This document shows positions 1 to 35,808 of a stretch of DNA of 35,808 nucleotides, in pieces (the first letter of the stretch is position 1; each line of letters opens with the position of its first letter). Source of the stretch: a virus. The DNA is taken from the IMG/VR virus record IMGVR_UViG_3300028860_000054, positions 1 through 35,808 of that record, one strand, 5' to 3'. Both the position numbers and the translations under genes were made by a program. Below the pieces are notes generated by a model. The model was not told the origin of the DNA, did not search any database, and was given only the letters and a program-made list of their open reading frames with translations.

Positions 1-36
1 GAAACGAATCACTCAAAGAGCAGAAGTAGGCCGCGC

Positions 37-279
37 ATGAGTCAGGCGATATTAAGAAGCGGATTCGATTGGTCGTGGTCGGGGTCGCGGTCGGGGTCGG
101 GGTCGCGGTCGGGGTCGTGGTCGGGGTCGGGGTCGCGGTCGCGGTCGGGGTCGTGGTCGGGGTCGGGGTCGCGGTCGGGGTCGCGGTCGCGGTCGTGGTC
201 GCGGTCGCGGTCGGGGTCGTGGTCGTGGTCGTGGTCGCGGTCGGGGTCGCGGTCGCGGTCTCGGTCGGGGTCTATCTAA
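37..279 (+). CDS. Possible Ser-(Gly/Arg/Trp) repeat protein read through the hexamer array
   Basis: An 80-codon frame opens with ATG at 37 and ends with TAA at 277-279. After a twelve-residue non-repetitive start, every second residue is Ser (TCG) and the alternating residue is Gly, Arg or Trp (GGG, CGG, TGG). No known family fits. The array is open in other frames too: one gives Val-(Val/Gly/Ala), and another gives an almost pure Gly-Arg dipeptide repeat but lacks a standard start. An open frame is therefore weak evidence of translation. No strong Shine-Dalgarno precedes the ATG. It may be a disordered phage protein or simply repeat DNA. Confidence 0.22.
   Translation: MSQAILRSGFDWSWSGSRSGSGSRSGSWSGSGSRSRSGSWSGSGSRSGSRSRSWSRSRSGSWSWSWSRSGSRSRSRSGSI
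70..273. repeat. 34-unit NGGTCG hexanucleotide tandem array
   Basis: Thirty-four consecutive six-base units of the form NGGTCG run from 70 to 273. Apart from two units near the 3' end with TCT in place of TCG, the only variable position is the first base, which is G, C or T and never A. Consecutive N=G units create GGGG runs separated by TC, so the + strand is locally G-rich and could form quadruplex-like structure. The array sits upstream of the Nudix gene. Its role is unknown; candidates are a slippage-prone coding repeat or a structural DNA element. Confidence 0.97.
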
Positions 280-280
280 T

Positions 281-302
281 GGGAGTTACATACTTAACTC
301 CC
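281..302. promoter_or_regulatory. 8-bp palindrome upstream of the Nudix gene
   Basis: The arms GGGAGTTA (281-288) and TAACTCCC (295-302) are perfectly complementary around a 6-nt loop. No T-run follows, so a rho-independent terminator is unlikely. The element ends just before the ribosome binding site AAGGAGGG of the Nudix gene. A similar GGGA...TCCC palindrome lies just after that gene at 780-801. An operator or mRNA hairpin is possible. Confidence 0.5.
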
Positions 303-318
303 TTGAAGGAGGGAAATG

Positions 319-777
319 ATGGTCAAGTACGTGGCAGGTCTTTTGTTTGATGAAGATAGGAACAGGGTTGCCCTGATCCTCAAGAATCACGGCCCCGCAG
401 CGGTGGTAGGCAAATGGAATGCCATCGGCGGCAAGCGAACGACGATGAGCGCAGGGCAACCGGAGAGCCCATCTGCAGCCATGTGGCGCGAGTTTCTGGA
501 AGAGGCTGGCGTGGATGTGCAAAGTTGGCAACCTTTTTTGATTCTCCGCGCCAAAGGCAGCAACCCGGAATGGCAAGTCCATTTCTTCCATGCTTTTAAC
601 ACCAAAAAACTCGCTCACGTGCGGACTATGGAGACTGAATCAGTAATGATCTGGCCTATCGACGAATTGCCAGTTGTTGTCTCAAATTTGGCGTGGATTA
701 TCCCAATGGCGCTCACTCACCAGAGCCAGCATGTCCACGTCTACGAAGTGATCGAAACGGACACTTTTGCAGCATGA
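319..777 (+). CDS. Nudix hydrolase
   Basis: A 152-residue protein of the Nudix superfamily, whose members hydrolyse nucleoside diphosphates linked to other groups. The Nudix box is visible: Gly37-Gly38 after the KWNAIGG strand, Glu49, then R57-E-F-L-E-E-A-G64, with the canonical seven residues between Glu49 and Arg57. Ten residues separate Gly38 from Glu49 instead of the usual five, a small insertion in the first half of the box. I chose ATG 319 over ATG 316 because AAGGAGGG at 306-313 is better spaced from it. Short palindromes flank the gene. Phage Nudix enzymes often clean nucleotide pools or act on capped RNA or NAD-type substrates; the substrate here cannot be read from the sequence. Confidence 0.88.
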   Translation: MVKYVAGLLFDEDRNRVALILKNHGPAAVVGKWNAIGGKRTTMSAGQPESPSAAMWREFLEEAGVDVQSWQPFLILRAKGSNPEWQVHFFHAFNTKKLAHVRTMETESVMIWPIDELPVVVSNLAWIIPMALTHQSQHVHVYEVIETDTFAA

Positions 778-779
778 AA

Positions 780-801
780 GGGACTCAAGTATATAAGTCC
801 C
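780..801. promoter_or_regulatory. 6-bp palindrome downstream of the Nudix gene
   Basis: GGGACT (780-785) and AGTCCC (796-801) are complementary around a ten-base A/T-rich loop that contains TATATA. The element starts three bases after the Nudix stop codon. Its layout mirrors the 281-302 palindrome upstream of the same gene. The rest of 802-879 shows no gene. Function unknown: a weak terminator, promoter or operator are all possible. Confidence 0.4.
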
Positions 802-879
802 AAATAATTACGCGCCGATCATCTGGAAAATGGTGAGGCCGAAGGCAACCGATACATTCAAAACTGACGAGGAGGGGTG

Positions 880-1191
880 ATGAAGCAGACAAAGAAATTC
901 CTTCGGTCTAAGCAGTTGCTTCGGGATATGCAGACCTTCCGTCGCGGTTTTTTGCAGGGATGGAATCAACATGATCTCCTCGGAAGCGGCGTGTGGGCGA
1001 CGAACGGGAGGTCAGCGGTGTTGCAGGCGCCGATCACGATTGAGAGTCTTGAGAAGATGGTGAAAGAGATGAATGCGGCGATGAACCAAGTTCGTGAGGT
1101 CTTCGAGTTCTCTATGAGTCTTCCGTTGGACTGGATGCTGCAACGTCCAATCGGTCCAAGATCTATCATTCAGGGGATGGACGGCGTGTAA
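880..1191 (+). CDS. Conserved-looking hypothetical protein
   Basis: A 103-residue protein that I do not recognise. The start is ATG 880, because GGAGGGG at 871-877 precedes it; an overlapping GTG at 877 is too close to that site. The N-terminus is basic (MKQTKKFLRSKQLLRD). The middle is amphipathic helical (ESLEKMVKEMNAAMNQVREVFEF), followed by a short hydrophobic stretch and PIGPRSI near the C-terminus. No signal peptide or metal-binding cysteines are visible. It lies immediately before the two tRNA genes and ends 17 nt upstream of the first, so they may share a transcript. Codon use and the strong ribosome binding site support a real gene. Confidence 0.7.
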   Translation: MKQTKKFLRSKQLLRDMQTFRRGFLQGWNQHDLLGSGVWATNGRSAVLQAPITIESLEKMVKEMNAAMNQVREVFEFSMSLPLDWMLQRPIGPRSIIQGMDGV

Positions 1192-1208
1192 CCGTGCTAT
1201 GCTGGATT

Positions 1209-1283
1209 CGCGGGGTGGAGAAGTGGTATCTCGGTGCGCTCATAACGCACAGGTCGCTGGTTCGAGTCCAGCCTCCGCAACCA
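1209..1283 (+). tRNA. tRNA-fMet (CAT), initiator type
   Basis: A complete cloverleaf of 75 nt including an encoded CCA. The anticodon CAT is at 1241-1243 in loop CTCATAA. The initiator hallmark is present: the first base pair is a C1-A72 mismatch, while positions 2-7 pair with 66-71. The D-stem has the A11-U24 pair typical of bacterial initiators. The anticodon stem next to the loop has three G-C pairs, written GCG/CGC rather than the usual GGG/CCC. The T-arm GCTGG/CCAGC with TTCGAGT is perfect. The next tRNA gene begins at the following base. Confidence 0.94.
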
Positions 1284-1360
1284 GGGCGCGTAGCTCAGTT
1301 GGAAGCAGCAATTCCCTCTTAAGGAAAAGGTCGAAGGTTCGATCCCTTCCGCGCCCACCA
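1284..1360 (+). tRNA. tRNA-Lys (CTT)
   Basis: The acceptor stem GGGCGCG/CGCGCCC is perfect and CCA is encoded at the 3' end. The anticodon CTT is at 1318-1320 in loop CTCTTAA, closed by TTCC/GGAA with an A-A mismatch at the base of the stem. The T-arm is GAAGG/CCTTC with loop TTCGATC. The D-arm is irregular: only GCT/AGC pairs well, and the stretch up to the anticodon loop is about two bases longer than usual. It abuts the initiator tRNA without a spacer, so the pair is probably processed from one transcript. Confidence 0.92.
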
Positions 1361-1380
1361 CGATTGCACGAGGAGTTACA

Positions 1381-1578
1381 ATGGGGAAGGCAGATCCGCT
1401 TGAGAAGGCGCAAGCACTGATTGAATGGCAGGGCGAACCTGTTATCTACCACGGCCAAAAGTGGTACTGGTTTCAGAGGTGGAGTCCTTCCCGCAGGCGG
1501 GCTGTAGAGGTGCTTGAGGACGCTGGCAGGCTGGTACGGTGGAGCGACAAGACGACGGGGTTGGTGAGGTTGGTTTGA
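1381..1578 (+). CDS. Small hypothetical protein
   Basis: A 65-residue protein beginning at ATG 1381 after GAGGAG about seven bases upstream. It is rich in Trp, Arg and aromatic residues (KWYWFQRWSPSRRRAVEVLEDAG), with a helical N-terminus. It suggests a compact fold like many small phage proteins, but I recognise no family. It lies between the tRNA pair and the terminase-like gene, ending 10 nt before the latter's start, so it is probably co-transcribed. A small terminase subunit is a positional possibility, but no DNA-binding motif supports that. Confidence 0.65.
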   Translation: MGKADPLEKAQALIEWQGEPVIYHGQKWYWFQRWSPSRRRAVEVLEDAGRLVRWSDKTTGLVRLV

Positions 1579-1588
1579 GGAGGGGTTT

Positions 1589-2380
1589 ATGGGATTGACG
1601 ATGGATATGCTGAAGGTGATGACCTCGGAAGGTAAAATCGTGTCAGTCGGCGAGGGTCATTGGGGAGCGATCTACGCGGACTACCTGAAACACGCTGGCA
1701 GGAAGAATATCGTCAGGAAATGCCGGCAGATGGGTATGACGACGTTTGCTTTGGCGCGTGGATTTATGGCGGCGTCCGAGGGGAAGACTTGCGTTGTAGT
1801 GGCCCAGCGACACAATGTGGCGGATTATATGTGGAACACGGTTCGAGGATTTATCCAAAACCTTCTCACACCACCTCCTATCAAATGGACATTTACAAAC
1901 CGTCACGCATTCGGACTGGAAGGTTGTATCCCTCATCAATATCAGATTTTTAATTCCGATAGATTTCACAGCGGACTTGGGATGAAAGTTGACTTCGTTC
2001 ACTTCCAAGAGTTCGCGTGGTGGTCAAGAGATGATCAGGAGACGGTGTGGAATAGCCTGATGCCCTGCTTGAGTCCCGATGCGGAAGTAATTATCGAGTC
2101 CAGTCCTCAATTCGGGGACAGCGGAAAGTTTGATGATGTTTGGGTGGGAGCCGAGCAGTACGGTTTTGTGCGACACTTCTTTCCGTGGTGGAAGAACCCG
2201 ATCTGCGTTGGCGCACCGATTGATCCGAATACGATTACTCTGAAGGAAGAGACGATGATGGTGATGAACGGACTGTCTCTGGAGCAGATGGGGTGGAGGC
2301 GAAAAGCGTTAGGGTATTACAAAGCCATGTTTGGAGGCGACAAGGAATTCAAAAGAGAGTACGGAGAGAATTTGATTTGA
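1589..2380 (+). CDS. Terminase large subunit-like packaging ATPase lacking the nuclease domain
   Basis: A 263-residue protein matching the ATPase half of phage large terminases, the motor that pumps DNA into the prohead. A deviant Walker A region K44-C-R-Q-M-G-M-T51-T52 follows the pattern RQxGxT common in terminases. A Walker B-like strand V134-D-F-V-H-F-Q-E141 has the catalytic Glu but Gln where Asp is usual. E170-S-S-P fits the coupling motif. The protein ends at FKREYGENLI, the junction where the RNase H-like nuclease domain normally starts, so it is about half the usual 450-600 residues. The next 700 bp hold no nuclease. The nuclease may be elsewhere, or the gene may be truncated. A GAGGAGGGG site precedes ATG 1589. 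Confidence 0.75.
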   Translation: MGLTMDMLKVMTSEGKIVSVGEGHWGAIYADYLKHAGRKNIVRKCRQMGMTTFALARGFMAASEGKTCVVVAQRHNVADYMWNTVRGFIQNLLTPPPIKWTFTNRHAFGLEGCIPHQYQIFNSDRFHSGLGMKVDFVHFQEFAWWSRDDQETVWNSLMPCLSPDAEVIIESSPQFGDSGKFDDVWVGAEQYGFVRHFFPWWKNPICVGAPIDPNTITLKEETMMVMNGLSLEQMGWRRKALGYYKAMFGGDKEFKREYGENLI

Positions 2381-2577
2381 AGCGTCTTCGACCGGGGATT
2401 CTGAGGTGGTGGCTCTGGCATCAGGAAGGCCGCAGGCTGTTTCGTTGGACGCGGGAGTATCGGGAGTTCATTGAGGGAAAGTGGAAAGTAAGTCCAAAAT
2501 TCGGAGTAAGGAGAGTGACATGGGTAAACGAGGATTTGGAAAGACGAAGAAGAAGAAGCTGCCTCCGTTCGAGTTGA
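2377..2577 (+). CDS. Possible small basic Trp/Arg-rich protein
   Basis: A frame opening with TTG at 2377, overlapping the terminase stop codon, gives a basic Trp/Arg-rich sequence (RLRPGILRWWLWHQEG, then RWTREYREFIEGKWK). It runs through the dispersed motif at 2488 and ends inside the metallopeptidase gene. The first forty residues look protein-like and would otherwise leave 140 nt without a gene. GGAG about ten bases upstream could serve the TTG. The end of the frame overlaps the next gene by 58 nt and is probably fortuitous. I do not recognise a family. Confidence 0.28.
   Translation: MKRLRPGILRWWLWHQEGRRLFRWTREYREFIEGKWKVSPKFGVRRVTWVNEDLERRRRRSCLRSS
2488..2515 (+). promoter_or_regulatory. 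Dispersed leader motif, copy 1 (before the metallopeptidase gene)
   Basis: GTCCAAAATTCGGAGTAAG (2492-2510) runs directly into the GGAG Shine-Dalgarno of the gene starting at 2520. The core TCC..AAATT..GGA is a near-perfect inverted repeat. The 23 bases from 2488 to 2510 are identical to 27634-27656, about 25 kb away. Other copies are at 7818, 23890 and 31354. The right arm contains GGAG, so an mRNA hairpin could partly hide a ribosome binding site; a protein-binding site is equally possible. Confidence 0.7.
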
Positions 2578-3098
2578 TCGATCACGAGGCGAAGCCGCAA
2601 CTTGAGCCGTACAAACTGATGGCCGAGATCAGGAAGGCCCACCACCCGGACATCAAGGACGCGAAGATCTGTCTGGCGTACCAGAAGGGCTTGAAGGCTG
2701 ACGTAGACGGCCATGTGACGCTGGGGAAGTGCATCAAAGCGTCGGACCTTCAGCGGGAATTGGTGGCATGGGATTTTGTGATTCTGCTGAACTTCGAGAT
2801 GTGGACTTCCACCGGATTCACCAAAGAGAAGAAGATGGCCTTGCTGGACCACGAGCTTTGCCACGCTGACGTTGCGCTCGACAAGGATGGTGAGCCGAAG
2901 GTGGACGCGGCCGGCAGGAAGACGTACCGGATTCGCAAACACGACTATCAGGAGTTTCATGCGATCATCGAGCGGCACGGTCTGTGGGACAGAGACCTGA
3001 AGCGGTTGGGCGACACGATCATCAAGCAGGCCCAGGCGACGTTGACGTTCCCTCCTCCGGTTGAGGCTGCGGCCAGCGGACAGGTGACGGTGCAATGA
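2520..3098 (+). CDS. Putative phage metallopeptidase (HELCH)
   Basis: A 192-residue protein starting at ATG 2520, just after a GGAG site; an upstream in-frame GTG at 2481 would read through the regulatory motif and is rejected. The basic N-terminus (KRGFGKTKKKK) is followed by a domain with the zinc motif H111-E-L-C-H115, with His and Asp residues about 35 residues downstream (RKHDYQEFHAIIERHGLW) that could complete the site. This layout matches the putative phage metallopeptidase family found beside packaging and head genes. Proteolysis has not been shown for most members. The gene overlaps the next by ATGA (3095-3098), implying translational coupling. Confidence 0.8.
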   Translation: MGKRGFGKTKKKKLPPFELIDHEAKPQLEPYKLMAEIRKAHHPDIKDAKICLAYQKGLKADVDGHVTLGKCIKASDLQRELVAWDFVILLNFEMWTSTGFTKEKKMALLDHELCHADVALDKDGEPKVDAAGRKTYRIRKHDYQEFHAIIERHGLWDRDLKRLGDTIIKQAQATLTFPPPVEAAASGQVTVQ

Positions 3099-3307
3099 AG
3101 TTTCCGGGGAATTGCCTTATCGTATCGGTTATCTCAGCGGCGTTCCCCGGAAATTCTTTGAAGTGGAAGCGTAACCGTATGGGTCGTTTACACTTTTATT
3201 GGCAAGATAGAAAAGGAAGATCGTGGGAATTTTACAAGCGTGGATCGTCTGGGAAGTCATACTTCCAGAACTCGTTTTATGTAGGGGAAGTGAAAAGGAT
3301 AGATTAG
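3095..3307 (+). CDS. Small hypothetical protein, translationally coupled
   Basis: A 70-residue frame whose ATG overlaps the preceding stop as ATGA. The C-terminal 42 residues, from Met29 at 3179, look the most protein-like (GRLHFYWQDRKGRSWEFYKR) and suggest a small beta-rich fold. The first part encodes two FPGN segments on the arms of an 11-bp inverted repeat, so the true start could be ATG 3179, and 3095-3178 could be structured leader RNA. No family is recognised. It sits between the metallopeptidase and the large tail gene. Confidence 0.5.
   Translation: MKFPGNCLIVSVISAAFPGNSLKWKRNRMGRLHFYWQDRKGRSWEFYKRGSSGKSYFQNSFYVGEVKRID
3101..3153. repeat. 11-bp inverted repeat within a small gene
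   Basis: TTTCCGGGGAA (3101-3111) and TTCCCCGGAAA (3143-3153) are perfectly complementary, separated by 31 nt. Read in the 3095 frame, both arms encode Phe-Pro-Gly-Asn using different codons. The stem begins four bases after the ATGA overlap, where a strong mRNA hairpin could affect translation of the downstream gene. Confidence 0.75.
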
Positions 3308-3314
3308 AAATCGG

Positions 3315-3352
3315 ATGAAAGTCTACCAGAACAGGGGTAGACTCATTTCATG
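3315..3352 (+). promoter_or_regulatory. Hairpin spanning the start of the tail hub gene
   Basis: AGTCTACC (3320-3327) pairs perfectly with GGTAGACT (3336-3343). With a small bulge the stem extends, so that bases of ATGAAA (3315-3320) pair with TTTCAT, which contains the first two bases of the start codon at 3350. The only Shine-Dalgarno-like run, AGGGG (3333-3337), is in the loop and stem about 12 nt from the ATG. No T-run follows. A translational control hairpin is the simplest reading. Confidence 0.55.
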
Positions 3353-6300
3353 TCGGATTCTCCCTACAGTTCGCAGAATTTCTTGTTCTCCAGCAAAGGA
3401 GTAATAGCCCACGCTGTCGAGGACTCCGCCCCTCCAGGGACATATTTGTCACTTCTCAACGTCGAAGAAATTGAGGAGAATGGGTTGGCGACCCGTCTCG
3501 GGACAACCATCCTCAGCGCGGCTGAAGGGATCGTCAAGCCCCTTGGAGGGTCGGCCGGGGTAGTTCACAGCCTGAGCAGATTGCCGGGTCTAACGGGGAG
3601 CAGTTGGCGTTACGCCGGCAAGGGGAATGGCCTGTATCGCATCTCAGGGGACGCTCCGGGCGAATACTCAAAGCTCTCCGATTCCATGAGCGGCCAGCCG
3701 TGGACAGCAGCCCAATTTCAGCCGGTTGTATCGTCCGCACCACTCTTATTTATCGCCGACATGAACGGCGTCCAGAAGGATAACGGGACCAACTCCGCTC
3801 CGCAGAATGCAGGAATCCTCCAACCGCATTACCCGGTAGCCGCGCAAGCGCAGGCGCCGGACGTAATCATTCTTGCCCCGTTTTATAACCCGATGCTCTC
3901 CATCTACACCTCGTCGGCGGTGGCTACTGGCCTTCAGAGCGTGTCTGTAACAGATCCGTCAGTGATTGGACTATTCCAGTCTCTTGTGATTGATACGGGT
4001 TCTCAGCAGGAGACGGTTCTTGTAATTGCAACGTCGGATACGGGGTTTACAGCGAACTTCACGAAGACGCACTCTTCGGGGGCTTTGATACAAGAGTACG
4101 GAGATTCGACTCCAGTATCAGCGTCTTCGACGGCGACGATCAGCAACTCGATTTCCACCTCCATCTCGACTTGGCCGAAAACGCTGGAGCAGGCAGATTA
4201 CATCGGTCTGTGGATATACGTGGGCGATCCCAACGCCATCGACTCGATAACCCTGAAGTTCTACACGTCAAACGGAGCCTACTTCTACCGGACCATCGGC
4301 CAGGGTCCGTTGCAGGCTACCCTGAATGCCTCCACGGACAGCACTACGGCCGCAGCAGACGCGGTATTGTCGTCAAATTTGGGCCTATACACGATGGGAG
4401 CAGGAGGGGTAACGGGTCTAAATACAAGCCCGGGGTGGACTCCGATCCTTTTGCAGCTATCGGACTTCTCCGCATCGGGAGGAGCGGATTTCAACGACTC
4501 TACAAAGAACTGGCAGAATGTTACTAGCTATGAGGTAGAAACCACAACAGGGGAGGGAATCTCCACCACATCATTCCCTATTCTGATCCAGGTAGCTTCT
4601 CTTATTCTCTTTGGTGGAGCAGGTCCAGACAGCCTCGCTGGAGTGAGCTACGACTACATGGTGACGCTGTTCAACATCAATGATTACACTGAGTCAAATC
4701 CATCAATGACTATGTCGGATGTTGATCCTCCGACGCTGACTAACCGAGTATTGCCGCGTCGTCAACCGATCCTGTTAAGTTGGGAGAACAGTAATAGCGA
4801 TACCCAGGCAACGCACTGGAGGGTGTATCGCCGGGGAGGGACACTGGCGAATAATTATCTTAGAATCGACCAGATACCGATCACGACCGCTATGGGAGGG
4901 ATAGAGAATTACAGAGACCTCTGGAGTGATTTGGAGATTCAGCAGGCGACCCCAATATCTTTCACGAACGATGTGCCGGTGACCTCCACACTTCCAGTCC
5001 CGGTGAACACGACCTTGACGGCTGACATCGGAACTCCGGGGAGCGCGGTAAACTCAGTCCAAGTGATTATTCCGGCATCGATGCAGAGTATCTCCGTGAA
5101 CCAGCAGGTGAATATAGGGAACGTCTTAGACGCTACCTTTGAGACAGTGATAGTCACTTCTATCTCGGGTCCGAGGTTCAGAGCCTACGTGCAGAACTAC
5201 CATGCGGCCGGGGAGTCAGTGTCGGCTACGGCGGCCTACGCCCAGCCGGTGAACATTATTGCGGTGGCTTTTGACCAAGGACTGTACGCGGGTGACCCGA
5301 ACAATCCGTCGTACCTCTACACTTCGGAGAAGTCGAATATCCAAGCGGTGAGCAGTGCGGCGTACACGCAGGTGAACGTCCCATCAGATCCAATCACTGC
5401 GATTGTGCAGAGCAGCGGAAACGTCTTTGTGAGCACTTTGCAGCGGTGGTGGACAGGAAGCCCAGGGAGCCAGCCAGGGCAGCCCGTTACTACATATCCA
5501 ACGAAAGCCGATCACGGCGTAGTGGGAAAAAACGCATGGGTTTTAAGGGATGGTGTAGTCTACTATCTCGGAACGGACGGACTGCGGATATTCACGGGAG
5601 GATCTGGAGACTATATCTCAGAGATCATCGAGGCGGTGTGGCAGAACACCAGCCCGACTCCTCTTCCGATTGCGGACCCAGCCTACTTCTCGACGGTCCA
5701 ATGTTCCACGTGGAACAGGTGGGTGTTCTTCAGCTACCAGGCTCTTGACGGGAATCGGTATCGAATCATTCTTGATTGCGTGAACAAACGGTATCGGAAC
5801 GACTCTCTGGATGCTCAGAGTATGTTCTTGGAGTCCGACACCAACCAGCTTGTCTGGGGGGACTCGCAGGGTCTTGTTCACCTCGACAGGCAGTTGACGA
5901 GCACGGATGAGGCCAACGAGCAGGGAGTTGTAGTTCCGTTGCCGATCGCGTTCACGGTGCAGACTCCGTACAGCGATTCTGGTTCGCCTCAGATTCAGAA
6001 AAACTATGCAGAGTTTACGCTCGACGCGAACACAAACGGGAACCCGGTAACAGTCCAACTTGTGTTCAACGATGGAGCTTTCACGGAGACTCTGGGGACC
6101 ATCACGACCACTTCGAGGCAGAGAGTAAATCTTGCGCTCAACAACGGGGAAGGGTTCCAAGCCTTCAAGGTAAGCATGATCTTGACTGGCAGCGGAGCAA
6201 GCAGGGTGTTTTTGTATCAGGCAAAGATTCGACACTTGCCACTGGGCGAAACACGCACCAGCTTCGATTCATACGATCTGCGTCTTGGGACTGAGGAAAG

Positions 6301-6574
6301 TAAGGTTCTAAAACAGATTTATTGCGAGACGACAGCCACAGCGGATATAACTTGCAACGTCTACTACGATGGGACTCTGGGTTACACGTTCACCATTCCA
6401 ACACTTGGAGGGGTGAGAAACGCCTTGCGGGTTAGGATGCCGGCAATACAATTCAGAATCGTGCGCTTTGTGATGACATCGACTTCCGACTTCATTCTGT
6501 GGGAGACGAGTAAGTATGAGTACAAGCCCTTGTGTGCCGGTAAAAGTTACAGCACGGCATTGTTAATGCCGTAA
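3350..6574 (+). CDS. Large tail hub / stopper-like structural protein
   Basis: A 1,074-residue protein, Ser/Thr/Gly-rich and beta-rich with no membrane segments, typical of virion structural proteins. The N-terminus (YLSLLNVEEIEENGLATRLGT) resembles podovirus tail accessory or hub proteins. The middle contains fibronectin-like strands (YDYMVTLFNINDYTESNPS, then THWRVYRRGG). It continues into propeller-like repeats (VVYYLGTDGLRIFTGG) and a beta-sandwich C-terminus. I infer a gp10-like tail hub or stabilisation protein rather than a fibre, based on these motifs and the adjacent appendage gene. ATG 3350 lacks a well-spaced ribosome binding site and lies in a hairpin. Family assignment is tentative; a structural role is likely. 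Confidence 0.65.
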   Translation: MSDSPYSSQNFLFSSKGVIAHAVEDSAPPGTYLSLLNVEEIEENGLATRLGTTILSAAEGIVKPLGGSAGVVHSLSRLPGLTGSSWRYAGKGNGLYRISGDAPGEYSKLSDSMSGQPWTAAQFQPVVSSAPLLFIADMNGVQKDNGTNSAPQNAGILQPHYPVAAQAQAPDVIILAPFYNPMLSIYTSSAVATGLQSVSVTDPSVIGLFQSLVIDTGSQQETVLVIATSDTGFTANFTKTHSSGALIQEYGDSTPVSASSTATISNSISTSISTWPKTLEQADYIGLWIYVGDPNAIDSITLKFYTSNGAYFYRTIGQGPLQATLNASTDSTTAAADAVLSSNLGLYTMGAGGVTGLNTSPGWTPILLQLSDFSASGGADFNDSTKNWQNVTSYEVETTTGEGISTTSFPILIQVASLILFGGAGPDSLAGVSYDYMVTLFNINDYTESNPSMTMSDVDPPTLTNRVLPRRQPILLSWENSNSDTQATHWRVYRRGGTLANNYLRIDQIPITTAMGGIENYRDLWSDLEIQQATPISFTNDVPVTSTLPVPVNTTLTADIGTPGSAVNSVQVIIPASMQSISVNQQVNIGNVLDATFETVIVTSISGPRFRAYVQNYHAAGESVSATAAYAQPVNIIAVAFDQGLYAGDPNNPSYLYTSEKSNIQAVSSAAYTQVNVPSDPITAIVQSSGNVFVSTLQRWWTGSPGSQPGQPVTTYPTKADHGVVGKNAWVLRDGVVYYLGTDGLRIFTGGSGDYISEIIEAVWQNTSPTPLPIADPAYFSTVQCSTWNRWVFFSYQALDGNRYRIILDCVNKRYRNDSLDAQSMFLESDTNQLVWGDSQGLVHLDRQLTSTDEANEQGVVVPLPIAFTVQTPYSDSGSPQIQKNYAEFTLDANTNGNPVTVQLVFNDGAFTETLGTITTTSRQRVNLALNNGEGFQAFKVSMILTGSGASRVFLYQAKIRHLPLGETRTSFDSYDLRLGTEESKVLKQIYCETTATADITCNVYYDGTLGYTFTIPTLGGVRNALRVRMPAIQFRIVRFVMTSTSDFILWETSKYEYKPLCAGKSYSTALLMP

Positions 6575-6592
6575 GATGGTGGAGGGGAACAA

Positions 6593-7525
6593 ATGGCACA
6601 ACAAAATCAACTCGCAAAGCCCGTGCTTCCAGAACTCTCTTCGCAGCACCAGCAGTTCTTGAGCCAGATGGTCGATACGATCAACAGCCTCCAGGGTTAC
6701 AACGGGCCTACCAAACTCAATAACCACCTTGACCTCAACGGGTATCAGGTGAAGAACGTCGGCGCTCCCACCTCTTCTACGGACGCCATTACGCACGGTG
6801 TAGCCGAGGCATCCTATTCGGCAGACGCACTGGCTCCGAAGTTAGAGTCTACAGGTAAGAACTCTTTGAAGACGATGCGGCAGTTGAACTCTCCGGTGCA
6901 GCGTGAGCAGACTAGTTCATTCTTGAATGACCTGATGAGTTCTGTCCCCAACGCCAACGCGATAGTTCCCCTCCTGACAAACATAGGCTCTCCTGCTACT
7001 GGAGTGCAGTGCGTCATTCCTGCCGGACCATTCACATTTGTTGATGGAAGCACGGTGATGCTTCAGGGAAGGACGGACTTATTTTCTCTTCCTACCTCGT
7101 ATGCGATATCTTCAATATCGTGCGTGGGAAACGTGGTGACGGTCGCATCGACGGCTCCGGTGACTGAGGGGCAGGCGATTACGATTGCCGGAGTGTCCCC
7201 TTCGAGCTTCAACGGGTCAGTTACGGTGTCGAGTGCGGGTAGTGGGAGCTTCACCTATCAGGCCGACCTGGGGACGTTATCTGGTTCTGGTGGGCGGGTT
7301 GAGGAGAACGGCGTCCACTATTACGCTGTACGGAAGCGGAGTGGAAGTGTTATTCTTCTCCCACAGCAGTCTGGCGACACGATGGCGAACCGCCTACACG
7401 CGAACCTCGATGGATCACAAATTGTCGCAGTGGTGGTGGTGAATGCTTCAGGGTTCCAGGTATCGCAGAGTGGTGGCGGCGGGTCAGCTATAGTCGGCAG
7501 CCCAACGGCAGGATCGTTCTTCTGA
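6593..7525 (+). CDS. Tail fibre / virion appendage protein
   Basis: A 310-residue protein starting at ATG 6593 after GGAGGGG. The N-terminal third is helical and contains LNGYQVKNVGAPTSSTDAIT, a pattern seen where phage fibres attach (HLDLNG..VKNVGxPxxxxDA). The centre has two beta-rich repeats of Ser/Thr/Val/Gly. The C-terminus is Gly/Ser-rich (SQSGGGGSAIVGSP). It directly follows the tail hub gene. The likely role is a tail appendage or short fibre; receptor specificity cannot be deduced. It is too short for a long fibre, so it may be an adaptor. Confidence 0.72.
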   Translation: MAQQNQLAKPVLPELSSQHQQFLSQMVDTINSLQGYNGPTKLNNHLDLNGYQVKNVGAPTSSTDAITHGVAEASYSADALAPKLESTGKNSLKTMRQLNSPVQREQTSSFLNDLMSSVPNANAIVPLLTNIGSPATGVQCVIPAGPFTFVDGSTVMLQGRTDLFSLPTSYAISSISCVGNVVTVASTAPVTEGQAITIAGVSPSSFNGSVTVSSAGSGSFTYQADLGTLSGSGGRVEENGVHYYAVRKRSGSVILLPQQSGDTMANRLHANLDGSQIVAVVVVNASGFQVSQSGGGGSAIVGSPTAGSFF

Positions 7526-7536
7526 GGAGGGGTAGG

Positions 7537-7815
7537 ATGGCAGACGGGACACAAATCATTGTTGACGATGTGCGGGTCGATCAGGCGAGCGGCCACATCA
7601 GCATCCGAGTCCATTCGGTGACGACTAACGGCGAGAAGACGTGGAACGGCCCGGTGCGGGGATACGGGATGGATGCAGCGCAGTTCAAGCATCAGTTTAA
7701 CCACGACATCGAGCGGGTGAAGCAGTGGGTTGTGAGTCAGCACGTTGGATTCCACGGAGCGCACGAGTCGGTGGTCGCGGAGTTGGGGAAGTTGACTGGG
7801 CAGGTAATCGGGTAG
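7537..7815 (+). CDS. Hypothetical protein of the tail region
   Basis: A 92-residue protein with a good GAGGAGGGG site before ATG 7537. The N-terminal half looks beta-rich (IIVDDVRVDQASGHISIRVHSV) and the C-terminal half helical (FKHQFNHDIERVKQWVVSQHVGFHG) with several His residues. I do not recognise a family. It lies between the appendage gene and the GNAT gene, and its stop codon precedes a copy of the dispersed leader motif by a few bases. A small virion or assembly protein is plausible from position only. Confidence 0.7.
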   Translation: MADGTQIIVDDVRVDQASGHISIRVHSVTTNGEKTWNGPVRGYGMDAAQFKHQFNHDIERVKQWVVSQHVGFHGAHESVVAELGKLTGQVIG

Positions 7816-7817
7816 GA

Positions 7818-7840
7818 GTCCAAAATTTGGAGTGAGGAGG
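7818..7840 (+). promoter_or_regulatory. Dispersed leader motif, copy 2 (before the GNAT gene)
   Basis: GTCCAAAATTTGGAGTGAG (7818-7836) followed by GAGG leads into ATG 7847. Here the core TCCAAAATTTGGA is a perfect palindrome around a central A. This copy has the best symmetry of the set. It begins three bases after the stop codon of the preceding gene, showing that the element occupies the whole intergenic space. Confidence 0.7.
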
Positions 7841-7846
7841 GTGGGG

Positions 7847-8455
7847 ATGGATCAAAAAAATCACTGGAGTTGGTACGGTACGAAGAACTTGCAGGTATGT
7901 CCGTTCATGGACGGCACTCCCGTTTATCTTGATGGGATGCTTCCGCATCTCTATTACAAGACGAGGGAAGAGAACAACATCGCCACGACATTCTGCGGCC
8001 AGGACAAGACGCTCGGCCAGTTTGTTCATTACTTTGAGTCCCTGAAGACAATGCAGGTTTGCTGTGAAATCGCCGAGGAGGAGAAGTTGATTCCTGTCGG
8101 GTTCACGTGGGTGAGTAACCCCTATGGAGTGGACGGAGCGAGGGCGGCGCAGCCGGGGATGTGCTTCTTTGGCGGAGCGGGGAAGCGGGGGACGGCTCAG
8201 AGTTTGGCGAAACTGGCTCTGGCTTACGCGATGGTGGCTTTGCGGATTAACGTCTTGCTCGGAGAGCAGGTGTACAGCAACTACGCGGCGCGGAACTTTG
8301 CTCTGCGTTTGGGGTTTAAGGAAGTGGCCCGGATACCTAATCGCCACGTCATCGACGGCCGGTTTGAGGATGGCCGGGTGGTGATGTTGAAGGATGATGA
8401 CTTCCTACCGAAGTTCTTTGAGTGGAAGGAAAAACAGCCCAAGATAGAGGGGTGA
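7847..8455 (+). CDS. GNAT-family acetyltransferase
   Basis: A 202-residue protein starting at ATG 7847; an in-frame GTG at 7832 lies inside the leader motif and is rejected. The C-terminal part has the GNAT signature VYSNYAARNFALRLGFKEVAR, the motif B region where the final strand and helix pack on acetyl-CoA. The region from about 85 to 150 (PVGFTWVSNPYG, then GTAQSLAKLALAYAMVALR) corresponds to the central strand and the helix after the acetyl-CoA loop, though a classic Q/RxxGxG/A loop is not obvious. Phage GNAT proteins occur near tail and ejection genes; substrates are unknown. The next gene overlaps or closely follows its stop. Confidence 0.75.
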   Translation: MDQKNHWSWYGTKNLQVCPFMDGTPVYLDGMLPHLYYKTREENNIATTFCGQDKTLGQFVHYFESLKTMQVCCEIAEEEKLIPVGFTWVSNPYGVDGARAAQPGMCFFGGAGKRGTAQSLAKLALAYAMVALRINVLLGEQVYSNYAARNFALRLGFKEVARIPNRHVIDGRFEDGRVVMLKDDDFLPKFFEWKEKQPKIEG

Positions 8456-8460
8456 TGGGG

Positions 8461-8802
8461 ATGAGCCAAGCGGCCGGTGAAAATGGTAAGTGGATGTTCA
8501 AGGTGCCGTGTCCGAAGTGTTCTGCTCTGGTAGGTGCGAAGTGTTTTATTCGCGGTACGAGATCACTACCAGGGTACTGCCATGCACTCAGGCGATATGC
8601 GGCCCAAGCGGCAGGTCTGATGCCGGAGATGAAAATCTTCGGATTGAGAACCAAGAGGGAGCCGTACTTTAAGAAGAAGATTCCCGGAACAGGCGCTCCG
8701 CACGAGGAGGGATGGTGTTCAAAACCTTGTGAGAGGGGAAACCACGCGATGTGTTTTTCTCGGCAATGTAAGTGTTTTTGCCACAGTATAGGAGGGGGGT
8801 AG
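8461..8802 (+). CDS. Zinc-binding small protein with two Cys clusters
   Basis: A 113-residue protein starting at ATG 8461, placed by the AGAGGGG site eight bases upstream; ATG 8455, overlapping the preceding stop, is too close. Cys17-P-K-Cys20, Cys28 and Cys40-His41 form a zinc motif like the phage CPxCxAxxGxxC...H type. The C-terminus has a second cluster with six Cys and two His in about 25 residues (WCSKPCERGNHAMCFS, then CKCFCH). The region between is basic. Nucleic acid or protein binding is likely; no enzyme motif is seen. Confidence 0.72.
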   Translation: MSQAAGENGKWMFKVPCPKCSALVGAKCFIRGTRSLPGYCHALRRYAAQAAGLMPEMKIFGLRTKREPYFKKKIPGTGAPHEEGWCSKPCERGNHAMCFSRQCKCFCHSIGGG

Positions 8803-8805
8803 GTT

Positions 8806-8991
8806 ATGGGAAAGAGATGTAGGGGAATGATAGATTCAGAAAAACCACTCGTAGTTCTCGATCGAGTCGAACGGTTTGCCAAAGAATGTCGGGATAGAGG
8901 CGAGGGAGATGCTTGTTACGCAATGCCCTTGAAATGGATATTGAGCATTGCGGAAATCATCAGAGAGAAAGATCGGAAGAATGTGTCCTAA
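8806..8991 (+). CDS. Small hypothetical protein
   Basis: A 61-residue protein after a strong GGAGGGGGG site, starting three bases after the zinc protein's stop. It is charged and mostly helical (KPLVVLDRVERFAKECRDRGEGDA, split by a short loop, then PLKWILSIAEIIREKDRK). No membrane segment, metal motif or known family is recognised. It closes the cluster before the ejection genes; a 62-nt gap follows, holding the hairpin at 9022-9051. Confidence 0.62.
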   Translation: MGKRCRGMIDSEKPLVVLDRVERFAKECRDRGEGDACYAMPLKWILSIAEIIREKDRKNVS

Positions 8992-9021
8992 ATAGTAAAA
9001 ACTGGTAGAAAAGTCTTCTCA

Positions 9022-9051
9022 GGCATTGTACCCTCCTTTCAGGAGTATGCC
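9022..9051 (+). promoter_or_regulatory. Two-step hairpin hiding the ribosome binding site of the ejection gene
   Basis: CTCCT (9033-9037) pairs with the Shine-Dalgarno AGGAG (9041-9045) around a 3-nt loop. GGCAT (9022-9026) pairs with ATGCC (9047-9051) outside it. The hairpin ends two bases before the GTG start at 9054. A folded transcript would block the ribosome binding site, suggesting delayed or low translation of the first ejection gene. Confidence 0.55.
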
Positions 9052-9053
9052 CT

Positions 9054-9833
9054 GTGAGCAGCAAGCCCGAATCGAGCGCAGCAGCGCAAGCAAGCCAAGC
9101 CAATCTTGCAAACCAGATGGCAGCCACCGGAGCTACGGAGACGGCTGAGGGTACAAAGTTGTTCAATATGGCCCTTCCCGGCCTTGAGCAGTCTGAGTCC
9201 TACTATGGAAAACTAGCCTCTGGTGACCCGAACGCGCTGGCGAGGGCGAATGCCCCGGCGATTCAAGCGATCACGCAGTCCACGGACAAAGCCAAGCAAA
9301 ACATTATGCAGAGCAGTCCGAGAGGAGGAGAACGAAACCTTGCTCTTGAAGAGGCTGATTTGTCGAAGGGCGCTCAGGTGGGGCAGCTTGAGACGGGATC
9401 GTACACGTCGTCCTTTGGTTCGCTGGCCGGCCTTGGAGGGCAGAACGTGGGCCAAGGAACGGCGGCTCAATCGGCGGGTACTCAAGGGATGAACGCGGCT
9501 TCCAACCAGTACCAAAACATTCAGAATACAAATGCGGCGGCGAAGTCGCAGCAGATGGGGTTGTGGTCTGACGTTGCAGGAACGGGCATGGAAGTGGCCT
9601 CGATGTGCTGGATTGCTGCTTCGCTTTGGAGCGGATGGAACGACCGCAGGACGCGGCTGGTTCAATTCTGGTTGCGGAACGTCTACTCGAAGACGATATT
9701 TGGGAATCTGTTCTGCCGCTTGTATTCCCGGTACGGTGAGCGGGTGGCGGAACAGGTTCGGAAGAGGTCGGTAGCTCGGTCGGTGGCCGAGCCTCTGTTT
9801 GGCTGGTTCCTCTTGAAAGCGCAGGAGGTTTAG
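9054..9833 (+). CDS. Internal virion / ejection-type protein with C-terminal CWIA domain
   Basis: A 259-residue protein with a GTG start at 9054, chosen because AGGAG at 9041-9045 is eight bases away; ATG 9047 is out of frame. Residues 1-180 are rich in Ala, Gln, Ser, Gly and Asn and look helical and flexible, like internal virion proteins ejected with DNA. From C185-W-I-A188 the character changes to an aromatic and basic domain (LVQFWLRNVYSKTIFGNLFCR) containing YGERVAEQV. Similar CWIA/YGER tails occur at the ends of assorted phage virion proteins; their function is not known to me. The next gene starts immediately after its stop (TAGATG), suggesting coupling. Confidence 0.68.
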   Translation: MSSKPESSAAAQASQANLANQMAATGATETAEGTKLFNMALPGLEQSESYYGKLASGDPNALARANAPAIQAITQSTDKAKQNIMQSSPRGGERNLALEEADLSKGAQVGQLETGSYTSSFGSLAGLGGQNVGQGTAAQSAGTQGMNAASNQYQNIQNTNAAAKSQQMGLWSDVAGTGMEVASMCWIAASLWSGWNDRRTRLVQFWLRNVYSKTIFGNLFCRLYSRYGERVAEQVRKRSVARSVAEPLFGWFLLKAQEV

Positions 9834-11756
9834 ATGGCTGGCTTTGAGACTCCTCAAATATCGGTTACCCCCTACGAATCGAAGGTTCCCCTCGTCCAAA
9901 TGCCCGAGCGCGACTTGCAGACCGCGCCAACCCCCGGCGCGATCTACAGCAAGGGTGGAGGAATAGCCACGCTCGCGGACGGGATGATGAAGGGGATGCT
10001 CCGCGGCCTCCAGATGAAGGAGGAGAAGAAGTATAAGACGGCTGAGGCGACGATGGCTGCTCAGGATGCCGTGATCTCCGCCGCGAAGAAGAACTACGAA
10101 AATATGCTGACGACGAAGGGTGCGTTTGAGGCTGACGGGAAGACACCGAAGGCAGAGACGCAGGCAGCTTATACGGCGTGGCAACAGTCTGTGAACACAG
10201 CGGCAGAACAGCGGCAAGCGTTTGCGATCCCTGAGAAGACGGCAAAGCAACCGAAGGGTCAGAAGAAGGACAAGAAGGCACCGGACGGAGCGCCGGCGGC
10301 GGGAGGATTCGGAGCCGGTCTAAAGCAGTTCTTTGAGAGGAACCCGCACATCCTTCCCGAACTGGCGATCATCGGAATGAAGTCGCAGGTTACTCCCTAC
10401 GGCCAGATGGCGCCAGAGCAGCAAGAGGCGAAGATAAAACTAGACTCCGCACAGCGCGGAGAGGAAATCCAGAAGGTGATTGATACTGCAACTCTGACCC
10501 GTGATAAATATGCCGGTAGAGGAGAAGCAGAGCTTGAGAAGATGCCTCCAAGTGAGGGAGGAAAGAAGGCGGGATTCAAGAACGCTCTTGAAGAGTACAA
10601 CAACGCCCTCGCGGTGATGAATCCCCCCAAGCCAGTACCGGCGTCTAAGGCGGGGACCATAGGAGCCTATTACGACAAGAAAGCTCAGGAACTCGGAAAA
10701 GATGTGAGCGATCTGACGAGCGAAGAGCAACTGGACGCAAAGAAAGAATTTCAAGAGGCCGGAAGGGCGGAATCGCGGTCTAATCTTTATTACGATGCCG
10801 CAGCAAGGGAGTGGGGAACTACTAGAGATAAACTGACGCGGCCACAACTCGAATACATTGACGCAAGCCGGGCGCGTTCTCAAGCTCAAGCGAAGGGGCA
10901 GACAACCTACAGTTACAGAACGACAGACGCGAACGGGAATAGCTCTACGGTTACGAAGAAGGTATCCGAACCGATTGCTACGCCCCAAGGCGTCAAGGCT
11001 CTCCCTAAAGAGACATTCAACGACGGTCAAGAGGATGCGGGTTCTCAGCAAGGCACATCATCGTCTTCAAAGGCAGGAGGAACTAGATTCAATCAAGTGC
11101 CGAGATCGCCGGGCGCCGGTCGCGGGAGGATGGATGCTGCTCCAACGCAAGGTGGTGGTGTAACTCCAATGCGGACGAAATCTGATCTGACGTTAGAGAA
11201 GGCTGTCAGCGACGAATACGGAAAGGCTGATACCCATTTTAACGAAGAGCTTGACAAGATCGATCAGGCGGCTCATCAAGCCAACAATCCTATTACTCCG
11301 GCAGAGGCGAAGACAAGGACAGACCGTGTAACGCAGGCGTACAACGACGAGAATGCTCGTATTACTCGCGCCAGGGTATCTCAGATTGAAGCCGCAGGAG
11401 GAGACCCTTGGAAGCGGAGAGCTAAGGATGATAAAGGCAACGAGATTGGTACGATGGACGACGTGAGTTGGAAGAACACGAGGACCGGGTACGACGTACC
11501 AGCACCTTCAGGTGGACCCCAAGCGGCTCCAACGGCGACCCAGGGAGCGGCGGCGGGCCAAAAAAAAGAGCCTAATCCCGCAAAGAAAACCGAAGCAGGG
11601 AGCGAGATTAAAAGTTATGGTGATCCAGGTCCGGGGAAGAAAGCATACATCATTAGATGCGCGGACGGATCAGAAGCGAGATTGTACTTGGATGAAAAAG
11701 GGTTGGCTATAATCAAAAGCCATCCAACAACCGCGGGTGTCGTTGAAGATAACTAA
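9834..11756 (+). CDS. Internal virion / ejection-type protein, coiled-coil and disordered
   Basis: A 640-residue protein rich in Lys, Glu, Ala and Gln. The N-terminal 120 residues include GGGIATLADGMMKGMLRGLQMKEEKKY, resembling the start of internal core proteins. Residues about 60-150 and 200-350 are charged helices. The stretch after about 370 is Gly/Ser/Pro/Thr-rich and probably disordered. The last 40 residues form a more ordered block (KKAYIIRCADGSEARLYLDE). No enzyme motif is seen. It lies between the CWIA protein and the giant protein, so I infer one of a set of three internal ejection proteins, as in T7-like and N4-like podoviruses. Confidence 0.65.
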   Translation: MAGFETPQISVTPYESKVPLVQMPERDLQTAPTPGAIYSKGGGIATLADGMMKGMLRGLQMKEEKKYKTAEATMAAQDAVISAAKKNYENMLTTKGAFEADGKTPKAETQAAYTAWQQSVNTAAEQRQAFAIPEKTAKQPKGQKKDKKAPDGAPAAGGFGAGLKQFFERNPHILPELAIIGMKSQVTPYGQMAPEQQEAKIKLDSAQRGEEIQKVIDTATLTRDKYAGRGEAELEKMPPSEGGKKAGFKNALEEYNNALAVMNPPKPVPASKAGTIGAYYDKKAQELGKDVSDLTSEEQLDAKKEFQEAGRAESRSNLYYDAAAREWGTTRDKLTRPQLEYIDASRARSQAQAKGQTTYSYRTTDANGNSSTVTKKVSEPIATPQGVKALPKETFNDGQEDAGSQQGTSSSSKAGGTRFNQVPRSPGAGRGRMDAAPTQGGGVTPMRTKSDLTLEKAVSDEYGKADTHFNEELDKIDQAAHQANNPITPAEAKTRTDRVTQAYNDENARITRARVSQIEAAGGDPWKRRAKDDKGNEIGTMDDVSWKNTRTGYDVPAPSGGPQAAPTATQGAAAGQKKEPNPAKKTEAGSEIKSYGDPGPGKKAYIIRCADGSEARLYLDEKGLAIIKSHPTTAGVVEDN

Positions 11757-11767
11757 CCGGAGGAGAG

Positions 11768-14700
11768 ATGGCACAGGCGGATGAGCTTTACAAAGAAGTC
11801 GTTAAGCCTAATGCGGAAGCTCGTCCGAAAACAAGCCAAGCAGATGCGTTAGCTATGTCTGTTTTAGGCCACGAGACCCCAAAGCAAGAGGGTAAAAATG
11901 CAAAGGTGCCCACTCAGAAGGCAAGCCAAGCAGATGCGTTAGCTATGTCGATTTTGGGACATGAAACTCCTTTGCAGACGAGCACATCTCCATCTACAGC
12001 GACCCAACCGGACTACCGCAAGCAGATCTACGACTCGACGATCGGCGAGGGTTACAGCGAAGAGCAAGCGCAGAAGCGCGTGCATGAGTTCGACTATGCT
12101 ACCAGTCAAGGATTGTCCCCTGAGAACTCGTTCAATCTGGCGTCTTCCGTGGCGTTCGATAGAGCCGAGAAGAAGTTCCTGACTGAACAAGAACGGGATA
12201 CTGTCTATCAGCAGGCAAAGAAGCACGCCGAGGAGATTTTGGAGGCTAACCGGAACGCTCCGATCTCGGATAACTCCACATTAAACACGGAAGCATCAAA
12301 GATTATTGCAGCGGGTGGAACGGACGCTTGGGCGAGAGGGTACACGAAGAATTACGCACAGTCTAAGTGGAAGGGGTACAGCGAAACAGACGCCAGGGCG
12401 CACGCTGGGGGAGAGATAGACGAGAATGTTTACGACTTTCTCCGTGATACCGGGTTAAGCTCTGACCGCTCGTATCTTCTTTCGGACGAGGGCGAGAGGT
12501 ACATCAGGTTCTCTGTCGCCAAGACAGCGGATTCTCTGGAAAAAAGCGGACACCCCTACGTTGGGGCGTTCCTTCAAGGACTGACGGAGATGGGGATTGG
12601 CCTCACCACTCCGAGCATGGTGGCGATAGGTCTGGCAACGAAGGGCGCTGGAGCATTCTCCAAAGTAGAGCCGTTTGCGGAAGTAGCCACGGCAGAGGGA
12701 ACGGAAGACGCAGCCAAGGCAACGTCCATAGCCGGGCGCTGGCGCCGTGCCTACAAAGCGGCGAAGGCGACTACAGCAGCCGCCGCAAGGAAGGCAGCCG
12801 TATCAACTGCTAAGAGTGCCGGTGAGACGTTTGCGAAGGTAGCTCCAGACAGCGCGGCAGGAGTTGCGGAGGCTACAGGGAAGGCTTCGGAGAGTGTTGC
12901 GAAGGCGACTGAGGCTATTCGCGGTGCAAAGCTCCCGGTGAGCGCAGTCCATGTGGCAAGGACGATCAACGAGGCCACTCATGCGTATTTCTCTGCTCAG
13001 ATGACGATGGGCGCGATGCAAGGCGCAGAGCGGTTTGGCGAGGGGACGAAAGCAGAACTTGAGAGAGTAGGAGCGATAGGCAAAGGAGCTGAGGGAGCGA
13101 CTCTTTCAGAGAAGGCGTTACGCGCTTATGGCGGGGACTATTCCAAGCCTGTCGCTGCGCTTTTGGTCAACACGGTCATCGGCGGACTCATGGCCTACGG
13201 CGGCGCGAAGTCACTGATCGAAGCGGAAGGCTTCAAAATCAAAGCCGATGCGATGACAGAGAAGTTGTACGGTACTCCGGGGGAAGTCGAGGGCGAAGGA
13301 CCGAAAGAAAGACCGGCAAGCAAGTTTTCCGACCTGAATGATTACCAGCAGGCCGTTGTGCTGACGAAACTTATTGAGGAAGATCCGGCGTACAGCCATG
13401 CTTGGGTTGAGACGAAGAAAGAACATGATCGCCGGATGAAGAAGTTGAACTACCGTTACAACCAGAATCTTCAGAAAGCGTGGAACCCGGACGCAGTTCA
13501 AAGAGCAGTTCGGGTGATTGACTACCACCAAGCATTCGCAGAGTGGGAGGATGAAGCCCGCGCTCACTACCTGAAGCAGATCACGAAACTTATTAACCTC
13601 CACAAACAGGACAGGGCAGATGAAGCAGAGCTTGCGGAGTATGAGCAAGAGCGCCGGGCCGCAGGAAGAGAAGGCCGCCCGGTACGGAAGACGGAAGCTG
13701 CCAGGAAAAGAGAAGAGGCCCGCAAGGTCACGCTGACAAACGCGGCACAGATTGCCGAAGCGCGGCAGGGCGCAGGGACCGCCCGCGAGGAAGCGGACAG
13801 GGAAACGGCCGCTCAAGAGCAGGAAGCGGCAGAGACACTGGCTCAGATCAAATCCCTTCGGGTAAATGCCGACTACGCTCTTGAGGAGCATGGCTCGACG
13901 CCGGAGCGAGAAGCGGAACGCACGCTACTCCGAAATTTGGAGCGGCAACTGGTAGACGGCGAGATTACCGGGGAGCAGGCGCGGAAGGGAGCCGGTCTGC
14001 CGGAAGAGAAGTCGGAAGAGGAAGAGCGGAGGTCCACCACATATCAGGAGATCGAGGCCGCCAGAGCAGGGGCATTGTATGGGCTTCTTTATGGACGGAC
14101 GATAGCGCAGTTTGAGGACGATTTCCTTTCCGAACTGGAGAGTGCCGGCTGGAATCCCGAAGACATCGAAGCAGCTATCGACACCATTGGTCCCACTCTT
14201 CGGATGGAGGCCGAGAACAACCTGCACTACGTAGGAAAATCTGGAGACTACATTGTTTCCAAGAAGGGCGTCACCTGGAGACTCGACAAATACGGGATGC
14301 TTCAGCCGGACGGTTTTGCGGTTGCGCCGATTCCGTTGATGAAGAATGGCCGATACACGGCACAGGCGATCGACCTTGCAATGTCGGGGAAGGTTGGTTT
14401 TGGTCGTAGCCCTCTAGAGGAACAGAGAGTAGAGGTGGCGAAGGAACACACGGCCGCCCAGATGCTCGACAATCTTTCACAGGCCGAGAAAGATGAACTT
14501 GAAAGGGCCGTCAGACTGTCGCAGCAAAACGAAGGGTTGCTACTGGAAGCAGGCGAACTGCCGGCGGAGAAACCAGTTTCGAACAGGAAGAAGGGATTCG
14601 CTCCTCCAGTTGAGCGTCCGACTCCAGAGATGGAGGAGGATCGCACCGTAGACGAAGGTTATGATCCACTGATCGAAGCCATTGGCTCCCAGATAGAGAA

Positions 14701-17700
14701 CCCTGAATCTCACGCGAAGGGGCCGGGAATTATTGCGCGGATAGCGAAGAATAGCGGCCTGACTCCAGCGCAGGTCGTTGGATTGTTCCGTGAATCGGAG
14801 GCCAAGCCGGACACTCTGAAAGGGAAGATCGAGTGGCTGCGGGTTGGAGACACTATCTCCGACAAGATGGGACTCCCTTGGGTAGTGGAGGGTGACGCGA
14901 ACGGGAAGTTGTATCTCCGCAAAGGTGAGGGCGGAGCCAGAATCCCATTTGACAAGGACAAGCCGAGCGATACCGTGCGAAGAATAGTCGGCAACGGTGA
15001 AGTGCAATCTACGGCCCGTACACAGTACACACCAGAGGACGCACGTCGCATTGTGTTTGAATCCTCGATCGTCATTGCTCAGAATGAGGCGATAGAGAGA
15101 GTCAAGGAATTGGCGGAGAACCCACCTCCACCGCCACGGACGCAGGAGCAGGCTGAAGAGCAGGTCAAGCAGGCAGAGGCCCGTGAGGCACAAGTCAACG
15201 ACGCAGCCGTGGAAGCTATTGCGGCGGCGGTTGACCCTACCCCAAAGGCGACCGACGAAGAGATCGACAAGGCTGTTGCGAAGGCCGAGGAGTTGCGAAA
15301 GGTAGCCGAGGCTGCGGCGAAGCAGACGGCGGAAGCGCAGGGTCGTGCCGCAGGTCCGGGAGACTATCCTCAGAAAGCTCCGATCACCTCGAAGCGAGTC
15401 CCACGGATGGCGTGGGCAGTCGGGCATGAAGGGTATATCCAGACGAACGCCAGCAAGATCCCCATGCACCGCGAACTCGTCAAGTTGAGCCAACTCACCC
15501 CGTCTTTTAGGTGGAACGGGAATATGTTGGAGCGGGTTCCTGAGTACCCGGAACAGATGCAGGACGTTCCACCGGACGAAGCGACACGCCAGCAAGTTTT
15601 GGCAGATGCTCAGCCTGTTCGGTACGACGTTGACCATTATCTCGATCCTGGTCATGGCCCAGAGCGGGGACCGGCCATTGTCGATGGTGGCGGCGACGTG
15701 GCGGGAGGGAATCGCCGTCTGTTGAGGATGATGAAGTATCTGGAGTTGATACAAGACGACAAGGTTGCTCTTGCTCAGTTCCGTGCGAAGATGGCCGATT
15801 ACGCCCAAAAGAACGGGATGATTTACCCGGAGGGAGATGAAATCTACATCCCAGTCAGGATGATGGATGAACCTATTGGCACTATAGCCAAGGCGACTAA
15901 GTTAGGAAACCTGTTCAACAAGAAAGCATCGCACGGCATTGACGAGAACGCGAAGTCGATCACTTACGGACGGATGCTCTACGAGGCCCAAAGGGCTGAA
16001 GAGGCAGTAGGGCGCAATGGAGTTTTGGATCGTATCGCCGATGAGTTCAACAGCGCCGACACGCCGCGAGACGCAATGGCAAACAGACCTGAATTCTTTG
16101 CCAACATAGTGCGTAAAGAACTTGGGATCGGCGGTGAGGATCAAGCAGACTGGTTTAACAAGAACGCACAGGGAGAGTATGAATTCTTGAGTACAAACGG
16201 CAAGGAGAAGTTAGAGAAAGCCCTGCTTGCTACGGTACTGAAGAATCCTTCCACGCTCGATACGTTGGGAACCTCGACGGCCTACGATTCTCTGTTGAAG
16301 TCGATCGGCCCAATGACCCGGCTTCGCGCCGTGCCGGACAAGGACATCACCGGAATCATCGAACAGGCGATTCAGGCGACGGCGGTCACGGAGAGAATGA
16401 AGGCCGCGGGAGACTCGCCGAGGGCGCGGTGGAACAAGGCGTTTGCTGAGCATGATTTCTTTTCTGAAGACCCACAACTGCCGGAGCCGGACAGGATGGT
16501 GGAAGCTGTCTGGAGGTCGCTGCATGATCGAAAGACGACCCGCTTCAAAAACGCTCTTAATGATTATCTGGTTGGAGAGGGAATCCAGAAGGGTTTCTTT
16601 GATCCGGCAGAGCATGGCCTGAATACGCCTGCTGATTTGTTCAACGCAGCCTTCGAGGACGAACTGAAGGACGTGAAAGATTCGCGTGGCGTAAATAGTG
16701 AAGAGGCTCGTGGCAAGAAGGGCCATGATGCTATGCAGGAATATCTGAAGTCTCTTCCGTGGGAGTTAACTCAAGACCAGTTTGACGCGGCGATGCGGAA
16801 TCAGCCGGAGGCGGGCGACCCGATTGCGAAGCCGATTGAAACGAAAGTTCGAGAAGGAAAGATCGGTGATATGCTCGGAGCCGGGGAAACGCGACTCACG
16901 GCAACAGGGCGCGAGACGACTCCGTTCCCGAAGATCGATACGACCACCAACGGAAAAGCTACCAATACGGTGAAGCGCGTCGATCAGTGGCTCATGGATA
17001 ATGCCATCGCTGAGGCGAAGGCGAGAGGGGACCATTTCGCGCAGCGGCAGTTTGAGGCAGGCCGTGATAAGCCACAACAGGCAGACAAAGATTCTGCCGA
17101 GATTTACCTTTTCGACAAGGAAATCATCCAGCCGATCCCGCGGCCGTTCACGAAGCCTCTTGTTGCAGAGAAGCCCGGCGCACTCACTCCTCCACCGGAG
17201 CCTCCAAGTGCAGCCCCAGCGGTCGAGGTTGGGCAGCGTGTCACGTTCACCCCGAATAACTTCAATCACAACGATGTGGTTGGGGTGGTGCGCGATGTCA
17301 TCACCAACACTTCTGGAGCTAAGGGCTATCAGATTATCGATGATGCTGGTGTCGAGCACAGAGTATGGGAGAGGGATGGAACTATCGGCTCAGAGACGAA
17401 GGCGGTCGATCAGAAAGCCATCAACTCTCTGAATGATGAAGAGCGCAAACTGCGGAAGAGACAGGCAACTCTGGAAGCGGAAGTCAAGAAGCCTTCCGGC
17501 ATGGTTCCACCGGCCATCTCATCGGAGTTGAACTCTAAGCGCGGTGTTGAGTTGAACGATATTCGGAAGCGTCTCGACGCTATCGTAGATGAACGGCGCA
17601 GGTTGATGCAGGGTGGAGATGGAGATTCTAAACTCGCCGCGGCTAAAGCCGAGAAGGGCTACGTCACCCCCGACGAGTTGCGCCGCTATCTGGAATTCGA

Positions 17701-20700
17701 TCCTGAAACAAAAGGTCACGTAGACGAAAATATGTGGACGGCTCAGATGTTGGCCGAGCGCGTCTACGATGCAGACCCTCCAGTGGGAGTAGACCGCAAG
17801 GATGCGCTGGCATGGGTGTTGGAGAGAAGGGTATCTGGTATTGGAAGGGAATCAGGCTCCAAGGGCGGAGCTTTCATGGCGGAGACAAGGCTCGGTAGAG
17901 GGTACATACTTCTTTATGACAACGCTCATGCAGGAACCTTCACACACGAGTTTGCACACGCTATCTTCCCATTGCTGAGTGCGGAGGATATGAAGGCGAT
18001 CAACAGCATCGAAGTGGACACAACCGCGTGGGAAAAACTGTACGGGAAAAAGTGGAACTTCCCTGAGTGGGACGGCAGACAAGAATCCCTGAAAGGGGAA
18101 GTCTTTGATGGTGTGACCGAGAAGCTCGCCTACGGCCTTGAGAAGTTCAGACGCGATGAGAAGCCTACCGGATTCAACGCGCAGGTCGGTATAGTTCTCA
18201 CTAAAATCTGGAATATGTTCCGTGACACCTATCGGGAGATAATCAAGCGCACAAAGACAGACCCTCTAAGTCCTTTCAAGTTGAGTGACGATGCGCGTCA
18301 ATTCCTTATGGACACGTTTCACATTGAGGAGACGGACAACTTCAATGCTGCGGAGGACTGGAAAAAGAAGGTTGATGCCGCCCGAAAAGCGGAGGCCAAG
18401 CAGAAGAAAGGCATGGTGAAGCCGGAAGAGGTATTACATTCGATTATTCAGATCGCCAAAGATCTAGGCCCGACGCCCACCCACGTTTCACGCGGGAGTG
18501 ACTGGCCCATAATTGAGACGGCGAATGACCGTGTGGACCCGTCCAAGACAGAGAATACGGTTGTGCTTGAGTACCCTGACAGAGATAAAGCCGCCGCTGC
18601 TTTTGTTCAGGCGTACATGGAAGGTAGCGGAATATCTGGAGTTGAATATCTGGAAGGCCCAGACGGGAAGGGTGCGATTCGTTTTAACTGGGGTCTGCCC
18701 GAAAAGGGGTCGAAAGAAAAGCCCAAGGAGATTCCAAACAGCATCCTCTACCAAGAGGTTCCGAAGCGGAATGAGCAACTTCAGATTGAGAAGTTGGAAG
18801 ATTTGCTCAAGAAGACCTCAGCCCCTTTCATGCAGCAATTCGTGAGAACGCAGATTAAGAAGTTAGAGTCAGAGATTCGCGCCAAGTACGGGGTAGAGAG
18901 CCCAAAAATTGGACTCGACCCGGAGGCAGCGAGAAAAGCAATAGCGGAGGTGAAGCGTGGCACAGCAGGGAGAACGTCAGACGCAGGAAGAGAGAGGGTA
19001 TCCGACTTACGAGGAGTACCTGATGGACCTCTTGGGGATGGAAAGCAAAGCGGAGTTGGACGCCTTTCTAAACCGCCCGTCATGGGGATGCCTGGATATG
19101 CAGGTGCCAGAGGTGCCACCGATCGAACTGGACCCGGAAGAGGAAATGCTCAACCAGTTAACCTCGCAAACGTAGCGCCGGTCAAGCTGAATCCATTACC
19201 GGAGCGCGGGGCGCCGGTAGGGATCATGGCGGGTGAAGCGTTCGACGAGAAGGCATGGAGGGACGGACTGAAGAGGGCTGGACTCCCGGAGAATATGCCT
19301 GCGCCGACAGTGACGCTCTCTCCAGAAGTTGCCCGGACGTTAAAGTATGCAGGTCAGAAGCAAATTGTCCAGACGGTTCTCTCCGCATTGGAGCAGGGCG
19401 ACGGGGCTGTGATCGCTTCCGTGGCGGGTTCAGGCAAGACTTGGACCGAGATGGGTGTGGTGAAGGAGACGATCCTTCGGAACCCCGATGCGAAGATTCT
19501 TGTCGTTACGATGAATCGGGGACTACTCGAAGATGGCGACGATGCCGTTAGGCAGGTTGCGAAGAACGGCTATGATCTGAAGGTAGAAACCGACATCATC
19601 GACAAGCCTCCAGAGCCGGGAGTCTACGGGGCAACATATCAGCGGTTGCTTAACAACTCCATCTACTCGAAAACTCCATGGGACTTGGTGATTGCTGACG
19701 AAGCCGGAGCAGCACGCAACTGGTACAGAGACGAAAACCAGCAAGGCAAACTTTTGAAGGTTGTGATGGAAAACTCCAAAAAGGGAGTTTACGTTTCAGC
19801 TACTCCATTCCATTCTCCCAACGAGTACGGCTATGCGGAGAAGTTGAACCTGTGGCCGAAGGGCGGTTTTGAGGGATGGATAAAAGAAAACTTTGCTCAC
19901 GAGAAGGTGGGCGACAAGATCGTTGCGAAGCTCGACCCGGCGAAGCAGGCAAAACTACGTGAGCAGATGGTTGAGCGTGGACAGTTCATCTCGCAGCAAA
20001 TCTCCTATGATGGATTTTCTGTTCACTTTGGAGTGGTCCCTGTAACCGACGTGGTGGAACGGAAGTTGGACCGCATTCATCAAGGTGTAGCGGTGATGAA
20101 GAGGGAGTTATTGAAGCAAGGAAAGAAGGGACTCTCCGAGAGAGTATCTGCTTTTGAGGCGACATACACGAAAGCCTACCTTGAGAGGTCGAGACTGCCA
20201 GAAGCAATCCAACTTATCAAGAGAGCGAGAGCGCAGGGTTGGCAAGTCGCGGTATTCTCAGAGACCACATCGGAGGACTTGTTCCGTCGGCCGGTTGGAC
20301 CAAAAGAAGAGCCGGGAACGTATCGGTTGCTTGATGAAGAGACTGGTGGGCAGATAGGGCGCATCATGCCGGAGTTCGTAAACATTGCAGATCAACTTCG
20401 CGCAGAGTTTGGCGACGAGATGGGCGACTACAGTGGAGTAGGAAACACCGACGCACAGCGCGAAGAGGCAAAACAGGCTTTCTTGAAGGGAGAAAAGAAG
20501 ATACTGTACACGTCCTATGCCGCAGGAGGAATAGGGATAAACTTGCAGGACAAAGACGGAGATAAACCGCGGTTGTCGATATTCCTTGGACCACCGTATT
20601 CTGGTATCTTGCTTGAGCAATCATTGGCGAGGACGTGGCGGCTTGGCGTGAAGTCGAACGCGAGGGCGGTATTCCTTGCGACAGACTCAGAGCCGGATAT

Positions 20701-23512
20701 TCGCCTTATGTCAACCAAGATTGGGCCTCGCATGAGGGCGTTAAGCGCGGCGGTTCTAGGAGATAGAGATTCATTGGCTTCGGTCATGTCGAACTACTCC
20801 GACGAAGAGAAGATGCGCGAACATCAGGACATGATGGCGTTCGACCAAGGCAACGAAATAAAAGTCGATGCTCAAGGATTCCAAGTCCGCAGCAAGCGCA
20901 AGGTCAACTTCGACAACTGGAGTTCGATCACCTTCCCGAACGCGGAAGAGGCAAAGAACAAGGGGATGCAGGTAGAGATGTCCGGCGGCGGGAAGGGAAG
21001 TGACTGGGCTACGCTCTATCAGGAGAAGCCGAAGCGGTGGGAGCCGCCGAACAGACCTTTGACGATTGAGGACATTCGCATCCGGCGGGCGGTGAACGCG
21101 GCGGCGGACAAGGCGGCGGCGAACCCTCAGATTCCCCATGAAGAGATCACGATGACGGCTGTGAGGGCCGAGGAAGTGGCGAAGGCCGCGCCGGAGGGTG
21201 TGGACAAGGAAGCGGCGGCCGAAGGTGTGATGAAAACCTTGTTCCGTGGGGAAGTTGCTCTCCAAGGCGAAGGGGGTGGATGGACCGTTGCTCACGATGC
21301 AGTCAAGAACATGGCCCAGGGCGTGAGAGTAGACGATGAGAGGCCATGGAAGAAGCGGCTATGGGATTACCAGTTCTCTCAAGACTCGAACATCGTCCAC
21401 ACGCTCAGGAAGCTAGGGAAAGAGGGTGTTGGTTGGAATATCGTCAATATGCGGGAGGACTTCTACCAGAAGGAGGACCAGTACGACGCCGACCACCTCC
21501 ATGATCTTCTTGGCATATTCACCGGCAACAAGTTGAACCCTCACGATGAAAACACCGTGAGAAAGATTATTGACGTAGTGGAGGGTCATCAGGCAGTCGC
21601 GGACCCGGCTATCAATAAAGCCGCGGGTGAACTCTCGGAATTCATGAAGAGGATGCGCGACTTTATGGCAGAGAAGAACGTGTCTCTGGTGGCGAAAGAC
21701 GGGACCAAAGTACCCTACAAGAATATCGCCGCGGACCCAAAACATATTCCCCACTTCATTAACTACGACGCGAAACTGACGGACCCAAAAACCGGAGAGA
21801 CAAAGACTCTGCGCGAGGTGATGGGACATACTTTCGGGGAACTCAATCGTCTTCGGTACATGGAGGAGTACGCTCGGAAGATTGGAAAGCCGGTCGAAGA
21901 GGCCCGCGTATGGATCGCGGACCTTGAGAAAAGGATGAAGGGAGCACGTCTTGGGCAGGTGAGGGCAGAGCGTTCAGTGAATATTCCTTTCTACTACAAA
22001 GACTTTAAACACCTCGTCAAGTATGTTGAGCAAGTCTCCACTGCGGCGTCTATGGAAGAGACATTTGGCGGTGAGATGGAGAATCTGAAGAAGGAGATTG
22101 CAAAAGTCCCCAACGAACAAGCCAGAAAGGACATCTTAACTGGATTCACTACGATGTTCGAGGTGCCTGATTGGAACACCTCGGCAGGCAAGATAGTTCG
22201 GAAGGGGCAGGGATTTGAAGCTCTGACCAAAATGCCTCTATCTGTTTTGAAAGTTCCTTTTCATTTGGTCCACGCGACAATGAAGGTGGGATTAAAGAGC
22301 GTGGGGAAAGCCGGGATAGAGTGGCTGAAGAACCCTAACGAATTCAGAGATGAGAAGTTCCAGTTGGGTGTTACCGGAGGCCGCACAGACAATGCGTGGA
22401 TTCTTGAGGGAGGGGGAGATCACGGACTCGGAGGAGCAGTCTTCAAGGGGACTGGGTTCGATATAGCCTACAGGTGGGTTCGCGGGATTGCCGGAGAATC
22501 GGCCAAAGTCTACATGGAGCAACGCGCTCTTGGCGGCCTAAAAAAAGGCGGCAGCATAGCCGAAGAGGTTCGCCGCATCTTGAAGCACACCATGCTGATA
22601 GGAGACCACGCGATTGACGAGGCTGTGAGGACCGGCAAGTGGTCTGAAGACGACTTGGAGAAGGCGCAGAGGGCGTTCGCCAATAAGGTGACATTCAACT
22701 CCCGCAATCCAGGTCAGATGCCAGAGTTGGCTCGGATGAGCATGGCGAAAGATTTGAGTACGGCACAGAAGAACCTCAACACGTCTCTGCGGGGAACCTA
22801 TGCTCTACAGAGTTTTACGATCAAGACGTACTCGTTCCTACGGGATGCTCTCTATGACGAGGTAGTGATTCATCACAACCTGAAGCCTTTGATTCCTTTC
22901 CTGCTTTTATATCCGGTCGCCGGCCAGTTGATTACCGGAACGACTTCCGGGACGAAGCACATCTTCAACTTGACGAGCGAGAAAATCCAAGACAAAGAAC
23001 ACGTCCACGATTCTTGGGATACATGGTTGCAGCAATTCGACAACATTGAACATCACCCTGTTATCGGAGCTTTGAAGTTTTGGATTGATGGGGCTTGTGT
23101 GGCGGCGGCGATGGAACGCACGAAGCGCGTGGCGGACCTCGTGTTGCTAATGTCCGAGGGCCACAAGAAGCAAGCCGACGACATGATGAAGTATTGGATT
23201 GATGACGAACTGGAGCAGGATTTCGGTTCGATCTACACCGATATGCTCTATTTCGCCAAGGCAGGGACAGATGAGGTTCGTGACCTGTGGAAGTATACCG
23301 AGGATCACGCGAAGCAACTGACAGCCACAGAGAAGCACGTCTTTGGAGAACTAGAGAAGCTGGTTCCTTTGTCAAAGGATATGCCCTACGTGGACGATCT
23401 GGCGCATCAATACATCAAGACAGGGCCGAAGAAGTGGGCTGTTGAAGGGGGTGACGACGAGCCGCCGAAGGAGAAGCGGAAAAAGTGGGCGGCGCCGACG
23501 CCTTGGGATTGA
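11768..23512 (+). CDS. Giant polyvalent ejection protein (ParB/DdrB-like, metallopeptidase-like and SF2 helicase modules)
   Basis: A single 3,914-residue frame from ATG 11768 after GGAGGAG. In order: a 30-residue tandem duplication (about 20-68); hydrophobic segments near 266-297 and 460-483; a charged coiled-coil region (about 580-780); a ParB-like segment with D1306-G-G-G-D-V-A-G-G-N-R followed by a DdrB-like region to about 1560; a small beta-barrel-like stretch (1818-1868); a metallopeptidase-like module with H2060-E-F-A-H2064; a low-complexity linker (2397-2470); an SF2 helicase with Walker A A2553-G-S-G-K-T2558, D2644-E-A-G, SATPF, GGIGINL and Q2951-S-L-A-R-T-W-R2958; then about 850 further residues with a hydrophobic stretch near 3708-3724. 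This resembles phage polyvalent proteins and injected giants such as P1 DarB. Defence inhibition or early DNA processing in the host is inferred, not shown. Confidence 0.85.
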   Translation: MAQADELYKEVVKPNAEARPKTSQADALAMSVLGHETPKQEGKNAKVPTQKASQADALAMSILGHETPLQTSTSPSTATQPDYRKQIYDSTIGEGYSEEQAQKRVHEFDYATSQGLSPENSFNLASSVAFDRAEKKFLTEQERDTVYQQAKKHAEEILEANRNAPISDNSTLNTEASKIIAAGGTDAWARGYTKNYAQSKWKGYSETDARAHAGGEIDENVYDFLRDTGLSSDRSYLLSDEGERYIRFSVAKTADSLEKSGHPYVGAFLQGLTEMGIGLTTPSMVAIGLATKGAGAFSKVEPFAEVATAEGTEDAAKATSIAGRWRRAYKAAKATTAAAARKAAVSTAKSAGETFAKVAPDSAAGVAEATGKASESVAKATEAIRGAKLPVSAVHVARTINEATHAYFSAQMTMGAMQGAERFGEGTKAELERVGAIGKGAEGATLSEKALRAYGGDYSKPVAALLVNTVIGGLMAYGGAKSLIEAEGFKIKADAMTEKLYGTPGEVEGEGPKERPASKFSDLNDYQQAVVLTKLIEEDPAYSHAWVETKKEHDRRMKKLNYRYNQNLQKAWNPDAVQRAVRVIDYHQAFAEWEDEARAHYLKQITKLINLHKQDRADEAELAEYEQERRAAGREGRPVRKTEAARKREEARKVTLTNAAQIAEARQGAGTAREEADRETAAQEQEAAETLAQIKSLRVNADYALEEHGSTPEREAERTLLRNLERQLVDGEITGEQARKGAGLPEEKSEEEERRSTTYQEIEAARAGALYGLLYGRTIAQFEDDFLSELESAGWNPEDIEAAIDTIGPTLRMEAENNLHYVGKSGDYIVSKKGVTWRLDKYGMLQPDGFAVAPIPLMKNGRYTAQAIDLAMSGKVGFGRSPLEEQRVEVAKEHTAAQMLDNLSQAEKDELERAVRLSQQNEGLLLEAGELPAEKPVSNRKKGFAPPVERPTPEMEEDRTVDEGYDPLIEAIGSQIENPESHAKGPGIIARIAKNSGLTPAQVVGLFRESEAKPDTLKGKIEWLRVGDTISDKMGLPWVVEGDANGKLYLRKGEGGARIPFDKDKPSDTVRRIVGNGEVQSTARTQYTPEDARRIVFESSIVIAQNEAIERVKELAENPPPPPRTQEQAEEQVKQAEAREAQVNDAAVEAIAAAVDPTPKATDEEIDKAVAKAEELRKVAEAAAKQTAEAQGRAAGPGDYPQKAPITSKRVPRMAWAVGHEGYIQTNASKIPMHRELVKLSQLTPSFRWNGNMLERVPEYPEQMQDVPPDEATRQQVLADAQPVRYDVDHYLDPGHGPERGPAIVDGGGDVAGGNRRLLRMMKYLELIQDDKVALAQFRAKMADYAQKNGMIYPEGDEIYIPVRMMDEPIGTIAKATKLGNLFNKKASHGIDENAKSITYGRMLYEAQRAEEAVGRNGVLDRIADEFNSADTPRDAMANRPEFFANIVRKELGIGGEDQADWFNKNAQGEYEFLSTNGKEKLEKALLATVLKNPSTLDTLGTSTAYDSLLKSIGPMTRLRAVPDKDITGIIEQAIQATAVTERMKAAGDSPRARWNKAFAEHDFFSEDPQLPEPDRMVEAVWRSLHDRKTTRFKNALNDYLVGEGIQKGFFDPAEHGLNTPADLFNAAFEDELKDVKDSRGVNSEEARGKKGHDAMQEYLKSLPWELTQDQFDAAMRNQPEAGDPIAKPIETKVREGKIGDMLGAGETRLTATGRETTPFPKIDTTTNGKATNTVKRVDQWLMDNAIAEAKARGDHFAQRQFEAGRDKPQQADKDSAEIYLFDKEIIQPIPRPFTKPLVAEKPGALTPPPEPPSAAPAVEVGQRVTFTPNNFNHNDVVGVVRDVITNTSGAKGYQIIDDAGVEHRVWERDGTIGSETKAVDQKAINSLNDEERKLRKRQATLEAEVKKPSGMVPPAISSELNSKRGVELNDIRKRLDAIVDERRRLMQGGDGDSKLAAAKAEKGYVTPDELRRYLEFDPETKGHVDENMWTAQMLAERVYDADPPVGVDRKDALAWVLERRVSGIGRESGSKGGAFMAETRLGRGYILLYDNAHAGTFTHEFAHAIFPLLSAEDMKAINSIEVDTTAWEKLYGKKWNFPEWDGRQESLKGEVFDGVTEKLAYGLEKFRRDEKPTGFNAQVGIVLTKIWNMFRDTYREIIKRTKTDPLSPFKLSDDARQFLMDTFHIEETDNFNAAEDWKKKVDAARKAEAKQKKGMVKPEEVLHSIIQIAKDLGPTPTHVSRGSDWPIIETANDRVDPSKTENTVVLEYPDRDKAAAAFVQAYMEGSGISGVEYLEGPDGKGAIRFNWGLPEKGSKEKPKEIPNSILYQEVPKRNEQLQIEKLEDLLKKTSAPFMQQFVRTQIKKLESEIRAKYGVESPKIGLDPEAARKAIAEVKRGTAGRTSDAGRERVSDLRGVPDGPLGDGKQSGVGRLSKPPVMGMPGYAGARGATDRTGPGRGNAQPVNLANVAPVKLNPLPERGAPVGIMAGEAFDEKAWRDGLKRAGLPENMPAPTVTLSPEVARTLKYAGQKQIVQTVLSALEQGDGAVIASVAGSGKTWTEMGVVKETILRNPDAKILVVTMNRGLLEDGDDAVRQVAKNGYDLKVETDIIDKPPEPGVYGATYQRLLNNSIYSKTPWDLVIADEAGAARNWYRDENQQGKLLKVVMENSKKGVYVSATPFHSPNEYGYAEKLNLWPKGGFEGWIKENFAHEKVGDKIVAKLDPAKQAKLREQMVERGQFISQQISYDGFSVHFGVVPVTDVVERKLDRIHQGVAVMKRELLKQGKKGLSERVSAFEATYTKAYLERSRLPEAIQLIKRARAQGWQVAVFSETTSEDLFRRPVGPKEEPGTYRLLDEETGGQIGRIMPEFVNIADQLRAEFGDEMGDYSGVGNTDAQREEAKQAFLKGEKKILYTSYAAGGIGINLQDKDGDKPRLSIFLGPPYSGILLEQSLARTWRLGVKSNARAVFLATDSEPDIRLMSTKIGPRMRALSAAVLGDRDSLASVMSNYSDEEKMREHQDMMAFDQGNEIKVDAQGFQVRSKRKVNFDNWSSITFPNAEEAKNKGMQVEMSGGGKGSDWATLYQEKPKRWEPPNRPLTIEDIRIRRAVNAAADKAAANPQIPHEEITMTAVRAEEVAKAAPEGVDKEAAAEGVMKTLFRGEVALQGEGGGWTVAHDAVKNMAQGVRVDDERPWKKRLWDYQFSQDSNIVHTLRKLGKEGVGWNIVNMREDFYQKEDQYDADHLHDLLGIFTGNKLNPHDENTVRKIIDVVEGHQAVADPAINKAAGELSEFMKRMRDFMAEKNVSLVAKDGTKVPYKNIAADPKHIPHFINYDAKLTDPKTGETKTLREVMGHTFGELNRLRYMEEYARKIGKPVEEARVWIADLEKRMKGARLGQVRAERSVNIPFYYKDFKHLVKYVEQVSTAASMEETFGGEMENLKKEIAKVPNEQARKDILTGFTTMFEVPDWNTSAGKIVRKGQGFEALTKMPLSVLKVPFHLVHATMKVGLKSVGKAGIEWLKNPNEFRDEKFQLGVTGGRTDNAWILEGGGDHGLGGAVFKGTGFDIAYRWVRGIAGESAKVYMEQRALGGLKKGGSIAEEVRRILKHTMLIGDHAIDEAVRTGKWSEDDLEKAQRAFANKVTFNSRNPGQMPELARMSMAKDLSTAQKNLNTSLRGTYALQSFTIKTYSFLRDALYDEVVIHHNLKPLIPFLLLYPVAGQLITGTTSGTKHIFNLTSEKIQDKEHVHDSWDTWLQQFDNIEHHPVIGALKFWIDGACVAAAMERTKRVADLVLLMSEGHKKQADDMMKYWIDDELEQDFGSIYTDMLYFAKAGTDEVRDLWKYTEDHAKQLTATEKHVFGELEKLVPLSKDMPYVDDLAHQYIKTGPKKWAVEGGDDEPPKEKRKKWAAPTPWD
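11832..11970 (+). repeat. Tandem duplication at the N-terminus of the giant protein
   Basis: Bases 11832-11859 and 11922-11949 are identical over 28 nt, with similarity continuing to 11880 and 11970, at a period of exactly 90 nt. Both copies encode SQADALAMSxLGHETP. The duplicated peptide might be a capsid-targeting or interaction motif in the protein's flexible N-terminus, or a recent slippage event. Confidence 0.85.
18957..19175 (+). CDS. Embedded overlapping gene inside the giant ORF
   Basis: A GTG-started 72-codon frame lies wholly inside the giant gene, offset by one base. GGAGG at 18946-18950 sits six bases upstream. The product is acidic and looks naturally folded (RGYPTYEEYLMDLLGMESKA, then ELDAFLNRPSWGCLDMQVPE). 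Over the same DNA the giant frame encodes a Gly/Arg/Pro-rich linker of low complexity (residues 2397-2470), as expected when one frame is free and the other constrained. No family is recognised. Either this is an overprinted gene, or an ancestral separate cistron was swallowed when neighbouring ORFs fused. Other off-frame ORFs inside the giant gene lack both a ribosome binding site and protein-like composition. Confidence 0.5.
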   Translation: MAQQGERQTQEERGYPTYEEYLMDLLGMESKAELDAFLNRPSWGCLDMQVPEVPPIELDPEEEMLNQLTSQT

Positions 23513-23566
23513 GTAGCGGGTGTATACTTCGAGTATCTCCAAACAGGAGACGAGGAGGTAATGGGG

Positions 23567-23890
23567 ATGGCAAACAATCGGATGTACATGGTGTGTCTGC
23601 ATTGCATGTGGGACGCCGAGATTCCTTTGGACGACTGTCGGGAATATGTCGCAAAGTATTATCCGCCACCGACCGGATGGTACACGACGCGGGATGATGT
23701 GAAGGGAAGCCTCGACGCCTTTTTCGACAAGCATCAACACAAGGAGACATGGGAGCAGTCGATGTTTGGGGACCACTTCACCGTGATGACGGAATCTCTT
23801 CTAAAGGCCGGGGATGACATGGTAGCCGCCAAGAGGGAAGTCTTGGGTATCATTCAAAAGGGAACCGAAGAAGGAAGAATGGGCCGATAG
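23567..23890 (+). CDS. Hypothetical protein
   Basis: A 107-residue protein. Two in-frame ATGs occur (23561 and 23567); the second is chosen because AGGAGG at 23553-23558 is eight bases from it and only two from the first. The sequence has a Cys pair near the start (MVCLHCMW), a Tyr/Pro-rich turn (YYPPPTGWYTTRDDVKG) and helical remainder with His residues. It is not recognised. It follows the giant gene after 54 nt that contain a small palindrome, ATACT-TCG-AGTAT. It ends at a copy of the dispersed leader motif. Confidence 0.68.
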   Translation: MANNRMYMVCLHCMWDAEIPLDDCREYVAKYYPPPTGWYTTRDDVKGSLDAFFDKHQHKETWEQSMFGDHFTVMTESLLKAGDDMVAAKREVLGIIQKGTEEGRMGR

Positions 23891-23910
23891 TTAAAATCTG
23901 GAGTGAGGAG
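23890..23910 (+). promoter_or_regulatory. Dispersed leader motif, diverged copy 3
   Basis: GTTAAAATCTGGAGTGAGG (23890-23908), followed by AGG, leads into ATG 23916. Relative to the best copies the left arm is degraded (GTTAAAA for GTCCAAAA), while the right half CTGGAGTGAGGAGG is kept. The TAG stop of the upstream gene overlaps the first base. Loss of one arm argues against a strictly required hairpin in this copy. Confidence 0.5.
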
Positions 23911-23915
23911 GAAGC

Positions 23916-24101
23916 ATGGGAATAAGGATAACCAAAGAGGAAGTGGATCACGGGGACGGGAAGTGCTGGCGGATTATGGCGACTTGGGACTCGAAGCACG
24001 GAGGAACGGAATCAGCAGTGAGGTTCTGCAAGACGCTTGCCGCTCAGAGGCGAATCGTTTACGGGTTTAAGATGAAGTGGAGAATGGGAGAGTACGACTA
24101 A
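23916..24101 (+). CDS. Small hypothetical protein
   Basis: A 61-residue basic protein starting at ATG 23916 after GAGGAGG in the leader motif. It has a beta-like N-terminus (GIRITKEEVDHGDGKCWRIM) and a short helix with RFCKTLAAQRRIV. I do not recognise it. It is the first of a run of small genes before the RNA element at 24460. Confidence 0.6.
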   Translation: MGIRITKEEVDHGDGKCWRIMATWDSKHGGTESAVRFCKTLAAQRRIVYGFKMKWRMGEYD

Positions 24102-24127
24102 CCGTGTAACAAGAAGGGAGTATGAAC

Positions 24128-24373
24128 ATGGAACAAACAGAAAGAACGATCAAACGTGGACTGCCGGTAGGTATGAGAATTATTTCCGAGCACAAGGTTG
24201 TTGGGATATGGAGAAGCGAGATCCAGAAAAACAAAGGGGAAGTTGTTTCTGAGTATTATGTTGAGGTTGACCACAATCGAGTCGGCAACAAACTCCACAT
24301 CTCCAAAGACGAGTACGACGGGACAAATGTGGGCGACATTTTTCAAGTAGCTAAGTTGACGGAGAAGGCATAA
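24128..24373 (+). CDS. Small hypothetical protein, possibly beta-barrel
   Basis: An 81-residue protein. ATG 24128 is preferred over ATG 24122 because GGGAG at 24116-24120 is well spaced only from the former. The sequence alternates hydrophobic and charged residues (MRIISEHKVVGIWRSEI, then VVSEYYVEVDHNRVGNKLHI), like a small SH3- or OB-type beta barrel. No catalytic motif or known family is recognised. Confidence 0.62.
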   Translation: MEQTERTIKRGLPVGMRIISEHKVVGIWRSEIQKNKGEVVSEYYVEVDHNRVGNKLHISKDEYDGTNVGDIFQVAKLTEKA

Positions 24374-24459
24374 CGATCTCCTCGTTCCGCAACCGGAGGG
24401 TGTAGGGGCTTCGCCTAAGAAGAAGACCGGGAAGTGGCAGGTTCCGTAGTATGATGTAC
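24374..24459. other. Gap before the structured RNA; possible coding remnant
   Basis: Between the 24128 gene and the RNA element, one + frame from 24360 to the TAG at 24447 is open and reads PKKKTGKWQVP near its end, but has no usable start codon. It could be the tail of a decayed gene or chance. Nothing else is seen here. Confidence 0.3.
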
Positions 24460-24559
24460 GTGAGCGGAGGCGCATAATTCACTGGCGGTATGGGAAAGCT
24501 AAGACTACCCAGACGTGCAGAACTCGCCGAAAGGTTAGCCGTTGCAGTGGTCCGCTCAC
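24460..24559 (+). ncRNA. Structured RNA candidate of about 100 nt
   Basis: GTGAGCGGA (24460-24468) pairs perfectly with TCCGCTCAC (24551-24559). Inside, CACTGGCGG (24480-24488) pairs with CCGT-TG-CAGTG (up to 24549) with a two-base bulge and one G-U pair. An apical CC-GAAA-GG tetraloop hairpin and TGGG/CCCA pairing are also possible. No frame is convincingly coding across it. It ends about 13 nt before the GAGGAGG site of the gene at 24582, so it could be a free RNA or a leader element. It matches no tRNA, hammerhead or riboswitch consensus that I recognise. Confidence 0.5.
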
Positions 24560-24581
24560 TTAATTCAAACGAGGAGGATGT

Positions 24582-24884
24582 ATGAGAGAAGTAATGTCAA
24601 GAACCAACAGCGAACAATCAGGTGCTCCGCTCGGCGATGGGTGGGTTCGAGCCATTTGGCTGCGTATCGAGAAGGATAGTAATTGTGGTGTGATTTACCG
24701 GCAGGGTCATCACTATCTGGTTCAATCTGATAACCAAATCGACCTTTTGATTGCTGAGAACGGTCGTCTTGTCCACACGGCCAGCGTCAACGATGTGCGG
24801 AGTTTTGAAGAGGTTGTTGCCCCACCGTCCTTGGATTCACCAGATAACCCTGTTGATGGACCGAAGAATGATGAGATCTTCTAA
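24582..24884 (+). CDS. Hypothetical protein
   Basis: A 100-residue acidic protein with GAGGAGG well placed before ATG 24582. The middle is beta-rich (WVRAIWLRIEKDSNCGVIYR), and the last third is Pro/Asp/Ser-rich and probably disordered. I do not recognise it. It is the last + strand gene before the converging leftward operon and is followed by a shared terminator, so it ends the late transcript. Confidence 0.65.
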   Translation: MREVMSRTNSEQSGAPLGDGWVRAIWLRIEKDSNCGVIYRQGHHYLVQSDNQIDLLIAENGRLVHTASVNDVRSFEEVVAPPSLDSPDNPVDGPKNDEIF

Positions 24885-24907
24885 CCTGACACCTGCGAGA
24901 TGAAGGC

Positions 24908-24935
24908 AAGGCCCAGCTAGTTCAGTGGGCCTTTT
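24908..24935. terminator. Bidirectional rho-independent terminator
   Basis: AAGGCCCA (24908-24915) pairs perfectly with TGGGCCTT (24926-24933) around a 10-nt loop. TTTT follows on the + strand (24932-24935), with a short A-run on the other side. It lies where the + gene ending at 24884 meets the leftward gene ending at 24917, so it can stop transcription from both directions. The minus-strand stop codon is inside the loop. Confidence 0.8.
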
Positions 24936-25585
24936 CCTCGCCCCAAAATTTGGACTATTTGCTGTGCTAGTTTTACCTTCTGAGCGAAGTCGGATTTCTG
25001 TGATTGAGTGACGATCTTTGAAAGCCGCTTCTGGAGGGATTCGTCTGCGAGGAACTCTTTATCTGTGGGGATGCTGGAGACCTCTTCCGACAGGCGGGAC
25101 CGGAATAACTCCACGAGTTCAGGAATCAGGAACGGAGCGAGTTTGGAACTGAGCGGTTCTTTATCCTTCCAATACCGTTCACCGGATCGCCGTTGCAGCA
25201 TAATCTTTCTGACCATCACGGGGGAGTACAGGAAATGACTCCTATCTACTCGGATAGCGGGAGGGAAGAAGTTCTTCTTCACGTAGTCGTCCAACGTCTT
25301 CAATTTCATGTTGAGGAGTTCAGCGCACTCAGCGCGGGTGAGGAGGGCTTTCTCGGAGAGGCCGGCGGGGATGGGAAAGTGTCTTTGGTGGATGATGGCG
25401 CCCAGGCGAAGCTGTTCGGCATATTCGGGAGTAGGGTCCAAGAACCGATCAGCAACCCGCATCTTCCCTTTGATGATGGCGAGGCACCCCTTCTTGGCAA
25501 GAGTTTTGACTTGATACGGGGAGAGCCGGAGCTTATCGCAGATACCAGAGAGGGAGAGCCATTGCTGGGGTTCATGGTTTGACAT
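24917..25585 (-). CDS. DNA-binding regulator with two excisionase/MerR-like helix-turn-helix domains
   Basis: A 222-residue protein on the minus strand. Two similar winged-helix segments are visible. Residues about 10-50 have WLSLSGICDKLRLSPYQVKT followed by a short wing containing RVADRF. Residues about 82-130 have LLTRAECAELLNMKLKTLDD followed by a wing containing FLYSP. The leucine pattern and ALLTRAECAELLNM suit the helix-turn-helix-17/excisionase family. The C-terminal 90 residues are helical. It is transcribed with the upstream minus gene, whose stop overlaps its start. Position opposite a Cro-like gene suggests a role in choosing or timing transcription programmes. A copy of the leader motif core lies in its last codons (24941-24956). 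Confidence 0.75.
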   Translation of the reverse strand: MSNHEPQQWLSLSGICDKLRLSPYQVKTLAKKGCLAIIKGKMRVADRFLDPTPEYAEQLRLGAIIHQRHFPIPAGLSEKALLTRAECAELLNMKLKTLDDYVKKNFFPPAIRVDRSHFLYSPVMVRKIMLQRRSGERYWKDKEPLSSKLAPFLIPELVELFRSRLSEEVSSIPTDKEFLADESLQKRLSKIVTQSQKSDFAQKVKLAQQIVQILGRGKGPLN

Positions 25586-25775
25586 GGAGGTTCCTCCGAG
25601 GATGGGAAGCTGAAGCCATTGCGCTGAAGGTATCCGAAGGCAGGTTGCGCTTGGCGGCGGACACCTCGCCGAGCTTGCGAAAGAAGTTAGGGTCGGCCTT
25701 GGTCAGCTTCACCTTTGGTTTGGAAGGGGCTTCTTTGACGAGCGGGGGTGGGGTTAGAACTCGGATGCGCTTCAT
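25572..25775 (-). CDS. Small basic protein, first gene of the leftward operon
   Basis: A 67-residue protein on the minus strand. ATG 25775 gives MKRIRVLTPPPLVKEA; an upstream in-frame ATG would extend into the promoter region and is rejected. It is Pro/Lys-rich at the N-terminus and helical in the middle (DPNFFRKLGEVSAAKRNLPS), ending SHPRRNLHVKP. Its stop overlaps the start of the next minus gene by 14 nt, indicating coupling. No clear Shine-Dalgarno precedes its ATG. The family is unrecognised; a regulatory partner is plausible from context. Confidence 0.6.
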   Translation of the reverse strand: MKRIRVLTPPPLVKEAPSKPKVKLTKADPNFFRKLGEVSAAKRNLPSDTFSAMASASHPRRNLHVKP

Positions 25776-25837
25776 GTGAAAATAATATCTCAGATGGGGG
25801 TTGACAAACGTTCGCAACTTAGCTTACAGTTTTGTTC
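25776..25837. promoter_or_regulatory. Divergent promoter/operator region
   Basis: Rightward: TTGACA (25801-25806), an 18-base spacer, then TACAGT (25825-25830). The predicted transcription start falls at or one base before ATG 25838. Leftward: TTGTCA on the minus strand (25807-25802) overlaps the rightward -35, with TATTTT or TATTAT about 14-17 bases further on. The two promoters are back to back, as in phage switch regions. No clear operator palindrome is visible. Confidence 0.65.
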
Positions 25838-26053
25838 ATGGGAAAAACGTACCTGACAGAAAACGAAGTTCGGGAAGAAATCCGCGAGAAGACGAAGGCC
25901 AGTTCCTTGCGTCGGACAGCCAAGGAGTATGGCTTGAGTGCGGCTTACCTTTCGGACATTCTTGCGGATCAAAGGGACGTGAGCGAGCGCGTGGCTGGCC
26001 TGTTTGGGTTTGACAAGTTGGTTACGACCGAAGTTAAGTTCCAGAGGAAATAG
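25838..26053 (+). CDS. Cro/cI-like helix-turn-helix regulator, probably leaderless
   Basis: A 71-residue protein with a helix-turn-helix at about residues 22-60 (SSLRRTAKEYGLSAAYLSDI, with recognition helix AAYLSDILA) and a short C-terminus ending KFQRK. The size suits a Cro-type monomeric regulator. No Shine-Dalgarno precedes ATG 25838, and the -10 element TACAGT ends only seven bases before it, so the mRNA probably begins at the start codon, as lambda cI mRNA does from its maintenance promoter. It opens the rightward early region and faces the leftward operon. Whether it represses the leftward promoter is inferred from layout only. Confidence 0.78.
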   Translation: MGKTYLTENEVREEIREKTKASSLRRTAKEYGLSAAYLSDILADQRDVSERVAGLFGFDKLVTTEVKFQRK

Positions 26054-26062
26054 GAGGGCGGG

Positions 26063-26284
26063 ATGCAGGTAGACCGCAAGTGCGAGAACAAGAAGTGCGG
26101 GATGCCTTTCAAGGCTCGTTCTGCTGATGTGAAGAGGGGTTGGGCGCGGTTCTGCTCGAAGTCTTGCAAGGCGACGGCGCAGGAGGCGAGGACGGGGCAG
26201 TTTGCGCGAGTCCTGGCTGGTGGGTCTGGTGGAGAGGATATTGATTACGAGGGTGGGGGATGGGACGCCCACAAAAACGCATAA
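26063..26284 (+). CDS. Small zinc-ribbon-like protein
   Basis: A 73-residue protein with AGGAGGG before ATG 26063. Cys7-x4-Cys12 and Cys31-S-K-S-Cys35 form a four-Cys site within a basic domain (residues 5-45), like treble-clef zinc fingers that bind nucleic acid. The C-terminal 30 residues are Gly/Asp-rich and probably unstructured. It follows the Cro-like gene by nine bases, so it is presumably expressed from the same promoter. No specific role can be assigned. Confidence 0.72.
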   Translation: MQVDRKCENKKCGMPFKARSADVKRGWARFCSKSCKATAQEARTGQFARVLAGGSGGEDIDYEGGGWDAHKNA

Positions 26285-26317
26285 CCGGCCTCCGCAGAGG
26301 CAAGAGAGCAGGGAAAG

Positions 26318-26641
26318 ATGGCAGAAGTGAAGGCAGTACCGGCGAAGCGGATCGTGAGAAAACGAGCAGGCTACAGGCGTGTGATGGTGACATTGACTGA
26401 GGAGCGGGCGAAGGTGTTGGACGAACTGGCGGCGGCGGATATGCGCCAGGGCGGGGCGACGGAAATTTTGTCGGTCATGGTCGCTCGGAACTTCGATGCT
26501 TTGGTGAGGGCAACCGCTCCAGTGCAGGCGCAGTTCACGGGGTTCAAGCAACCCATTCCCAAGAACCCGAACGTGACCCTACTTTCCACCATTGGAAGTA
26601 CGGACGACAAACCGTACACGATCAACGACCCGAAGGAGTAA
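26318..26641 (+). CDS. Hypothetical early protein, possibly ribbon-helix-helix
   Basis: A 107-residue protein starting at ATG 26318, preceded by an AGGGA site. The N-terminus is basic, followed by a strand and helix (GYRRVMVTLTEERAKVLDEL), the pattern of a ribbon-helix-helix DNA-binding fold, then a second helix (ATEILSVMVARNFDALVR). The C-terminal 35 residues are Pro/Asn/Thr-rich and extended. The assignment to ribbon-helix-helix is by pattern only. It is followed three bases later by the next gene. Confidence 0.62.
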   Translation: MAEVKAVPAKRIVRKRAGYRRVMVTLTEERAKVLDELAAADMRQGGATEILSVMVARNFDALVRATAPVQAQFTGFKQPIPKNPNVTLLSTIGSTDDKPYTINDPKE

Positions 26642-26644
26642 CCC

Positions 26645-27025
26645 ATGTGGACAGAGCTTTACTGGTATTGGAGGGCTGTTCTGTGGGGACTCTTCCATCC
26701 CTTTGCTACGGAGGAGCAGCACCTTCGTAGGGCGCAGTGGGCGGCTCGTGAGCAGGAGAAGAGGAACCCTCCAGATGACGACGGCTTCGAGACGGCCTGG
26801 GCATTGCGCCGTTGCATCGAAGGATGGACGTGCTGGCGGTATCATATTCCACCGCGGGGAGTTCTGATTCAGGTGTGGAGGTTTGAGTGGCCGGAGCCGA
26901 GGATGGTGACGACCGAAAAATTTGGGAACAGGTTGCAGGAAATGAACACTTGCGGTATGTACTGGCGGTTGACGGGGATCGGGAAGGAGTCGTTATATGG
27001 GGCTTTGGGAAGCATACGAACCTGA
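26645..27025 (+). CDS. Hypothetical Trp-rich protein
   Basis: A 126-residue protein after AAGGAG, starting at ATG 26645. It is unusually rich in Trp (WTELYWYWRAVLWGLFHPF at the N-terminus, WTCWRYH and VWRFEWPEP later). The hydrophobic aromatic N-terminus could be membrane-associated but contains charged residues. No family is recognised. The last ten codons overlap the following acidic protein gene in another frame. Confidence 0.6.
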   Translation: MWTELYWYWRAVLWGLFHPFATEEQHLRRAQWAAREQEKRNPPDDDGFETAWALRRCIEGWTCWRYHIPPRGVLIQVWRFEWPEPRMVTTEKFGNRLQEMNTCGMYWRLTGIGKESLYGALGSIRT

Positions 27026-27224
27026 AGAAGACAGCGACGAGGACGAGTTTGAAGATGATCTTGAAGAGGACGACGACGACCTGGACATAGATCAGCTTTA
27101 CGCAGCCTGTCCTGAGTGCGGTAGCGACGATCTGGAGTACCTCGATTCAACGGAAGATGGGGACGAGTATCTCTGCAATGATTGTGGGGAGAGATTCGTG
27201 GAGGGGGAGGAAGACGATGAGTAA
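26997..27224 (+). CDS. Highly acidic zinc-ribbon protein
   Basis: A 75-residue protein with AAGGAG eight bases before ATG 26997. Residues 8-32 are almost all Asp and Glu (EPEEDSDEDEFEDDLEEDDD). This is followed by a zinc ribbon with Cys38-P-E-Cys41 and Cys60-N-D-Cys63, then another acidic tail. The combination suggests a factor that binds basic or nucleic-acid-binding partners, or mimics DNA as some anti-restriction proteins do; nothing proves this. It overlaps both neighbours by a few codons, a sign of tight translational coupling. Confidence 0.72.
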   Translation: MGLWEAYEPEEDSDEDEFEDDLEEDDDDLDIDQLYAACPECGSDDLEYLDSTEDGDEYLCNDCGERFVEGEEDDE

Positions 27225-27414
27225 GATTCGCAAATTTCTGAGTGCTCCTGAACTTGCTGCACTGCTGAAGGACAAGGCGGACGTGGAGGTGGTGGATTGG
27301 GCTGTTACAAGAGAGCAGAGTCCACGTCATTGCCAAGGCGGATCGCGTTACGTGGATGTACTTGCTGGCGCGACAATCGAGATGGACGGCGAAGAGGAGG
27401 GTGAAGATGCCTGA
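27217..27414 (+). CDS. Small hypothetical protein
   Basis: A 65-residue protein whose ATG 27217 overlaps the stop of the acidic protein gene and follows GGGGGAGG. An earlier GTG-type start in the same frame is ignored because it reads through the preceding gene. The N-terminus is helical (KIRKFLSAPELAALLKDKAD), followed by strands and an acidic end (MDGEEEGEDA). Not recognised. It overlaps the next gene's ATG 27407. Confidence 0.6.
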   Translation: MSKIRKFLSAPELAALLKDKADVEVVDWAVTREQSPRHCQGGSRYVDVLAGATIEMDGEEEGEDA

Positions 27415-27637
27415 GATATGGTTGACGGACATCGAGCAGACGAAGAAGATACTTGTTTTGGAGGAGTCTATCAAGGAACTCCGGGCCGAGTTGAAGCAGC
27501 TTCGCACGGACTACGGGCGGACGCGGGAGATCGTGGACGAGTTGGTGGTGAAGTTCCTGGGGCACGCTCACGCATACGCGGCAGACTTTCAAGGCAACAC
27601 GAAGTTGATACACTTCACATTACCGCCTGTGAAGTAA
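27407..27637 (+). CDS. Small coiled-coil protein
   Basis: A 76-residue protein with ATG 27407 inside the end of the previous gene and GAGGAGG upstream. Residues about 8-45 form a heptad-like helix (ILVLEESIKELRAELKQLR, continuing with a similar pattern), probably a short coiled coil. The C-terminal 25 residues look folded or extended (GHAHAYAADFQGNTKLIHF). No known family. Its TAA stop begins the leader motif copy at 27634. Confidence 0.62.
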   Translation: MPEIWLTDIEQTKKILVLEESIKELRAELKQLRTDYGRTREIVDELVVKFLGHAHAYAADFQGNTKLIHFTLPPVK

Positions 27638-27660
27638 GTCCAAAATTCGGAGTAAGAGGA
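27634..27660 (+). promoter_or_regulatory. Dispersed leader motif, copy 4 (before the exonuclease gene)
   Basis: GTCCAAAATTCGGAGTAAG (27638-27656) followed by AGGA leads to ATG 27668. Bases 27634-27656 are identical to 2488-2510 before the metallopeptidase gene, although flanking genes are unrelated and expected to be expressed at different times. The identity includes the TAA that ends the upstream gene here. Confidence 0.7.
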
Positions 27661-27667
27661 GAGTGCG

Positions 27668-28384
27668 ATGGGGAAGTTAGTCGTTGGGATCGATCTGGAG
27701 ACCACAGGATTGTCGGCCACGGATGATCGGATCACGGAAATTGGCGGGGCGCTTGTTGATTGGGATACTCAGACCCCGTTGAAGGTTATGTCCACATTGG
27801 TCAACCCAGGGCGCCCGATACCGGAGGAGATAACGAAGCTCACTGATATCACCGACGAGATGGTGGACCTGTACGGGAAGTCGGAGAAGGTGGCGTTCGC
27901 GGAACTGCATGACCTGATGAGCTACGCGGACTATGCGGCCGCGTTCAACGGTTCCAGGTTCGACCAACCGTTTTATTTGGCGGCTTGCGCGAGGTTGAAA
28001 GTGGAGCCTTCGGGTATATTCTGGCTTGACTTGAGTTCGGATGTGAAGTACCCGCCGGAGATTAAGACTCGCAACCTGAATCATCTGGCGAGTGAGTTTG
28101 GATTTTGCAATCCCTTCCGTCACAGATCTTTATTTGATGTTATGACGATGTTCAAGATTGCGAAGAACTACGACCTAGACAGCATCATTGCACGAGCGCA
28201 GGAGCCTACGGTTTACGTTCAGGCGATGGTTGACTTCAACAACAACCAGAAGGCGAAGGATTTCTCTTTCAGGTGGAACCCTGACCAGAAAAAGTGGTGG
28301 AAAGCGTACAAGCTTTCCGACTATGAGGCAGAGAAGAGCCTTTGGCAATTCACATCGCGGATGCTGGATGGGCCGCTGGAGTAG
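27668..28384 (+). CDS. DnaQ-like 3'-5' exonuclease (DEDDh)
   Basis: A 238-residue protein of the proofreading exonuclease superfamily. Exo I is D9-L-E11-T-T-G. Exo II is FNGSRF-D99. Exo III is H152-R-S-L-F-D157, which defines the DEDDh type. The four acidic residues and the His coordinate two metal ions for nucleotide removal from 3' ends. After about residue 185 an extra segment (FSFRWNPDQKKWWKAYK) resembles the C-terminal extension of many phage DnaQ-like proteins. A role in proofreading or DNA end processing alongside the downstream RecT and PD-(D/E)XK exonuclease is inferred. The start at ATG 27668 follows the GAGGAGAG site in the leader motif. Confidence 0.9.
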   Translation: MGKLVVGIDLETTGLSATDDRITEIGGALVDWDTQTPLKVMSTLVNPGRPIPEEITKLTDITDEMVDLYGKSEKVAFAELHDLMSYADYAAAFNGSRFDQPFYLAACARLKVEPSGIFWLDLSSDVKYPPEIKTRNLNHLASEFGFCNPFRHRSLFDVMTMFKIAKNYDLDSIIARAQEPTVYVQAMVDFNNNQKAKDFSFRWNPDQKKWWKAYKLSDYEAEKSLWQFTSRMLDGPLE

Positions 28385-28386
28385 GG

Positions 28387-28611
28387 ATGAGCACATCAAG
28401 GATGGAGCTATTACGAAGAGCGATAGGCAATCACCTTGCCGACATTGCAGACCTGTTACCGAAGGAGTACAAGTTGACTCTGGTAGCACGACACACAACG
28501 GATTCCAGGAGCCATATCATCATCGGTGATGACGACGCGGCTGGAGATGTGGTGAAAATTCTTGAGCACCCGGAGATGACTCCGGTAGTGGTCGATGGGA
28601 AACAGGGATGA
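28387..28611 (+). CDS. Small hypothetical protein
   Basis: A 74-residue protein. ATG 28387 follows GGAG and starts two bases after the exonuclease stop; an upstream GTG frame start inside the exonuclease gene is rejected. The first half is helical (RMELLRRAIGNHLADIADLL), the second beta-rich (KLTLVARHTTDSRSHIIIG). It overlaps the HTH gene start by ATGA. Unrecognised; a small partner of the recombination genes is a positional guess. Confidence 0.6.
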   Translation: MSTSRMELLRRAIGNHLADIADLLPKEYKLTLVARHTTDSRSHIIIGDDDAAGDVVKILEHPEMTPVVVDGKQG

Positions 28612-28814
28612 AGACACTTTTCACAGTAGACGGCGCTAAACTGACGACCGCGAGGATCGAGGCGGGGATGTCAATGGAGGATGTGGCGGCCAAGATCGGC
28701 GGGAACAAGAGCAGCCTGTCGAGGTGGGAGCGGGGTATTGTGCATCCTTCAGAACGTGCTATTGTGAAGTTGGCGATGTTACTAAATCGCGGGGATTTTA
28801 TCAAAGAGAGGTAA
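28608..28814 (+). CDS. XRE-family helix-turn-helix protein
   Basis: A 68-residue protein starting with the ATGA overlap at 28608. Residues 13-60 are a complete XRE domain (TTARIEAGMSMEDVAAKIG, then SSLSRWERGIVHPSERAIVK), with the typical SRWERG recognition helix. It has no other domain, so it would bind operator DNA as a dimer through this fold. It lies immediately upstream of the annealing protein gene and its stop overlaps an alternative start there. Autoregulation of the recombination genes is possible. Confidence 0.82.
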   Translation: MKTLFTVDGAKLTTARIEAGMSMEDVAAKIGGNKSSLSRWERGIVHPSERAIVKLAMLLNRGDFIKER

Positions 28815-28825
28815 TGGAGGGGATC

Positions 28826-30223
28826 ATGGGAAATGAATTGGCAGTACAGAAGGAGACCCGGCTGGCGAAGCCGGTTGCAGAGTTCTCGAACGAACAGATT
28901 AGACTCTTGGGCGAGACGGTGGCGAAGGGGTGCGACCAGAACGAACTGGCGTTCTTTTTGCAGGTGGCGAAGCTGAAGCGGCTGGACCCGTTCACCGGAC
29001 AGATCCATGTGGTGAAGCGGTGGGACTCCTCGGCCGGCAAAGATAAGATGGTGATACAGACCGGAATCGACGGCTACAGAGTGGTGGCCGCGAGGACCAA
29101 CGAGCTTGCTGGTATCGACGAACCCGAATACGACAGCGAGGATGGAGAGCATCCGAACACGGCAAAGGTGACGGTCTACCGTTACGGGCGCGGTGACGAG
29201 AAGGTTCCCTACAAGGCGACGGCGCGGTGGGGGGAGTATGTCCAGACCTACAAGGACAAGCAGACCGGAGAACTCAAGGCAAATCCGATGTGGAGGCGGA
29301 TGCCGTACCTGATGTTGGGGAAAGTGGCCGAAGCCTTAGCTCTACGCAAGGCGTTTCCTGATGAACTGAGTGGCGTCTACACGAACGAGGAGATGGATCA
29401 GGCTGACAACGAACCCCGCGGCGTTACTCCTGATTCAGTGATGGGCAAGCCGCAGGTTCAGATGCCGAAGAGCACGGACGAGAAGAAGCCTCCGGTGCAG
29501 ACCGGGAAGGCGGAGACAGTCCAGCAGACGCAGCAGGTGGCCGCCCAGGGGCAGCAGCAGACGAAGCCGGAGGAGATCAGCGGTGAGATCACCAATGCCA
29601 AGTTTGGAACCGGGAGCGCGGAGGGTATTCTGTTTCTGGTCGTCAACGGCAAGGTGGTGAGTGTCCCGAAGCACCTGATCGATGCCGAGATGGTGGTGGG
29701 CGCGAAGGTACTCATCACAGCCACGAAGCGCACGGTCGGCAAGACGGACCAGTACATGACCTCCACGGTGGAGATGTTGGTGGCGCCGGTTCAGGAAGGT
29801 GAGGTAATCGACGCCGAGTACGAGGACGTGAAGCCGACAGAGGAGAAGCGAGAACCTGGTCAACCAGACCCTATTTTGGAAGAGTATCGGGCGGCTGGGT
29901 TGGGTGGGATCTTTGACGATGCTCCGCCGAAGGCGAAGGTGGAAGCGGCGCCAGCGGCTCAGGCGGCACCGGCAGAGGATTCTACCAGTCCGGGGACAGC
30001 GGGAATGAAGAGAGCGAAGCGCCTTCATACCCTGATTACTCAGAACCACAAGAACACTCTCTTCACAGAAGACCTCTTGAAGAAGTATCTTGCGACCCAG
30101 CGGATTGAACACGCACGGGATCTGGCTTGCCCACCGAAGGGATCTGAGGCGTTCAACGCTTACGAGTACGCCTGCTCGATGGCTGTGGGCGAGGTGGACT
30201 GGCACGAAGTTTTGGACGATTAA
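28826..30223 (+). CDS. RecT/Bet-family single-strand annealing protein with long C-terminal extension
   Basis: A 465-residue protein. ATG 28826 is preferred because GGAGGGG lies seven bases upstream; ATG 28814 overlaps the previous stop. Residues 1-205 match the Bet/RecT annealing family: helical start, LKRLDPFTGQIHVVKRW, then IQTGIDGYRVVAARTNELAG and WRRMPYLMLGKVAEALALRK. The remaining 260 residues include a Gln-rich linker, a beta-rich segment (LVVNGKVVSVPKHLIDAEM) and a C-terminal helical domain (EDLLKKYLATQRIEHARDLA). The core is about the size of lambda Bet, so the extension is extra. It works with the PD-(D/E)XK exonuclease about 1.2 kb downstream. Confidence 0.88.
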   Translation: MGNELAVQKETRLAKPVAEFSNEQIRLLGETVAKGCDQNELAFFLQVAKLKRLDPFTGQIHVVKRWDSSAGKDKMVIQTGIDGYRVVAARTNELAGIDEPEYDSEDGEHPNTAKVTVYRYGRGDEKVPYKATARWGEYVQTYKDKQTGELKANPMWRRMPYLMLGKVAEALALRKAFPDELSGVYTNEEMDQADNEPRGVTPDSVMGKPQVQMPKSTDEKKPPVQTGKAETVQQTQQVAAQGQQQTKPEEISGEITNAKFGTGSAEGILFLVVNGKVVSVPKHLIDAEMVVGAKVLITATKRTVGKTDQYMTSTVEMLVAPVQEGEVIDAEYEDVKPTEEKREPGQPDPILEEYRAAGLGGIFDDAPPKAKVEAAPAAQAAPAEDSTSPGTAGMKRAKRLHTLITQNHKNTLFTEDLLKKYLATQRIEHARDLACPPKGSEAFNAYEYACSMAVGEVDWHEVLDD

Positions 30224-30516
30224 GTTTCCACCCGGTAAGGTTCACAACGATGACGAGCGCCGTAACATTCCGGAGAGGGATACTCTTAGGAGTTGGCAGC
30301 AGCCGATCGCAAGGGGCCGGGTGGGAGATGCGGAGAGTCATCTGGAGGGTAATTTATTCCCGACTGAGGTGCTGGTCGTCATGGGCCACTCTCCGTATTA
30401 AGTTTTTGGCACAGGTTCAAGTTGGCCTGATACGAACCGTGGGGTGCGGGGCGGGGGACCAGAACGCACAATGGGGACCACTTGCAATTACGAGTTACTT
30501 GGAGTAACATAAAAAC
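30224..30516. other. Gap without a convincing gene
   Basis: This 293-base stretch follows the annealing protein gene. One + frame (30219 to a TAA near 30401) reads protein-like (HNDDERRNIPERDTLRSW) but has no usable start. Another frame (30250-30507) is Arg/Trp-rich and looks like a shadow. Near the end, GTTACT (30494-30499) pairs with AGTAAC (30503-30508), covering the GGAG that precedes the gene at 30517. A decayed gene or untranslated leader is possible. Confidence 0.4.
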
Positions 30517-30657
30517 ATGGCAAAAGAGAAGGCAGTATCGCAAACGTCCACGCGGGTCTTGACCGAAGAGGGAAGGGCACGTATCGCAGCCGCTCAAACG
30601 AAGCGGTGGAAGAAGTTCCGCAAGGAAAAGAAGGCGGCCGAGAAGGCTGCGAAGTAG
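30517..30657 (+). CDS. Small basic GRARIAAAQ-type protein
   Basis: A 46-residue, strongly basic protein starting at ATG 30517. The central RVLTEEGRARIAAAQTKRW followed by a Lys/Arg-rich tail is a pattern I have seen in small bacterial DNA-associated proteins and in C-termini of nucleoid proteins; it probably binds DNA. The GGAG site at 30501-30504 is 12 bases away, longer than usual, and sits in a small hairpin. It lies between the RecT gene and the structured segment before the tRNA. Short, but codon use and the motif support it. Confidence 0.65.
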   Translation: MAKEKAVSQTSTRVLTEEGRARIAAAQTKRWKKFRKEKKAAEKAAK

Positions 30658-30663
30658 AAGCAT

Positions 30664-30753
30664 GGCAGGGTGTCCTGCCTAAACCCGTCCGCTCCGCTAG
30701 GCTAACGTCAAACGACGCTCTAGCAGCGGGACATTCTTCTAGGACGGGTTTAG
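30664..30753 (+). ncRNA. Structured segment between a small gene and the tRNA
   Basis: GGCAGG (30664-30669) pairs with CCTGCC (30674-30679) in a tight hairpin right after the small basic gene. A second perfect 12-bp stem joins CTAAACCCGTCC (30679-30690) to GGACGGGTTTAG (30742-30753), enclosing 51 nt with smaller possible pairings (CCGCT with AGCGG, CGTC with GACG). No T-run follows either element. It may be a small RNA, a tRNA precursor leader or a DNA site. The tRNA-like gene begins 20 nt later. Confidence 0.4.
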
Positions 30754-30773
30754 ACAGCACATTCAAACCAAAA

Positions 30774-30870
30774 GCGGGGATAGCTCAGGGGTAGAGCAGC
30801 GGAAAAGTCCGGCATCGAAACCGGATACCTAATCCGCAGGTGAATGGTTCGAGTCCTTTTCCCCGCTCCA
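30774..30870 (+). tRNA. Oversized tRNA-like gene, anticodon ambiguous
   Basis: The acceptor stem GCGGGGA/TCCCCGC is perfect, with encoded U73-CCA, D-arm GCTC/GAGC and a T-loop TTCGAGT. The total is 97 nt. In a class I fold, GCGGA/TCCGC forms an anticodon stem at exactly the expected place, but the loop is 29 nt instead of 7. Alternatively TCCGG/CCGGA closes a loop with CGA (Ser-type) and ACCT/AGGT makes a long variable arm, leaving ten unpaired bases after the D-arm. U73 and the first three acceptor pairs fit tRNA-Gly better than tRNA-Ser. Amino acid identity is therefore unresolved. Confidence 0.6.
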
Positions 30871-30902
30871 ACATCAACAATCAACCGGAGGAGGAGAATA
30901 AC

Positions 30903-31136
30903 ATGGCAATCAGCTGGACAGATGTGGATAGCACGCAAATCGTTAGGGTGGGTTACGACGCGGAGACGCTGAAGGCGTATGTCGCGTTCAAGGATCGCAA
31001 GACGGGCGACGTTCAGAGTACCTATGAATACAGCAACTGCCCAGAGCAGGTGGTGACGGACATCATCAACGCGGACAGCGCCGGCCGGCAATTTGGAGCC
31101 ACTCTGAAGTTCGGATTCAATTACCGAAAAATCTAA
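30903..31136 (+). CDS. KTSC-domain protein
   Basis: A 77-residue protein starting at ATG 30903 after GGAGGAGGAG; an upstream ATG lies inside the tRNA-like gene and is rejected. The sequence follows the KTSC domain pattern: an N-terminal V-D-S-T-Q-I strand, GYDAETLKAYVAFKD, then YEYSNCPEQVVTDII and DSAGRQFGATLKFGFNY. KTSC domains occur alone in phages or fused to lysyl-tRNA synthetase-like and other proteins, possibly as RNA- or protein-binding modules; the function is not established. It lies immediately after the tRNA-like gene. Confidence 0.8.
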   Translation: MAISWTDVDSTQIVRVGYDAETLKAYVAFKDRKTGDVQSTYEYSNCPEQVVTDIINADSAGRQFGATLKFGFNYRKI

Positions 31137-31151
31137 CCACGGGAGGTGGAG

Positions 31152-31355
31152 ATGGCACTTACAAAGAAGTCGAAAGTGATCGCAAGTGGAATGTCGCCTA
31201 ATCTGCAAAAGGCGTTCGATTCCGAGTGGACCGCAACGGAGCGGTCTGACGATGCAGAAGCTGCTGTGCTTCGGGAGTATCATTATCATCTTCTACGCTG
31301 TGAGGAGTTGAAGATATTCCTGAAGAATTGTGGTTTCAGCGTTGACGGCGATTAA
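31152..31355 (+). CDS. Small hypothetical protein
   Basis: A 67-residue helical protein starting at ATG 31152, five bases after GGGAGG; GTG 31146 is part of that site and is rejected. It has a basic N-terminus (ALTKKSKVIASGMSPNLQKA) and His/Tyr-rich centre (REYHYHLLRCEELKIFLKN). No family recognised. Its stop codon overlaps the beginning of leader motif copy 5, and the nuclease gene follows. Confidence 0.62.
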   Translation: MALTKKSKVIASGMSPNLQKAFDSEWTATERSDDAEAAVLREYHYHLLRCEELKIFLKNCGFSVDGD

Positions 31356-31373
31356 GTCCAAATTTTGGAGGGG
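31354..31373 (+). promoter_or_regulatory. Dispersed leader motif, copy 5 (before the PD-(D/E)XK exonuclease)
   Basis: AAGTCCAAATTTTGGAGGGG (31354-31373) lies between a TAA stop and ATG 31380. The core TCCAAATTTTGGA is a palindrome around a central T. The right arm GGA is part of the GGAGGGG Shine-Dalgarno itself, so this copy most directly links the palindrome with translation start. Confidence 0.68.
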
Positions 31374-31379
31374 ATGGGG

Positions 31380-32045
31380 ATGGGGAGTGAGGCGTGGGGA
31401 CAAGCAATCGAGGGAGGATTCTATCAGGAATCGAACCATTGTTATCGTGATTCGTCAGGGGTAGTGATTCCTTCGGTTACGGGCGTCTTCGGGGCTCTTG
31501 GCCTGAGCGACTTCTCGATGATTGCCCCCGACGTTTTGGAGTGGAAGCGCGGTTTTGGAAACGCCGTTCACAAGGCTGTCGAGTATCTCGTCTTCGGGAA
31601 GTTGGATTGGGAATCCTGCCCTGATGAAATCATCCCAGCGGTTGTCGGCATTGAAAGTTGGTTGAAGTTGGTCGAGTATCAACCTTTAGCCGTGGAGGAG
31701 AAGAAGATCATCGTCCTCAACGGAATGCGGGTTGGTGGAACTCTCGACCATCGTGGGAGTTTGATCTACAAAGGAAAGCGTCGGCCCTGCATCCTCGATC
31801 TGAAGACCGGCAGTAAGGCTTCAGAGACTTGGGCATGGCAGACGGGGGCTTACACGGGAGGGGCACCGAAGCTGGAGGGCGATGTTTACGTTGGATGCGC
31901 TCTTCAGGTTGACAAAGATGGGCGAGTTACTCCATTCTGGGTAGACACTCTGAAGGCGAAGAGTAACTTCATTATCCTGTTGGCGGCGGCGAATCTGGCA
32001 GTCAACGCAAAATTGGCGAAGTTCAGAAATCAAGAGGAGGAGTAA
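31380..32045 (+). CDS. PD-(D/E)XK exonuclease (RecB/Cas4-like)
   Basis: A 221-residue nuclease. ATG 31380 is chosen by spacing from GGAGGGG; ATG 31374 is the alternative. Family motifs in order: GNAV-H64 (motif I), G-T-L-D123-H (motif II), I-L-D140-L-K142-T-G (motif III), and Q154-T-G-A-Y158 (QxxxY). These are the metal-binding and catalytic residues of phage exonucleases related to RecB and Cas4, which resect double-stranded ends to make 3' tails for the annealing protein. The RecT-type gene upstream makes a recombination role very likely. The C-terminus is acidic. Confidence 0.85.
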   Translation: MGSEAWGQAIEGGFYQESNHCYRDSSGVVIPSVTGVFGALGLSDFSMIAPDVLEWKRGFGNAVHKAVEYLVFGKLDWESCPDEIIPAVVGIESWLKLVEYQPLAVEEKKIIVLNGMRVGGTLDHRGSLIYKGKRRPCILDLKTGSKASETWAWQTGAYTGGAPKLEGDVYVGCALQVDKDGRVTPFWVDTLKAKSNFIILLAAANLAVNAKLAKFRNQEEE

Positions 32046-32047
32046 TC

Positions 32048-32788
32048 ATGGGGACAGCAGCAACAGCATTGGCATTGCCGAGGATCATCGAGATCCTTGG
32101 ACCGAGTGGCGAGTACGAGACCAAGCGTATCGCCTTGCGTAACGAGTACGGGACGATTGTTTTGGCGTCGAAGAAGTTGACGGTCGTCGAGACGACGGAA
32201 CAGGCAGAGACGGCCACGCAGTACGGCCGGTTGCTTCAGACGGCGGCGAAGGAGACGGAGACTTTTTTCAAGGGCGTGAAGTCTCAGATCGACGACATCA
32301 AGAAGCCGGTTTTGCAAGCCGAGAAGGACGACACAGGACCGTACAACACGGAGAAGACTCGTCTGGGCGGATTGCTAACGGCGTATCAGGCTGTGGAGCG
32401 CCGGAAGCGGGAAGAGGAAGAGCGTCTTGCCCGTGAGGTGGCTCAGAAGCAGGCGGAGGAGGATGCACTCCAACGGGCGCTTGAACTCGCAGCAGCGGGG
32501 GAATCTGAGGCGGCGGATGCAGTGCTGGAGGAGGAGGTCATCGCGGCTCCGGTGGTGATTCAGGCCGCGGCGCCCAAGCCGACAGGAAGCGTGGCGCGGA
32601 AGAACTATCAGATCGAGGTTACGGACCTGAAGGCGCTTGTCACGGCGGTAGTAGCAGGACAAGTGCCGTTGATGGCGGTTGTTGCGAACGAGAGCTTTTT
32701 GGGGCAGATGGCGAAGAGCATGAAGGAAAGTTTCTCTTATCCTGGCGTGAAGCTCATCGTTACCGAGTCCACCTCGTTCCGGGCGTAG
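32048..32788 (+). CDS. Coiled-coil protein of the recombination region
   Basis: A 246-residue protein starting at ATG 32048, three bases after the nuclease stop, with GAGGAGG upstream. The N-terminal domain is helical (QTAAKETETFFKGVKSQIDD). A long charged coiled coil follows (YQAVERRKREEEERLAREVA, continuing), then an Ala/Pro linker and a C-terminal fold (NYQIEVTDLKALVTAVVAGQ) ending SYPGVKLIVTESTSFRA. Similar proteins with a coiled coil and a C-terminal PGVxxxxxxxxxxR-type ending occur beside exonucleases in many phages. The biochemical role is unknown; I infer an accessory to the exonuclease and RecT. Confidence 0.72.
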   Translation: MGTAATALALPRIIEILGPSGEYETKRIALRNEYGTIVLASKKLTVVETTEQAETATQYGRLLQTAAKETETFFKGVKSQIDDIKKPVLQAEKDDTGPYNTEKTRLGGLLTAYQAVERRKREEEERLAREVAQKQAEEDALQRALELAAAGESEAADAVLEEEVIAAPVVIQAAAPKPTGSVARKNYQIEVTDLKALVTAVVAGQVPLMAVVANESFLGQMAKSMKESFSYPGVKLIVTESTSFRA

Positions 32789-32789
32789 C

Positions 32790-33185
32790 ATGGCCGGAAG
32801 CTCAAACATCCAACACTGCAACGAGAAGGCGAGGGAGTTCTATGGGGACTCCCCGCTTCTCCAGAGGATATGCACCGCGCACGGAATCACCTTGCGGGAC
32901 TTCGCAGCGATCTTCGGTATCGGAAAGAGTCTGGCGGGGGAGATTTTGAATCACCAAACCCTCCCGAAACTAGAGTTGGCGGTACAGATTGCGCGGTACT
33001 TCGAGTGTACGGTTGAGGAATTGTTTGGATGGCGGATTGACGATGATGGGAAGCGGAGACCGTTGCTGGTGATCGACCAGGAGACGGGTCAGGTTATGAA
33101 GTTGGTGGGGAAAAACAGGGTGGGTTCAATCGAGTTGGCAGTGGGGAAAGAATCGGGTTGCGGAGACGAAGGGGAGTTGTTATAG
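32790..33185 (+). CDS. Helix-turn-helix regulator with C-terminal extension
   Basis: A 131-residue protein starting at ATG 32790, one base after the previous stop. Residues 22-80 are an XRE-like domain (LLQRICTAHGITLRDFAAIF, then SLAGEILNHQTLPKLELAVQ and an ARYFECTVEELFGW end typical of the family). The C-terminal 50 residues are more variable and may dimerise or bind a ligand. It is the third helix-turn-helix protein of the early region. The gene ends just before the hairpin cluster at 33194-33272. Confidence 0.78.
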   Translation: MAGSSNIQHCNEKAREFYGDSPLLQRICTAHGITLRDFAAIFGIGKSLAGEILNHQTLPKLELAVQIARYFECTVEELFGWRIDDDGKRRPLLVIDQETGQVMKLVGKNRVGSIELAVGKESGCGDEGELL

Positions 33186-33193
33186 TCTCTGTA

Positions 33194-33272
33194 GCCGACA
33201 CCCCATGTCGGTTAGTCCGGCTCCCCAGTCGGACGCCTCCTCCCAGGGAGGGTGTTACGGCATCCTCCCTGG
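33194..33272 (+). promoter_or_regulatory. Three consecutive hairpins before the HNH endonuclease
   Basis: Stem 1: CCGACA (33195-33200) with TGTCGG (33206-33211), plus a G-U pair. Stem 2: GTCCG (33215-33219) with CGGAC (33230-33234). Stem 3: CCAGGGAGG (33243-33251) with CCTCCCTGG (33264-33272). The first two share a loop segment containing CCCCA and GTCGG arms, so they look like duplicated units. No T-run follows, so termination is less likely. They occupy the 115-nt gap before the endonuclease gene and may form a leader RNA, a binding site or mobile-element boundary. Confidence 0.6.
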
Positions 33273-33300
33273 CCTCCTCCGACCGTAAACGGAGATGAAC

Positions 33301-33804
33301 ATGAAGGATGATGAGAAGTGTTACGAATTGCCGATAGGGAGAGGTCTTGTTACCATTGTTGACAGTGGAGACTACGAGAAGTGTTCCAATCTAAAACTTG
33401 GTTCCAAGTGGGACAGTAAAAAGAAATGTTTTTACGCTACTGCATGGTTTCGAGGAGGTAAGTGCGGACACAAGATTCCGCTTGCGCGTGTAATCCTTGG
33501 ACTCGATATGTTCGATCTGCGAGAGGTTGACCATATCGACAACAAGAACACTCTCGATAATCGACATTCAAATCTTCGTGTAGGGACAACATCTCAGAAC
33601 CAAGCGAATGCCGTCAGAAGGGTTGATAATACATCTGGATTCAAGGGTGTGTATTGGAATAAAAAGAGGAAGCGATGGGTCGCGTTGATAAGGGTGAAAG
33701 GAAGACGTTATGGGTTAGGAGGATTTGTTACTCCACAAGATGCTCATGTGGCATATTGTAAAGCTGCGGTGAAGCATTTCGGAGAATTTGCGAGGTTTGA
33801 ATAG
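33301..33804 (+). CDS. HNH homing-type endonuclease with AP2 domain
   Basis: A 167-residue protein. ATG 33301 is chosen because GGAG at 33291-33294 is well spaced; ATG 33295 abuts it. An HNH core is seen in E-V-D-H78-I-D-N-K-N-T-L-D-N-R-H-S-N-L-R, where His78 and the later Asn and His residues make the metal-binding and catalytic site, followed by TTSQNQANA. Residues about 112-165 form an AP2 DNA-binding domain (SGFKGVYWNKKRKRWVALI, then DAHVAYCKAAVKHFGEFARF). This pairing is typical of free-standing phage homing endonucleases. The A/T-richer base composition than its neighbours suggests insertion. Confidence 0.9.
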   Translation: MKDDEKCYELPIGRGLVTIVDSGDYEKCSNLKLGSKWDSKKKCFYATAWFRGGKCGHKIPLARVILGLDMFDLREVDHIDNKNTLDNRHSNLRVGTTSQNQANAVRRVDNTSGFKGVYWNKKRKRWVALIRVKGRRYGLGGFVTPQDAHVAYCKAAVKHFGEFARFE

Positions 33805-33812
33805 GGGTGAGT

Positions 33813-34451
33813 ATGAAGATAATCATTGACAGTGATTTTCTCGAAGGTTTGACGTACAGAGGCGTGTTGGCTCTTGTGGCGGTGAACGCGCTCGGCGACG
33901 GGTCTTGGACAACCGCACAGTTGAGTCAGGCGGTGTCGTGCAACTCATCCCTCATGTTGGAAGGCATGGGGGAGTTGCATACGCTATGTCCGGAGTTCAT
34001 TGGGAAGCAGACGAAAAACAAGTGGCCTCTGGGGACGGGAGTGGCATCTACGGAGAAAGTCCAAATTTTGGAATCGGATTCGACCTGTAGGCAGGACTTC
34101 TTGGATGACGTGAAGAAGGCTTATGAATTCGTCAACAAGGGATTGCCATTCACGATGGGTTCCGCGGACGGGGCGGCGGTGAAGCGTTGGCTCAAGCAGA
34201 ACAAGGAAGTGACGCGGGAGGAGTGGAGACGCGCCCTGGGCAACCGTTACAAGTCAGAGGGTGTGGTGAAGACTCAGGCTTTGTATCTGTGGATTGGGAG
34301 GCTTCTGGAGTATCTGGAAGCGCCGCTGGACCGCTATGGGAAGACGATGCCGAACGGGATTGGAGGGAAGCATGGTGAAGCGCTTGGGCGGGAGCAAGGC
34401 AATTACGCTGCAAGGCAATCAGCAGTTGCAGCCGCAGGAGTTCAATCCTAA
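33813..34451 (+). CDS. Probable replication initiator with winged-helix-like N-terminus
   Basis: A 212-residue protein starting at ATG 33813, five bases after AGGGG; GTG 33807 is part of that site. Residues 10-50 (RGVLALVAVNALGDGSWTTA, then QLSQAVSCNSSLMLEGMGEL) look like a winged-helix DNA-binding domain. The rest is helical and basic (YEFVNKGLPFTMGSADGAA, then VKRWLKQNKEVTREEWRRAL). Position before a loader-like gene and DnaB suggests a lambda-O-like replication initiator; no origin repeats are visible inside. The leader motif core GTCCAAATTTTGGA occurs inside the gene at 34059-34072. Confidence 0.58.
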   Translation: MKIIIDSDFLEGLTYRGVLALVAVNALGDGSWTTAQLSQAVSCNSSLMLEGMGELHTLCPEFIGKQTKNKWPLGTGVASTEKVQILESDSTCRQDFLDDVKKAYEFVNKGLPFTMGSADGAAVKRWLKQNKEVTREEWRRALGNRYKSEGVVKTQALYLWIGRLLEYLEAPLDRYGKTMPNGIGGKHGEALGREQGNYAARQSAVAAAGVQS

Positions 34452-34659
34452 GCAGATCCGGGTTGACCTGATAGGCTCATGGCTGGAGAAGTTTGGGTCG
34501 ATAGCAGGGAAGGCGATCACGCCACAGTTGATAGCGGTCTACGTGGAAGCGTTGGCGGACATTGACGAGCGACGGCTTACGGCGGGGTTTGAAGAGTGCT
34601 TGAGGACGGTTACAGGTTGGCCGTGGCCCAGCACGGTGCGCGAAGCAAGCGAGTTGTGA
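34372..34659 (+). CDS. Probable helicase loader-type protein
   Basis: A 95-residue protein starting at ATG 34372 after GGAGGGAAG and overlapping the end of the previous gene by 80 nt. The C-terminal half (GKAITPQLIAVYVEALADI, then RRLTAGFEECLRTVTGWPWP) follows the pattern of small phage loaders and G39P-like proteins, where a domain ending near WPxP binds DnaB. The N-terminus is basic and flexible. Its place just upstream of the radical SAM and DnaB genes supports replication; a loading activity is inferred. Confidence 0.6.
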   Translation: MVKRLGGSKAITLQGNQQLQPQEFNPKQIRVDLIGSWLEKFGSIAGKAITPQLIAVYVEALADIDERRLTAGFEECLRTVTGWPWPSTVREASEL

Positions 34660-34669
34660 GGAGGGTTAC

Positions 34670-35689
34670 ATGGGGTTGGTAAAAATTGCAAAGAGGACGA
34701 CGAAGCTACTGGTTTCGACTCCTAATCTTTCGGTGATGCTACCAGGGGCATGTAACGCTAAGTGCGAGTTCTGCTTTTGGAACCGTGACCAAGATGCGAA
34801 CAAGTTTCCGATGATGAAGTTTGGTGAGCGGCTGGCTGCAATTCTCGATGCTCTACCGAAAGAGTTTTCGCACGTTAGCGTGACTGGAGGGGAGCCTACC
34901 ATCTCTCCGGTTCTTGAAGATGTGATGGAGGTTCTGAGGAAAAGAAAGAAGCGTTTCCCGAAAGTTGTTCTGACGACAAACGGTGTTCGTCTTCGGAAGC
35001 AAGAGGTAATCCTCTCTGGAGTTGTGAAACATATTAACATCAGCCGTCACCACGCCTCCGATACTCTCAACGAGAATATATTCAAGACGAAGAGTGTTCC
35101 ATCAACCAGAGAACTTCGCGGCCTGATTGATGACATTCAATGGGCCGACATCTGTTTCAACTGCGTGGTGCCTCCAGATGTTTCTGTGAATTTCTGCCGG
35201 GAGTTCATTGACTACTCCAAGAACTTCAAGAATCTGGCGGCTGTCAACTTCCGTATCTACCACGATTCGATGGAAGATTGTCCGGCGATGGAGATGTTTG
35301 GGCGCGACTGGGGATTCAGGGATGTGAGTACCTGCCCGGTCTGTAAGGTGGCGCGAATGCAGGTTGGCGAGATGCAGGTCAACTGGAAGTATTCCGTCAT
35401 GGAGCCGACGCAGCACTGGGATGGGATCTATGAGTTGGTAGTTCAGCCGGACGGACGGTTGACGGCGGATTGGGCTGGATTGTTGGAAGTAAAACCGGAG
35501 GAGATTCAAGGAGGAGTTATGGCAAAGTCGAAACGGGAGTTGGCGGAAGAACTTATCGAACTAGCGAAGCGTTTGCTTGAGGAAGACGACTCCAAGAAGC
35601 CCATCAATAAGCTCCGCAAGAAGCCCAGCCATCGTGTTGAGTATTCAGGTGGAAGTTGCCATTCACCGAGCGGCGGAGGGTGCCACTAA
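34670..35689 (+). CDS. Radical SAM enzyme with Cys-His-rich C-terminal tail
   Basis: A 339-residue protein after GAGGAGGG. The 4Fe-4S motif is C28-N-A-K-C32-E-F-C35, with the SAM-binding T72-G-G-E-P-T77 and a strand VVLTTNGVRL typical of MoaA/SPASM-like radical SAM enzymes. A second Cys pair (C222-P-V-C225) could bind an accessory cluster. The catalytic part appears to end near residue 283. From M284 the sequence becomes a 56-residue helical, charged segment ending SGGSCHSPSGGGCH, preceded by a perfect internal Shine-Dalgarno. QueE or viperin identity is not supported. A RiPP maturase acting on its own tail, or on a separately translated tail, is the leading inference. Confidence 0.85.
   Translation: MGLVKIAKRTTKLLVSTPNLSVMLPGACNAKCEFCFWNRDQDANKFPMMKFGERLAAILDALPKEFSHVSVTGGEPTISPVLEDVMEVLRKRKKRFPKVVLTTNGVRLRKQEVILSGVVKHINISRHHASDTLNENIFKTKSVPSTRELRGLIDDIQWADICFNCVVPPDVSVNFCREFIDYSKNFKNLAAVNFRIYHDSMEDCPAMEMFGRDWGFRDVSTCPVCKVARMQVGEMQVNWKYSVMEPTQHWDGIYELVVQPDGRLTADWAGLLEVKPEEIQGGVMAKSKRELAEELIELAKRLLEEDDSKKPINKLRKKPSHRVEYSGGSCHSPSGGGCH
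35519..35689 (+). CDS. Possible internally started RiPP precursor-like peptide
   Basis: An in-frame ATG at 35519 within the radical SAM gene is preceded by AAGGAGGAG at 35508-35516, an excellent ribosome binding site. It would give a 56-residue peptide: a helical, charged leader-like part (AKSKRELAEELIELAKRLL, then EEDDSKKPINKLRKK) and a C-terminal SGGSCHSPSGGGCH, two copies of SGG[S/G]CH two residues apart. Leader plus short Cys/Ser/His core is the usual form of a precursor modified by a radical SAM enzyme. Whether the peptide is made separately, fused, or both is unknown. A structural Cys-His metal site is the main alternative. Confidence 0.5.
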   Translation: MAKSKRELAEELIELAKRLLEEDDSKKPINKLRKKPSHRVEYSGGSCHSPSGGGCH

Positions 35690-35690
35690 A

Positions 35691-35808
35691 ATGGGGAAGC
35701 CGGTCAAGCAGTTGGGGAGCGGAGTGCCGGCGGACGCGCAGGCAGAACTCGCTATATTGGGGACGTTGCTTATAGAGAACGATACCTATTTTGACGCGAT
35801 CGGCGACC
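35691..35808 (+). CDS. DnaB-type replicative helicase, N-terminal fragment
   Basis: The gene starts at ATG 35691, one base after the radical SAM stop codon, and runs off the window end after 39 codons. The visible GVPADAQAELAILGTLLIEN resembles the N-terminal DnaB domain (P-x-x-x-E-A-E-x-x-L-G-x-L-L). DnaB-type helicases unwind DNA at the replication fork as hexamers. The preceding initiator-like and loader-like genes complete the expected replication module. Confidence 0.82.
   Translation, partial: MGKPVKQLGSGVPADAQAELAILGTLLIENDTYFDAIGD

Follow-up and report, generated by a model that had tools for sequence, protein, structure and literature searches.

Comparison of viral loci shows that the hexanucleotide array at the left end of this virus record encodes the body of a small phage protein, in which a conserved short leader is followed by (Arg/Gly/Trp-Ser)n, and places this repeat gene as the downstream half of a near-constant two-gene module with an Sm-like gene upstream. 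The window analysed is the whole virus record of 35,808 bases. The features of the module in the window are:

3-29, plus strand: last eight codons (NESLKEQK) and TAG stop of the upstream gene of predicted Sm fold, truncated by the contig end
37-279, plus strand: repeat protein ORF, 80 residues, complete, identified from its composition and the ORF list, ending with ATC TAA one codon past the array
37-69, plus strand: leader MSQAILRSGFD, 11 residues, from comparison of 33 distinct leaders of its class including that of the window
70-273, plus strand: array of 34 NGGTCG units, (Trp/Gly/Arg-Ser)34, from the unit count, Tandem Repeats Finder and a pattern scan

Reading frame of the array and its leader

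The array is real, as the initial annotation had stated: 34 consecutive hexamers occupy 70-273, the first base of the NGGTCG unit being G in 13, C in 13, T in 8 and A in none, with positions 2-5 fixed in all units and two other substitutions, T for G at position 6 of units 32 and 34 near the array end (TCG to TCT). No other array in the window was reported by Tandem Repeats Finder, which gives this one as 71-272 (period 6, 33.7 copies, score 257), and a four-unit pattern scan of the window gave 28 forward matches and none with the reversed control. That N is never A is true for the window (0 of 34) but not in general, since some phages put A for C at this position (AGG, likewise Arg); as judged from codon usage, its absence in the window reflects arginine being spelt CGG.

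The frame arithmetic of the annotation was also right, in that GGT-CGN gives Gly-Arg without a start codon, and the ORF at 37 sees Gly, Arg or Trp at N. A constant dipeptide with a silent N had been proposed on this basis and has to be given up, because in the frame of ORF 37 N switches between Arg, Gly and Trp, and N stays variable. Selection on a dipeptide frame survives as a kind of explanation with another frame, NGG-TCG of ORF 37 being favoured and not Gly-Arg or Arg-Pro. Among the matches listed, 84 of 124 arrays (from at least 119 IMG/VR stretches matching an NGGTCG-type pattern) are open from an ATG onwards in the NGG/TCG frame, as against 24 in GGT/CGN and 16 in GTC/GNG, and serine codons other than TCG added at least 120 further stretches with 145 arrays, 103 of which have an ATG in the NGG-Ser frame. 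The Gly-Arg and Arg-Pro frames were rejected as candidates, usually lacking a start codon and having no conserved flank. At the protein level, the viral loci (the window, the loci of both pattern scans and those of added searches, including the leader-only search) contain 323 x-Ser arrays among the matches listed; 283 are R/G/W-mixed and 234 of these have an ATG. Both viral pattern scans fix GGTC, so that codon statistics of this larger set are biased. The product of ORF 37-279 contains 14 Arg, 14 Gly, 8 Trp and 36 Ser, has a computed pI of 12 and a charge of about +12.5, is devoid of acidic residues in its repeat part and had no match in Pfam, PHROGs or PADLOC.

The leader, as far as codon comparison can tell, is under purifying selection. 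In the 33 distinct leaders of the window's class (class A) Ala4 and Gly9 are invariant and Arg7 is found in 32, with all synonymous codons in use, and single-base codon differences are synonymous to nonsynonymous in a ratio of 1925:569, as compared to 727:2164 by chance, the pairs being non-independent. Moreover, a search with the leader only (ATG-Asn-x-Ala-Ile-Leu-Arg-x-Gly-Phe/Tyr-Asp/Glu, loosely back-translated, with no repeat in the pattern) gave ten matches on nine contigs, three of them already known, and all ten continue into (x-Ser)n with serine as TCG, TCA or AGC, nearly constant inside each array. Serine itself is kept, because TCN and AGC are not interconvertible by one synonymous step.

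Pairing with an upstream gene of predicted Sm fold

The junction and leader of the window match those of locus L421 nearly base for base. Positions 18-36 are identical to the L421 sequence before the ATG, where the complete 113-residue partner ends in ...LPKEQK and its stop codon, and the 7-nt gap between stop and ATG recurs in L421, L427 and L437. Among the matches listed, 177 of 234 arrays are preceded by an ORF of at least 60 residues whose end lies from -60 to +12 relative to the ATG, with a 4-nt stop/start overlap (ATGA) in 62 of these 177 pairs; the 57 remaining ATG-bearing arrays are without such an ORF in the tested zone, for which contig ends and multi-copy clusters are part of the reason. 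Distinct complete non-repeat upstream ORFs of 75-135 residues numbered 104 among these matches, 96 of them forming one blastp-connected family and eight falling outside it.

The pairing is also seen in the reverse direction. Profiles of two partner subtypes, whose seeds were taken from loci with arrays, gave 159 loci (the best 80 of 286 and the best 80 of 229), and in 150 of them an x-Ser ORF starts between -30 and +200 of the partner stop. When the 48 loci overlapping earlier ones are separated out, a repeat ORF is present in 102 of the 111 others and in 91 of the 96 where at least 150 nt remain. As control, the identical criterion picked out 27 of 647 other ORFs of the partner loci, some of these 27 being possibly extra copies of the repeat gene. 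Two of the five exceptions among the 96 have a shortened or start-less repeat copy. Of the loci failing the pairing test, L433 has the repeat without an ATG, GTG or TTG start in the tested zone, L415 has the leader and a few units, four (L456, L504, L509 and L534) have less than 90 nt left, and L425, L434 and L532 keep the Sm-like gene with no recognisable repeat ORF next to it. In addition, tblastn with two partner-subtype queries against 50,697 deposited phage records found one record each, both with a repeat ORF: in the circular MW202573.1, UOF78858.1, beginning MNAAIIRAGLDASWSWSW, overlaps the end of the gene before it, UOF78857.1, by 4 nt, and in MW202825.1 both reading frames are present and neither gene is annotated. 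A plasmid search with one query gave no match. The NUDIX neighbour (316-777) was considered as partner and rejected, as no array was seen in the DNA examined around its relatives L379-L382.

What kind of protein does the upstream gene encode? Structure prediction suggests an Sm/LSm fold for both subtypes. The AlphaFold2 models, with a mean pLDDT of 91.7 for subtype A (96 sequences) and 89.3 for subtype B (17 sequences), both have an N-terminal helix and a small bent beta-barrel, and the best 50 entries found by VIA-align 2 were in either case all Sm/LSm domains or complexes (Z 9.8-8.6 for subtype A, 10.5-9.4 for subtype B). The best Foldseek E-values were marginal, 2.7e-3 for subtype A, where a single entry of the top 50 was unrelated, and 8.5e-4 for subtype B. 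Pfam LSM matched one of 96 partner members (E 0.021), NCBIfam MM0924 weakly matched 16 of 96 (best E 8.5e-4), a profile and sequence search of the PDB with the partner found no Sm chain, and no model of Pfam, PHROG, NCBIfam or PADLOC fits the partner well; because of this weak sequence support the partner is filed as Sm-fold and not as a member of Pfam LSM. Subtype A conserves TGxLVxV...LExA and, near the C-terminus, [IV]GRG, which resembles the Sm2 consensus and may correspond to this motif; subtype B conserves YTGKLVGVN and not the RG.

Leader class tracks Sm subtype in the sequences compared (n=122, of which 51 leaders are unclassified): AILRxG-like leaders were found 32 times with subtype A and never with B, and KQKY-like leaders 37 times with B and twice with A. 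This agreement could be due to shared descent instead of docking.

Array variation, turnover and genomic setting

Codon use and diversity were taken from 75 repeat-blind arrays, which are those new positives (of 102) with a longest run of at least eight x-Ser units and which thus come from the partner-profile searches keeping the best 80 of each set of relatives; their statistics agree with those of the biased larger set. In these arrays 88% of x codons are NGG, glycine is GGG in 611 of 641 cases, and arginine is CGG in 288 and AGG in 235 of 538, with 31 arrays using AGG only, 35 CGG only and 6 both. AGG arrays are lower in GC content (0.453 versus 0.540; in the larger biased set 0.427 versus 0.545). 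Elsewhere in uncultivated phages serine of the repeat protein is TCG, TCT, TCA or AGC and arginine CGG or AGG, mostly with one choice per array. R, G and W average 0.29, 0.34 and 0.27 per array in the 75 arrays, 67 of which have at least 10% of each; the three residues are near equal, whereas random N predicts twice as much Arg. Within arrays the first codon base has a heterozygosity of 0.64, as against 0.16 and 0.09 for the remaining two x bases and 0.02, 0.02 and 0.07 for those of the serine codon, so that variation in relatives is not random over all positions. The constancy of the third base suggests that the arrays are young and homogenised.

Slippage-type turnover, which the initial annotation had offered as its other option, is supported, as multi-unit blocks are duplicated above shuffles (z 13-16 for repeated 3- to 6-unit words, as against -1.1 for adjacent equal units) and repeat number differs between related phages with near-identical flanks. 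In L376 and L378, whose flanks are 100% and 99.5% identical, the arrays begin and end alike but number 24 and 31 units, and arrays also differ beside near-identical upstream DNA in L118/L516, L023/L391 and L349/L300; all four pairs are differently named contigs, and L349/L300 lie in multi-copy clusters. Most pairs with the same array are possibly one contig taken twice, the upstream identity of L311/L312 is only 96.5%, and L459/L112 and L480/L482/L483 were set aside as the compared ORFs may differ in gene copy or start. Assembly errors may be present inside arrays, including that of the window. The mixture of R, G and W would be maintained by copying of mixed blocks and, as we infer, by selection. 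Furthermore, a single Sm-like gene can have many repeat ORFs beside it, 15 in L250, 8 in L274, 7 each in L345 and L332, and 6 in L366. The tandem repeat-ORF families of these five loci (in L250 at about 9300-12200 of the contig) carry their own conserved leaders.

As far as gene neighbours indicate, the module sits in the replication/recombination region of the phages, on counts of one to three members per family without a background. Upstream of the partner (110 of 122 collected genes scanned) several DNA polymerases, clamp loader, helicase, primosomal protein and RecE/Cas4-type exonucleases were found, and downstream of the array (87 of 123 collected genes scanned) RecT, Sak4, Bet, UvsX, exonucleases and methyltransferases. 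A 191-residue ORF in which a short leader precedes a low-complexity repeat, related to that of the window but of another, Ser-Gly-Asp-Gly type, was noticed in L319 (near 4.2 kb; minus-strand position 10650).

The position of the module in the window is less certain than its nature. The 6,576 bases of window 802-7377 agree with L367 to 99.97%, and this identity ends sharply at window 802 (L367 4214), inside a gene of L367 that was named RNA-ligase-like from its sequence; leftward of the junction L367 continues with this gene and the window has array and NUDIX gene instead. The 48.8 kb record of L367 gave neither an array nor a partner match. The sharp end is either a recent replacement or an assembly chimera, and correspondingly the module is either non-essential in the L367 lineage or the first 801 bases of the window were wrongly joined. 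That a real module was brought into the window by chimeric assembly at a short hairpin or repeat is quite possible, if short of an even chance, and is compatible with the explanation preferred below. Besides the different continuation of an almost identical contig, it would account for the absence of the exact right junction (window 802) from other viral contigs searched, and assemblies do break at arrays, 21 of the 159 partner loci ending less than 150 nt past the Sm-like gene. On the other hand, a near-identical record may have escaped the junction search, and array, leader and Sm-like tail match L421 independently. The mosaic borders between array and NUDIX gene and between NUDIX gene and the right part coincide with two hairpins, at 281-302 (GGGAGTTA..TAACTCCC) and 780-801 (GGGACT..AGTCCC). 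The hairpins are short, perfect and related, and flank the NUDIX gene; a purine-rich ribosome-binding-like site follows the first, and L379 holds related copies of them. Elsewhere the window contains adjacent tRNA genes for Met (cat) and Lys (ctt) at 1209-1360, beyond which an Rfam scan of positions 1-3000 found nothing, and one ORF of 3914 residues (11768-23512) that takes up a third of the record; megablast of window 1-25000 against deposited phages gave no match.

Among at least 119 cellular-genome loci, the matches listed hold 95 x-Ser arrays, 16 of them R/G/W-mixed and three of these with an ATG. A contig of a Planctomycetaceae MAG (L145) has a phage-type repeat gene, MICGKRQRSRSW, and is possibly a binned phage contig or a hint to the host. 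The Sm-like gene was not found in the L145 genome, and the partner profile gave four weak matches in 294 genomes of its phylum (best E 2.9e-6), with no convincing R/G/W-Ser ORF in the stretch examined of these four, and none in 398 genomes of the phylum of L128; the profile used in this host search did find two virus records carrying the partner gene. The cellular genomes L206, L242, L130 and L188 (Anaeromyxobacter/Myxococcales and others) have long arrays of mixed Arg/Gly-Ser type that lack both Trp and a leader with an ATG.

Possible mode of action and relation to known systems

How could the two proteins act together? Since the repeat protein has a pI of about 12 and a charge of about +12.5 and its partner a predicted Sm fold, a ring combined with a multivalent polymer suggests itself. 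The Sm-like protein, if the models are right, would form a ring and bind single strands of RNA or DNA in phage replication or recombination. The repeat protein would be a disordered, strongly basic polymer whose leader, the likely docking part, attaches to the Sm-like partner. Arg and Trp could serve as stickers, which bind nucleic acid and each other, and Ser and Gly as spacers, and many Sm-like rings might thereby be held in a multivalent or condensed assembly. By analogy, the repeat protein would do what RG/RS-rich tails do in Sm and SR proteins, except that it has a gene of its own. Gain or loss of units would change valency in frame, and a change of the first base within the NGG codon box would switch between Arg, Gly and Trp in one step. 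Taken as a whole, the explanation we prefer is a nucleic-acid-binding protein of Sm fold whose multivalent partner is basic, disordered and fast-changing and comes from a gene of its own; we give it not quite an even chance. A more specific version is possible but on the doubtful side: a phage Sm ring that receives Arg/Trp/Gly/Ser tails in trans from 1-15 fast-rearranging genes and builds an RNP or DNA-protein condensate at the replication site, the tails being written in a three-word hexanucleotide code of NGG plus one fixed serine codon, so that single in-frame events alter valency and the Arg/Trp/Gly pattern.

The module might also act without condensation, the repeat protein coating phage DNA or RNA as a protamine-like or annealing accessory and the Sm-like protein being its chaperone. 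The high pI, the lack of acidic residues in the repeat and the ssDNA-annealing and recombination genes nearby would fit, but Trp at near 27% per array exceeds what simple charge neutralisation needs and Lys is rare at the variable position (19 of 1848), which makes this reading rather unlikely. Short basic Arg/Trp-rich peptides can be membrane-active, and the tight overlapping gene pair resembles toxin/partner operons, so that a host-inhibiting peptide held or neutralised by the Sm-like protein has to be considered. We regard this as improbable, given that Ser is every second residue and Gly a third of the remainder, that up to 15 repeat genes accompany a single Sm-like gene, that PADLOC matched neither protein (0 families, 5 proteins) and that most of the neighbours with a name belong to replication and recombination.

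Two further readings concern the DNA and not the proteins. The diversity of N is almost nine times that of the synonymous third base of serine (0.64 versus 0.07), as would be expected if a mutation mechanism, DGR-like or another hot spot, diversified it instead of selection and block duplication. Yet block duplication alone is able to copy mixtures, the window has no A at N, most arrays lack either A or C, and this absence tracks arginine codon choice and GC content and not a base-specific mutator; judged by the bases at N, a diversity-generating retroelement target was rejected, and mutational diversification of N is held to be slightly more improbable still. Least probable by far is a non-coding slippage or structural element (G-rich or hairpin) or a neutral microsatellite. 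It is true that the array is G-rich, that its RNA folds slightly better than shuffles in the window (z -2.47) and that cellular arrays of similar pattern, among the matches listed, are mostly single-unit microsatellites (79 of 95 not R/G/W-mixed). However, mean folding z-scores swing from -3.5 to +4.8 across serine-codon classes, an inconsistency for which a shared RNA fold was rejected, and the peptide pattern outlives the swap from TCN to AGC, so that the purely structural element of the initial annotation is disfavoured. A neutral microsatellite was rejected because of the frame preference and because changes are not spread over all positions, and the ATG, the conserved leader, the constant frame, the switch of codon family and the near-constant upstream gene all speak for coding.

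Compared with Sm, LSm and Hfq rings, the partner is alike in predicted fold, with archaeal SmAPs and spliceosomal or LSm subunits as best structural matches, but it is without significant sequence similarity, is phage-borne and has its presumed disordered tail on separate genes. Phage Sm-like proteins as such are already known, such as ECX21941/PDB 3BY7 'of putative cyanophage origin', and BFVD entries named 'Sm-like domain containing protein' and 'DUF6948' match the partner structurally at 7-21% identity; a Pfam scan of 96 partner members did not name DUF6948. Like them, the partner is by its predicted fold an Sm-type protein of phages from uncultivated environments. SR proteins, SmB/SmD tails and sticker-spacer condensate proteins have Arg and aromatic residues spaced by Ser or Gly, and the repeat protein resembles them in this respect. 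It differs from all of these by its strict two-residue period, by Trp as the aromatic residue and by being a separate gene with a short leader only and one hexanucleotide unit. An SR protein proper, with RRM and RS domain in one chain, was rejected for ORF 37-279, which consists of leader and repeat only. We know of no description of a phage Sm-like protein with an (R/G/W-S)n repeat partner, and a search of the open-access PMC literature, by titles and abstract openings, gave none of such a pair.

What appears new is that such a protein is almost always paired with hypervariable R/G/W-Ser proteins from separate genes, often present in several copies, and the gene pair appears to be widespread in phages yet undescribed. 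A repeat that looks like noise is half of a widespread phage gene pair, in which the predicted Sm fold is joined by a minimal Arg/Trp/Gly/Ser polymer that is varied by nature, small enough for direct testing and presumably disordered. As a natural experiment with many variants of one simple polymer and known, shared partners, the pair bears on the co-evolution of Sm proteins and sticker-type tails, and on condensates that phages may build.
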